Origin: Nitzschia sp. DOCU1
Taxonomy: Eukaryota > Bacillariophyta > Bacillariophyceae > Bacillariales > Bacillariaceae
Length of the DNA stretch: 64,000 nt
Reading direction: 5' to 3'
NCBI GenBank assembly: GCA_951394045.1
Contig: OX595990.1
Span: 3,464,549-3,528,548, forward strand
The notes under the pieces were generated by a model, which worked only from the letters and a program-made list of their open reading frames with translations, made no database searches and had not been told where the DNA came from. This document shows, in pieces, positions 1-64,000 of the stretch (position 1 is the stretch's first letter; each line of letters starts with the position of its first letter). A program made the translations under genes and the position numbers.

Positions 1-3000
1 TGTCCCCTGAACCTTGAAGATCGAGCAGGAACTCCTTTTTCTCCTCAGCTGAACCCTTAGCGCCAGGCGCTATACAGTCTAATAGTTTCTCGCGGCTGCA
101 GAAAACGCCGTCTATGGAGTCGATCTCCAATTGTTCCTTCCCATACAGACTCGACAGCGGGCTCTGGCTCTTCTTTTTCTCTTGTGAATGACCTGTTGCC
201 GAAAGAACAATGTCAACTTCGTCGTCGTTATCATCAAAAAGTTCTTGCTCTAGAAGTTCGCAAAGAACGACATTCAGAGGAACCTCATTTCCTACAGGGC
301 GGTTCCATAGGTATCCCTGAACAATGTCCCGCAGCTGGGGAGGGATTCGAGCTCGGCCATCGGGTTTCGTTTCCACGTCGTCGGCCCATTTGAAGAAGTT
401 GCACCGCTGGCCTCTTTCTTTCCCGCAAACGTAGAATCGACGATCCTTGTTCTTGCCTTTCGCGCTTCTTCTCCGTACTGCAGGGATCTTGTGGACTTCG
501 CACACGACGTCTGGGTGCGTTTTGGATCGTCCGTCGTCATCGGCATGCAATTGATCCAAAAAAGACAAGACGTCGTCGTCCGGGAGAAGGAGGAGCTGAA
601 TCGAGCGTATGCAAGAGATTATGGACCACACGTGCCCTTGGAAGTTACCTTTGTCTGACGCTTTGCGGCTGAGCAAATAGGAGATACCTTGGGATACTTC
701 TCTTGCGTAACGACGGGCCCGGTCATTCTTGGAGTCTCTGTTTGCTGAGCTTCGAATCAACTCCAGGATCAGACGGAGAACGGGCGAAAGCTGGGTACTT
801 CTACGTCCGGTTTTGAGCATGCTGGAGAGGACCTCCAAAGTACTTGCGAAGAGGTAGGATACGAAGTCCTCGTAGGCTTGTGGTTCAGCCCCCTCCTGCC
901 CATATTCTGACGCGGTTTCGCCAAGACTCATACGGAGCGCTCGCTGCAATTCCTCGTCTTCTTCCATGGCATCAGACTGCGCGCTCTGTCGAGTCGTTGC
1001 CTTGACGTCAACTTGTTCGACATCCATTTTCTTCAGAGGCACAGGGTGCATCTGTCGGAGCTGCGCGCATGTGAGCTTGGTTACCGCGCCAACGGTGCGG
1101 CCATTGATCGTTACTTGCACGCTTGACGAGAACTTATTTTTCTCTGCAAACTTCTCGGCTACTGCATAGCACTCCTTGCACAGGCTTTCAAGGGAGGGAA
1201 AATAACGGTTGGGTGAGACAAAGCCCGCAGACGACAAAGCTGCGCATAACCAAACGTACTCTATGTCTAGCGCTTCCTCCAAAAACGTATACCTGATTTC
1301 CTTCATGGGGCATGTGGCGCAACTGTCGCACTTGTAAGCAACCAGTCTTAAGTCTTGCAGCACTCGGAAGAGATCTGCATCCTTATGATTGGAGGCCCCC
1401 CTCCTCTGGCAGAACGATGAAATCGCCATACATGCCACTTCTGCTACCTCAAGGTTGCTCGACTCGAGAAATCTCTTCACAACGTCAAATTTTGCCAAAT
1501 ATTTTCCTCGCTCTATATTGAGGTCAATTGCGATCTCAGTCAAGCATAACTCGATAATTCCTCCTGCGCCTTCAATAAGATCGTTGCAAGGGAGGTACCT
1601 CCGTGCGCCTTCGAGAATAAGTCTGCTCGCCTCTATCGCGAGAGAACCTGCCGATTCTTCATTCTCCGCTACGCTTTCCATGGCTTGTAAGTAATTCATC
1701 GGCCGTTCTCGCGAAATTTTGGTGACCGCAGAGAGACAATCCCGAAGGATGGATCGCGCAGACTCCCATAGTGCCTTCACGTCGGCGGACTCAGCCATCA
1801 TGGTTTCCTCGACCAGCTGGTTGGCGTCGAGCAAGGCCTTCGACCACCCGCGTAACATGCTTTCGTCGTAAAGGGAGCTACGTACACGCTCATCTGGCTC
1901 CAAAGTCCTCACAAGATGTCGAACGGTCTCACTCACAGCTTTGCTTTTCGTGTAGCTGGTATACTCAACAAGCTCCCGAAGAAAATCCCTTTGGTTGGCA
2001 ACTATCGGCTGAGCCGATTGCGGCGACAATCCACACAAGTACGACAATGACTGCGCGCTCAGAAGTAGGCCCTTCGTGGCGTCGTTCTCGTTGCCGATAT
2101 CATGAGGTGCTTCTTCTTTTGTATCTAGGTTTGTCTGACCGTGGTCCACCCCTTCGCTCTGGATGTAAGACCGGGGGATCCAAGGCGCCAGTTCTTCCCG
2201 CTCGGTCCCATAAACTTCAATTGAATCGACGCTGCTGTTGCTGGTGGAATCAAACGACGGGCCGATCCCCACTGTCACCATGCCATTTCGAACACCGAGA
2301 GAAATCTCCTCGTTTGTCAGGGGCGCGCTGTACCACTTCTTGACTCGAGGAAGCAAATCTAGCGGGCGTCCTTGCACAAATATCTTGGTCGGGACGTTGC
2401 TCGGCGTTGTGCCGACTAGAATTCGAAGGGCGACAATCGCATGGGTTCGATCCAGACCGGTACTGGCAGACTGTTCAGGAGCTCCACTTGTCTTCTCCGT
2501 CTTTTTCGGACGCAGCGAGATGGTAATAGTACAGCCCTCGCGGCGGTGGCAAACAAGAGAAGAACTCCTGTCTCGCAGCAAACGTGACTTCAATTCAGCA
2601 GAATCACTTTGAAATGACTCGGGGGTGAGAGGCAGTCTGGTCTTCAGCAGTTTTCACAAGGTGGACTTACCAGCCAGTGCCGTCGCCCATGAATACGACT
2701 TCATCGCAGTCGCTAATGTTTCTCAACTTCTCGAAAATAGTTAGCGGAAACACCGGCCTTTTAACTTGCAAGGAAGAAATTCCTGAGAGGGAGACGAGAG
2801 CAAGCTGAGCATTTCTGTTTCCGCCTTCCATCTCAACCGTGTCGACAACTTCCTCCCCAAAAACTAGCAGCGATCCGGCCGATGTTGCCGTACACAAGTA
2901 TGTTCGCTCGCCAAAAGAGCGACTTTCCTTCATCGCATCTCCCACGAATGGCATCGAGAAGGCACATAACCCTTCGAACGATAAACTCAGGCTAAGACCG

Positions 3001-6000
3001 AGAGAGCCTGTTGATGACCACACGATTTCCTTGACACGGACGTCATATTCATTGAATTCGACGCAGATGACCTTTGGTTGATTGGTTCTGGAAGATCGAC
3101 CGATGCATGCTGCTCTGAAGAACGTTCCATTTTCGTTGTATACGACCCCGAGTTCAGTCCAATGATTGTATGGACCAACGATCGCGTGTCCATCGATGCC
3201 ATTCCAAAGAATTTCCGACGATAGAACGTGAGGAAGAAGCTCGAAAGATCCTTCAACGTTCCCATCCTTGTCGAGCAACAAGGCGAGAACACAAGACGAT
3301 ACACATTTGTAGAGCAGAATTCGACTCTGCTTCAGGTAGACAATCCTCGATCCTTCGCCGAGGGACTTCGCTGCTGATCCTACAATACCAACAGAGGAAC
3401 CAGACCGCGCCCTGACTCCAGTTGTTGGCAACGAAACAGACCCACTAAGTTCACACGGCTGGTCGTTGGGGGCTTCCAAACGACCCTCTGAGTCTTCTTT
3501 TAGATCAACTGAGTGAAGTCGGCCATTTTCGAGCAACATGAACATCTTCGACGTGGTTCCTTGTTCCGGCCGCCGTGAAGGGAAAACCGCACTTTCTGGG
3601 CCATCCGAGACGCTCAATGGCACCAAAGCGATGTCGCGAAGGGACGCCTCGAAACCCAAATTATATGCAACAACCGCATTTGAGCGTTTGTCTTTGCTTC
3701 TTGAAATGTCGAATACACGCACATATCGCCCACAACCGACGACAAGGTTTGTCTGGGAACCTGGCACAAAGTCGCACTTGACAAGGTAGTCAGTCTCCCC
3801 ATCATTTTGATCCAGATCGAGTGCGAGATCAATGGTCGTTTCTACGCCGTCCCAGTGGGGTTTAATGACTACGACGCAGGCTTCGGAGACACCCCAAACA
3901 ATCAAGTGTCGCTCATTCTCGGGGCACAAACGCATTCCAACGATATTGAATGCCACCGTAGTGGACCCAAGAATACACATCTGCTGTCTAGAGAGCGGAG
4001 TTTCGTATGCTTTTCCGCCATATCGGGTCGCGGCAGCAGGCATGGCACTGCAAAAAACAAGGGAACACGGCTCGGCAATCACCAAGCGGCCTCGGCTGTC
4101 AGCGACTAGATTGCATCGTGTGATATCGTGTCTTGATAGCTTCGCAAGCAAGTGAGCATTCGTTGACGTATCTGACGACATCCTTGTCTGGAATCCTTTC
4201 GCAGACCGGACGGGAATCATGGTCTTCGCCGATAAATGCTTCAGATCTAGCGGCTTGGCGTGTCGCCCGCGCAACTGTTTTCGAAAAGCAAACGGCGGTA
4301 CTCGGTGTGCTGGCCTCGTGCTGGCCTGCGTGATGTCGTTCCAAACTGGGAGAATTTTGGCATCAGACGAACTCGCATCTTTCCATGCCAAGAACTTTTG
4401 TCGAAGCAGATCGAAGAGCGCAATGAACCACGGTTCTCCAAACGAGGACTTGGAGAGTTTGGAAAGTGCGAGCTTGGTCTGACGACCGAAGGACTTGAAT
4501 GCGATTTCGACACTGAGCGAGGGAAACGTAGGTTCCTTCTGGTCAACCCGTTTCGTAGAATAATCAACTTTCTGCTCGGCAACGTTGACTGATGATCTTT
4601 CCGCCTCGGTCAGCTTCTTAACCTCATCCTCCGGGAGCTGCATCATGCAGCGGCAAGAAACTCGGTTTTCAGAAGACGCAGTCCCATCTTCCGCTGCACA
4701 ATCGCAAAAGAACGAGCTATATCGCGAGTAAGACACGTCGTGCCCCTTGTGACACACTAGAGCACAAAGGGTGCAGCAACCCTTCTCCCAGACGAGACCG
4801 CAGGTGTAGCAATTGTACCAATGTTGTCCGTGGTATCCAGTCTTTTCCACAAATGAACACCTTCTACCGAGTGGGGCGATGGCCTTTGGAGAATGGTGCG
4901 GCTCATCGTTTTTCTTTTCATTTACGGGGCTATCGACGACCTTCATCTTGTCTTCGCCCGAGAATGCATCACTGAGATGCTTGACGAAGGCGAAAAATTT
5001 CGTTACAAGTTCCAAGTCCACGACACCTTCGCCTGTTACGATCGGATCGCCACCACTTTCGAGTGCAAGAATTTTGGAACCAATCTCATTGAGGGAGTGG
5101 AACCGGCACCCGAACGCTAGCAAGGTATCAAAAGCGTGCTCGAGTTGATTCATCTGTTGAGCACGTGGCCATGAGCTGAAAGATTCAACTAGAACCTCAT
5201 AGACAAACTCAGCCGGCTCAAATGTGCCATCTGTTCCCTCTGCATTCACGCTGCTCATCATGTGCAGCAAGAGATGCGACAGCTCGACTCTGTGGGAGGA
5301 GTACGGCGACACGTCGTCGCCGAGGCAACACAAGTCGTCGAGAATGAGATTTCTGATCTGCGCTCGATCGACGCCATTGAACTCCTTGATCACAGCATTG
5401 AGTACTACCGGCGGCGTGGATGGGTGTCTCTTAAGTAGCGTTTGTTCTGACCCCACCAATCGTCCAAGAAGAACAGCCGAGCAAGCCCGGCTACGATCGT
5501 TTGTCTTTACTTGGGCACGGCACAGGATTGCAACAAGATCTTTTATGCTCTCCAAGCGACTTTCGAGGCTAGACCAACTCAAAGTAGAACAAGTCTGTAC
5601 AAGAGCATCCATGGGCTTCCCTTTGAATACGTCAAAGATGTCCAACGAACTACCAACTATGGTGTCAATCGTATGGGATCCGGATGCCTCGTAAAAGGTG
5701 AGAAGCCTTTCCACTTCGAGCTCAGCATCTTCATCCATTTCTTCGCTTGGAGTACAGCTGAAATCTTCGACGATGAGAGTGAGACGTTCAATGATGTAAG
5801 GAAGAACTTCAAGAGCCGCGGCTTTCTGCAGAATAGCATCGGGGAGTCGAAGTACCGACTGAAGTCCGACGAAAGCGAGTCGAATCGATTGTAGACCTTC
5901 AAGGTCAGCAAAAGTCTTCGTATCTACAAATAGGTGTGCAGCAACGGCATGACAGGTACCCGACAGAGCGTCATCACCGTGGGTAGAGAGCTTGGATAGA

Positions 6001-9000
6001 AGAGCCATGGTTTCTTGCGTAGTGATGCGAACGAGTTGAGAAGTGTAACCCACATTTCCGAGCTGCTCTACGAAGCTCAGCGGTGCGACGTCGTAAGGAT
6101 CCTGGTTGTTTTCATGGAAGCTGAACGGGTGCGGCTTACGCCCGATTTTGTTGATCCCCATTCGAAGAAGAGCTGCAGCGGGGACCAGGTGACTTGTTGC
6201 AAGAGTCATGATCAATTGCCAAACTTGAGCGCGTTTCAATGCACGGTATCCCTTGTCTAATGTCTCATTGTCGTAATTCAAATCCTTCGCTGCGCCCGCT
6301 CGGGCTTCTAGCTCATCGTCAGAATCCACGACATCATCAGGTGCTTCTTCTGGATATCGCTTGACGTCCAGGCAAGCTGTAGTCAAAGCTTCCGCCAAAA
6401 GCAGCTCCCATTCACCACCAGCTCGAAGCTCGGGGATAGTAGTTTCCCACCCGCCGAGTGGTCGTTTCCGATCTTGCAGGCGTCCAATCAATCGCTGCGC
6501 GGCATTCGGACACCAAGATTCCTTGGCACCTTCTATGTTCTTGATGACGGAATCGTCCATAACAAGGTCCAAAACGCCCTCAGAAAGGCCAAACAGTGCC
6601 CCAATATCGTCTTTCCAGTCGCGATCGTCCGAGTAATGGCCAGGACCAAGCGGCGAGGTGTACGTCGGCTCATGCGTGTTCCAAGGAAGCAGATCTAACG
6701 AAAGCTCCAACGCTTCGTGATCCGACCCACTTTTATATGCTTTGAGAGCCTGCAGGAGGTTCTTGTTGTACTGCTCAAACGCTGTACTACTGAGTTTGTT
6801 CAGCATCCGTAGGGCTGTTTCAGCGTTATCAATGGCATCGGCAGAACGAATCCCATCTTGGAACATGCAACCAACGTCTAGCCAATCCGGATGGATAGGA
6901 GCAGCTCCAAAAGCATCGCAGCACTCATGTAGACGCGACATGGCATCAGCTCGGGCATCATTCTCAAAGATTCCTCCCTCAGTCTCGACGGACTCAACGT
7001 CCGAAGCCATTCGATCGCTCTCCGACGAGTATCCTCTCTGACGGCTAGGACTACGTTGCTTGGAAAAGGTGGTGGAAAAGTAATCAGATCCTGGCTTGGT
7101 ATGAGCTGCGATGCTGGACGAAACATACGTCGGAAGAGCGGCAAGCAAACAGAAGAGGGACATGGGAACTTCCTCGTCCTCGTCTGACGTCGCAGTCTCC
7201 AACAATCGTCCCATTAGAATATTCGCTCGATGCAGCGTGCTTTTGAGATTGGAGCGCATTTTTGCCAGCGGCATTGTCCTGACACCATCATCTTTGTTCA
7301 ATTCATTATGTATGAGGCAGATATCATCTCGGAGTTGCAAGAGCCGCTTGGGGTAGTCATCGGCATTGATTTGTAACGACGTCCCGTCCGCAAGCTTGAT
7401 GCGGGAATAGCCTCCTTCGGTGAGGAGCTTGCCAAGCCCATTCCATGCCGCAAACAACAAATAGCACTGATCCTTTTGAGCCGTTTCAAAGCCCAGCGCA
7501 AAGGCCGTCTCAAACATGACCTTGACTTCCTTGATCGTTTTGTCCTTCATTGTTATCAAGCTTGGACCCGGGCTTGTTGATTCAAGCTCTGGGACCACTG
7601 GGCATTCCCAGTCCCCGAAGAGACCCATGAAGCAACGCTCAAAGTAGTACCACTCATTGCTGTTGTAGAACCCAGGGGGATGAGTACTACCAGGACCGGC
7701 ATTCGCAAACAACACTTGGCGTAGCGACCGGTACGCAATGATGCTTAGCATCGCTGAGCACACAACAACTGTCCTAGCCACAAAACTGGATGATTCTGCA
7801 TTTGCTGTCAGAGCTTCGAGTTCGCCCCCCTGGTTCGTTTCAAACTTTTTGAGCGCCGGCAAGAGGATTGCGACCATCTCCTCTACACCCTTTCGTTGAA
7901 ATTCGTTTGGTAGGCGACTAAACGCTACAATCAGCGTCCGAGCGTCCATATACGAGAGCCAAATACCGTCCTCCAAAAATAGGCAACTTTGTTCCTTGGG
8001 CTTCGGTTTAATGTCATGCAGATTTTGTAGTGCTTTTCCAATCGACTTGATGTATTGCTTGACAAGGAATTGCTCGGCAGACGAATGTTCTGGTCCCACG
8101 GCAGTGCCTGTCATGTGTGCTACCAAAAATGCGTGATGGGCGGCCGGCAACGACAATGGCCACGCCGAATTTCGGCCGCTATCGGCGGGTATAGATTGAA
8201 AAATCATCTTTCGTTCGGCTTCGGAAAAGAGATATCGTATCGTTCCATCGTACTCGGCTTGACCTCGGCCTAGTACTTGACACATTGTCATGTGCATGGC
8301 CCACACGGTCTTTTCCATGGTCGAGAATTCCTTGCTATGCACATTGGTATTGGACGAAAGAGTACCATCGCCGGGCGGTCCTCCTCCTTCCTCGTCAGTT
8401 GTGGCCCGGGGAGTGGTGGCAAACTTGGACGCCCCCAATCTCGTCTTGATGAGGACCTTGTCGAGCAAATCGCCCAGCTTCAACAATTCTAGCACTTGAC
8501 TGGTAGTAAGTCCATTGCGAATCGATTGTGCCAACCCCGAGCTAGGAATCGTCTGCATGGTCAGGCAATACCGAAGTGCCGTCAAGGCATCTCTGGCCAA
8601 GGCCGCTCGTGAACTAGAAATACGTTTGTACTCCTCACCCCCGCTATCAGCAGCATCATTAGCTTCCACATCTTCAGAGCCATCATTGGTTGTTGCAGTG
8701 ACCACGGCTTGCTCTTTGGTCGTCTTGCGTTGCTTACTCTTTCGACCTCCTCCGCCAGTGCTAGTCGACTTGGCAGAAGCTACAGTAGCAGCAGCAGTGC
8801 GCTTTCGTCCACCCTTGGCCTTGGGTTTTGAATCCACATCGTCCTTGGTGGATGCGGCGGCAACAGCAGGAGTATCTGCGGACGAAGACGGCTTGAGCGT
8901 GATCGAAGCCTGAACTCGAGTATCATAGGCTCGTCGTGTCATGTTCGTGAGGAAATTAATCAATTTGTTTCCAGGAACCATGCCGTTGTTCTTGGACGGT

Positions 9001-11209
9001 TGCAGTGCCCGAAGAAATAACGAAAGCAAGTCTTCATTGGTAATTTCCGACCGTACCGTCCACATTCCCGCATAGGTACACTTCTTGCTGGAAGAGGCAA
9101 ATCCATAAGAAAACATGTCTTCGTCCTCGTCATCTTGCAACGACACATTGGAATCTTTCTTCTTTTTCTTGGACTTTTTGTCATTCTCATTTTCAGGTGC
9201 CTGCGGTTCGGTTAATTCCTTGGATAATAGAAAGATTCGTTCCAGCGTCTCGTCTCGTTCTTCCGACGAATCCGACAAGTAGGTAGCACTTGAGGAAGGG
9301 GTTTGACGCTCGAGCAGTCTCAAGGTTTCAGCCAATTGATGCAAGGCCCATTGGACTAATCGACAATCCAATGCCACTTGGTCGTCGCCCAGCATTTGAA
9401 GCACCATGGCAGCACTCATACTCGACATGGTCTTGACGACATCATTATGTTCGGCATATCCAGAGCTTGCCATGGAGACTGCAGCGGCTCGGCACAATAG
9501 CGAAAGTGTCGTGGACAATTGGGGAGCCGTAAAGACTTTTGGGGGCAAAGTAGCGGCACCAGCAGCAATACCATCCGCAACATCATTGACCAGTTGATAA
9601 GGACTTTCCACAAGACATTGTTTGTGAACTTGAAGAACATCATGAATAGCTACCATGGTCCAATCTCGAATGTCGGCTCTCATCGTAGTCTTTTCCTTGC
9701 TGCTGCCAAAATCGTCAATGCTGCCCATAATGGCAGCCGCCGAGGACGTGGACGATGCCGACGATGTGGATGTTGTTTCTCTTGAAGCCGTAAACAAACT
9801 GGCAATGTATTGATCCATTCTTCCGACCGGTGGACGTATACCACAATTGGTTCCTGATTCTGCCACAATGGCTAATAGTCGACACAATAGTCGTAGCAAG
9901 TCACCATTGCTGTTGCCAGTAATACTAGTTGCCGTGGTATCGTGCTCATCGTCGTCGTCGTCGTCGTCATCATCTTGATCATGATCCTCAGCTCCTCGCT
10001 GCAATACAAAAGGACCTTGTTGCACCAATGTATGAACACATTGCAATAATTGTACAGAACCTTGTCGATACCACACCAAGGCAATCGAAGCCCACTTCTT
10101 GACTGGATTGCGGGCATCCATGAGACGGTGCTGCTGACCCATGAGATTCTCCAAAGCTTGCGTCAGAGCTGCCAAGTCTTCCGCCATGATATTAGTACTG
10201 GGACTCGTCGAGCGAGTGTTAGTGGTTGTAGTAGAAGATGACGACGACTTGCGGCGAGTCGATCGCGAGGATCGTGGCTGCTTGGCACGTGGTGGTGGAG
10301 GTACTGCTGCTGCTGCTGCAGTTAGGCCTTGTTGCAATTGTTCGAGTTTCGTCACACATTCTTCTTCTTGTGCCGTGGCTGGAACTGCCGCACATGCGGC
10401 TTCCAAATTCTGCAAGGACCAGTCCACAACGATTGCGTCAGTTTGTGCTTGTTGTAAATGCACCAAACGATCCAAGGCTGCTGTCGCTCCACATAGAATG
10501 ACATTTTTCTGCTTGACAGACGACTCTTCCAGAATGCTAGTCGTCAAACACTGCAAAGATGCCACTGTACTAGACAAGATGGCTCGTGCCACTAGTGATC
10601 GACTGGGTGGAAAGGAAACTGCCTTGTCCAATAATTTGTCTTCCCTCGCAAAAATCTGCGACATGAAATCACACAGCGCCGCCAAGACCACAAGAGCTTC
10701 TGGATCTTGTGGCACGAGCAACAATAGGCGATTCATGACATGAGTAGCAATCACGACCCAGTAGGCATCCCAGCAAATGTCTGAAGTCGTAGTAGCACTA
10801 CTACTAGCCGTCGATTTTTGATGATAATCCATGACGACTTTGGCTTCTCCAAAGGCCACCAAGACTCGTACGGCACGATCATTGTTACTTGTAGCAATCT
10901 CGGACAAGCGTTGCACCACTTTCCACAACACGTTGCTATTACTAGCAGCGGCTGCTTTTTTGGACGAACTAATCGAGGAGAGAGAGAGAGAGAGAGATGA
11001 AAAGCAGATGAGTCATGTCCTTGATCCATGCAATCCATCCATCCATCCATCCATAAAAAGGCAGACGAGAAACGCTACACGAATAAACGAACGAAAACTC
11101 ACTTGCTAGTGGAACCAGTAGTACCTGTGGAGGTTCCTCCTCCACCACTGCCTCCGCCAGATGCAGCGGCGGACTTTGCCGATCCTCGACGTCGTTTCGT
11201 TCCCGCCAT
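1..11209 (-). CDS. UBR4: UBR4/BIG-type giant N-recognin E3 ubiquitin ligase (C-terminus beyond left edge)
   Basis: Three exons are modelled: 11209-11103, 10968-2671 and 2606-1. Intron 1 (134 nt) and intron 2 (64 nt) are GT-AG, and phase 2 is kept at both. Exon 3 has no stop down to base 1, so about 3,670 residues are present and the end is missing. A UBR zinc box at about residues 2070-2140 carries the UBR4-type Cys/His pattern (HWYNCYTCG, CTLCALVCHKGH, FFCDC); family knowledge says such boxes bind N-degrons. Exon 3 adds a UIM-like helix (DEELQRALRMSL, about 3355) and a GRF-type zinc finger (FYVCGKERGQRCNFFKW, about 3500-3545). The rest is helical with acidic and Lys-rich low-complexity stretches. 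The start ATG at 11209 opens a short basic, Gly/Ser-rich exon. The family call is strong. The exact gene symbol and the intron 2 acceptor are less certain. Confidence 0.88.
10969..11102 (-). repeat. Microsatellites inside intron 1 of the UBR4-like gene
   Basis: The intron holds a GA/TC run at about 10978-10996, which forms the polypyrimidine tract before the acceptor on the minus strand, and an ATCC run at about 11035-11053. The donor is GTGAG and the acceptor is GATTAG. Confidence 0.7.
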
Positions 11210-12733
11210 GATGGTTGCTTTGCTTTGCTTTGCTTGCTTGCTGCTGGAATCAAAGCAAATCAACACACTCCCGATCCAATAATCCAACAATAATTGACTG
11301 TATTCTTCTAATATAGATTCGACTGTCGTCGTCGTTGTCGTCGTCGTCTCTCTTGCAACAAGTGGACTATCGTGCCATCCATAGAGAATGTTACTGCTTC
11401 CGCTGGTCAATCCTTTCAGCCATGCGGATGCAATCTTGAAACATCGCCGCCGCCGGAGCATCATGGTAGCAGGTATCGTAGTAGCGACACTATGGTTCAT
11501 AGCAGGTACGTATCATCGAAAGGCCCAACAAAGAATGCGACAGATATTCACCAATCAGAGACATGGAAACTTTGGAGGACAATGACCCGACTTTAATTAA
11601 TACAGGATGGAGAACATTTCGGAAGGAGCCGTAAAGTTCATATCCTTCCAGTCTGAGAATGCAAGAATTTGCTTTGGCCCTACTCGAAGGATGACTTTTA
11701 CATCCTACGAAATCATCCAAAAATTTCCTGGCACCAAAAAACGACCATGACCCTCTTTTGGAATCAAACCTGTGAAAGCTCTTATGGCGTTCAGGCCTAG
11801 ATTCATAGCTAGCCGGGTTCTTGGAGACCTCCCTCAGCAGACTTGAGCGAGTGGAATTGTTAAAATCGGCCTACAGCCGTTGCCCTCGCTTTGCAAAATT
11901 TACGAATCGTCGAGTTCCAGACGCCATGCCAAAATGGAGGCCGAAAAGAGCCCCAAAATCGGACCTTTTCTGGCTTTTCGCAACTCTCAGGCCGTCTAGT
12001 CGAAAGAACAAGGTTATCTCATAAACTTTGACTCGTGACCGTATGGGGGTTGTAATTGGAGACGTGTCAGTCGAGGATAACCTCCTGGACACGTATGGTC
12101 AAATTCTTGGGTTTTGGCGCTCATCGGGCCAGGAACCGATTCCTACTTTTGGCAGTTTCTTTGATTGGAGCCATCTTGGCGTCTCGCCAAGCATGGATTC
12201 ATTATCCTGGCGATTGATGAAAAATTACTGGCGTAAAATGAGTGGAGAAGACGAGATGCGAAAATATTGCGTATTTTTCTCGTATGACTGGAACTACTAC
12301 CTTGGCCCTGGCCTTGGACGAGCGGTGGTTCGTACCCGATGATGAACAAGATCCTTACCCGCGTCCTCAAGTCAAACTTCAACGCAAAATCAAAGTCTCC
12401 CAAAAATCTACCCAAGTCCGACTTGCTGAATTCTCGGCTCATTCTAGTAGGCGATACCAGCAAGGTCAATAAATTATCGTCAGCACGTAATACTACTGGT
12501 GGTGGTATTATACTAAGTTCCAGACGAGGGTGTAAAGCTTTCCTGGATTGTGCAGGACTTTATTTCAAAGATTTGTGGGGGCAGAGAAAAGCTAAAACCT
12601 GGACGACTTGGCAAGTCCTTGAGCGTGTCACCAAGGGGAATACCACCAACACTTCGGCGTAGTACTGCCACAAGTTAAAAAGACGACGACGAAGGCAAGG
12701 TTCTTGAACACGTAGGAAAGAAGTCAAACGTCT
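11210..12733. other. Intergenic stretch, no gene recognised
   Basis: Only short overlapping open frames on both strands with no recognisable motif. The first 200 bases are presumably the 5' flank of the UBR4-like gene and contain a run of GTC triplets at about 11321-11348. Confidence 0.5.
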
Positions 12734-13900
12734 TTGTTTCGCAGCATTGGTTCGGCTAGACGGCTACACGCTCCTGAACGTTGTGGACGCTCTTTGGAAT
12801 CATTTAAAAGACGAGGCGGATACGGCGATTCTTTGGTGACGACCACCATCATGACAATAATGACTAATTTGGCATTGCGTTACGATGCGAAAGGCAAGTA
12901 CCACCACGAGGAGGCTAAACTCTGGCACTTGCTGTGTTTGGACACCAAAGGCAGACGCTTGGTGAGCGACCACCCTGACACTTTGGGATCAATGAGTATT
13001 TCGGCATTACTTTACTCTTCGCTACATAATCGCGAAAACTACGCCGCTGTCGATGTTTTTTCCGAGTCCCCAGCACCTCTGAAATCTACTGGAGGGGAGA
13101 TCCGCTGCGTAGCAAAAGCTGGATGGACTTGTGTGTACTAGGAAGATAATCATCGACCGACGTCGTCAAGTTGGTGCAGGAAACGTGGATCCGAAATCTT
13201 GGTGGTGCCGTCGTGAAGAAGAATTCTGCAAGAAATGGTGGCTGTGGTTTTGAAAATGGCTCGTCAAAAAGGGAAGCAACGGTGGGGCATCGACGAGGCG
13301 AGTAGATCCTACTACTGTAGCGACTGCTGCTACAATATCCACGTTTGGTTTTGGCGGCGGGGGCCACGTCACTCGACTTTTTTGCAATGGATTCCCAGCT
13401 GCGATAGCATTACCGATGACTCGTGTCTCCCTGCCGCAATAGTTCATCGGCGGTATCAGGTGACGAGGACGACGACGAGGAGTTGCTGATTGGCTGGCGC
13501 AAGCTCGTTACTCTCGCGCCTTAATAAGCGATACATCGGTTGATTTGCTTTCATGGCCAGCCATGCTTTTCTGAAGTGGAAGAAAGGATAGACGCCTTCA
13601 TTGTCTTCCAAGGACAAAGGGAAGGACAACGAGGCCCTAGTGGTGCAAATCACTATTCATCACGGAGTTGGAGTACTATCTAAATGCTTCTTCGGCGACG
13701 TGACGTCGTACTAAATTCCATTAACAGCAAGTCTACTACAACGAGTTCAGGAACATCCACAACAGCTACGTCTGGGCACAACGAATATCGAACGAACACG
13801 TCAACGAATACACTTTTGAATACAAACGGTCGAACCGAACTGAGCCTGATATCTCTTGACTGGGGCTGCCCTTTACGACTCTAGAGTTTCGAACCCTCCT
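12734..13900 (+). pseudogene. Decayed plus-strand relic with a kinesin-light-chain-type TPR fragment (duplication unit 1)
   Basis: The readable part, about 12,840-13,040, encodes NLALRYDAKGKYHHEEAKLW and then SDHPDTLGSMS. This matches the layout of kinesin-light-chain-type tetratricopeptide repeats (NLALxYxxxGKYxEAE ... HPDTLxSM). Beyond about 13,140 the frame is broken many times. The DNA still aligns base by base, with many differences, to 16.15-17.0 kb; shared stretches include GGGAAGCAAC, GCGACTGCTGCTAC and ATATCCAC. The relic faces the 3' end of the LRR gene at 13901. The original full gene cannot be named beyond a TPR-repeat protein. Confidence 0.55.
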
Positions 13901-15363
13901 CTACCGCATCCAGGTATCGAGATCTAGTATCGTGTGAGGGTGTAACGCATGCAAAAATCCATTGGCGATCTGCTGTGCACCAATGTCAGTGATGCGGTTA
14001 GCCCCGCCGCAGTACAACCTCGTGAGATGTGGGACATGCATTAATCCATTGGAGAGGTGTTCTGCGCCAATGTCAGTGATGCGGTTGAACCTCAGGTCCA
14101 GTACTGTGAGATGTGGAACGTGGGTCAATCCATTCGAGATGTGTAATGTACCAATGGGGCCAATAGCGTTGAACGAGAGGTCCAGCTCGGAGAGATGCGG
14201 AACATGCATCAACCCATTAGAAACGTGTAATGCACCAATATCGCCGAGGTTGTTCCGTGAGAGGTTCAACTTTGTGAGGTTTGGAACATGGTTCAAACCA
14301 TTAGATATGTGTTGTTCTGCACCAATGGCTCCGATGTTGTTCGTCGAGAGGTCCAGCTCAGTGAGATTTGGAACATCCAATATCCCATTCAAGATGTGGC
14401 GTAATGCACCAATGTAGTCGCCCAGCTTGTTATTCGAGAGGTTCAGCGTCGTGAGATGTGGGACGTGCTTCAATCCATTAGAGATGTGTTCTGCGGCACC
14501 AATACAGCCGATTTTCAAGTGCGCCATGTTCCCCGAGAGGTTCAGCGTCTTGAGACGCGGAACATGCAGTAATCCATTAGCTATGTATTTTGCCCCATTG
14601 GCTCCTATGTTGTTCCCCGCGAGTTCCAGCGTTGTGAGATGTGGAACGTGCTTCAATCCATTACAGACATGTTTTGCCCCAATATCGCGGATGTTGTTCC
14701 GCGAAAGGTCCAGCTCTGTGAGATGCGGAACATGCATTAATCCATTGGAGATATGTTTCGCCTCAATGGCACCGATGTTGATGCATCTGAGGTTCAACGT
14801 CATGAGATGTGGCACATGCATTAACCCAATAGAGATGTGTGATGCGCCAAGGGCGCCACCCATGTGGTTGCACGATAATTTCAGCGTCCTGAGGTTAGGA
14901 ACTTGCTGCAAAGCAGTGGAGATTTGGTCTGTAGTAGAAGTAGATGTTAGAATCCAATTTGGAAATTCCAGTGTACGCAACTAAACAAAATTGGTCTCGT
15001 AGACGAAAAACGCCACCACTTTTGCTAATGAGAAGACTGACCTGGATGATTTAGTCGCCTCTTTTTCAGCCCAAAGTCGAGTCCTCGAACATGCCTGGCG
15101 AATCCTGGATTTTTCGTCAACAAATCGTTCCATTGAATAAGTTGATTCGGACTTTGAATTTCGATTTCTTCCACTCTTCCACGATAGAGGACAAATTTTT
15201 GAATTGGATCAAGTGAAACAAACGAAGCGATATGCATCAAGAGACTGTCGGGGATGGAAACGTGTTGCGCTGGTCCATCATCAGCATCGCCGCCATCATT
15301 AACTAGTACATCTTGGGGAAGAACAAGCTCGTCCTCGTGGGGATCTGAAAAGGTGGTCGTCAT
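13901..15363 (-). CDS. F-box-like N-terminus plus leucine-rich-repeat protein, copy 1
   Basis: Two exons: 15363-15042 and 14928-13901, giving 449 residues. The intron (113 nt) runs from GTCAGT to a strong acceptor TTCTACTACAG. Phase 1 is kept and the same junction works in the paralogue, which supports the model. The N-terminus has a motif resembling an F-box (IPDSLLMHIASFVSLDPIQ), followed by about 11-12 LRRs of roughly 28 residues of the RNase-inhibitor type (core HVPHLTxLDLSxNNIGxIGA). By family analogy this would be a cytosolic substrate adaptor of an SCF-type ligase, but the F-box is weak and the partner unknown. The start is the ATG at 15363, because that context (FSAMTT) is shared with copy 2. 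It sits in a tandem duplication with the gene at 17314-19176. Confidence 0.8.
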
Positions 15364-15989
15364 GGCACTGAACGTCGGCAAAAGGAAGCAACTGGCTTTT
15401 CTATGAACCACCGGATGCGAATTTGTGGTGTGCTGTGGTTTGAGACGTGCCTTCCCCACGGGATTCCGATGCGAGGCGAGAAGATAGAGGAAACTCGCGA
15501 CTCCCCTCACTTGCCGCCAACCACAAAAATGACTATTCTCCTCATATCGGTTTGACGGTGTTGTCGCATAGTGCAACAATGGACTCGTCGGTCCCCGCCT
15601 CCATAGAATGTTACTACCGTCGGTCGCAATTCATGCAGAAGAGAGAGAGCCGACCGCAAGCGCGAGATCCATCGTGGTTGGAGGAGGTATCGTAAAGACA
15701 GTACCCGGTATTTTTTTTGTACGGCGTATTTTCCCTATGCATACAAAATACACTACGGTATCCGGTTCCATAGTTGTATACGTATCAGTACCTGATATAA
15801 TACATAAGACAGTAGATAACTACGTAGTAGAGCCATATGTGCCGATCTTTTGGTCTTCAACTGATGGTGCAACAACAGAAATCTATCGCACACCGGTCAT
15901 TGCTTGCTGTTGCTGTTGCCACTCCAAACGCCAATGTGTTACGTTTGCATCGATGATAGCCTCACCCAACAATCCGCCTGATGGTGGTA
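15364..15989. other. Spacer between duplication units
   Basis: 5' flank of LRR copy 1 and the junction between the two tandem units. There are short open frames only. An AT-rich patch lies at about 15,700-15,830. No gene recognised. Confidence 0.4.
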
Positions 15990-17010
15990 GTTGCTTGTTT
16001 GTTTGGAGGAAAATGTAGCGATTCGTTATTGCGTCAAGGAACAGGACATGATGAAACTCGTATGGGACGCGGGCTGCCTCGTGGTTTGCCGAAAAGACAC
16101 AGAGGGCCGCCAGACACTATTTTGCAGGGACAGTGTCCAGGTTTTGTTCCGAGTGCCCACCTTTGAATCTACTTGTGGGGGATCCGCTAGCAAAATGAAT
16201 TGATTTGTATACATGGAAGAAACTCATCGACGGACAATAACTTGACTCAGGAAACATGGATCTTAACTCTTGGTGGCGGCGGCGTGAAGGAGAATACTCC
16301 GACAAAAGGCTGGTTTGAATGATAGTTGCTCTCCAAAAGGGAAGCAACTATGGGGCGTCGACGAGTCGAGTCGATGCTACTAAGGTAGCGACTGCTGCTA
16401 CCATATCCACTTTTGGCGTTTTCGCGGCAGAACAGGGCTGTTTTGGATGATTGAGAGAGTGATATCTTTCCACTGATCCGCCATCTCCATGCCACAAGCA
16501 TACAATGGCGATGCCCTCAGTCCAATCCTCAGAACGACGGCAACGAATTGCTGATTGTTTCTGCTTCTTAATAGGAAGGCTGGCGCAAGCTCCTTGGTGT
16601 CGAACATGATACAGCGGAATGGCAATGCTTTCCGGAAGACGAAGAAAGGATGGACGCCTTCTTGTTCATAGGACGAAGAGCAGAACCCTTTCTAGTGCGA
16701 TTCACTATTGTCGTGGAGCTGAGGTATCTAACAGCTCTTTCGGCGACTCGACGTGAAATCCACCAACAACAAACAAAAGCTCATGAACGACACGACCATA
16801 CCAACATGGACCAGTCTGGGTACAAAGAACATGGACTATATCGCAGCAAACGCATACATGATTGATTACTACGAACTGTTGAGCCGCCGGGCCAAGCTGA
16901 GCCATGAATCTCTTGATTGGGGAGTTTCGAACGCGGCGCGGCATTTTTTGAGACTTGAACTCCCCATTTGGGTAGGAATGGGAGAAAATTTCATTACAAG
17001 AACACTACCT
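15990..17010 (+). pseudogene. Decayed relic paralogous to 12.9-13.9 kb (duplication unit 2)
   Basis: About 16,100-16,200 aligns with the end of the TPR-like fragment at 13,030-13,100 (shared GTTCCGAGT, AATCTACT and GGGGATCCGCT or close variants). The following 700 bases align with 13,140-13,900. The order is the same but the frame is broken by different changes in each copy, so both appear to have decayed after or around the duplication. An open stretch of 111 codons at 16,753 is the longest remaining frame and has no known motif. Confidence 0.5.
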
Positions 17011-17313
17011 CGGCCCGCAGCGGGCACTACGGGTACTACTAGTAGTAGACAGACCAGCGACTGGAGGCGACGCAGGTCGGGCTCATAGTCAGTCTCGCCA
17101 GTCAACGGCGGCCGCCTTGGCCTTGATTTGATACTACGCACTACTACTCTAGCAACAATGGATTCATGGTCCCTGTGATTAGGCGTGGAGGCTCGGTGAA
17201 CTCATCTAATAGTAATTTCAATAAACTTTGTGTTCTCTCTACAGGTAGTATTATATGCCATTGTTTTTGTCTGCGTCACAAATAACTATCGGTTTTGTTT
17301 ACCAACCACAGCG

Positions 17314-19176
17314 TCAGATCGAGAGACGTCGAACGTGCTTCAATCTATTCGACAAGTATTCTTTACCAACCCTGCTGATGTTGTTCTCCCGGAGGTCCAG
17401 CATTGTGAGATGCAGAACGTGCTTCAATCCATTAGAGATGTGTCCTGCCCCATTGTCTCCGATGTTGTTATTTCTTAGATTCAGTACTGTGAGATGCGGA
17501 AGGTGCTTCAATCCAGTAGAGATGTGCTCTGCACCAATGTCTCCGATGTTGTTCCTGTCTAGGTGCAGCCTTGTGAGATGCAGAACGTGCTTCAATCCAT
17601 TAGAGATGTGTTCAGCACCAATGTCTCCGATGTTGTTCCCGTCTAGGTGCAGCGTTGCGAGATGCAGAACGTGCTTCAATCCATTAGAGATGAGTTCAGC
17701 ACCAATATCTCCGATGTTGGTATGCCAAAGGAACAGCCCCTTGAGATGTGGAACGTGATTCAATCCATTAGAGATGTGTTCTGCCCCATTGTCTCCGATG
17801 TGGTTCGACGAGAAGTCCAGCTCTGTGAGACGTGGCACGTGCTTCAATTCATTAAAGATGTGTTCGGGACCCATGTCTCCGATGTTGTTACGTGAGAGGT
17901 GCAGCTCCATTAGATGTGGAAGGTGCTTCAATCCATGAGAGAGGTGTTCCGCCCCGATGTCTCCGATGTTGTTATCCCAGAGCCACAGCTTTCTGAGATG
18001 CGGGACGAGCTTCAATCCTTTAGAGATGTGTTCTGCACCAATGGAGCCGATGTTGTTCCCCGAGAGGTTCAGCATTGTGAGATGTGGTACGTGCATCAAT
18101 CCATTAGATATGTGTTCTGCCCCAATGTCACCGATGTTGCTGGCCTCCAGATCTAGCGTTGTAAGATGAGGTACGTGAGTCAATCCATTAGAGATGTGTT
18201 CTGCCCCAATGTCTCCGATGTAGTTCTCCGAGAGGTCCAGCACTGTGAGATATGGAACGTGCTTCAATCCATTAGAGATGTATGCTGCTCCAATGTCACC
18301 GATGTTGCTCGACTGGAGGTCCAGCGTTGTGAGATGTGGTACGTGAGTCAATCCATTAGAAATGTGTGCTGCACCCATGCCTCCGACGTTGTTCGACTGG
18401 AGGTCCAGCTCCATTAGATGTGGGACGTGCTTCAATCCATTAGAGATGTATTCAGCACCCATGTCTCCGATGTTGCTAAGCGAGAAGTCCAGCTTTGTGA
18501 GATGTGGAACGTGCTTCAATCCATGAGAGATGTGTTCCGCCCCAATGTCTCCCATGTTGTTATCCCAGAGCGACAGCTCCATTAGATGTGGGACGTGCTT
18601 CAATCCATTCGAGATGTGTTCGGCCCCAATGGAGCCGATGTTGTTCCCCGAGAGATCCAGCATTGTGAGATGTGGAACGTGCTTCAATCCACCATTAGAG
18701 ATGTGTTCTGCTCCAATGTCTCCGATGGCGTTCTCCGAGAGGTCCAGCCTTGTGAGATGTGGAACGTGCTGCAAAAAGGTGGAGATTTGGTCTGTAGTAG
18801 AAGCAGATGTTAGAATCCAGATTGGAAACTCGAGGCTTCACAACTTAAATTTGTTCTGAGACTTACCAATACCGTATACTCGATCTGGATCTGAAGTCAG
18901 ATCGAGTTTTCGAACATGCCTGGCAAATCCTGGATTTTTCGTCAACAATTCGTTCCATTGAATAAGTTGATTCGGACTTTGAGTTTCGATTTCTTCCACT
19001 CTTCCACGATAAAGAACGAACTTTTGAATTGGATCACTTAAAAACGAAGCGATATGTATAAAGAGACTGTCGGGGAGGGAAACAGCCTCGACTGGTCCAT
19101 GATCACCATCATCAGTAGCTAGTACATCTTGGGGAAGACCGAGCTCGTCCTCGTGGAGATCTGAAAAGGTCGTCAT
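17314..19176 (-). CDS. F-box-like N-terminus plus leucine-rich-repeat protein, copy 2
   Basis: Exons 19176-18867 and 18791-17314 give 595 residues. The 75-nt intron goes from GTAAGT to TTCTACTACAG, phase 1, as in copy 1. The N-terminus (LPDSLFIHIASFLSDPIQ) is a clearer F-box-like motif than in copy 1. About 17 near-identical 28-residue LRRs follow, against about 11-12 in copy 1. The 84-bp DNA repeats are close enough that repeat number can be expected to change by unequal exchange. The ATG at 19176 was chosen because it is conserved with copy 1; upstream in-frame codons lack an ATG. Role inferred: protein-protein interaction, possibly a ubiquitin-ligase adaptor. Confidence 0.82.
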
Positions 19177-19823
19177 GGCACTGAACGTCCGCAAAAGCGC
19201 GTGGACAACAACCTATGGAATTTGTTGTCTTTGCTGTACGACAAGAAATTATGGCAACAAGGGGCCAAAACCACAGGATGGCAGCCATATCTTGCGCCGG
19301 TAGGAGAGGAGCAACAATCCAAAAATTTGGGCAGATGGAGTTGTCGAAAGCGAGGTTCAAATGAGGCAAAGAAATGAAAGAGAGGGAGTGTCATTCATTG
19401 TCGAGAGAGTGAACGTTGGCGGGAGAAATTCGGCGTGAGTACTCTCTCTACTAGAAAATAGTACCATATCTATGTGGGCTTGGCAGGCGCACAGTGTTTC
19501 TTTGATGAGGTGACTTCTCCGATCGAAGATGCGAACGAAGCGGGCCGCGCGCGCACGCCCCCTCTTGAAAAAGAATGAACGAACGCAAACGAACAATAAT
19601 AACGAACGCCATCGAACGAATAACTCAACACGCGGCGCACCACACCACATGCACAACGCGAATGCAAAAAACATACAGCGCCATCTTCGGAGGACGGCGC
19701 GCAAGGCCTTGACATCGTTTTGCTACTGCTGTTTCATTCATTGATGACATCTGTATCCGCTGACTACCTCCTACTAGTAGCTAGCTAGCTAGTTCGTATC
19801 GATTAGTATTCAAGCAAGCAATC
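19177..19823. other. Divergent promoter region between LRR copy 2 and the nucleoporin gene
   Basis: No gene seen. It should hold the 5' flanks of both divergently transcribed genes. A GC-rich patch (CGGGCCGCGCGCGCACGCCC) lies near 19,541-19,560, and tandem TAGC repeats lie at about 19,779-19,793, some 30 bases before the nucleoporin ATG. Confidence 0.4.
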
Positions 19824-21452
19824 ATGGCATTTAATTTTGGTGCACCCGCTCCCGCTGGTGGCGGTGGAGGATTCAGCTTTGGAGGGGCAGCCCCCGCACC
19901 GGCGGCTGGTGGTGCTGCTCCAGCCCCAGCCGCACCGACCTTTAGCTTTGGAGGAGCGCCAGCAGCATCAGCAGCAGCGCCCGTATCCTTCAACTTTGGT
20001 GGAGGCAGTAGCTCTGGCGATACTAGTAGTAATGCGGCTGCCGATCAGGGAGCGTCCAAAAAAGCCAATAACGGTACGCCCAGCTTTTCCTTTGGAGGAT
20101 CTGCAGCATCTGCTCCTGCTCCTACCTTTAACTTTGGAGGAGCGACACCAGCGCCAGCGGCAGCATCTTTTGGCGGCGATTCTGGTGCCGCCAAGCCGTC
20201 CTTTGGTTTTGGAGGAGCTGCACCTGCACCTGCTGGTGGGGGCGATGGTGGTGGTAGCAGTAAAGTGTCGTTTGGCCTTGGAGCGCCTGCTCCTGCCGAC
20301 AATCCAGAGGGCAAGGCGGCGCCTGCCTTTAACTTTGGTGGTGGCGGTGGATCATCGGCACCACCCCCGGTTCCTGCTCTTGGCGGAGGAGGATTCAACT
20401 TTGGAGGAGCAGCTAGCGGCGTTGGAACTAAGGACAATGACGACGACGACAAGACACCACCGCTGCCATCCTTCAACTTTGGAGGAGGGGCTACTACGAG
20501 TAGTGGCGACGAAAACAACAAAAAAAACAAGGCGCCTTCCTTTAGCTTTGGAGGTGGTGGCGATGACGACGATGATGACAAGACCCCAGCACCTGCTCCT
20601 GCTGCCATGGGTGGGTTTAGCTTTGGAGGTGCGGCTCCTGCAGCATCGACTCCGGCCCCTGCTGCAAGTGGCGGTGGTTTTAGCTTTGGCGGTGGGGGTG
20701 CTGGTAATAGTACTCCTGACAAGGGCAGCACGAGCACTACGGCTCCAGCCACCCCAGCCACTCCGGCAATGTTTGGTACTCCTGGCGGTGCCCCACTTCC
20801 CGTCAATACTCCCAATACCAAGACCGATGCGAGTAGCGCGGCCGCAACACCTGCGGCTGCACCAGCACCGACTCCTCCTTCGATTCCCTATCAAACCATG
20901 ACGGTTGAACAAATCTTGAACAAGTTTCAAAAAGAACTCGAAGCTGACGCCTTGGCGTTTATGGAACAAGCCAAACGCGTCTGTGAATACGATGCCATTG
21001 TTCGGGATAGTCAACGCGATTTGGCGTATTTGACCACTCAAACTCAACGCTTGCTTCTAGAGCAGACACAAGTCGAAACCACCTTGGTGGGTATTTCGGC
21101 CTTTCAAGATCAATTGGAAGCTACGTTGACTCAAGTAGAAGAACAAGTCGATCAACTCTTTCAAAGTCAATCGCATTTGGCCCCACAAGATGCCGATGTT
21201 CAACGAGAACGAGCTTATCAAACGGCCATGGCTGTCGATGCTCAATTGGAAACGTTGACAACAACCTTGTCGTCGACTTTGGAATCCCTCAGTAATTCGT
21301 ACGAAACTACGGAAGAACCTACGGCACAATTGGTGACGGTACTCAATCAACATCAGGATGCCTTGGGGCGTTTGGAGGGAGCGACTCGTCAATTGGAGTT
21401 GGATGTCAAACACGTGGGACGAATGTTGACTTTGCAACAACAGTCGGCGTAA
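19824..21452 (+). CDS. NUP62: Nsp1/NUP62-type FG nucleoporin
   Basis: Single exon, 542 residues. Residues 1 to about 340 form an Ala/Pro/Gly-rich disordered region with about fourteen FG units, mostly FSFGG and FNFGG, spaced 15-30 residues apart. Residues from about 355 (IPYQTMTVEQILNKFQKELE) to the end are predicted coiled coil rich in Gln, Leu and Glu. This is the arrangement and approximate size of Nsp1/NUP62, the central-channel nucleoporin that binds transport receptors through its FG units and trimerises through its coiled coil. DNA of the FG part is repetitive, which produces long spurious open frames on the opposite strand. The ATG at 19824 starts directly with an FG unit (MAFNFG). 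Confidence 0.9.
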   Translation: MAFNFGAPAPAGGGGGFSFGGAAPAPAAGGAAPAPAAPTFSFGGAPAASAAAPVSFNFGGGSSSGDTSSNAAADQGASKKANNGTPSFSFGGSAASAPAPTFNFGGATPAPAAASFGGDSGAAKPSFGFGGAAPAPAGGGDGGGSSKVSFGLGAPAPADNPEGKAAPAFNFGGGGGSSAPPPVPALGGGGFNFGGAASGVGTKDNDDDDKTPPLPSFNFGGGATTSSGDENNKKNKAPSFSFGGGGDDDDDDKTPAPAPAAMGGFSFGGAAPAASTPAPAASGGGFSFGGGGAGNSTPDKGSTSTTAPATPATPAMFGTPGGAPLPVNTPNTKTDASSAAATPAAAPAPTPPSIPYQTMTVEQILNKFQKELEADALAFMEQAKRVCEYDAIVRDSQRDLAYLTTQTQRLLLEQTQVETTLVGISAFQDQLEATLTQVEEQVDQLFQSQSHLAPQDADVQRERAYQTAMAVDAQLETLTTTLSSTLESLSNSYETTEEPTAQLVTVLNQHQDALGRLEGATRQLELDVKHVGRMLTLQQQSA

Positions 21453-21914
21453 ATTTCAAGAGGAATGAAAGGGGGGGCTCTCGCTCGGCTAGTCATTCAT
21501 TGATTCTACTTTTACTACCTCGAGTAGACAATATCAGTCGTCGCTCAAGTATGGTGCCCCTTGCTCTAGCAGAGCTGTAGCCTTTTAGTAGAATGCGACT
21601 ATTAGTCTTAATATATGATGAAGCTACACAATCACGGCGATAAGGCTGTGCGCAGACCTTCCACGCGTCAGCAAACTAGGTGGGCGCGGGAAGCAACGGG
21701 ACTCAAACTTTGAAACAGGCAGCCGGGCATCATACATGCTACCCCTTCGGATGCATCTTTCTCTTTTGGTCTTTTACTCGACGTTTTAGGACAGAAAACC
21801 AAGCGAAGACTTGCCATCGCGGATCTAATTTACTCCCTCTTGTCCCTGATCCCGGACACGATGGTGGGGGGCTTTTGGTTTGATCGTCCTTCTTGGATGG
21901 ATACTTAAGAGTTC
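21453..21914. other. 3' flank of nucleoporin and 5' flank of the STING-like locus
   Basis: No complete gene. From about 21,746 to 21,905 there is an open stretch of about 50 codons in the same frame as the STING-like ATG at 21,915, ended by a TAA at 21,906-21,908. It could be a lost N-terminal extension or chance. Confidence 0.35.
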
Positions 21915-23072
21915 ATGATAAGGGAGTTCAAAGAGGAGCCGCCTGTATCATTCTTCCAGCGAAACCAGGAAATAAAAAGAGAAATAATCTACTTTTTGTT
22001 TTTGGTGGTAGTTGGTGGAATAGTCATCGGGTTCTACTGGTCGACATTGAATGGATATCAGCTCTTCGCAAGTTTGTTCTTTGCGTCCGGTTTCATACCC
22101 GCCATTCAGCTGTTCATTTTTGATTTGTTCCCGCGAGCTTTTCGACGACGTCAGGACCGTGAGATCGAAGATGACGAAGCTCAAGTCAAGTTGAAAGATC
22201 AGTTTTCAACGGTCATGTTGTCGATTATTTTCCTCGCAATTGCTTTTGCAGTTTATCCAACTCCGGAACAGGACGAAGATTCCTGGGAGATTGTCAGTGG
22301 CAAAACACTGTTTGAAGCTGGACTGATCTACTTTGTGTCACGCGTCCTGTTTTTCGTTCCGAATCCGAATGACAAAGAACGAGAGTTGAGACAACAAATC
22401 AAATCATTGAAAAAGAAAATGTCAATAGGATTAGCAGATGGGTACTTTTGGAATTTGATACGAGAGATAGCCATTGATGTTAAAGATTCCAACAACGGAC
22501 CACAAAGGAGTTGAAATTGACATTCCCAGGACGACCACCGACTGAAGTATACAAGACGGTACAAAGATTTCTAATTCTGGTTCCCAGATCATTAAATGCC
22601 TTTTGGGACAACGAAGATCCAATGAAGGACTTGATCTTTCAATACAAAGATTCTGGACAGTTTCAAGATTGTCAAATTGAAAAGAGTCCTGCGAGGTCCG
22701 AGAGTACTAGAATCAAATGGGTGACAGATATTCAGATCGACGAATCGAGTGATTATGGAATTCTGATTGATTTGCTAACGACCATTACGGCCTTGATTAT
22801 GAATTTGAAATTTGAAGTTTGAGAATGGGAATTTGAACAATACGCAAGCCAGAGAGAAGTACACGGAAGAAGTGAGTGCATTTGCCTACCGTCTTGCATG
22901 GCAATTGGCACGGCAACCAAAGGATATGCAAGACCGTGTGGCCGTTGTAGAAATCAGAGACCCGGATGATCTCATTGAAAAGATACGGACAGTGGATAAT
23001 TACCTGAAGTCAGCTTCAGTCCCCCAACCGCAGCAGCCCATTTCTCAGCCAACTCCTCAGCTGAACCCCTAA
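21915..23072 (+). pseudogene. STING-like cyclic-dinucleotide receptor with four membrane helices; frame broken twice
   Basis: Three open segments in one direction read as one protein of about 385 residues: 21915 to about 22,505 (frame 1), about 22,505-22,805 (frame 2) and about 22,812-23,072 (frame 1 again). The first has four hydrophobic helices (about residues 24-42, 48-72, 97-114, 130-148), a charged connector helix, and GLADGYFWNLIREI, which fits the opening helix of STING ligand-binding domains. The second gives RFLILVPRSL (strand) and LIDLLTTITAL, like the PTTL-type ligand loop of bacterial STING. The third is a long amphipathic helix, a strand (DRVAVVEI) and a Pro/Gln tail. Four helices plus this domain is the animal STING layout. 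The second break coincides with an exact 7-bp tandem duplication (AATTTGA twice) near 22,801-22,814; the first needs -1 or +2 near 22,505. It is either a recent pseudogene or two sequencing errors. No intron fits. No nucleotide cyclase gene was recognised nearby. Confidence 0.62.
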
Positions 23073-23478
23073 TTGTCGCAACGATTATCCTTTCAACGAG
23101 TCGGGCCTGCAAGACGGTCAATGGCAGAGCACCGTGGTTATGATGAGCCTGCGCGGCTTGCTTGGACCACCTCGTGAGTCGGACGAGCATTCATCGTCGC
23201 AAACGACCTTCAGACTGGAAGTAGCGGTACTGGATGGGGTTGTATATTTACTATGTGTTATCCTTGAATCGAGGCAGTGAGAGCATTCATTCCATTCGTT
23301 CTGCGGTCATCTTTGCACTTCAAGTTTCTGAATGAAATCAGCATGGTATTACCTGAACGGGATCAGAGTAAGAATACTGAGTACCGTTGAGAACTACGCT
23401 GGAGTTCTGTCGTTGCCTGGAATTCCACAACTTTAACGCATTGTCATTGAGAAGAGGACTACGATAATCTTACTGCCC
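23073..23478. other. Convergent spacer
   Basis: Lies between the 3' ends of the STING-like locus and the FAD oxidoreductase gene. No gene or repeat seen. Confidence 0.4.
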
Positions 23479-24894
23479 TCACACAATTCCTTGCTCAAGC
23501 ACTGGTTCGCCCCGTAATACTCGATCATAGCTAAATACACTCAAATCCAACGTTTGAAAGGTCCCCGTCGTCAACAATTCGGCTGCCGCTCGTCCCGCGG
23601 CGGGACCATGTTGCAGTCCATGTCCCGAAAAGCCATTGACTAACAATAAATTGGGCACTTGCGGATGAAAATCCAAAATACAATTTTGATCCAACGTATT
23701 GTATTCATACAATCCAGCCCAACTAGACAACAATTTGATATTGCCAAAGGCAGGAACGCGATGATACAATGCGGGCCATATAATATCTTCCCATAATTCA
23801 TAGTCGGCTTGTAATTCGGGAGGAGAAGAAGGATTCCAATGATAATCCGTGTCTTTTGCGGCGGGGGGCGATACGCCGCAAACAAAGGTCCCTGCCCCTG
23901 GCAAACCTTCGGAACGAAAGTAAACTCCTGTTAATGGATCAATCGTCAATGGTGCAATTTGTGGGACTGTGTGTCCTTCTTCTTGATGATCTGCCGAACA
24001 ATGAAAGAAAAACATGCTCCGTTTGCGTGGTCGTACCGGAAAAGGTGCCGTCAAGGGTTCGGCGCCTTCAAGTACTTGTAACAAGTCGTTAGCATAGGCT
24101 CCAGCCGCATTGACCACTTGGTTGACTTGAATCCATTCTTTTTGTTGTGATTTGCAATCTAGCAATTCGACCATTTGAATGGCACCCGTATCCTTGCAAC
24201 GTTGAACATTGGTGGGAGTCGCATGCTTGTAGACAATGCCGGGTGCCGTCGTATTCTTGTTTTTGAAGGCCATGAGCAACGCCCAAGGATCAAACCAGCC
24301 CTCTCCTTTGAGACCCAACGATCCTAATCGTATATCATCAATGTTGAGCCATGGAAACTTGGTAGCAAGTTCTGTTGGCGATAACAAGACAATATCGTCC
24401 TTGTGGTCCTTCAAGATTTCTTGTTGTAATGTGTGATTCTCGTGCAATTGCTGGACTCCCGTTTCATTGGCCGCTAGAAACAAGTATCCATGTTCAACGA
24501 ATTGTACATTGGGTGCATCCTCGTCATGAGTGCGTAACAGTTCGTGAGCTTGTCGTAAAAAGTCTCGACCATAGACGCTCATGGCGATATTTTCACGGAG
24601 TGAGAATTGTTGTCGAATGCCTGCCGCCGAGACAGTGGCCGATGCGGAACGATACGTAGGATCTCGTTCGACAACCCAAATAGTCTTTGGTTCTTGGGTC
24701 TGATGTTGCTGTTGCAGCAATGTCAAATGATAGGCTGTAGAGGAACCGATGGGGCCACCTCCCACAATCAAGGTATCGACGCATGTTGCAACCAAACGAC
24801 GGGTGCTGCTGGCGATGATCCGGCTGGCCCTGTAGGAGGAGGCGATTGATGATGAAAGGAGCTTGTTTCGCGTCATCATCGTCATCATCGTCAT
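23479..24894 (-). CDS. FOXRED1: FAD-dependent oxidoreductase, FOXRED1/DAO family
   Basis: Single exon, 471 residues from the ATG at 24894; the frame upstream opens only with non-ATG codons. The N-terminus is basic and Ser/Ala-rich (NKLLSSSIASSYRASR), as expected for a mitochondrial presequence. A Rossmann dinucleotide fold follows at about residues 43-50 (DTLIVGGGPIGSSTAYHL), and the FAD motif VVERDPTY lies about 40 residues on. SAAGIRQQFSLRENIAMSVYG and the C-terminal GFSGHGLQHGPAAGRAAAELL match the D-amino-acid-oxidase-like family and especially FOXRED1, a factor for mitochondrial complex I assembly. A sarcosine or dimethylglycine oxidase relative is the alternative. Confidence 0.8.
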   Translation of the reverse strand: MTMMTMMTRNKLLSSSIASSYRASRIIASSTRRLVATCVDTLIVGGGPIGSSTAYHLTLLQQQHQTQEPKTIWVVERDPTYRSASATVSAAGIRQQFSLRENIAMSVYGRDFLRQAHELLRTHDEDAPNVQFVEHGYLFLAANETGVQQLHENHTLQQEILKDHKDDIVLLSPTELATKFPWLNIDDIRLGSLGLKGEGWFDPWALLMAFKNKNTTAPGIVYKHATPTNVQRCKDTGAIQMVELLDCKSQQKEWIQVNQVVNAAGAYANDLLQVLEGAEPLTAPFPVRPRKRSMFFFHCSADHQEEGHTVPQIAPLTIDPLTGVYFRSEGLPGAGTFVCGVSPPAAKDTDYHWNPSSPPELQADYELWEDIIWPALYHRVPAFGNIKLLSSWAGLYEYNTLDQNCILDFHPQVPNLLLVNGFSGHGLQHGPAAGRAAAELLTTGTFQTLDLSVFSYDRVLRGEPVLEQGIV

Positions 24895-27048
24895 CGTCGT
24901 CGTTGATACAATAGCATCGCTACGCACTTGTTATAGACAACCTCTCTACTATTACAAAGGCGTCGACGACGACAATGAGCTTCACTAGTGAAGCAGATGA
25001 AACGAGTCGGAGTGAAATTCATGTCGGAATAATGAGAAATGGGTGCCGATGAAGCCAGACTGAAGTCCCGAATCATCTAGTCAGTCATCAAAAATGACCT
25101 TTCGGTCGAAGAAGTCGGTTTAGCTCTTGCCGCACGTATCGTGGGTACTGATAAAAAAGGAAGGCATTGGCGAAGGGGCTATTGATAAAGAACGGTCATT
25201 GCATTTGAGTTACTTAGAGATATCCTTTTAATACATAAAAGAATTCGATGTTCTTTCATGACCGGCCGCCGCGCGCACACACGCACACCTGAAAGAGCCA
25301 TCGCGATCCACACGGTAGTTAGGGGGCCTCTCTAGAGAGCAAGAATGCTGGACGTTCTCGACGATCCATTGCAAACAAAACAATCAAAGGATGAAAATAA
25401 AAAAGACATAATGCAGCAATCAACATGTTTTGAGAGGTTCTCGGAGCGACAGTCCGAAGCTAGCGAGGATAGTGGAAAGAGTTGGCGAACTTGGTGATGA
25501 TGAATGTGGATTACTTTCAGCGAACGTGGAAGCTCATCGTGGGAAACATCACGAAACTGCTCGCAAACCACCACAGAAACTGCTTGGATCTCAGCATTCC
25601 TTCCCACAAATCCATCACTTTTTCACTCAATCGAGGTCACTTTTCTGCGAAAGGAGCAATCTGCGTCGCTCCTTTTTTCATTGTCCCCGTGAACTTCAGG
25701 ACGATGGTGAAGATGACAGTGCTACAGTGGCCACCAGCTGCTGTTTGTCTCCCAGGAAAGTCGGCAGTCCATCAAGTGTGGAAATGACGTCCTCGGGTCC
25801 TCACGGGTAGGACCCGAAAAGCTCCGATGGATAGCACGCCTGGATGTTGTTGTGAAACAATGTCCTGGGGTTCCTACAGCTGGAATCCTAAAAGCTTCCA
25901 TCGGCAGCACGCCGGATCGATCCTCGCTCGTGTTCTGTCTTTTGTTCTTCTCTCTTTCTTTTCAACATATTTCTTTCCGGCAGTGCTACTCACCTTGTTC
26001 TTTTCTCATGTTGCAGGCGTCTGGTGTTGTTCTACAATACCAACATTTTCCAGAGCAACGATCCTGATCGGTGATCTCGACCCCGATTCCGATTCTCCCC
26101 GCACACAAACAGCCTGATCAACGCAACCGGTTTGTGGTTCCGGTTTGAAAACGTCCTCCACTCGCGTTCGTGTCTCGTCGCGGAGAGTTAAGTGTAACCT
26201 GTGCTGGTGCGTGGAGAATTGGAATGGGCTACGCCGTCGAGTGAAGTGGATTGTTGTCTCTACCGGGCGGAGCAGCTGTGGCCCGCCCCCTCCGAAATCG
26301 AACTGCTTTGACGTAGCGGTGGGGCTCAGTACTTTTTTGTGTGAGAACACAAAAACGAAGCCAAAAGTTCGATGAATAGATAGATGATAAATCTAGTTGC
26401 GTTGTAGTAATGGCGTTTTCCGCCAGGACTAGCTCGTCAAGAAATAGTTGCGTCATTGATCGTGCTGGCTATGAGAAGTAGCTAGCTGGGTTGCATCGTC
26501 TCTCGCACGATACATAACATATTATTGCTCCGAACAAAATACGTTCTAGTCCTACTATTATTTCAAATCGGTTCTTGGCGACGCTTCCCTTTTGCGTATC
26601 ATATTTTCCTTCGCAAACAGTGGTCCCGCACTCTTGTGCTTGAATTGGTGATGATCATTCTCGTCTTCTTCAGCAGGCTCAGCTTATTTGCCTTGGCGTC
26701 ATCGTCATACTTTGGATCGCTACCGATTGGGTGCCGAAAGGCCACGGGTAAGAACGAATCTTACTGATAGGTAGCTTCGATGACTTCAATGCCTTCTTGT
26801 ATACGCGTCGCAGGAACAGCTTGCCATGCCCAAGAAATAAAGGACCACAACCAGGACGACAAACTTCAGCCACTTTTCTTTTCCAGTCCCTGATAGGCCA
26901 ATGCTTTGGCGCGTCGTCCATAACGGTTGGTGGTAGTACCACGGTGATTGGACGATTGGGCGTTCCCGGCCGCTGTGATAACAGCGAGTGCCACCTGATC
27001 GCTTTCCATTGAAAGGGATCTGGATCATTTTCTCTTTGTTCCAGTGTA
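24895..27048. other. Gene-poor stretch, nothing identified
   Basis: Overlapping short frames on both strands, none with a recognised motif. A partial direct repeat is visible at about 25,818-25,842 and 25,891-25,915 (AAAAGCTCCGATGG against AAAAGCTTCCATCGG, each followed by AGCACGCC). It may contain exons of an unrecognised gene. Confidence 0.4.
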
Positions 27049-28346
27049 TCATGTAGAACTTGTTGTTACCCCGACGCGCTTCTTGATGCGCGGCCAATAA
27101 AAATGATCTGCCAAACTCGAAGGGCTGGTTCGTCCATGTTCCCTTCCAATACATAGCAACGGAGTTGAATCACCGAGAGCCATTCCTTGTGCGGCATCAA
27201 AACTTGCCAAGCAGGCTTGCTCGAATTCATCACAGGCGGCCGGCAAAGGATGCCTCAAAGGCAATCTAGGCGTCGACGACACGGGGACTCCCATCGTATC
27301 GCATGGCAACCTCCTAGAGCAGTTTCGCATCGAAGTATTAGCTTCATGTCCGGCGGCGTACATCGAAGGCCATTGCTGTCTTGTCCTCGTACAAACTGCC
27401 CTTTGTAATTATTTCTGAGAAGGGGGTATTGGAAACCTGATCTTCAATGGCAAAGGGAGTAATTTGAAGTTCATCACCGATCGCCTTCGATATTCTTTCG
27501 TTTCTAAATTCGTCCCACCGTCGAGCAATTCATGGATGGCTTGTATCTCTCAAGTTCCGTATTCCTCACGAGTTCCTCGTCTATTGGGTTTGACCCGACA
27601 AGCCCGTCCATGGACCGACCCAGCCAATGAGACCACCCGCACCCCGTCGGGCGAGAACCACATAAAGTCAAAGACATCAAAATACGAAAAGCCCATGTTA
27701 TTGAACCACCTGTTGGTGTAACCACATGTCCACCAAAGCGAGTCGCAGAAATTTTCGTCTTTGAAAGTTGGTGCATCATGACGATCAATTGAGGAATAGT
27801 GGAATCAAATCCACTCGCCACATCTAAGTCCTGCCGATCAAAATGGGGTTTCGTAGCGTAGAATTGAGAATCCGTTCCATACCCTCTCGTCGAATCATGT
27901 ACGCACGTGCAATGGTGAGTTGCCAGGTCATGAAATACTCCAATAGAATCGCACCTTGCTTTATTACAGCTCGATTGTTTGTTGCAAAGGTGCTTGTTGT
28001 GGGGAGGTGTTCCAACATACCCGATAACCACAAAGTATCAAGAAACACAAGCACCACGTCATGACAATGCTGATAGACCTGCAGAATGGCTTGTAAATGC
28101 GATGGTACGCAGACGGTTTCCGGATATTCATAACTATTCTTGGGGTGTTTTGAGTCAAGACGGTTTGCCATTTTGATGATCTTGTAATTGAAAGTCATGA
28201 TCGATCATACTCAGGACCAACTTTGTCGACGAGTTCTTCCACAAGGCCTTGGTTTGATGATCGACATTGCTGGCAGCCGATCTTCTTCGATAAGCTTGTT
28301 CGAGTAGGGTTACATAATTTTTTGTACACAGCTTCAAAAGTTTCAA
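27049..28346 (-). pseudogene. Decayed coding-like region of unknown family
   Basis: Several minus-strand frames of 60-175 codons overlap and continue one another with shifts (28346-28155, 28198-27824, 28031-27504, 27363-27049). Around 27,820-27,850 two frames read through the same stretch as RNPILIGRT and KPHFDRQDLDVASGF, which suggests an indel. I do not recognise the family. Protein-like composition includes FLDTLWLSGM and GGHVVTPTGG. The 5' end lies inside a dispersed repeat shared with 41.7 kb, so the whole may be remnant mobile DNA. Confidence 0.3.
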
Positions 28347-28410
28347 GGGACTCCTCTTCCTTTCATTCGATTTTCATGATCATGATCCTATCGTCGTTGT
28401 CATCTAAAAG
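28165..28410. repeat. Dispersed repeat, copy 1
   Basis: Shares about 85 identical bases with 41,733-41,817 (from TTTTGATGATCTTGTAATTG through AAGGCCTTGGTTTGATGAT). After a different insert in each copy, it shares a further roughly 70 bases with 42,110-42,192 (CAGCTTCAAAAGTTT ... TCATTCGATTTTCAT). Copy 2 carries about 280 extra bases between the two conserved parts. Confidence 0.75.
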
Positions 28411-28544
28411 TAGTTGTGAATGATAGCCGATGTCACGTCCGCCTCTCTTCGTTCATGTCACGCCCGGAAATTTTTGTTATCTCGCCAACTTGCCGCTAAA
28501 ATTGTGATGCTCCCGCGAAATCCCCCCTTTGATCTCGGAGATGA

Positions 28545-29246
28545 CTTGCCGAGCTCACCATACCGCCCCGCATACTGCAAAGCCAGGACGGAATCACTAC
28601 TGATAACAACTGCTTTATCGAAGGTGACTTCACCGTCTGTCCGGCTCAAGCCGATTTTGAGTTCTTCGGCGTAGTCAAGCGTTTGACCGCCAGTTTGAAG
28701 TGCCCCTTTGATGCTGTGGCACAGTCCAACTTTCGTTAGGCCACTCAAAAGGGACTTTGTGAATTTGATGCCACAATTCTGGATATGAACCAGACAGACG
28801 CAAGTCCAGAGGCTTTGGTATGCGAGTGCTTCATCTGCCCCGATTCGGCAAACCAGTTTGGTGTTGCTTGCACCTGCGAATCTGCCATTTCGGGACCTTG
28901 CTACACTTTCAAGTGCGCGGGTGTTTGCAATGGAAACATGAACTTTATTTCGGATGGGACCAAGGCGCCTACTGCTGCCCCCGTCGTTGCTGGTACAGAT
29001 GTGCCGGCCGCCGATGACACGCAATCTCCCATGGATACCCCCAGCACTTCGACGCCTACCGCAGCCACTACCACTAGTACTCCCGAAGAACCCGCATCAA
29101 CAACACCGACGGCCTCGCCGGGTAATACCAAGCCTACTGTCGCCTCTCCTCCGACTGCCGGAGAGACCGCTGGAGGCAGCTCCTCGGCCGCGACGAAAAC
29201 GACGGCCCTGCTTGTTATTTCTGCTTTGATTTTATTGTGGTGGTAG
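28545..29246 (+). pseudogene. Cys-rich surface protein with Ser/Thr/Pro stalk, interrupted by an in-frame stop
   Basis: One frame is open from 28,545 to the TGA at 29,244-29,246 except for a TAG at 28,737-28,739. The part before the stop (DNNCFIEGDFTVCP, KCPFDAVAQSNF) and after it (CECFICPDSANQFGVACTCE, CAGVCNGN) looks like one Cys-rich extracellular domain. A Thr/Ser/Pro/Ala-rich stalk and a C-terminal hydrophobic tail (TTALLVISALILLWW) follow, as in GPI-anchored proteins. No convincing start or signal peptide remains upstream. From the ATG at 28,785 a 153-residue product is possible. Either a damaged gene or one whose 5' exons I cannot place. Confidence 0.5.
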
Positions 29247-29737
29247 AACTTGGATGCATGTATTCGGAGCATCGAAAATGCTTGGATTATGTGCCGTAGA
29301 ATCCTATCATAGATTGACTAGATACATTCATTTCGCTGAGACTACTAGTAGCCCCCGTCACGTCGCCCGTCTTGAAGACGGTTGTCAGAGAAAAGAAGGC
29401 CACAAACCGCGACACAAGCTCAAGTTATGAATAGCGGAAATCATGACCCATTCAGCAGCAGAGAAGCAAATTTAGATGCATGGTATCTTCGTGCAGCAAC
29501 GGTCCGCTAGATGATTTCAACAGAAGCGAGATGCACGTCGTGGGCAATCCTTCGGCTGCAGCCGTCCTCAAAAGACTCCTCCCAAGTTTGAAGAGAAAAG
29601 TGATGAACGATGATCGATGCGTAATCGATTGCATGTGTAAAAACGTAGCCAGAAGTGAGAAGCGTGCCGATGCGTCCGTTGGGGACCAGTTGGGGCTGGA
29701 GTGCGCAGTATTGTCCTACCAGGTATTCTTAATAAAC
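29247..29737. other. Spacer into which the retrotransposon inserted
   Basis: A 100-codon plus-strand frame begins at 29,480 and runs into the 5' LTR. Rejoined across the insertion it would stop within two codons. It has no known motif. Confidence 0.4.
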
Positions 29738-29742
29738 GAAGA

Positions 29743-29896
29743 CGTTATTTCCCCGAAGGAGTGGCATGGTTTAGTCTAGTTAGTCAAGCCGGGTGTTCGT
29801 ATCCCGCGCGGTAATGCCATAATATTTTGTTGTGATGACTTTTATTACTCTTGTTACGTTTTGAGTGGCTCCGAGTCACTCAGTCGATGATTTCTC
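29743..29896 (+). repeat. 5' LTR
   Basis: Starts CGTTATTTCCCCG and ends GATGATTTCTC. The ends are not the usual TG...CA. If the final G is counted, the LTR is 155 bp and the target duplication 4 bp (AAGA). Contains a tRNA-like segment at 29,762-29,819. Confidence 0.9.
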
Positions 29897-29912
29897 GGTT
29901 TATCAGACCCAG
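29897..29912 (+). promoter_or_regulatory. Probable primer binding site for minus-strand DNA synthesis
   Basis: The bases directly after the 5' LTR, GGTTTATCAGACCCAG, resemble the TGGTATCAGAGC-type site of copia elements primed by an initiator-Met tRNA. The match is partial. Confidence 0.4.
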
Positions 29913-30488
29913 TTTGCTAACTACAACACCTGGGGAGGTGTCGACAATACCTGGCTCTTCGATTGATGAAGGGAGAGTCGGCGAAAGAGCAAAAGAAAGA
30001 GGCTCATGGTCGTCAACCATGTTTCGTGTCGAGCATCGCGAAACGACGATTCAGCTGGCGTTGCTCACTTCGGGCGCGCGCAGCCATCTCGCCACACGGG
30101 TGGACGCACCCACAACCGCACCATGCTCGGTGCGCTGCAGCACGGGCTTCTCCGGCATAATGCATGGCAATAAAGGTCTTGAAAACGGAGAAACCCATAT
30201 AAATAAAATTGACCACGTCAGACGGAGCATATGTCTCCGCCTTGATGGGCATATACAAATGACGACGTGTCACCTCATTTCTCACCCCTTTAGCCCAATC
30301 AGATGTGTTGAACATGAAAAGGAAATTCCAAGAGGATGTGCTGCTTTCCAATGCAAATGGCCTGCATCTCGGCTCGATGTTTTCGGACGCTTTCGACGCG
30401 TCTCGGAATTGATGTTTTGTGTTCCCTCACACCGAGACTTTTGTTTTCGTGACAACTTGTTGTGTTATCCTGCTTCTTTACTGTTACT

Positions 30489-31955
30489 ATGGCTGCTGCT
30501 GCTGTTGACCCTGCTGTGCAGGAATTTGCTGGCTACCTTGGCGACGTCCTTGCTTTTGATCCTGAGATCGTTGAGGCATTGCTCTGGCAAGGTTACTCAA
30601 AGTTTGACGACGTGAAAAGTATCGTTGATGAGGATGAGTTGGATTCTTTGTTCTCCGCCATCCGCCGTCCTGGCGGTACTATACTCAACAACAATAACGA
30701 GGAGATTAACAACCCCGGTACCTTTATGGGGACCAACCAGCAGAAACGCTTCCGTCAGTTGGTCTATTATATGCGTTACATGGAGACGATCCAGAGGGAT
30801 TTTGTCGTTGCCGAGGCTTCGCTTGGTCGTTTGACCAGATTGTGGAAGTTTAAGGTCGACCTGGATAGGATTAAGAAAGACGGCAACCCCTCTCTACCGG
30901 AGAAGTTTACTACGGCTAAAAAGTCGAGGGAGACGATTGAGGACATCGATTCTTGGATTGGTTCCTCCTATGGAATCGAGGGGACTCCTTTGGAGTATAT
31001 CGTCCGTCCCGAAGTCCAGCTGCCTGCCACCGATCCCGGGTTCGGAAATCCTACCTTTCGTTCCGAGTTGATTCGTCGTGCTCACCACACGGGAGACACT
31101 TTCCAGATCGACAATGAAACGGTTTTCAATCTCATGCGGCATGTTACTCACGGCACCGATGCGTGGGCATTTGTTAAGCAGTTCGACCGCACCAAAGACG
31201 GACGGTCCGCCTACTTGTCGTTCAAGGCGCAGTATGCTGGTGCCTCTCATATCAGTCAAGTGAAGAATAAGGCGGAGAATACTCTCAACACCATCTTCTG
31301 GAATGGCAAGGCGCGGAATTTCCAATGGGATGGCTTCATTGCGCGTCACAGGAGTGCCTTTGCCGACCTGGAGGCTTACGGAGAAGGCCGTACAGATGAG
31401 GCTAAGGTGCGCAGTTTGCTCTCACGTATCACTGACGAGCGTCTTGCTGTTGCAAAGGGAGTTGTTTTCTCGAATGCGGCTCTTTTGACGAATTACCAGC
31501 AGGCCATTGATTATCTCGGAGGCCAGCTTGATGCGGCTGAGAGTATGGTAAAATCAGCACTACCGAGGAATATTTCGAGCACCACCAGCTCGGGCGGCGA
31601 CGGACGAGGTGGACGAGGTCGCGGTGGAAGAGGCCGCGGACGAGGTTTTGGAAGAGGTGGTGGTAGAGGCGGTCGAGGCCGAGGACGTGGAGGTGGCGGC
31701 GGAGGAAGATTTTCCGAATCAGGTCACCTACTCAATAATGGCTCGTACCCCTTTGCTATCTGGAATACTTTCACAAAGGAGGAGAAGGATTATGTTATGG
31801 ATCTAAAGCGCAAGTCGGGAAACCGCAACGTGTCGAGTACTAAGTCGGAGGAAACGCCGACGACCGTGTCTACGCGCGCCCAGAGTGAGACATCATCAAT
31901 GAGCGTCGACAACAGTCATGTTGCCGCTTCTATGACTCGACGAAAGAAGGATTGA
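30489..31955 (+). CDS. gag: Retrotransposon Gag
   Basis: Frame open from 30,462. The ATG at 30,489 (MAAAAVDPAVQEFAGYLGD) is the likely start because the first one adds a hydrophobic leader foreign to Gag; this gives 488 residues. There is no CCHC zinc knuckle. Instead an RGG-type basic region (about 31,590-31,710, repeats of GRGG and RGRG) probably binds RNA. It ends at UGA 31,953-31,955, and the very next codons continue in the same frame into the protease. Confidence 0.85.
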   Translation: MAAAAVDPAVQEFAGYLGDVLAFDPEIVEALLWQGYSKFDDVKSIVDEDELDSLFSAIRRPGGTILNNNNEEINNPGTFMGTNQQKRFRQLVYYMRYMETIQRDFVVAEASLGRLTRLWKFKVDLDRIKKDGNPSLPEKFTTAKKSRETIEDIDSWIGSSYGIEGTPLEYIVRPEVQLPATDPGFGNPTFRSELIRRAHHTGDTFQIDNETVFNLMRHVTHGTDAWAFVKQFDRTKDGRSAYLSFKAQYAGASHISQVKNKAENTLNTIFWNGKARNFQWDGFIARHRSAFADLEAYGEGRTDEAKVRSLLSRITDERLAVAKGVVFSNAALLTNYQQAIDYLGGQLDAAESMVKSALPRNISSTTSSGGDGRGGRGRGGRGRGRGFGRGGGRGGRGRGRGGGGGGRFSESGHLLNNGSYPFAIWNTFTKEEKDYVMDLKRKSGNRNVSSTKSEETPTTVSTRAQSETSSMSVDNSHVAASMTRRKKD

Positions 31956-34900
31956 TGCCGTGGCATTTCCTGGCTACGGCGGGTTGTTGCTTCTTATTCA
32001 TCTCACACCACTGTTTCACGCTGCGAACTGGATTCGCACGCCGACACATGCGCGTTCTCTCTCGAACATTGTTTTGTCCTCCACACCTACAACACCAACA
32101 TCAACGTTAGTGGCTTTCATGACAGTATGGAGCCAATCAGAAATGTTACCGAGGCCCTCGTGGCCGTGGCGTATGATTGCCCGGTAACTATGCACACTTA
32201 CATTCTTCTTTTTGACCATGCACTCGTTTTGCCTAATATGTCTTGTCATTTGTTGTGTCCCGACCAACTGAGGGAAAACCAAATTGTTGTAAATGACGTG
32301 GCTTTGCAACGAATCCCACCGGATAAACGTGCAGCCACTGATCACAGTATTTTGGACCCCAAGAGCGGTCTACACATCCCACTACAATACGACAAACCAT
32401 TTTCATATTTTCATGTCAGGAAGCCGACTCGTGCCGAGGCTACTGATCCCATCAACTACATTCATGTCCGTATGACCAGCGAGTTGGAATGGAGGCCATC
32501 AGATTCAAACTCGAATCTCGTGGAAGAGCATCTTCGGCGACAAGTCGGTGGCGATTCATATTTCAATACGATCTCGGCTACAAATACCACCCAATTGTTT
32601 TCTCTTTCTTCTCTTCTACAGGCCGACGAACGTATCTGCTCTGCATTTCACAACCTTGCTCTTGCCACCGCTTTAGGGGACAGGGTGATGACTACGCTTT
32701 CTGCGATGAAAACGGCAGCAAGATCTACGCTTGTGACTGCTGACCAGTTAGCGCAACGATGGCGTATTAGCCTGGAAGCAGCGCAACGAACTTTGACAAA
32801 GACAACACAACGAGCTGTCAGAGATTGGAGCCGTGTTTCAGGGGACCGATTATTTCGGCCAACAGAGTATGCGCTACGATACAGGAGGCTACGAAGCAAA
32901 TTGTTCGTTGACGTGAAATTTGGCCCCACAAAGTCACTCGAGGGCAACACTTGTATGGCGGTCTACTCGACGCCATTCCAGTGGGTAGCTGGTTTTCCGC
33001 TTCCGAGGGAATCTGAAGTCCATACTACTTTGGACAAGGTCTTTCGCACTGTTGGGTTCCCGGAATCCATTGTTCCTGACTCTGCTCTCTCTCTCACCAA
33101 AGGCGAGTTTTTGAAACGATGCCAACGCGCTCAAGTACCAATTCTGCCAGTGGAACCGTACCGGCACAATCAATCTCAAGCCGAAAACGCAATTCGTGAG
33201 GTCAGTCGGCTGTATGAGCGGACAATGTTGGCCCGCAATGTTCCTGCCTGTCTCTGGGACCGTTGCTACGCAACGTGTGCCGAACAACGAAGTCACACTG
33301 CTCTAGGTCACCCTGAGCAGAACGGTGAATGCGCAGCAACGATAGCTGCAGGGGACACGGCGGATATTTCACATCTTATTAACTTTGGTTTTTACGATTG
33401 GTGCTGGGCTCGATCACCACGAGAATCAAGCCAACCGCAGAAACAATTGTGTCGTTGGCTTGGACCAAGTTTCGATGTTCCGGATGTGCTCTGTCAAGCT
33501 GTTCTCACCTCGAACGGTAGCATTTTGCACCGTTCTTCTGTTATTCCACTCTCACAGGACGAGCACCAGAACGAGGATATCAAGCGGATGAAGCAAGATT
33601 TCACCGACAAACTTGCCGCAAAGCTAGGCGAGCGAATAAAAGGGATCGACTTGAAGCCAGACGATGGCGATAAAAGATTTATCAGGGCGGAAGATAATGT
33701 ACCGGCTTTTGTTCCCTACGAGGACGATGAAGCAAACGAGGTAGATGAGCAGGATAAGGAGTTCGTCCCGCCTCCCTTTGATGAAGAAGAGAAGCCGCTC
33801 GAGTATGATCATTATGTATCAACAAAGATACGAAAGGCGACAGGGGACGGTAATAATGTTTTGACAGGCGTCGTTCGTGGACGCAAAAGAGACTCAAATG
33901 GAAACTTTATCGGGCATTTTCACGAGAATCCGCTGCTGGATACAGCCCAATACGAAGTTGTTTGGGCGAATGGGGATGTTGAATGCGTTACAGCTAACCA
34001 TATTGTGGAATCTATCATGGCGTCTGTTGACGAAGAAGGATACACAATTGCCTTTGTGAAGGAGTTTGTTGATCACAGGTGCGACGGTACAGCTCTGAAG
34101 GCTGACGATGGCTTCATTGAACGCGGAGGCCAGAGGATCCCAAAGCGCACTACAAAAGGCTGGAGTATCTGTGCCGAATTGAACGATGGGAGTACAACGT
34201 GGATTCCTCTGAGAGACGCGAAGGAAGCTTACCCAGTCCAAGTTGCCGAATATGCTGTTGCGAATAAACTTGTCTCGGAACCAGCGTTTGCTTGGTGGGT
34301 TCCTTTCACTCTGAGGAAAAGGGACAGTGTCCTGAAAGCGGTAAAACGTCGTGCCGTACGAAGGAAGAATGAGAAATTTGGAATTGAGGTTCCTGGGCCA
34401 ATGGATGTTGCCCGTGCACTCGAGATTGACCGCGAGACAGGAACTCAACATTGGGCTAACGCGATGGCGAAGGAAGTCAAGACGGTCATCCCTGCATTGA
34501 AAGTTTTGGATTCGGAAGAGAAGGTTCCTGTTGGCTCGCAACTCATTGACCTGATGGTTGTCTTTGATGTCAAAATGGACCTGACTCGCAAAGCAAGGAT
34601 CTGTGCGAGAGGGGACCAAACCGAGCCGCCGTCTTCGGTTACATATGCAAGCGTGGTTACAAGGGAAAGTATTCGTCTCGCTTTCTTGCTTGCGTCTTTG
34701 AATAATTTGTCTGTTCTTTCTGCCGATATTGCAGGTGCTTATTTGAATGCACCGTGTGCTGAAAGGGTTCATACGATTCTTGGACCTGAGTTCGGCGCGT
34801 TACAGGGCAAGACCGCGGTGATAGTGAAGGCACTCTACGGTTTGAAATCTGCCGGATTTTCATGGAGAAGCTACTGTGCCAAGACCCTCCGGGAGGAATT

Positions 34901-36071
34901 GGGTTTTATTCCTTGTCGTGCCGATATGGATGTTTGGTTTCGAGAGGCCGTCAAGTCGAACGGCGAAAAATACTACGAATATTTGTTGGTTTATACTGAC
35001 GATTTACTTGCAATAAGTATGGATCCGAAGGGTATTCTTGACGATCTTAACATGCGTTTCTTGTTGAAAGAGGATTCAATTGGAGAACCGACGAGGTACC
35101 TTGGGGCAACGATCTCAAAGTTCTGGATTGATGGTGACCCCATGCCGAAATGGGCGATTGGTTCAGGGGACTACATCAAGGAAGCGATCCGTGTTATTAA
35201 GTCAAGGCTCGCGCAGATGGAACTCGAATTGAAATCTGGGGCGAGCGCGCCATTTCCCTCTGGGTATAAGCCAGAATTGGATGTTACCCCGTTACTCAAT
35301 GATGAAGGTGCCACGTTTTATATGCAGTGTGTTGGTATTCTTCGGTGGATTGTTGAGCTCGGTCGAATCGACATCTGTACAGAGACATCAATGCTGGCGG
35401 CTTACAATGCGTGTCCACGAGATGGGCATCTTAAGGCGGCCTTACATGTGTTTGCTTATCTGAGTAATCATGAAAGATCAAATCTGGTCATGGACGATGG
35501 ATACCCGGACCATTTGCCGGAATTGCCGAAGCATGAATGGAAGGAATTCTATCCATGGGCGGCTGATGATTGGCCACCAGACGCGCCAACTCCCCTCGGG
35601 AAACACGTGGTAATTGTCATGTTTGTTGATGCGTCTCATGCAGCTAACGTTATTACTCGTCAGTCAAGAACAGGTATATTGATTTGGGTTAATCGTGCTC
35701 CGATTGTCTGGTATTCTAAAAAGCAAAATTCGATTGAGACAAGTTCTTTTGGGTCGGAGTTCATGGCGTTGAAGACGGGCGTTGAGCTTTTAGAAGCGCT
35801 CCGTTACAAGTTACGAATGCTTGGTGTTCCTATCGACGGGTATGCTCATGTTCTCGTCGACAACATGTCTGTTGTTAACAACACAAGTGTGCCGGAGTCT
35901 ACTCTCAAGAAGAAGTCAAATTCGATTGCTTATCACTACGTGAGGTCAAAGGCAGCGGCGGACATCCTACGTATTGGTTATGTTAATACCAAGGCGAACC
36001 TAGCCGACATGTTGACCAAGGTTCAGAGTGGAGCGGAGCGTAAGGAGCTTGCAAGACAAGTCCTGTTCTAA
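31956..36071 (+). CDS. pol: Retrotransposon Pol: protease, integrase, reverse transcriptase, RNase H
   Basis: Open in the gag frame from the codon after its UGA. The protease motif ELDSHADTC lies at about 32,025-32,051, upstream of the first ATG at 32,127, so translation must enter from gag. The integrase core shows VDVKFG (Asp), VPDSALS (Asp) and QAENAIRE (Glu) with a second spacing of about 35 residues. Reverse transcriptase has RKARICARGDQ, SADIAGAYLNAP and the catalytic YTDDLL (about 34,992). RNase H has FVDASHAA, SSFGSEFMALK and a C-terminal NTKANLADMLTK. This is the copia-type Pol, about 1,370 residues, without other stops. Confidence 0.92.
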   Translation, partial: CRGISWLRRVVASYSSHTTVSRCELDSHADTCAFSLEHCFVLHTYNTNINVSGFHDSMEPIRNVTEALVAVAYDCPVTMHTYILLFDHALVLPNMSCHLLCPDQLRENQIVVNDVALQRIPPDKRAATDHSILDPKSGLHIPLQYDKPFSYFHVRKPTRAEATDPINYIHVRMTSELEWRPSDSNSNLVEEHLRRQVGGDSYFNTISATNTTQLFSLSSLLQADERICSAFHNLALATALGDRVMTTLSAMKTAARSTLVTADQLAQRWRISLEAAQRTLTKTTQRAVRDWSRVSGDRLFRPTEYALRYRRLRSKLFVDVKFGPTKSLEGNTCMAVYSTPFQWVAGFPLPRESEVHTTLDKVFRTVGFPESIVPDSALSLTKGEFLKRCQRAQVPILPVEPYRHNQSQAENAIREVSRLYERTMLARNVPACLWDRCYATCAEQRSHTALGHPEQNGECAATIAAGDTADISHLINFGFYDWCWARSPRESSQPQKQLCRWLGPSFDVPDVLCQAVLTSNGSILHRSSVIPLSQDEHQNEDIKRMKQDFTDKLAAKLGERIKGIDLKPDDGDKRFIRAEDNVPAFVPYEDDEANEVDEQDKEFVPPPFDEEEKPLEYDHYVSTKIRKATGDGNNVLTGVVRGRKRDSNGNFIGHFHENPLLDTAQYEVVWANGDVECVTANHIVESIMASVDEEGYTIAFVKEFVDHRCDGTALKADDGFIERGGQRIPKRTTKGWSICAELNDGSTTWIPLRDAKEAYPVQVAEYAVANKLVSEPAFAWWVPFTLRKRDSVLKAVKRRAVRRKNEKFGIEVPGPMDVARALEIDRETGTQHWANAMAKEVKTVIPALKVLDSEEKVPVGSQLIDLMVVFDVKMDLTRKARICARGDQTEPPSSVTYASVVTRESIRLAFLLASLNNLSVLSADIAGAYLNAPCAERVHTILGPEFGALQGKTAVIVKALYGLKSAGFSWRSYCAKTLREELGFIPCRADMDVWFREAVKSNGEKYYEYLLVYTDDLLAISMDPKGILDDLNMRFLLKEDSIGEPTRYLGATISKFWIDGDPMPKWAIGSGDYIKEAIRVIKSRLAQMELELKSGASAPFPSGYKPELDVTPLLNDEGATFYMQCVGILRWIVELGRIDICTETSMLAAYNACPRDGHLKAALHVFAYLSNHERSNLVMDDGYPDHLPELPKHEWKEFYPWAADDWPPDAPTPLGKHVVIVMFVDASHAANVITRQSRTGILIWVNRAPIVWYSKKQNSIETSSFGSEFMALKTGVELLEALRYKLRMLGVPIDGYAHVLVDNMSVVNNTSVPESTLKKKSNSIAYHYVRSKAAADILRIGYVNTKANLADMLTKVQSGAERKELARQVLF

Positions 36072-36253
36072 GTCGCGTCTGACTCGTCGAGGGGGTGGCC
36101 TAAACTTGTTGGCCATTCGTGTTGGACGTCCTGCGGTGGGGCAGGTACCTCGGTTGTATTTATTTCGTGATGGTGGTTGTTATTGGAAGTTAATCTTGGA
36201 TGCAGATAGTACGATGTGATCGGACTCCTAGCGCCGTCTCCCATCGAGGGGAC

Positions 36254-36407
36254 CGTTATTTCCCCGAAGGAGTGGCATGGTTTAGTCTAGTTAGTCAAGC
36301 CGGGTGTTCGTATCCCGCGCGGTAATGCCATAATATTTTGTTGTGATGACTTTTATTACTCTTGTTACGTTTTGAGTGGCTCCGAGTCACTCAGTCGATG
36401 ATTTCTC
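36254..36407 (+). repeat. 3' LTR
   Basis: Identical to the 5' LTR as far as I can compare by eye. Preceded by a short purine-rich tract (GAGGGGA, 36,246-36,252) that could prime plus-strand synthesis. Confidence 0.9.
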
Positions 36408-36412
36408 GAAGA

Positions 36413-36560
36413 AATTTAATGTCCCTCTTTTGCGTGTGTGGGCAAAGCCTGGTGACAATTGTGCTTTCACAGCACAGCTGAACCACACAAGAAGATGATG
36501 GACGACGGTAAAAGTCTGTCGTTGATGGAAAGTCATTATTCTTAAACATGCATTATGTTT
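36413..36560. other. Spacer after the retrotransposon
   Basis: Continuation of the pre-insertion sequence. No gene seen. Confidence 0.4.
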
Positions 36561-39500
36561 CTATCTAGACGATAAACACTCGCAGTCGGCGCAATTCACG
36601 TCCCCGGCAATTTGGTCATAACGCCAAGGGCCCGAATAGAAGCCACCACAAATAGCAGTAGGGTCGACGCTATTGCAAACGTCGGCGGTGCAAGTCGAAG
36701 CTGAAATTGTCACCGAAGTTGCCTGGACTCTACCAAGATAATTGCACGCAAGTTCTCCTATACAGGAATCGGTGCCAATAGTAACGGTGGTGGCGCTGTA
36801 TCCAACATCGTCGCACGCAGATTGTCCAATGCATGACCCATCGTAAATTATTACGGATTCGGCCAGATATCCGCCAACATTAACGCACGCATATCTTCCA
36901 ATACACGACCCACTCCCCCCACTCCCAATAGTAACGGTGGTGGCGCTGTATCCAACAGCGCCGCACGCATCTTCTCCAATGCATGACCCATCGTCAATTA
37001 TTACGGATTCTGCCAGATTTTCGCCAACCATTTCGCACGCATATGCTCCAACACACGACCCACTCCCAATAGTAACGGTGCTGGCGGAGAAACCAGCGTC
37101 TAAGCACGAATAAAACCCCGTGCATGACCCATCCCCGATTGTTACGGATTTGGACAGCTCGTTGCCAAGAGAATAGCACGCTGAAAATGCGTTGCAAGAG
37201 CCATCCCCGATGGATACGGTCTCGCCTACCGGCCTACATGCTTTATATTCATTGCATGAATTGCTGCCAATGGATATGGATGTGGCAACCTGGGTGTCTG
37301 TATACCGATCATGACCAATCCTGAAGCACGCCATGGGTCCATTGCACGAGTTTGCACCCACAATCGTGGATGTCGATGTGTCTGCAAACCAGCAAGCACC
37401 GTTGCCATTACAAGAACTTTTGTAAACTGTGGCTTCTCCTTCCCATTCACATGGAACTTCATAAGTATCGGAAGGAGCAACTGTGGCTTCTCCGGCATAG
37501 GAAGGAGAAGTGCAACAGACATCTTTACCTGTCAATGAATCACACCAAGCTTGAACCTGTGACACGGTTCCAGTGCAAGATTTTGACGAAGTGGGGCAGT
37601 GTTCCGAGGGCATCCTTGACGGAAAAGTACTTGGAAAAGAACTCGGAAAAGAACTTGGAAAAGCGGATGGCACGGCGCTGGGCGAGCTGGTGGCTTTTCC
37701 AGTTATGATCTCGTAGGTTCCACCAGTTGTCTCCGCAATACTGGCAGCTGCAGTACGCAATGTAGTGCGTTCGCTGGCAAGAATGACACCTATATTGGCC
37801 GCATAAATGTTGCCAGTGGCCGTCATGGATACCAATATTACGACAAAGTCTTGCAAGAGTTGCCTGGACGTTTTTTCACCTTGGAGTTTTCCATTGTCAT
37901 TCTCCCTGGCCCTCAACAATTCGCGACGGCAACCGCCAAGGGCTGAAGGGTCGATGATGACATTGGAGACTTGAAGGTATTGTGGCTCACATGGGAAGTG
38001 TTGCAGCTTCATATTTTCATTGAACGTATCTGAGAACTGGGTGGCCATGACCTGCAAATCTGCGGCCTTCAGGCACTTTCCGTCCGAACGACGAGCGAAA
38101 AACTGTAGAGAAATTGTGGCGGAGGGGCCATCTGGAATTGTAGGGCATGGAATCTCCACATCCACTGCATTTCCACAGATTGAAGGATTCTTGGCCCAGG
38201 GCAGTTGATCTGGAATCAATACTTCTAATCCAGCTCGGATTGCCGCCCGGCTGGGAGCACTTCGTTGAGAAATCGATGCGCGGTCGCAGATACATGTCGA
38301 CCCGGCTTCTTGGAGGAGACGGTGCTCTTGCCATGATGGCTTCGAAACTCTTGTTATGACTTCATTCAGCCTCCGATTGGAGGTGATGCTGTCACCGAAT
38401 AGCGGGATTGGCGTTCCCAGGACTTGACATCCTCGACAAACACCCGTAACAGTGAATGTCGCACGGAAATTTAAACATCCTTGCATATTCTGCAAGTCTC
38501 TGTCGTGCCGCCCCGCTGCTGTGCTCGACCGCTGCAGGCTTCCAGGGACATACGTCAAAGAAATGGAATTTCGAAAGTATTCATCGCAAAACTCTTCCAC
38601 CAATTCATTGTAGAGTTGTGCGATTACATCGCCAAGGCCTTGAACGTCATCTGGATTGTTGACAACCCACTCGAAAGCTGAGAAAAGGAAATTGATGGTT
38701 GTCGAGAACGTTGTCTCTTCGACGCAGTTGACTCTCGTAAGGCCGGACACTACTCCTGTTACAGTGGTGGTGTTGCTTATCTTGACGACCTCCTCTTGGA
38801 TAACGTCAAGCAATGAAATTTGCTCGAAGTTGGTAGCAACCTCAACCGATCCGATAGGGCAGTAGCAATCTGATTCTGGTTCCTCCCCGCCGAGTATGTC
38901 TTGCAATAATCGATACTCCCTCATGGAAGTAGTGCTGATCTTGTCCTCATCTCTGATGTTATACAATTGTCTGCGACCATCTGCCGCGTTACTGAAAATC
39001 AGTTCCGCCGGGCACCCGTTGCACACCCCAAATGCATCAAGTAGGTAAAGACCTGTTTCCTCCACAACTTGAATCGTTGGGGCCGCGGTAGGAGCTTCGC
39101 TGGTGTTGGCTCCGGACGCGGACGACCAGGAGAGCGTAAACGTCGAGTCTGCTGTGGGAGCTAACGATGGCAGGTCTTGGAGTTGACGACTTGCCGTCTC
39201 GTTGGACCTCAGTTTTTGTGACGATGCCAAACAAATGGTTACACACCGTTGCATTCCCTCCGCCAATCAACCTGTCGAGCGCATTGATGTACGCTCTCTC
39301 TAAGATCTTTGATGTTTTGATGGGATCGAGGGTACCATTGGTGCCTTGGACTTCTAGCAATGCACTGGCTGTGAAGCTTGTCCCGAAGTGGCAAGATGTC
39401 GTGTTGCCAATGCATGGCAGGAGAAGATCATCTTGTTTGACGAAGGATAGGTCAAGAGCATCGGTTACATCAGCTTCCAACAGAGGACGTCGTGCTAGTG

Positions 39501-40840
39501 TTGAATTGCAGGTACACGTCCCGCCTTGTTCTTCCTGATCACGACGAGTCTTCATCCCATTGACGGCATACAAATGTCTCCGTGATTCGTTGAATGCTGT
39601 GGTCTCGTTCTTGCTCGAGAATTCAGGGAGTCCGTATACGGTTGTGGAGAGCGGATCACAACCGTAGCAGACCACTGCGACTTCGATGTTAAACGGTAGG
39701 GTGGTTCCGCCCGCCCTCAAGTCACCGACTTCGACAACTTTGGCAGATGTAACCTCCAGGTTGAAGGGGTCACACACTGTACTTCGAAGACTGTTGTAGG
39801 CATTGACGTACGCGAAACCGATGGCGTTTCTATCGTCGTCGGATAACTCGGGAGCGGCCCCACATGTGACCTGTAGCTCCAGGGTAACATTTTTCTTGAA
39901 TGTTGAACTGACATTGCTGCAAGGGTAGCTATACGTGTCAATGTCGACAAAACTTGCATCTTCCACGACAGTACCATTATCCGGGTTCACCACTTGCTGA
40001 ATGTCAAAGTCGATCAGTTCTTCTTCGAGATCTCGACTCGTGTCATCAAACGAACCAGCATCGTCTTTCTGCTCTCGTTGAAGAATGTCTACTTCTTCAT
40101 CCCCATTCGTTTGTGGGTCGAGCATTTTGGCTGGTGGGTTCTCGCTGGTTGTTTTGCTGTTGGTACCAGCATAAAGTGACACGACGGGAGCATTCTCGTT
40201 CTTTCCCCCTCTAGAGAGCTCCTGTTGTTTATCTTCGTTGATCGTGGCCTTCGTCTTCCGCCCGTTTCTTACGCTACTGGTCGAAACAACGGCGCTTGAA
40301 ACAGAAGTGGCAGAACCACCAGCATCATTATGATAGCATTCGATTTCGTTCTCGGACAAAGACGGGTCTGCATTTTGGTTCAAAGACAAAGGCTCGAAAT
40401 AGTAATAATGGACGGAGGTAACCACGACAATTGCGCAAATGGTAAATACTGCCAATACGCTCAGTACAACCAGGTTGTTGGTAGCTGCGAATCTTCTTTG
40501 GGTGACAAAGCCAGCCTCCCGTTGTTGGAACCAGAATGCAGTGCATCTTTTGCGGCCTGAAGAAAGAAGTAAAAAGACGAGAGAGGAGGAGAGGGCAGGA
40601 GTTAGAAAAGAAATGGGCAGTGCTGGCGGAGGACTTTCTTGAATGCCACCAGCACCATTTACTATAAAAGAACGACCACGAAATTCGGTAACCGATCAGC
40701 AGAAGCTTCATATGCGTACCTGTTTCTTCATTCATGTCGTCGCTACCTCTTTCGGCAGCTTGAGTAGTCGTCGCGACGACGCGTTGTTGGCTCGAAGAAG
40801 CAGCCTTCGACAAAGAGCGTTTCGAGTCACCGCTGACCAT
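36561..40840 (-). CDS. Large membrane-anchored or secreted protein with Cys-rich solenoid repeats
   Basis: Exon 1 is 40840-40720 and exon 2 starts at 40556; the 163-nt intron (GTACGC ... TTCTTTCTTCAG) keeps phase 1. Near residue 45-80 is one hydrophobic helix (LVVLSVLAVFTICAIVVV), so it is probably a type II membrane protein. At about 39,100-39,260 the frame changes; an intron is likely (for example donor at AAGTCG, acceptor at CACCAG) but the junction is unresolved and a frameshift is possible. The ectodomain shows repeated diverged modules (VCDPFNLEVTSAK; VCNHLFGIVTKTE; FCDEYFRN). A Ser/Pro/Phe linker (SAFPSSFPSSFPSTFPS) follows. The C-terminal 250 residues carry about nine repeats of the form VTIGDGSCxGxxAC, about 20-22 residues each, probably a beta-solenoid. 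I do not recognise a function. Cell-surface or frustule-associated roles are guesses. Confidence 0.72.
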
Positions 40841-41079
40841 GGTATCCGTCTTTTTTCGGTTGGCTCCTGCTGTAAGAAGAAATGAGATCGAAACAAATCC
40901 AGATGCACGTAGGAAGCAAGAAGTGGATTCACAAGTCTAGCGAAATGGACGGAATCGACCGGCGTTCGCATTTCCAGGTTTCATGCCAGGTTATTGTGTG
41001 GGTAGTGTGGCCACTCAAAACCGAATTTCGCCGTCGGGGCAATATTAATAGAGAGCATTTCATCGACCGGCGTTCGCAT
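40841..41079. other. Upstream region with a short direct repeat
   Basis: The 19-base string TCGACCGGCGTTCGCATTT occurs at about 40,957 and again at about 41,063. The second copy lies near the end of the truncated paralogue. Confidence 0.5.
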
Positions 41080-41643
41080 TTACTGGTCTGCTTTCGTGCC
41101 ACAGATTTTGTGTCCAGAAAAGCATCGCTTGGTGGCAGCTGGTTGGGGCGCCGGAAAGGAGGACGGCACCGCACTTGGCGAGCTTGTGGCTCTTCCAGTT
41201 TCAATCTCAAACACTCCCTCGCTTCTCTCTGCAATGCCAGCAGCGGTAGCGCGGAAGTGATGCCCTTCGCCGGCTAGAATTGCATTGATATTGGTCGCAT
41301 AAATGTTGCCAGTAACCGTCATGGAGGCCACCATTATGTCAAAGTCTCGTCTAAGTTCATGCGACATAATATCGCTTTGGGGTTCTCTGCCATCAGCACG
41401 CATTCCGCCCCTCAACAGTTCACGGCGGCGACGGCAGCCATCGAGGGCGGACTGGTCAATGATGACATTGGTTCTTTGTTGCTGCAGGCTCTCTTGGTGG
41501 TAGAAGTTCACGAGAATAGTCCACAGGAGGCGGGTCAACAGAAGCTGGATCGTGCGCTTACCAAACTCTTCACAGCATCCTGAAGAAGAACTTTGTCTCG
41601 TCCAGCAGCAGCAACATCCTCGGCGAAACTGGCGAAACGCCAA
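41080..41643 (-). pseudogene. Truncated paralogue of the solenoid-repeat protein gene
   Basis: The middle of this 187-codon frame repeats a segment of the neighbouring gene: NVIIDQSALDGCRR against NVIIDPSALGGCRR, VASMTVTGNIYATNI against LVSMTATGNIYAANI, and GRATSSPSAVPS against GKATSSPSAVPS. It lacks the N-terminal half, membrane helix and solenoid repeats, and begins and ends in unrelated sequence. A decayed tandem duplicate of 36561-40840. Confidence 0.75.
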
Positions 41644-42651
41644 TCTCTTCGCTTTAACGACGACTTTGTAGACGAAGAACTTTTCGAATGATTTCTAGAG
41701 CCCAGCATGGTGTTCCTCTTGTTTTTGATGATCTTGTAATTGAAAGTCATGATCGATCATACTCAGGACCAACTTTGTCGACGAGTTCTTCCACAAGGCC
41801 TTGGTTTGATGATTTGTTCGAGTAGGGTCACAACTGTCAATGACAGGTGCTGTGAAAACGACTTTTCGAAGATTTGGCCTCCCTCCTTTTAACATTGCCA
41901 ATGTGGGCAATCCAACACGAACGGTGCGACGATTGTCGATGATCATCCGGCCCGAACGTTAATTGTAGGAAACACTGGCAATAATATCGGATCATTCATG
42001 AGAGACAATCCTACTGCCATATCTAGCTCCAGCCATCGTTCTGAGGTAGCAGATTTAGCCCTCTCCGCCGCAACATCGTATTCTTCTTTTGACGAACAGT
42101 ACTGAGTTCATACAGCTTCAAAAGTTTTCAACAGGCTCCTCCTCCTTTCATTCGATTTTCATTATCATGATCCTATCGTCGTCGTCATCTGCTCATCACA
42201 CCACAGCCGCCCGGCAATTTTGTAATCTCCTCTCGCCAACTTTTCCCGCCAGGCTCCGCGGGAATGGGGCTACTAGGAGACATGTACTTTTAGCTTTGTG
42301 TCGACTGGCGAAGAGGATGAGGACAAGACCAAAGTATATAGGTACCAGGAGACCTACCCTTAGTTTGCAGCACTGATGGTTGGAGGCGGAAACAATTTCT
42401 AGAGTGCGAGCGGGGCCATGCATACATTTTAAAAGTATCTACTAGATTCTGGGGGGAGTCCCACACATGACTCGAAATGATCAATATCCCCCCGCATCCA
42501 GCTGCCCCCAAGTCTAAAAGCTTTCAGTGCCAGACTGCATTAGTACGTGCTCTGTATAAGAACCTGTTCTGTCTTCGTAAATTGCCCCTATCAAGAGTCC
42601 ACTTATAACACTGCTGAAAAAAGAAGGGAAATGTCTTATATTCTAAATAGG
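41644..42651. other. Repeat-bearing spacer, no gene
   Basis: Contains dispersed repeat copy 2 (about 41,733-42,192) and a short element resembling 28,460 and 48,520 at about 42,206-42,265. Short frames only. Confidence 0.45.
41733..42192. repeat. Dispersed repeat, copy 2 (with about 280-bp insert)
   Basis: Partner of the repeat at 28,165-28,410. The two conserved blocks here are 41,733-41,817 and about 42,110-42,192; the intervening bases are absent from copy 1. Confidence 0.7.
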
Positions 42652-42985
42652 AGCAGCATATAAAATACGTCGCAAGTGCATATGTAATATGTCAATACTA
42701 CTTATGTAATACGTAAATACATCATATGTAAAACGTAAATACTGCACATGTAATATGTAAATACTTCACAAAAATATGACAATACTTCACATTACATATT
42801 TTTAAGTAGATACGACACATTTTTGTGTCGTATTGACTTAAAATTAAGTAGATGCAGCATATAAAATATGTCAATACAGCATATGTAATATGTCAATACT
42901 GCATATGTAATACGTAAATACATCATATGTAAAACGTAAATACTGCACATGTAATATGTAAATACTTCACAAAAATTTGTCAGCA
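42652..42985. repeat. AT-rich tandem array with a central hairpin
   Basis: Units of about 20-22 bp built on CATATGTAATATGTAAATAC variants. A segment of about 80 bp is repeated almost exactly 200 bp apart (for example TACTGCACATGTAATATGTA at 42,741 and 42,941). Between them is an inverted repeat with a 9-bp perfect stem, ATACGACAC/GTGTCGTAT (42,810-42,833), extended by AAGT/ACTT arms. No coding potential. Confidence 0.85.
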
Positions 42986-43718
42986 ATAAGTAGATTCTAC
43001 TTATGAATGTGTTCCACTCATCACCCGTCATTGCCTTTGAAATCTGTTCCTTGTTCGCCAGGTGCTCGAAATCTATTGCCTTGTTCGCAAGATGCCTTCT
43101 TCATCAAGGCTCTCTTCTTCGGGGAACAAACTGCCCCCAAAGCAAAATCTTTTGAGAGGCGCCTGCCAAATGACAAGGCGGGCGGGTCGATCGTCTCATC
43201 AGCCACATGCCAGGAGGTTGCAAACCCCACAAGGCATATGTTGGGATGACGACTGATAATAATTGCTGGATTAAATTTAAGCCCCTGTTGGCAGACTACG
43301 GTAGCTAGAGGTAGAGACCTTCGGTCATTTCGCCTTTTTTCTTTCCTCTGCGTCAGTCCTCGCCCACCACAAAGCGAAAAGGGAATGTTGACTTTTAGCA
43401 CGTATTCCCGCAGCGCCCCAAAATTTTGATGCTTCCGCAATCCCCCTTTTGTGAAATCTCTTCGATGCCTATGATGCCCAAAACCCTTCTTCCCTTATTC
43501 CCTCTCTATTTTTTTCACCTTCGTCCACCATCCATTTTAACTTCAGGTACATCATATACCCATCTACATTCTTGGACATGATTAGCAAACATCCATCTTC
43601 CGGTCTCTATGAAGACCATCAAGCATATGCTCAACAGATAGTAGCACCGGGTAAAAGGGCTCTCTACTAGTAGAAGTCAGAAGATAGTAATTTTTTGCAC
43701 GATCGAAATCGTACGCTA
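42986..43718. other. Spacer, no gene recognised
   Basis: A 139-codon minus-strand frame at 43,021-43,440 has no motif. A short string near 43,415-43,450 (AAAATTTTGATGCTTCCGC) resembles the recurring element at 28,496. Confidence 0.35.
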
Positions 43719-44829
43719 CTAGTGCCTCGTCGGGGGCGTGCGGCCCACGCGGCCCACGGCCCACACGGCCCACGCGCAGAGATGTGGAAAACCCCGTAGA
43801 AAATGTACTGGCAGCTACCTGAGTACACTGCTACCATCACATTCATCGACATCCGAAGCTACCTTGACACATGATGACAAACTAAAAAACATCACGAACC
43901 AATAGCCAACATAGTAAACTAAAGGTATATATGAGGGAAGAGTTATTCATCCTATTAGTTGACGTAGATATCACACTCAAAGTATCAACCGCGGTCCACA
44001 GCCCACGTGGTCCGCGCATACGGAACTGTACAGGCACGTACGCGCGACGATGTCTTTCGACGATTTTTTCGCAAATCCCATTTTCATTCCAACGATCGCA
44101 GAGCCAAGGTTTTTCAGGACACAGGAACAACAACAAAAGAAACCACTAACAGGACAGATAGTCAAATGATTTCCTGATGCTCTGGTCCAAAATCATGAGT
44201 CAACTGTTGCTTAGCATGATACCAAACCCCAACAGTTTTTTTGCACGGCATGACAGCGCGTGATGACTAAATCGACTACGACTAGTTCGAATTGGATCGG
44301 GGGATTTGAGTAATTGGACTAAATGTCTGGCGTAAGTTGAGGCGTCGCAGCACTTGAATTTGTCTTCCGATAAAAATCCAATTCGGCACATATTCAATAA
44401 CTATTCTTAGTGAAAGGTTAAAAACGGTTTGGATAATGAAGCATCTTTTTTCATTACTTGGGAAGAAGATAATGGCTGGTAGCCGAAAATTCGACGCTTG
44501 GGACGTGGGCCTCCCGTAGCTTCCAGTAGCACTTCTACGTGCGGCCCACGCGGCCCACATCGTCGCGCAGCGCGAGGGAATTTATCAATTTCTGGCGAGG
44601 ACCACTGCATTCAGACGGTTGTTTGAGTCTTTTTCTCATACATCTTAACAAAACAAGAGTCATCAGGACCAACTATCATATCTGAATATTCATTCCTGAA
44701 AGTTGGAGACGAGAGGATGCGAGACAAGGGTCTCATTCTGTTGCGCGACGAAGCGTGCTCATCGGCCCACATCGGCCCACATCGGCCCACATCGGCCCAC
44801 GTGGGCCGCGCGCCCCGACGAGGCACTAG
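43719..44829. repeat. Segment bounded by 30-bp inverted repeats; possible non-autonomous element
   Basis: Left end 43,719-43,749 reads CTAGTGCCTCGTCGGGG and continues to GCGGCCCACG. The right end 44,800-44,829 is its reverse complement with one substitution and one base less. The 1.1 kb between has no substantial reading frame but holds further GGCCCAC clusters near 43,985-44,020 and 44,530-44,560. No clear target-site duplication was found. Confidence 0.5.
44761..44809 (+). promoter_or_regulatory. Four exact ATCGGCCCAC decamers plus 16-bp palindrome upstream of the P-type ATPase
   Basis: 44,761-44,800 is four perfect copies of the decamer, and the last forms the palindrome CGGCCCACGTGGGCCG (44,794-44,809). 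The array ends about 230 bases before the ATPase ATG and could bind a dimeric factor. The function is inferred. Confidence 0.45.
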
Positions 44830-45028
44830 AGAGCCCGCACAACTCCAACCACGGCGAAACCCACCACGAATGGATAAGAACAGAGTGTATCGATAGCTAC
44901 CGCGTAGCTAATTTTATACATATCGGAACGCGCCAGGCGATGCTGCCAAGATTCCGCCTTCGCTCTCCTGCATCCGCCTTCGCTCTTCGCCTGGTTATGA
45001 GAATGCCATAATCTTTAAAGGCAACAAA

Positions 45029-48000
45029 ATGGCACCAGACAAGGACACCGACAAAGGCGTCGACGTCGAAATCGGCGATACGTCGCCTCCTGAAGCATCC
45101 ACAGGAACAATGCAAGATGTATTGGTGGAGGCATACATGACGTTGGATGAGATTTTCAAGCTCCATACAGCCAGCAACATCGATCTCGCTGCCGTCGAGG
45201 GAAGTGCCGGTTTGTCGTCGGACGAAGCTTTGACGCGTTTGGGAGTGTACGGCAAGAATGAACTCACGCCGCCCCCAAGGACCCCAGAGTGGAAACTTTT
45301 CCTGCAGCAATTTCAGAACATTTTCTTAATCCTGCTAATTATCAGTGGGCTCTTGTCAATTGTCGCCTTCATCGTCCTGGGTGATGCGACCAACTTGTAC
45401 TTGGCCATTGTTCTTCTGACTGTTGTCTTCTTGACAGGATTGGTGCAGTGGCATGAAGAAGGCAAGGCGAGGAAAGTATTGGACTCCTTCAAGACGCTGC
45501 TGGCTTCGACCTGCAATGTCTACCGTGACGGTAAGCAAGCTAACGTTGAAGTCAATAGCTTGGTGCCTGGAGACCTTGTCCACATTGCGAACGGTGACAA
45601 GGTGCCCGCCGACATGGTTTTGCTCCTCTGCCGTGGTCTCAAGGTCGAATGCTCCTCCCTTACCGGCGAGTCAGAGCCCATCTCCTGCTCAGACAAGCCA
45701 TCGCCAGCTGGTACGCGAACGTTTGAGTGCAAGAATCTTGTATTCAATGGATCATTGTGTTATGACGGTATGGCGATAGGAATGGTCCTGCGCACTGGTG
45801 ACAAAACCGCCATCGGTACCATTGCCAAGCTTGCATCGGAAACGAAAATGCGTGAATCAAGTTTGCAGCGAGAAGTTAAAAACTTTGTCAAGTTGGTCGC
45901 TGTCATTGCCGTATCCATGGCCTGCATCAGCTTCGTTATCGCCATTTTCGTTCAGGACGCAAGGTCTGTGGAAGAGATTTTCACTCTTTTCATCAACGGC
46001 TTCTTGACCATTTTGGTAGCAAATGTCCCCCAGGGTCTTCCATCGACGGTCGTGTCGCTGCTTTCGCTAGCAGCTCGTCGCATGGCTCAGCGTGCTGTGC
46101 TTGTCAAGCGAATGGACTGCGTCGAAACGCTTGGATCGTGCTCAGTTATTTGCTCAGACAAGACAGGAACGCTCACCAAGAATCAGATGACGCTTACAGA
46201 CATTTGGTACGACAAAAACTTTTCACGTCGGTATCGCAAGCAATCAACATCGATTCACACTCAAGAACCCCAGGCCCTGTTCTTTCGAGCCGGCATCCTG
46301 TGCAATCGGGCAAAGCTATTGGAAAATAAACAGTTGTCGATGCGAGAAGATAGCTTGAGAGACGTTCAGATGCGATCCATTTCAAACCTTTCTAGGCTTT
46401 CTTGGGGAAACAGTGCTCTTCAAGCCGCATGGACCGCTGGAACGGCCAAGACGGAACTGGCCGGCTTCGTAGGCAATCCATCCGACGTTGCAATCGTTGA
46501 GTACTGTCACAAAATCGTTTCTACCCAAAATCTTCGACATGAGTATCCCATTTTGTTCGAAGTCCCATTCAATAGTACCAACAAGTGGCAACTCGTGGCC
46601 GTGAAAACTCGTTCTGAGGAAATTAACGGGGAGGTGGAATACGAAGTTCTGATGAAGGGAGCCCCCGAAGTGATTCTGGGCCGATGCAGCACGTATGCCA
46701 CTCGGGACGCCGTTCTTCAATACAAGGCGGATATTGATGATGATTTTCGCACACAGTTCCAAACTGCATACGAACGCTTTGCATCGGAAGGTCGACGTGT
46801 TCTGGCCTTTTGCTCCAAGACGTTTCGCGCGCCGCCAGACTTTGTTTTCAAAGGCGAGGACAACGAGTACAACTTTCCAACGACTGGTCTGAATTTCATC
46901 GGACTAGCTGCCATTATGGATCCACCTCGTGACAATGTTCCGGAAGCGGTCGACAAGTGCCAACGAGCTGGCGTCGGTGTCTTCATGGTGACTGGCGACC
47001 ACCCTCTAACCGCACGAGCGATTGCCAAGGAGATCGGACTACTAAAAAGCGACAATAACATTGAATTGCTCGAGCACACAACCTCCGATGGCGACTGGGA
47101 AGCATGCGATGGCGCAGTCATTCACGGATGTCGTATTGACGGGTTGTCCGACGACCAGTGGCGAACCATATTATCGAAGCAAGGTGGCGTGTGTTTCGCT
47201 CGAACAACACCTGCGCATAAGCTTCTCATTGTTCAAAAATGTCAAACTCTCATGGGAATGATTGTGGCTGTCACCGGTGATGGCGTGAACGATGCCCCCG
47301 CACTGAAACAAGCGGATATCGGTGTGGCAAGTACGTACACTATAACAAAAAACAGTGCGATTCGGGTTGTTTCGCTCGTCTCACCTCCTCTTGCACTACG
47401 TGCTACACTTCATTTCTTCTTGCAGTGGGTCTGAATGGATCTGCAGTTGCACAAGATTCAGCAGACATTTTGCTCATGGACGACAACTTTGCCTCGATCG
47501 TCGCAGGTATCGAAGAGGGGCGCATCATCTTTGACAATATCAAAAAGACAATCGCGTATACTATGGCCCACATCTTTCCAGAGGTCGTTAGTGCTCTGAT
47601 CGCGTTGTTGATCGGCCTTCCCGCTGGTTTGACGCCAATGCAAGTTCTCACAATCGACCTTGGAACCGAGATGGGACCTGCCATCTCCCTGGCCTACGAG
47701 AAGGCTGAGTCGAATATTATGGATCGTAAGCCGCGCGACCCCCTTCGAGATCGGTTGGTGTCGCCGGTACTTCTCTTTTATTCCTACGTGGTTTCAGGCT
47801 TGATCATTTCGGGCGGATGCATGGTGGCCTACACCTACACCTACAAGACGAATGACTTGCTCCTCTCTGACCTTTTCAACTTGGAACACACGGGAGCAAA
47901 TTACTTCTCTCTGACAGCATCGGAGCCCGTATTCATTCCGCGAACCAATACAACGTATTCTGAGGCGGAGCAGAAAGAAATCTTTTCTCAAGGAGCCACT

Positions 48001-48324
48001 GCGTTCTACATCACATTGGCCGTCGCACAATTTGTTCACATTTGGGCTTGCAAGACTCGCATCGTTTCACTGTTTGTACATGGCGTCGAAAACAAGCTTA
48101 CTTTTTACGGCGTGTTGATCGGGCTGTGCTTGGTTATTTTCTTTTCTTACACGCCCGGAGTTCAGGAGCTCGTCGGATCGACCCAAGTTGGCTGGATTCC
48201 GTGGGTGTTTGCCCCAGCTACTGGTCTTGTTCTTTTGTACTACAATGAGATTGTCAAGTTCTATATCCGCAGCCAGGAAGGCAAGGACAAAAAGAACTGC
48301 ATCGTCAAAACAGTAGCGTGGTAG
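45029..48324 (+). CDS. P-type ATPase, class IIC (Na+/K+-ATPase-like catalytic subunit)
   Basis: Exons 45029-47330 and 47426-48324 give 1,066 residues. The 95-nt intron (GTACGT ... TTCTTGCAG) splits the Met codon of ADIGVAMGLNGSAVA. Motifs seen: TGES (about 212), the phosphorylation site DKTGTLT (Asp about 377), MKGAPEVIL, TGDGVNDAPALK (about 749). Membrane helices are 4 before and 6 after the catalytic loops. LTIDLGTEMGPAISLAYE in the M5-M6 region closely follows Na+/K+-ATPase alpha chains, as does GDATNLYLAIVLL. By family it is a plasma-membrane pump using ATP to move monovalent cations. The M4 motif is VANVPQGLP, with Gln where animal IIC and calcium pumps have Glu (PEGL), so ion choice is uncertain. 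No beta subunit is visible in the window. Confidence 0.93.
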
Positions 48325-48698
48325 TGGTGGTCGAATAGTAAAATTTTGCTAGTTGTATGTTAGACTTTTCTTCGAACCAACAGCATTCAAGACTATCTCA
48401 GATAATCATGATGGAGGCGCCAACCCCATTCTTTCCTTGTACTTGCAGTTGAGATAGTTGATGCCTGATCCGCTCCCATGACGACGACGACACCACCGCC
48501 CCCCGGGCCGACCTCCTTTTTGGAATCTCGCCAAGTTGCCGCCAAAGTTGTGATGGCTTCGCCGATGCGTATTCTTCAAATATGCCCTCTCGGGGGAAGC
48601 ATACCCTGTTTTTCATATTGCCCTCCCCCTCCACCATGCCTCCTTCCACTAATGCATAAGGTCATCTTCGTTCCTGAATATGGCATTGTTTGAATAGC
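48325..48698. other. Intergenic, with a short recurring element
   Basis: 48,524-48,566 (ATCTCGCCAAGTTGCCGCC ...) resembles 28,480-28,522 and more weakly 42,226. No gene. It should hold the protease promoter. Confidence 0.45.
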
Positions 48699-51578
48699 AT
48701 GGATGGCGCGAGGATGCGGAGCTCCGTTTGGCCACGCTTTCGTCCACGATTCGGTTGTGCACGATCGGCATTCATGATGATCGATTCCCTCTTGTTTTCG
48801 CCTTTTCAGATGTTGCCTCCCTCATTCGTATTGCTATTGTTATTAATATTGAGTGTTGCCATGACGACGACGAAACGTAACCGTACCAGTAGTAGCACTA
48901 TGAAACTGCTAGCTGTTGCCATAGCGATAGCTGCCCCAGCCCTGATTCATGCCTCTGAGAGTCTCAATGCCACTACACATGATCACGAGCGCATGCCATT
49001 ATCATCATCTTCATCTCATCCGGCACCTCAACGTCAACTCCAACAACAAGATCTGTCGTGCAATGTTTATACCGACTTTTGTCGTACCCAATTCAATGGC
49101 GTGTGTGACACTGCTGCTGCTAATTCTTCTACTTCTGATCCTACTTGCACCTTTGGCAGTGATTGCTTTGACTGCGATGAGTGCCGACAATTCAGCGCGA
49201 ACTGTCAAGGTTGTCTCGAGCATGGTTGTTATTGGTGTCCGGGGGATGCTACCTGTTATAATTCAGATCAATACGTGTTGTTGAATCGACAAACGTCGTG
49301 TTTAGTGCCCGAGGATTATGTGATGGATTCGTGTACTGCTCAAGATAACTTTTACAGTGACCCCTTGTATTCGGCCGAGAATTGGGTTTATGACATGATT
49401 CAATTGGTGCCAGTGTGGCAAAAAGGCTACTCTGGTCTAGGCATTCGAGTACGCATCAATGACAATGGCATTGATGTCTCGCACCCGGAATTTCAGGGCC
49501 GCATCGACTTGGATGCGAGTTGTACCGATTACTTGCCGTTGGGCCCAAATGCTACGGAAAATTGGCATCATGGAACGTCGGTAGCTGGCATTGTCGGTGG
49601 TGCTTTTGATAATGATGTTTGTAGTGTCGGCATGGCACCGCAAGTCACTCTCAGTAGTTGCAATGTCTTTGCCGAGGAATCGGCCGACGGGGTCAACTTT
49701 TTGGACCCTACGCACTTTCAACTCTATGATATTTCTCAAAATTCCTTTGGTGAAAATGCTTGTAATCCAAAAGAATTGTCACGGCGCAACTTGCAAAAAG
49801 CACAATGTCCCTTTATTCAACCAGATTCTTCCAACGTCCCATTTCCCTGTGACGTTTGTTCCAACTTTACAGCGATTACGCCTGAATGCGAAAATTCGAT
49901 TATTGTGCATTGCAATTTCTATTGGGGTCAAGATACTGCATGTCTCGAGTTTTTGGATCGATTGGTAGAGGGTGGGGCTTGCCATTACTCGGTATTGCCC
50001 AAAGGAGTTCAAATGGGTTTGGAACAAGCTATTTTGGAAGGACGAGATGGCAAGGGAATCATTTTTGTTGCCGCAGTCGGAAATACCTATGAAGTTGGAG
50101 GAGATTCCAACATGGGCGGATATTCGACCAGTCGATTTGTTATTAGTGTGGGTGCCGTGGGAAAAACAGGATTGCATGCATCGTATTCCGTGACGGGAAC
50201 GTCTGTCTTTTGTACTGCTCCCGGTGGAGACTCGGACAGTGTGGCATCTCATTTGACAGCGGGTTTGACGAGTCAATATACAGGCAATGACAATGATTGT
50301 CGAGATAGTGGGACTGGTACTTCATTTGCTTGTCCGGTCGTATCGGGAGTGATTGCACTCATGTTGGAAGCCAATCCGGACTTGACCTGGCGGGATGTTC
50401 AAGAGATTATCGCCTTGACGTCACTACCGGTGGACGATTCGGAAGATACTACGGCGAGTACCAATGCCGCTGGTTATTGGCACTCCAACTATTATGGCTT
50501 TGGCATTATTCAAGCCAATGCTGCCGTGGAACGAGCCGAAACATGGACCCTGGTAGGAGACGAACAAATGATTGCTCAAGCGTCAGGCACTGTCAATCTG
50601 CCCATTGTCGACAATGCGACCATTGTCACAACCTCAAGTATCGTGTTGGAAGCAACCAATGATGGTACCTTTATTATTCAAAGCGTCCAAGTCTTGTTGG
50701 ATTTGGAATATTATTCTCGCGGGCATTTGGAAATTGTCTTGACGTCTCCTCAAGGAACGAAATCGATTCTACATCCGGGCCGACGCCCGGAAAATACTCA
50801 ATTGGATCTAGATGCTGGTGATCGATGGAAGCTCCTGACTTTGAAATCGTGGGGCGAATCGCCACTAGGTAATTGGACGTTGGATATTGTCGACTTGGTG
50901 CCGGGTGAAGTTTCTACCGACTGCGTCGATAGCGGTTGGTCGATTGATCGATCCAACACTGGAGATGGAACCTTGGATCCGATTACATGCAACTCTTTGG
51001 AACGCATTGGGGCATGCGGCGATGGCAATCTCAATCCATTTGGATTGTTGTCGGATCAGAACATGCAAATCTTGACGCAAGAATATGTGGATAATGGTAT
51101 CACGGCGACCCAAGCATGTTGTGCTTGTGGGGGCAAAGGTGTGAGTTCAAACGATGTCACGGATCAACTACGTCAATGGACGTTGGTCGTTCATGGAAGA
51201 TATGCTCAAGATGGAGCTCCCAGCCTCAAGACGCCAAGTCCAACAGGACTTCCCACCACGGCACTTCCAACAAAGATGCCTACGGATCAACCAACGCTAG
51301 CTCCTATTGCACAAGGCACTACGTATGCTCCTTCTTTCAACAAGAACCCAACCCCGGTTCCTGATGGTAGCGACGAGGATACCAAAACTCTCCCACCCAA
51401 CCCCGAGGATATCGATGTATCGGCCACGTCTCCTTCGCCTGCCCCAACAGAGAAAGATAAAGACAGCCCCCGCGACAAGCTGATTGGTTTCTTCTCGGCT
51501 TGCCCCAATGTTCGGCCAAACACAGTTGTTGGCACGGTCATGATGATGACAATGGTTCTTTTTCTTGACCTACTTTGA
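48699..51578 (+). CDS. Secreted subtilisin/kexin-like protease with PSI and P domains, copy 1
   Basis: Up to 959 residues. The ATG at 48,699 is the first, but MKLLAVAIAIAAPALIHASE at 48,900 is a good signal peptide and may be the true start. Order: PSI-like Cys-rich domain ending GCYWCPGDATC; S8 peptidase with Asp (RINDNGID, about 255), His (HHGTSVAG, about 291), oxyanion Asn (AAVGN) and Ser (GTGTSFACPV, about 542); a P/Homo-B domain (RGHLEIVLTSPQGT, GESPLGNWTL); a Cys cluster (ACCACGG); a Pro/Thr-rich stalk; and a hydrophobic tail (VVGTVMMMTMVLFLDLL) that could be a membrane or GPI anchor. All catalytic residues are present. Proprotein-convertase chemistry is known for the family; substrates are unknown. 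Confidence 0.9.
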   Translation: MDGARMRSSVWPRFRPRFGCARSAFMMIDSLLFSPFQMLPPSFVLLLLLILSVAMTTTKRNRTSSSTMKLLAVAIAIAAPALIHASESLNATTHDHERMPLSSSSSHPAPQRQLQQQDLSCNVYTDFCRTQFNGVCDTAAANSSTSDPTCTFGSDCFDCDECRQFSANCQGCLEHGCYWCPGDATCYNSDQYVLLNRQTSCLVPEDYVMDSCTAQDNFYSDPLYSAENWVYDMIQLVPVWQKGYSGLGIRVRINDNGIDVSHPEFQGRIDLDASCTDYLPLGPNATENWHHGTSVAGIVGGAFDNDVCSVGMAPQVTLSSCNVFAEESADGVNFLDPTHFQLYDISQNSFGENACNPKELSRRNLQKAQCPFIQPDSSNVPFPCDVCSNFTAITPECENSIIVHCNFYWGQDTACLEFLDRLVEGGACHYSVLPKGVQMGLEQAILEGRDGKGIIFVAAVGNTYEVGGDSNMGGYSTSRFVISVGAVGKTGLHASYSVTGTSVFCTAPGGDSDSVASHLTAGLTSQYTGNDNDCRDSGTGTSFACPVVSGVIALMLEANPDLTWRDVQEIIALTSLPVDDSEDTTASTNAAGYWHSNYYGFGIIQANAAVERAETWTLVGDEQMIAQASGTVNLPIVDNATIVTTSSIVLEATNDGTFIIQSVQVLLDLEYYSRGHLEIVLTSPQGTKSILHPGRRPENTQLDLDAGDRWKLLTLKSWGESPLGNWTLDIVDLVPGEVSTDCVDSGWSIDRSNTGDGTLDPITCNSLERIGACGDGNLNPFGLLSDQNMQILTQEYVDNGITATQACCACGGKGVSSNDVTDQLRQWTLVVHGRYAQDGAPSLKTPSPTGLPTTALPTKMPTDQPTLAPIAQGTTYAPSFNKNPTPVPDGSDEDTKTLPPNPEDIDVSATSPSPAPTEKDKDSPRDKLIGFFSACPNVRPNTVVGTVMMMTMVLFLDLL

Positions 51579-52309
51579 TAGTAACTCTACTAGAGTAAGA
51601 AGTTGCTAATAGCTAGCTAGTAGTCTGACAATAGAAGGCAGTGAAGTTAAAACAACGTACAGGACGCACTCTTCAGGCTTTGCTGTTCGCCGAAACGATC
51701 CTAGGCGACAGTCTCCACACAACCCATTATTAGACTTGTAGTAGTAGAGGCCGACAATGTGGCATTATCGGTCGCTCCATTCGTCGCCGCGAAAAGGCGG
51801 TGGGACTCGCAAGTAGTAAGGGTAGAGTGGTGTGGGAACGGCGAACCATGTTTCTCGAAAGAAGGTTCCTCCACCACCAAAATCGAGTATGCCAGGCCAT
51901 CTATCGTGTGTCATGGATGTCGCCTTCTTCTAAGTAACCGAACCATCTCGCCTAAGTACCAAAAAAGGAGCAGACGAAACTCAGCAATTTTGTCGCTCCA
52001 ACAGATTGGGCCAGCGAAATCATTATGTGGTTCGAGATTTCTTCTCTTTATGTAACGAAACGATGGCTTATTTCAAAATCGGCCATTGCGACATCCCAGA
52101 TGGATTCGCCATAATTATGGAACTTACGTTTGCCACAATTGCCCTGCCACGACGATGACTTTCTCTGTGTTGTGTATGATCCGTTCCGTGTGCACCAAAC
52201 GTCAAGGGTTCATTTCCCACCACTTTAGTGACCGAAGTCTTTCTTTCGTTCCGGCCACTCTTCTCCTCATCTGCAAGTGGATCCCGGTGAAGGCAAGAAG
52301 CAGTGTGGC
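51579..52309. other. Spacer between the protease genes
   Basis: No gene or repeat recognised. It presumably holds the promoter of copy 2. Confidence 0.4.
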
Positions 52310-55120
52310 ATGCCGCCGATGTTCAACGCTGGGAAGACGACGACGTTTCGGAGGAGGAGGACACCCTGGGCGTCAATCCCGAGTCTCCATCTGCTGATTC
52401 TGATTTCTTTGGCAACCGCTCAGGACTACACTTGCGATGTACTCAACGATAAATGCCCGACCAGTGGAAACGGCCAATGTGAAAGTAGTTTGAGCAGTAC
52501 TCCTTCGTCGGATCCCGCCTGTCGGAATGGCGATTGTCTCGATTGCAACTTTTTGTGCCAGCAATTCGATTATGACTGCACAGGATGTTTGACGGCGGCC
52601 GGATGTTATTGGTGTCCAGGCGATGCAACGTGTAACAATTCTCCACACTACCTGTTTAGTGCCACATCCTCTTGTAACGCTTCACAAGATTATATCGCAG
52701 CTCCAAATGCTGGACGATGTTCAATTAGCGGCAGCTTGTTCAGGTACGAACGAGGAACCCTTTGGGGAGCAAACCAAAGAACAGTAAATTTGGATCACTA
52801 ACTCATTCAATCGTTTTTGGTTTCATTCTCATTTGCATTTGACAGTGATCCGCTGATCCCAGCTCAACAATGGGTCTTTGATCAAATCAACGTGGAACCA
52901 GTGTGGAACCAAAATATCTTTGGCACGGGAATTCGGGTACGAATCAACGATGACGGTGTCGACAGTACAAACGTGGAATTCAAAGACAGGTTCGATGTTA
53001 ATGCATCCTGTGAGATTTATGAGCCACAAGCAGGCCAAACAAATAATGTACAAGAAGATGATCATGGTACAGCCGTGGCGTCCATTGTAGGTGGTGGGGG
53101 CAACAATGGAATTTGCGGTGTAGGGGTGGCACCCGGAGTCATTTTGAGTTCGTGCAATGCCTTTGCGCGACAAGGAGTTGAGACATTTACAGGCTTTGAT
53201 ATCAAGATGGATCAAATGGATATATCCCAGAATTCCATTGGCGTTCTGGCGTGTACGAATCCAAATGAGGAAGTCGTGGTACGACGAGGACGACGAAGAC
53301 GAAATTTGCTGCGATTGCTTGACTGGGACTACGACGAAACAACAGTCGAAGACGAAGATTTGGAAGGGTTGCTACTACAAGCGTATGGTCGTGAGCTACA
53401 AGACAATCCTTGTCCCTTTCTAGTGGACGATGCCGACACTTCGCCCTGCACAGTTTGCGACTTTAATTCTTCCACGACCGCCACTCAGCCGACGGCGGCT
53501 TGTGAACAAGCCATTGTGAAACACTGCGACAAGTATTTTGACGGAGATGAAGTAGCATGTCTGGATTTTTTGGATTTGTTGATTGGTGGTGACGTGTGTG
53601 ACTTCAACAAAATTCCGGAATCCATGTTGGACGCAATCACGAATGGCATCACACAAGGCCGCGATGGAAAGGGCATCATCTATGTCTTTGCCTCGGGAAA
53701 CAACTACCGCATTGGCGATGATGTCAATTTTGGGGGCTTGACCAACTCGAGATTGACGGTGACTGTCGCAGCTGTCGGAAAGGACGAGAAGCATGCAAGC
53801 TATTCGACGCCTGGAGCGGCCGTCGTGGTCAGTGCGCCCGGTGGCGATAGCGATTCGGTATCCAACCATGTCACTGCCATACGAGGTGGTGGATGTAACG
53901 CCGCATCGACGGGAACGTCCTTTGCCGCACCCGTCGTATCAGGAGTCATTGCATTAATGTTGCAAGTCAATCCAAATTTGAGCTGGCGAGATGTTCAAGG
54001 GGTTTTGGCAGCGACTTCGCGCGTCAAGATAGATGAGAATGATTCAACTCTCGTCACGAACGGCGCTGGTTTGTCTCATTCCAATTTATACGGATTTGGA
54101 ATTGTCGATGCTTACGCAGCCGTTCAGGCCGCCAAAAAATGGCGTTTATATTGCGCCGAAAAAATTTTCAACGTCGAGTCAGGACCCACCAATGCCGTGA
54201 TCACAGATGCTTCGTCTACCACTCCTCTCAATTCGACCGTAACAGTGACCCAGGGAGCGATCGACGTGGAAAACTTTGTTGTGGAATCAGTAGTGGTACT
54301 CTTGGACGTGCAGCACTTTTCTCGAGGCGACTTGGAAATTGTCTTGACCTCTCCTTCGGGTACCGTGTCGGTCCTTGTCCCTGGAAGGCGGCCTGAACAT
54401 TCTCAATTGGCAGAAGGCGAACGATGGAAGCTCATGACCGTCCGCAACTGGGGGGAGTCGCCAATTGGAAATTGGACCTTGTCGGTTCGAGATTTGCGCG
54501 TGGATGATCCAACGGAATGTATCGACCTGCCCTATCGAACAACCTATTTGAACAGCCCCATTGATTGCCCGTATCTAGGAACTCAAGGTCTTTGTATCAA
54601 CGGCGCACCAGATCCCGCTACTTTCGGCTCGGGCGAGGACAATGAGTTGTTGACCTTTCGATTTGAAGGGTTCACCATGCAAGAAGCATGTTGTGCTTGC
54701 GGAGGAGGCTTTACGACGAATGACTTCCAAGACACCCTACGCCAGTGGCGTCTGGTCGTGTACGGAAGAGACGGAGATTGCGAGGTAGAGAAATCCGAGC
54801 CTGTGTGGAACTTAACGGAGTCTGTATACCCGTCCAATACCCCAACGCGGGCGCCCTCAGAGATCCCCGCACCCAAACCGACGAGCAAAGCTCCTACAAA
54901 AAGTTCGGATCCACCAGAATCTTCAGCAGAAGCGGATCCTACTGCCAAAGCCGCCACAATTGGTGCTTCCATCGGAGCGTTCATCTTGGCTTGTTGTTGC
55001 ACGTATTTAATTCTGCGGGATCCCTCGTCGAGCAAGAATCGGTTTACAAGCATAGGCAAGTCGGGGACAAACCACACGGCAAAAGATGACTTTGACAATG
55101 TGGATGGCGAAATAGCATAG
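52310..55120 (+). CDS. Secreted subtilisin/kexin-like protease with PSI and P domains, copy 2
   Basis: Exons 52310-52743 and 52846-55120 give 902 residues. The 102-nt intron (GTACGA ... TTTGACAG) rebuilds SDPLIPAQQW, matching SDPLYSAENW of copy 1, which has no intron here. Start at 52,310 or 52,319; the hydrophobic LHLLILISLATAQ forms the signal peptide. The PSI domain again ends GCYWCPGDATC. Catalytic Asp (RINDDGVD), His (DDHGTAVA), Asn (FASGNN) and Ser (GTSFAAPVVSG) are intact. The P domain (RGDLEIVLTSPSGT, GESPIGNWTL) is followed by a Pro/Ser stalk and a real transmembrane helix (AATIGASIGAFILACCCTYLIL) with a short cytosolic tail, so this copy is probably a type I membrane protein. A basic insert (RRGRRRRN) in the catalytic domain could be a processing site. 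Confidence 0.9.
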
Positions 55121-56719
55121 AGACGATGCTTCCGTATCGAGGGACGTATTGTCCCGGTTGTAACCTCTACGGGTGATGTATGCAAGTCCGGGGCAGCACC
55201 GGAAATCAAACGCTGAAGACACGCACGCAAGAAAGGAGTCTCCGAACCCCGACTGCAACACTAGCATGCCGAAAGCTCGCAAATCAGTGCAGTAGCTGAA
55301 AGCCGCGGCCAAAGAACTATCGCCTTCTATCTGCACTATATTGCAGCTAGACGCTGACTACGAAGGTGCATATTATGCCGTCCAGGAATGGTCTCTTAGT
55401 AAAAATAAAACTAGATCGGAAGACTTTAAGAAGGCTCTGGTTACTCATAGAGGCCACATGATCCCCCCTCTAGTTTGCTCAGTGGTTTAGTGGCGTCCTT
55501 ATTGGGCACAAGATATTCATCATATCTTGGCGGAAACAAGAACAGTCCTGTTATTTTTCCGATGCTGCTCTCGCTGTTCCAAAACTACCGGTAGTCCGTC
55601 TATCGTAGCGCAGATTTCCGAGACCAAAAACGGATCGCCACCTCCTGCTGCTTTCGTCGGTGGCATGTTCGATGCTCGTGCACCCATTCAAAGACGAGAA
55701 TAGCAGAGCCTCTCGCCAGTATAGTAGCCATTCCATCTTCGGTGGGGGGTGTTGATTCAACATGATCAAACATCTACAATCACCGCCACTCTCCATGCGA
55801 TGGACCACCGCATCATTGACCACCTTTCTTGGTGTTTGATGTTTGCTGGGCAGTTCCAAAAAGCCCTTTGTGCCAAGTACTATGGCTCTAAATGGATAGC
55901 AACAAGGTCCAACTGTGATCGAGGTGCGAATGGGCATTCCGATCCATCTCTGTTGGTTTTGTGGCGGACTGTGCGAAGTTTCTGTGAAACAGAAGATGCC
56001 TCGGTTCTGCATGAGCACGTAATGTAGGTCGTACTACAACCCGGTGAAGAACGGCAAGAGTGACGGTAACTGCAACAAAGAACAGCACTACCCAATCAGC
56101 ACGTCGCAATATTATAGCCCTACGTTCTTTTCTCCCTACCCTCGGAACCCTACAACTTGCAGTGCAACATGACGTTAACTGTAGCAGGACCCGACTACCA
56201 ATCAATCCGAAGACGAAAGTTATTTCTCCGAAATGGCGTTACTAGTGAAAGTATTCCCGAAACTCGGGCATCTCACAAGAATAGTTCGGATTAGGCGTCC
56301 CACACTTGCTTTTTGTTGCGAGACAATCGATAACGATCTACCATGTAGGCGTAGACAACCATTGAAGCGTATTCGTAGTTCGGAGTTGTGGCTCGGGTAA
56401 GAAAAATGCACAACAAAATGCCGGCAGTCCTCGAGCGCCAACTAGTAGCAGAGGGGTACGACCGGATAGCTACCTCTAGCTAGAAAGCCTTTGGATAGGT
56501 TCTCGGATAATTGCCGTCGACGATTCGAGGTCAAGAGAGACCTGGGTAACCTTCTTGCTACTCTAGGGAGCTCCCACCACTATGGTCAGAATAGCAACTA
56601 CACCGTTGAACTACTATTAGCCCTAAAATAATGGAGCGTTGCTGTGCTGCTTATTGAAGAGAAATGGTAGCAGATGCTTATACGTATGATGTTAACACCA
56701 GAGTCGTTCTAGTGAGAGC
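55121..56719. other. Intergenic stretch with uncertain small frames
   Basis: Apart from the doubtful frame at 55551-56018, nothing is supported here. No repeats noted. Confidence 0.4.
55551..56018 (-). CDS. Possible small protein of unknown function
   Basis: A 155-codon frame with protein-like stretches (EWLLYWREALLFSSLNG, WRSVFGLGNLRYDRRT) but no known motif. An overlapping upstream frame (56,205-55,888) contains a hydrophobic helix (WVVLFFVAVTVTLAVLH), so a spliced membrane protein is conceivable. It could equally be chance. Confidence 0.2.
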   Translation of the reverse strand: MLMQNRGIFCFTETSHSPPQNQQRWIGMPIRTSITVGPCCYPFRAIVLGTKGFLELPSKHQTPRKVVNDAVVHRMESGGDCRCLIMLNQHPPPKMEWLLYWREALLFSSLNGCTSIEHATDESSRRWRSVFGLGNLRYDRRTTGSFGTARAASEK

Positions 56720-57322
56720 TTAAAATGTTCGCCTGCGTTTATGGCAGGCTAACCGAGATCCTTCGTCCTCCGCTGTTCTTTTGGTAAAATTCCCCATTGC
56801 CGATGCGATAAAGTCTGTCATGTGGGGTTGATACGCCTGACAGTAGTCCTGGCACCCCACCACAAAAGCAGCTTCCACGGCACTTTCGGAGAATCGCTGG
56901 GAAACCTTTGCCATATCCTCTCCTTTCAACCCCCTATATTGTGCCAGGAGGACACACTTGATAGCAATGGCCTTGTCCCGGGCCCGGCCCAAATGCTCGT
57001 ATCGTTCATAGCCCCGCGTTTCTTCTTCAGATGATCGATCAATACCAAGAAGGTACTTCTTCGCTGATAGCCTAAATGAGGCCAGTTCTGAACGCTGATA
57101 CCAGATTTTCTGGATTTCTTCAGACGAAACAGGACTGTGAGGATCTTCATATTTCAATGGGTTATCGTTCGAAAAGCGTACTTGCGATGTTCTCAGTCTC
57201 TTCTGCCCAGCGTAGGGATGCATGAGCTGCTGCTGCTGCTGCTGATACCAGAGTTGCATGATAGCTTCTTGGTGCCGTGAGCTGGTGCTCAAGGGCGACG
57301 TATTTTGTGTTGGCATGCACAT
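56720..57322 (-). CDS. Small charged protein, probably of a diatom-specific family
   Basis: 200 residues from the ATG at 57,322; a second ATG lies two codons on. The first third is Gln-rich (a CAG/CTG run encodes QQQQQ). The body is compact and helical: EEIQKIWYQRSELASFRLSA, EEETRGYERYEHLGRARDKA and ESAVEAAFVVGCQDYCQAY. The E-x-RG-x-E pattern after a W-x-x-x-E helix recurs, to my knowledge, in numerous diatom proteins of unknown function. The C-terminus is basic (CHKRRRTF), perhaps a nuclear signal. No enzyme motif. Confidence 0.7.
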   Translation of the reverse strand: MCMPTQNTSPLSTSSRHQEAIMQLWYQQQQQQLMHPYAGQKRLRTSQVRFSNDNPLKYEDPHSPVSSEEIQKIWYQRSELASFRLSAKKYLLGIDRSSEEETRGYERYEHLGRARDKAIAIKCVLLAQYRGLKGEDMAKVSQRFSESAVEAAFVVGCQDYCQAYQPHMTDFIASAMGNFTKRTAEDEGSRLACHKRRRTF

Positions 57323-57709
57323 GACAGAATGAGTGAAAGAAAGGATGAGAGAGATCAACAACTGTTTGACGATTATGAGGGAAACAATGTGGTACTGTTT
57401 CGAGCTTGAAGCGGAGATTTTGTGAGGTTTCGCTCCGTTGTTGCATCAGCATGTGTTAATATCCGTCATTCAGCGGTGGTGGCGCGCTCCCATTATCCCT
57501 TTTCGCTTGAGGCGCTGGGCCTTATCTATCTTGGGCATGGTACGCAATCGGTGCACCTAAACGAAAGCTCTCTATTAGACGCAACTTGCCATTAGAATAG
57601 CAAGGAACTTTCATACCCGTTGGGGTGGATTATGCCCTATAGAAGCTGAACAACGCATGAAGAACAGTCTATTAATAGGGGACAGAACACCACGAACAAT
57701 TCTGACTGT

Positions 57710-58186
57710 ATGAAAGCCGACCCTCTATATCACTTGGGATTCATTGGGCGATGTATGTGTTGCTGGCTTCAACTTCGGGGAATTTTCAATCTTTCGCCGC
57801 AGGATATATGCTCGTGTATTGCCCCCAAACGCCAACGCGAACTCGAAGAAGAAACCACAACCACAACAAAAGTGAGAGAGAACCGGAAGGAACTGCAACG
57901 AAGGATTTCTAATTCGGATTTCAACCTTCAACCCATGGCTTCTACCGGTAATAGAGGGGAGAAGCAACGTTTTGGGGGTCTGTCAGGGTCTCAACTTGAA
58001 ATAAGTGGATTTCGAGTAACGAATCATCATGACATCATCGACGAGAAGATGGCCACAACTTCTACCATTTGCTCTGTTATTACTGATAGCGAAGGAGGTC
58101 GAATTTATCTTCTTGATGGTTTTGCCGCTGTGTCCTTTGGTTCACAGAAAGGGCGAAAGGGCGAAAGGGTTTCGGTAGTAGTCTAG
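57710..58186 (+). CDS. Doubtful hypothetical protein
   Basis: 158 codons from an ATG. Composition is mixed (a Cys/Trp-rich start, a Thr/Glu-rich centre, a Gly/Lys-rich end) with no motif and no close neighbours. It is at the edge of what chance allows. Confidence 0.2.
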   Translation: MKADPLYHLGFIGRCMCCWLQLRGIFNLSPQDICSCIAPKRQRELEEETTTTTKVRENRKELQRRISNSDFNLQPMASTGNRGEKQRFGGLSGSQLEISGFRVTNHHDIIDEKMATTSTICSVITDSEGGRIYLLDGFAAVSFGSQKGRKGERVSVVV

Positions 58187-58799
58187 CGGTGATGGTGTTA
58201 GAGGGATTCCTCGATTCCTTCTGTCGCTTTCAGAGAATACTAGAGAAGTATGTACCGGTAGTTCCGTAGCACTACCGGTAGGTCGCTAGCAGGTCCTCTT
58301 CGTCGGCGGCCAGGGGCCGATATTCCATTCTTGCTATGGGGGGCATGAAGATCCCCGTCCTTGCTGACGTCTGAGATCTCCTTGCGTTTGCTTTGGTAGC
58401 GCTTCGTCCGTGTGGAGACATAGACCAAAAACGAACGACGACGGACACTCGATAATGGTCCGTGGCTCTCCCTGGGGAGACCATGAAAAACGATGGCGCG
58501 GTGGGGTAGGGGCCCTGCCGGCGCCTCAAGGGTACGAAGTGAAGAGCAAAATATAAGAAATCCTCACGATGAAAAAACTGCCGTTATATTACTTAGAAAA
58601 TTCGGGTAAATCACGCGCGCTGTTTACGTCCTACCCAAGGGAAAAGTATGGAAAATGGTCCGAACACCCCCCAAATCGGTTTTGAAGGCTTTTCTTTTGT
58701 TGTGAAATCAGAGCAAACAATGACCTCTGAAGACACCTCTCCGGATCATTCAAAGGCATTCAATGCAAAGATTGTTTTACCGGTCGTAAAGGATTCATC
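58187..58799. other. Spacer, no gene
   Basis: Contains several ACCGGTAG-type strings (58,254-58,280), a motif that recurs through the repeat field to the right. Confidence 0.4.
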
Positions 58800-58849
58800 A
58801 AGAATTTTCCTTCCAAGAAAGCGGCATTGTCGGCCGTTTTTTGTTCGTA

Positions 58850-59435
58850 ACCGCCATTGTCATGCCCCCGCCGCCGCCGCCGCTAGCCTTGTTGATTGTT
58901 GGATGCAAGTTTCCCGTCGCGTCCTGTGAGCCTGCTAGTCGTCCGGGAACGACAAGTCGACGCGGGTTTGGGGGAAAGTGCCGGCAAGAGGCGGGCCAAA
59001 TTCGTTCGCGGTAAGCAAAGGCGTAGCAGGCTATCGGGGATTTAAGGCGGGAGAACGTCGCGCGTTGCGGGGAAAAGAATGCATCTACTACCGGTAGAGA
59101 ATGGGTTCTGCACATTGAAGAGTGCCCGATTTCAGGCTGTCAAATTAATGAATAAAACGAAACCGCGCTGCGTGAAATCACGTAATATTTATAGCATGCT
59201 TTCGTTATGAAATTACGTACTAATGAAACTACGTCTGAACGAAATCGCGATGAACAAAATAACGTCTTGCGAGACCGCGCTCTCTAGCGGAACGTTCCGT
59301 ATTGTTGGATCTAAATCATAGGTTCTAAGTAGTCCATCAATCGCGAGGTGCTTCTGACCATCTCGCTGTAGTACCTACTACTGGTAGTGTTTCAGTACCG
59401 ATAGCCATTTGGTCAACACGCTATTTCAGTATTAT
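58850..59435. repeat. Repeat field, copy 1
   Basis: Ordered blocks: CATGCCCCCGCCGCCGCC; GGGATTTAAGGCGGGAGAACG (59,036); GAAATCACGTAATATTTATAG (59,175); AAAATAACGTCTTGCGAGAC (59,255); TTCTAAGTAGTCC (59,322). The same blocks recur in order in copies 2 and 3, each missing some. Confidence 0.75.
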
Positions 59436-59844
59436 ATTATTACCGAATGTTGGTCGAGTTAAATGCTCTGTCGACGACTTAACTATGGAACGTGGTACTG
59501 TAAGCATGAGAGTAGCCTTGTGCTGCGATCTGCTGAGGTTCAGCCTCTATCCGGGATTTGTGCGAGGATGTCTAGCGCTTCTTGTATCATTTGTTGCTAG
59601 CTTGCCTAAGCTCAGTGACTTCGTTGCGTAGTGTCGGCATTGCCTATCCTCTCCCACAATACATACACCAAACGATCCCCGTACCCCACACGACCACGCG
59701 CATTGTGTGTGGCGCTTGAATCTGTGAACCTTCGCAAGTGCGGCAAAAAATGCCGTCCTTCGCAAAATCACGTACTATTATGACATAATAGCCATTAGAG
59801 TTGCCACTATGGTGGCGCCTTTTGCCCGCCATCAGGAAATAAAA

Positions 59845-60160
59845 CGAGCAAACGGGTGTAAATGCCATTTGGGATTTAAAGGCAGGAGAACGTCACGCAT
59901 CGCGGGGGAAAGAATGCATCTACTATGAGAGAGTGTACGTCTGTACAAAACCGCACGTGAACAAAATAACGTCTTGCGAGACTGCGCTCTACTAGAGAGC
60001 GGACCGTTCCGTATTGTAGGAGCCAAATCATTGGTTCTAAGTAGTCCTTCTTCAATCACGAGGGGCCTTCGAACCATCTTGCTGTACGTCCTACCAGTAG
60101 TGTTTCCGTACCAATAGCCATTGGTCAACATGCTATTTCAAAGTATTGTCAAAGTCGAAG
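59845..60160. repeat. Repeat field, copy 2
   Basis: Has GGGATTTAAAGGCAGGAGAACG (59,871), AAAATAACGTCTTGCGAGAC (59,963), TTCTAAGTAGTCC (60,034) and the terminal GGTCAACA(T/C)GCTATTTCA block. It lacks the middle GAAATCACG block. Confidence 0.75.
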
Positions 60161-60559
60161 TCAAAATCACGCACTATCAACGCACCTCTTTGCCGGCGCC
60201 GTTGCTACTAGATTATGCGCCGCTGCAATTGCTCACCGTGCTTTCCGAGATCTCGTACTGCAACGCGCCAATAATGGCTATCACGGGGGCAGGGCAATAC
60301 CCTTTAAAGAGGGAGAGAATCAATGTTATCGAGGCCCTTTGGGCCGAGAAAACGATGCCAAGGGTTCCGCACGTGTTAAATCAATTTCAGCCGGAAATAG
60401 GCATAACGAGATCGGTAGTGGTCCAGATATGCCGAACCGACGTTCGGCCCAATCCTCGCATTTTGATTGGCTAGAAGAATAAGTTTTTAGGCCAGACTAC
60501 CGTAGTATAAGAAATACCGGTAGTGAAATGCCTCGTTGTACACTCTACCAATAGTTTGT

Positions 60560-60990
60560 CGAATTTCGTTCGCGGTAAGCAAACGGGCGTAAATGCCATC
60601 GGGGATTTAAAGGCGGGAGAACGTCGGAGTCTACGATGTATTGTCACTATGGGATTCGCCACGAAAATTGATTTTCATCGAGGATCCCATAGGGACAATG
60701 CATCGTAGACTCCGAGGGGTGGTTGCCAGCTGTCAAATTAATGAACAACGAAACCGTGCCACGTGAAATCACGTAATATTTAAAGCATGCCTTAGTTATG
60801 AAATTAGGTGCTAATGAAACTACGTCTGAACCAAATCGGGCATCAACGAAATAACGTATTACGAGACCGCGCTCCAGCGGAAACGTTCCGTCTTGTAGTA
60901 GGAGTCAAATTATTGGTTTGAAGTACCGGTAGTTCTTCTTCAATCGCGAGGGGCTTCGGACCATCTCGCTGTACGTACTACAGGATGATA
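60560..60990. repeat. Repeat field, copy 3 (carries a 90-nt hairpin insertion)
   Basis: Has GGGATTTAAAGGCGGGAGAACG, GAAATCACGTAATATTTAAAG (60,765), GAAATAACGTATTACGAGAC (60,848) and CCATCTCGCTGTACGTACTAC. The run is split after GAGAACGT by the hairpin at 60,625-60,714. Confidence 0.75.
60625..60714. repeat. Near-perfect 90-nt fold-back sequence
   Basis: Arms 60,625-60,655 and 60,684-60,714 are reverse complements with two mismatches in 31 (start CGGAGTCTACGATG, end CATCGTAGACTCCG). The 28-base loop holds a further inverted pair, GAAAAT/ATTTTC. A miniature transposon or a small-RNA precursor are both possible. Confidence 0.85.
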
Positions 60991-60999
60991 CCATAGAGA

Positions 61000-62021
61000 G
61001 ACAGCACACTTACGATACAGGTAGTTCAAAATCCTTTAATTAAATATGAGTGCATTTTGTCTTGTTGACGCTACACCACGTTGAGAACAACAAAATGAAA
61101 TGGCGTAGTAACAACCATAATCACACTACCGGTAGACTACTTTGAAAATAACAAAACCAAATGGCAAACACCAATACCGGTACCCACCGTAGTGTAAGTA
61201 TTAGTGTGAACTACAGCAATGCCATTGTCGTGCCCCCGCCGCCGCTGCTGGCCTTGTTGGATGCAAGTTTCTTGTTGCGTTCTGCGTTTGACATTCGGAG
61301 GAACACTGTGCCACCTTGCCACCCTTTCGGGAACACGGAATATGAGACTAAGGAACTCCTACACACGGTGTCCAGAATATCCAAAACGTAGTGAAAACAG
61401 CTATCTCCTTCATTACAATGAACGTGTGAGCACTTTCCCCCCATAAGAGGGGGGGAAGTGCGCTTCAAATAACAAGAAGTGCAGCAGATTTTGTTTTCTT
61501 GTGGCGTTTGCTTTTAAAGCTGATGCCAATTCAGTCCGGAGGACGATAGCGATGTTTATGGAATAATATGTGCTTTGCGTTCGTGTCATGGGAAGGGATG
61601 GTTATCGTGGTGAACGTTGTCTGCTGAGGAAGATGAAGATGGAAGCGACCAAGCATTAAAATTTTGGCTCAAAATTCCTAAATATGTGAATATGCTGGTA
61701 ATGGAAAGCACGGGGCTAGACCGCAGACGCATCCGGCATTTGCGAATCGTCAGAATATCAGGTCTCACTATGAACCACAGGTATGCTTTGAATCGATTGT
61801 ATTCAATCTTTGCAGTAGGCAAGAAACTTGACGCTACGCCTCGTTGCAAATAACAAAATCGAAATAGCGTACTAACAATTATAATTAATCGTAATCGAGT
61901 CTTTTATCACTTCTGCATTCAAAACTCACCGCCGCTGCGCAAGGTTGGAATCCGAAACGAAACTGCGTAGTAAGAAGCATAAGCATACTTCGCAACCACG
62001 AACGACCCGGAGGGGCCCAAA
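61000..62021. other. Spacer with a partial repeat block
   Basis: 61,225-61,280 repeats the GTGCCCCCGCCGCC ... TTGGATGCAAGTTTC block of 58,860. Short frames only, no gene recognised. Confidence 0.4.
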
Positions 62022-62284
62022 ACGAAATCCCTCAGAAACGAGTATTGCGAAGCTCAATTAGGGTTCAACAACAATTCAGACCGGGCTGCGCACGCCGCAC
62101 AATGTCGAAAATAGCAAATCGAAATCCTGCAGAAACGAGAAGAATCGAACAACGCCAGAATGTCGAAAATAGCAAATCGAAATCCTGTAGAAACGAGAAG
62201 AATCGAACAACGCCAGAACCGCTGGCAACACAGGTCGCACAAATGAGTCATCGAAAACAAGACAACGAAATCCCGTAGAAACAA
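62022..62284. repeat. 58-bp tandem duplication within a fourfold motif
   Basis: 62,101-62,158 and 62,159-62,216 differ at one base (CCTGCAG against CCTGTAG). The core CGAAATCC...AGAAACGAG also occurs at about 62,024 and 62,268. Confidence 0.85.
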
Positions 62285-62737
62285 AGCGGTCGAGCTGGAA
62301 ACGCCCCCTTTCGTCCTTCCCGCTTTTCTACGCTCCCTCCTTTTTAGCTACGTGCACTTCCCGAGAAGAGGACCAACATCGTGCGCTCTGCGGCAATCCC
62401 CTACCCCTTCTTCCTACCACGCTACTTGTTCTGTCTGTCGTCGCCCGTCCACCATAAAACATGACGCCGACGGCATGACGAGGAAAAGCGTCATCCCCGA
62501 TCCAAAAAGAACAAATACTACCCAAATTCTGGATACACCTCGTTGACAACATCAACGGAAACGATCGTGGAACTTATCAACAAGCTTTTGCTGCAGCCCC
62601 TCTTTTTGTTGAAAAAGTAAGTAGTAGGATTGCTCGTTGATGCATGCTTCTACTTCTCTTGTTGTTGAGTTTGTCATCTCCTCCAGCGTGCTCACCAGCA
62701 TCCTTCGTTTGTTTCGTCTCGGTAGGACGCAAACAGC
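62285..62737. other. 5' flank of the LRR gene
   Basis: No gene seen. Pyrimidine-rich stretches (for example TTTCTACGCTCCCTCCTTTTT near 62,325) lie upstream of the LRR gene start. Confidence 0.35.
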
Positions 62738-63625
62738 ATGACCGCCGTAGTTTTACCGCGATGGCTAGAAGAGCACTGTCAACGACTCTCTTCTACCAGC
62801 CATATTTCGAATCTTAATTTGAATTTGCGTCGCTTGGATGTGCCCATGATGCAAGCGTTAGCGGAGGCATTACATCAAAATGACCGCATTCGAGTCATCA
62901 ACTTGACGTCCGCCTTGCTAGTCCGAAGTACGACAACCACAAGCAGTGACGAGGCGCTGATTCCACTGGCAAGGCTCTTGTGCCATCACAGCTCGCTCCA
63001 TGTGGTACATTTGAGTTATAACCGACTGAAAGATGCGTCTTGTCTGGGATTGGCCTTGGCGACAAATACTTCACTCCAAGAATTGTACTTGGATTACAAT
63101 CAATTGTCAGGATCGCCCGTCGTGGCAATCGCAGAAGGATTGGCGCAAAATCCAAATACCAAATTGCAAGTCTTGTGTCTGAATTCCAATCGCATGGGGG
63201 ATATTGGTGGACAAGCCTTGGCACTTTTATTACACACCAACCGCTCTCTGAAAACGTTACGACTGGCCAATAATCGATTGGGAAACGCTACCGCCACAGC
63301 CTTGCTAAAAGCGTTGGAAATGCACAATACAACATTGACTGAATTGGGATTGGAGGAAAATCCAGACATGTTAACTTCTCCTCGAGACAACGAAACTGAA
63401 AGTTGGTTATTGCTGGGTCGTATGCAGCAATTGTTAGTTGCCAATCAAGCGGGGCGGTATTTGTTGAACTACCAGCCACCGCCACCGTTGGGACTTTGGC
63501 CATTTGTATTGGAAGGCCTGCCCGTGGACCCGCAATACTACTTTTTGCAACAGGTACCAGCCTTGACGATGACGACTGCTATCATTCGAACGAGGAGGGG
63601 CGAGGACTCGAAAGAAGTCTGCTAG
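62738..63625 (+). CDS. RNase-inhibitor/NLRC3-like leucine-rich-repeat protein
   Basis: Single exon, 295 residues, starting MTAVVLPRWLEEH. About six LRRs of the RNase-inhibitor type: LHVVHLSYNRL, LQELYLDYNQL, LQVLCLNSNRM, LKTLRLANNRL, LTELGLEENP, each with a following Ala-rich helix (GGQALALLL, ATATALLKAL). The C-terminal AGRYLLNYQPPPPLGLWP and QYYFLQQVPAL form a tail that I associate with stand-alone diatom LRR proteins. It has no NACHT, kinase or membrane segment. It is a protein-binding scaffold; the partner is unknown. It is not closely related to the F-box-like LRR pair at 14-19 kb. Confidence 0.85.
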   Translation: MTAVVLPRWLEEHCQRLSSTSHISNLNLNLRRLDVPMMQALAEALHQNDRIRVINLTSALLVRSTTTTSSDEALIPLARLLCHHSSLHVVHLSYNRLKDASCLGLALATNTSLQELYLDYNQLSGSPVVAIAEGLAQNPNTKLQVLCLNSNRMGDIGGQALALLLHTNRSLKTLRLANNRLGNATATALLKALEMHNTTLTELGLEENPDMLTSPRDNETESWLLLGRMQQLLVANQAGRYLLNYQPPPPLGLWPFVLEGLPVDPQYYFLQQVPALTMTTAIIRTRRGEDSKEVC

Positions 63626-64000
63626 TATGGAGTGAACGGATGGGGTTGATTGATTACATGAAGTACAGGTGGGATGCTCTTGGAAATACAAGTCCAGGAA
63701 ACTATGCTATTTCTGGGATGCTCCTGCAGCTTGTTGCTCCGAGTACATTCATCATCGGGCGACGCACACATCCGTCTTGTGATATTATGCTAGGCTGCAA
63801 TAGAAGTCAAAAGTTTTGTTGATTCAAGGAGCGACCGTGATTATAGATCAAGCCAGATTTATTTCTCGTTTATCTAGGGATGTTTTCTACTCTGTGGGAG
63901 TCCACATGTTGTTTCAAGCAGACTTTCCCCCCACCGAGTTAGGCATTGCTGGATCTCCAACAATCGTATTCAATGCTTGCGTAATTAGATCCTTGACTGT
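63626..64000. other. 3' flank to window end
   Basis: No feature recognised. Frames here are continuations opposite to or out of phase with the LRR gene. Confidence 0.4.

Follow-up and report, generated by a model that had tools for sequence, protein, structure and literature searches.

The 64,000-nucleotide stretch of Nitzschia sp. DOCU1 DNA analysed here (the window) contains a real, confirmed homologue of STING at positions 21915-23072. The locus is most likely the remnant of a diatom bacteria-like STING (blSTING), that is, a cyclic-dinucleotide receptor that was broken recently and of which no second copy was found. The evidence for the homology comes from profile comparisons with prokaryotic STINGs, and the evidence for the loss from two changes of reading frame within the gene.

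Organisation of the locus

The gene is spread over three overlapping open frames, which are listed here in window coordinates together with the two frame breaks and the flanking genes.

19824-21449, + strand: neighbouring gene with an Nsp1-like C-terminal region
21915-22511, + strand: piece 1 (frame 0), beginning with an ATG at 21915 and ended by an in-frame stop at 22512; four hydrophobic helices, a charged connector helix and STING helix alpha-1, with GLADGYFWNL near the end of the frame
22484-22511, + strand: overlap containing the first frame break, from frame 0 to frame 2
22484-22819, + strand: piece 2 (frame 2), ended by a stop at 22820; core of the ligand-binding domain, with the strand FLILVP, LIDLLTTITAL, the lid arginine (22709-22711), an aspartate (22769-22771) and a TT pair (22778-22783)
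22809-22819, + strand: overlap marking the approximate site of the second frame break, from frame 2 to frame 0, in a near-repeated AATTTGAA stretch
22809-23072, + strand: piece 3 (frame 0), coding to 23069 with TAA at 23070; C-terminal amphipathic helix, strand RVAVVEI, last helix and a Pro/Gln-rich tail
23479-24930, - strand: neighbouring gene for an FAD-dependent (DAO) oxidoreductase

Reading through the three frames gives a protein of 384 residues, in which four hydrophobic stretches and a charged connector are followed by a STING ligand-binding domain. An earlier note, made from the DNA letters alone, had quoted a series of motifs and a Pro/Gln-rich C-terminus, and every one of these is present in the piece to which it is assigned above. 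Codon preference, learned from ten long genes of the window and averaged per piece, favours frames 0, 2 and 0 for pieces 1 to 3 (mean of 0.03-0.12 per codon in frame versus -0.26 to -0.83 off frame). In sliding windows the signal likewise switches from frame 0 to 2 and back to 0, and is weak in three places: the start (21896-22040), the surroundings of the first break (22424-22616) and the tail, from roughly 22952 on.

Homology to prokaryotic STINGs

In Pfam, the read-through matches PF20300 (prok_STING) with E = 1e-6 and 29.2 bits, against a cut-off of 27.1, and the ligand domain alone matches it with 2.2e-7 and 31.4 bits; no PF20300 match was listed for pieces 1-3 taken singly.

As a prokaryotic yardstick, the degenerate code of GLAxGY[F/Y]xNF was scanned over one genome per species from 84,980 prokaryotic species. 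The pattern yielded 85 stretches (loci L003-L087), with 48 ORFs having at least 120 residues after the motif. Three of these (L048, L080 and L086) were omitted as unlike STING by eye, and of the 45 given to Pfam 39 matched PF20300, the other six matching other families. The scan gives a minimum for the number of STINGs, as those ORFs whose motif is close to a locus end or whose remainder is short (e.g. L017, L050, L061, L070) were left out beforehand. One of the scanned loci, L031 from a Comamonadaceae MAG, has a stop-to-stop ORF of 1100 residues around 5049-5588 with the STING motif at residue 930; this is possibly a long fusion, or merely an open frame running upstream.

A profile was built from 39 ORFs picked by eye. 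It matches residues 169-347 of the diatom read-through with 47.8 bits, while 2000 shuffled versions of the domain reach 6.7 bits at most. The earlier note had proposed a bacterial-type STING ligand domain, to be checked by comparing the joined segments with STING after residue 170 or so; this match and the Pfam score above cut-off bear the proposal out. Because the motif used to select the 39 members is nearly present in the diatom protein as well, the profile was rebuilt without GLAxGY. It still gives 25.1 bits with the whole diatom protein and 27.1 bits with the part after the motif, against at most 6.2 bits for the shuffles. The homology can also be seen before any joining of frames: among 485 ORFs of the window, the unjoined pieces take the first three ranks on the prokaryotic STING profile (piece 2, 17.5 bits; piece 1, 11.4 bits; piece 3, 6.0 bits), followed by an ORF at 3.9 bits, yet the score of piece 3 is not above that of the best shuffle.

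For alignments, 36 of the 39 ORFs were combined with the window piece to give 37 rows, the near copies L015, L045 and L066 being omitted. A profile of these 37 rows finds solved bacterial STINGs with E-values down to 5.8e-21 and animal STINGs from 4.9e-5. A Foldseek search with a partial model of the ligand domain has STINGs in its first four rows (E 0.16-0.28), singly not significant.

Membrane part and effector ends

The N-terminal part has the four-helix architecture in outline only. Three hydropathy windows before the domain reach at least 1.6 (residues 24-42, 50-68 and 97-115) and a fourth, at 131-149, is weaker (1.51). A single-sequence AlphaFold model of piece 1, of low confidence (pLDDT 53.8), places helices at 13-41, 45-57/60-71, 73-81, 87-113, 124-145, 153-170 and 177-192, in agreement with these windows. 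The four membrane helices that had been proposed thus hold in outline, and they set the protein apart from all 39 prokaryotic ORFs, which have two membrane windows at most before the domain.

Two further proposals, that the protein carries neither a TIR domain nor a recognisable TBK1-type tail, agree with what was found. Pfam lists no TIR domain for the read-through, and a match to the PADLOC TIR-STING model (1.9e-5) joins model positions 145-298 of 310 to residues 160-334, which is the STING part only. The animal STING tail that recruits TBK1 has the motif pLxIS; judged by eye, the Pro/Gln-rich end of the diatom protein is without it. Nor is a match to PF15009 listed for the read-through in Pfam at E <= 10, with filters that drop weak matches.

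A predicted ligand pocket

The LIDLLTT aspartate occupies an invariant column of the 37-row alignment, and the arginine of STRIKW sits in the column of the lid arginine. The TT pair fills the two columns after the usual proline, and the proline of DxPTT is a leucine in the diatom protein. The residues R76, D96 and T99/T100 (piece 2 numbering) thus align with the conserved lid arginine, the aspartate that reads the base and the threonine at the phosphate, roles that are taken from PMC10739871 and PMC12424679. In solved bacterial STINGs, the aspartate is described as touching the guanine base and the lid arginines as stacking on the ligand or bonding to it, and recognition of c-di-GMP and cGAMP is associated with lids of the types Rx(Y/F) and RxR (PMC10739871). 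In the diatom protein the lid is RIK, or RxK. As lid arginine, aspartate and TT pair are all kept in the alignment, the protein is likely to have had a pocket for a cyclic dinucleotide, a prediction made from its sequence.

Host genome and neighbourhood

The window, at 3464549-3528548 of its contig, belongs to an assembly of 52.08 Mb in 63 contigs. This assembly has 18 matches to the silicon transporter family, all above the family cut-off, and the host is therefore a diatom, as had been supposed from the diatom-like look of the DNA. The size of the assembly, these transporters, an intron-bearing transporter gene and the nucleoporin-like neighbour of the locus all mark the genome as eukaryotic.

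Neither flanking gene, that for the Nsp1-like protein or that for the DAO oxidoreductase, is an immune gene, and no CD-NTase gene adjoins the STING locus as it would in a CBASS-type operon. Across the genome, no SMODS-type CD-NTase was matched at E <= 1, in a search whose control did give its signal. There was no genome match to Mab-21 (PF03281), but the control genomes were silent too; OAS1_C (PF10421) gave one match of 17.1 bits, against a cut-off of 19.9, again with silent control genomes. With no SMODS-type CD-NTase found, the simplest reading is that the ligand was external, and it probably was. An external ligand has likewise been proposed for the published blSTINGs (PMC10732462).

Other features of the window lie further off. 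Long open frames of 500 and 1371 residues at 30453-36071 (+ strand), about 7 kb from the STING locus, probably belong to a Copia-type retrotransposon, an RVT_2 domain being found on the second. An open frame of 900 residues at 36561-39263 (- strand) contains three DUF7640 stretches. Two neighbouring subtilases with a proprotein-convertase P-domain, at 48678-51575 and 52802-55117 (both + strand), are likely to be a tandem pair.

Two frame breaks: loss, misassembly or introns

The open frame expected of a blSTING is interrupted twice in the assembly. The earlier note had mentioned these breaks, which are indeed present, and had left aside their weight for function. From the assembled gene the protein cannot be produced, and the locus is accordingly no evidence of a working pathway. 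Translation would halt after alpha-1 in the strain at hand, and for this reason the gene is probably dead or dying. Searched across the genome, pieces 1 and 2 each match themselves only, and no second copy was seen. A search of the whole genome with PF20300 was silent even at the STING locus and at 14 controls, and so shows no absence.

It is unlikely, though well short of implausible, that the gene is intact and working, the breaks being assembly errors or the other allele being whole, in which case the diatom would have a live blSTING. Over some 1.15 kb the gene is free of stops except at the breaks and all three pieces retain their codon preference, so there is no decay of the coding sequence; the second break, moreover, falls inside a stretch of short repeats. 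Against misassembly stand the silicon-transporter matches of the same assembly, which together cover 15,807 bases and show no frame break. Eight pairs of these matches are split at one place each by intron-like gaps of 50-66 bases, two stop at profile positions 442 and 445 (of 513) with the open frame running on, and two contain one TGA; no other break was seen. If assembly errors fell at one rate, the chance of both breaks in 1.16 kb would be p ~0.005 by comparison with these bases. The ten long window genes are also open, although they were chosen as long ORFs, and neither break has a long homopolymer. A real, recent loss is favoured by the unbroken transporter sequence and the low p value, and we infer that the breaks are in the organism rather than in the assembly.

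Splicing, with the changes of frame due to introns, is a very improbable explanation. Intron models were taken as GT-AG pairs 20-200 bases apart and of the right length modulo 3, of which there are 18 near the first break and 26 near the second. A first round of scoring used 7 and 6 of these, alone and in all combinations with the read-through (56 models); in the second, every one of the 18 and of the 26 was scored by itself. The read-through has the best score on the whole STING profile (47.8 bits) against every GT-AG model. At the first break, an intron receives some encouragement from removals of 20, 38, 32 and 29 bases (46.3, 46.1, 44.9 and 43.9 bits), which stay within 4 bits of the read-through, and from the 38-base model on the motif-free profile, where it is slightly ahead (26.1 versus 25.1 bits). 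The other 14 of the 18 models score 31.7 bits or less, that of 77 bases losing 16 bits. Every one of the 26 models at the second break scores 35.9 bits or less, a loss of at least 11.9 bits, and treating the start of piece 3 as intronic (40 or 43 bases) lowers the score by about 13 bits. The one silicon-transporter intron examined (by eye, in one gene) starts with GTAAGC, ends with ACAG and is about 80 bases long, whereas no candidate at the STING locus has a GTAAG donor. Ordinary GT-AG introns as the cause of both breaks were rejected on these falls in profile score.

Searches with the single sequence returned little. The phmmer search of the PDB with the diatom domain was empty and other single-sequence searches there gave nothing, two capsid chains at E 1.5 being taken as chance. 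The AlphaFold model of piece 1 had no structure match at E <= 0.001 and no STING among the best 50 of 75 matches, which at a pLDDT of 53.8 carries no weight. NCBIfam gave two weak, unrelated rows only, plasmids nothing by tblastn, and genome contigs searched with the diatom protein 23 stretches of which none was confirmed; in viral contigs a pattern matched five stretches, again with none confirmed. Such weak matches, with the empty PDB search, could suggest an unrelated membrane protein that resembles STING alpha-1 by chance, but this is the least credible reading of all, given a Pfam match above cut-off, a motif-free profile far above 2000 shuffles and three pieces that lie in order along the gene and hold the top three ranks among the window's ORFs.

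Relation to known STINGs

Culbertson & Levin 2023 (PMC10732462) described bacteria-like STINGs from protists, stramenopiles among them; these proteins carry PF20300, in most cases behind four helices. The diatom protein has the domain that defines this group and, in outline, its architecture. It shares with the published blSTINGs the position of PF20300 behind four N-terminal helices, a eukaryotic host (stramenopiles being among those published) and a genome in which no CD-NTase of the SMODS kind was found; it differs from them, as they are presented in PMC10732462, in that its gene is frame-broken. A bacterial-type domain on an animal-like membrane part, put forward earlier as a new combination, is therefore not new, for it already marks the blSTINGs of that paper. 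What is particular to the present find is the diatom host and the broken state of the gene.

A preprint (PMC12424679) reports 50 STING genes in early-branching eukaryotes, with stramenopiles in its tree. Neither PMC10732462 nor PMC12424679 uses the word diatom in its main text, diatom entries being possible in their supplements, and no paper on a diatom STING is among the matches listed for literature on STING with diatoms or stramenopiles. According to the preprint, choanoflagellate STINGs generally have four helices and a ligand domain, and the two from Stephanoeca and Diaphanoeca, whose genomes have no cGLR, are placed near bacterial STINGs and bind 3'3'-c-di-GMP with an affinity of about 1 uM. 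The diatom protein resembles the STINGs of Stephanoeca and Diaphanoeca in that no cGLR partner was found for it. Those proteins were expressed and tested in PMC12424679; the lid of the diatom protein is RxK.

With animal STING (PF15009) the protein has in common the four helices, the connector, an alpha-1 beginning with GLA and the order of these parts, but it is without a listed PF15009 match and without the pLxIS/TBK1 tail. Unlike bacterial TIR-STING (Cap12), it has no TIR fusion. Bacterial TM-STINGs (e.g. L003, L037, L051, L054, L066, L072) also have a membrane anchor before PF20300, of two helices as against four in the diatom protein. In the prokaryotic set, nine STING ORFs have two membrane windows (the six just named with L006, L043 and L081); these membrane-anchored bacterial STINGs come from Comamonadaceae, Verrucomicrobiota and Bacteroidota.

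Descent

A tree of 40 rows was made from the 39 prokaryotic STINGs and the diatom protein, the only row in it that is not prokaryotic. The diatom protein adjoins seven bacterial STINGs with support of 85/80, on a branch of 2.57 that was flagged as long; six of these neighbours have two membrane windows and one has a single window. Five groupings, named after the tree was seen and one of them already in it, were tested, and the four alternatives were not rejected: with another two-helix set (p-AU 0.283), with the Hodarchaeota pair (0.256), with twelve long ORFs (0.22) and with eight short ORFs (0.148). In BLASTP, the best two rows for the diatom protein are the two-helix STINGs L072 (4e-4) and L043 (1e-3), in a database of only 39 sequences.

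On a contig of a Candidatus Hodarchaeota MAG (JAUUVJ010000035.1, L042:98-3622), two adjacent STING-domain ORFs match PF20300 with 62.4 and 47.7 bits. The same row also holds an 8xMP membrane protein and two TIR proteins of the ThsB type. Taking the MAG binning as given, the arrangement suggests a defence island with tandem STINGs in an Asgard archaeon.

A speculative route, and a quite improbable one, is that protist membrane STINGs arose from bacterial two-helix STINGs by doubling of the helical hairpin; the animal-like architecture of four helices would then be an inheritance and not a convergence. If this were true, the diatom protein would be a witness to it, having a domain that groups weakly with the two-helix bacterial STINGs.

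Function of the ancestor and implications

Before its loss, the receptor was most likely a membrane protein, by analogy probably of the ER, in which four helices anchored a cytosolic domain. This V-shaped dimeric domain would bind a 3'3'-cyclic dinucleotide, with c-di-GMP as the first guess, supplied by bacteria in or around the cell, and the signal would be passed on by oligomerisation of the receptor.

Diatoms live among bacteria, many of which produce c-di-GMP, and to our knowledge little is known of how they sense them. By itself, the locus leaves the picture of how STING entered the eukaryotes unchanged. It does extend by one diatom the scattered set of protists with a present or former STING-type receptor, and the gene has seemingly been caught in the course of being lost, which would fit the patchy distribution of blSTINGs. 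Given an intact orthologue in a transformable diatom, STING could be tested directly as a sensor of bacteria in a photosynthetic protist.
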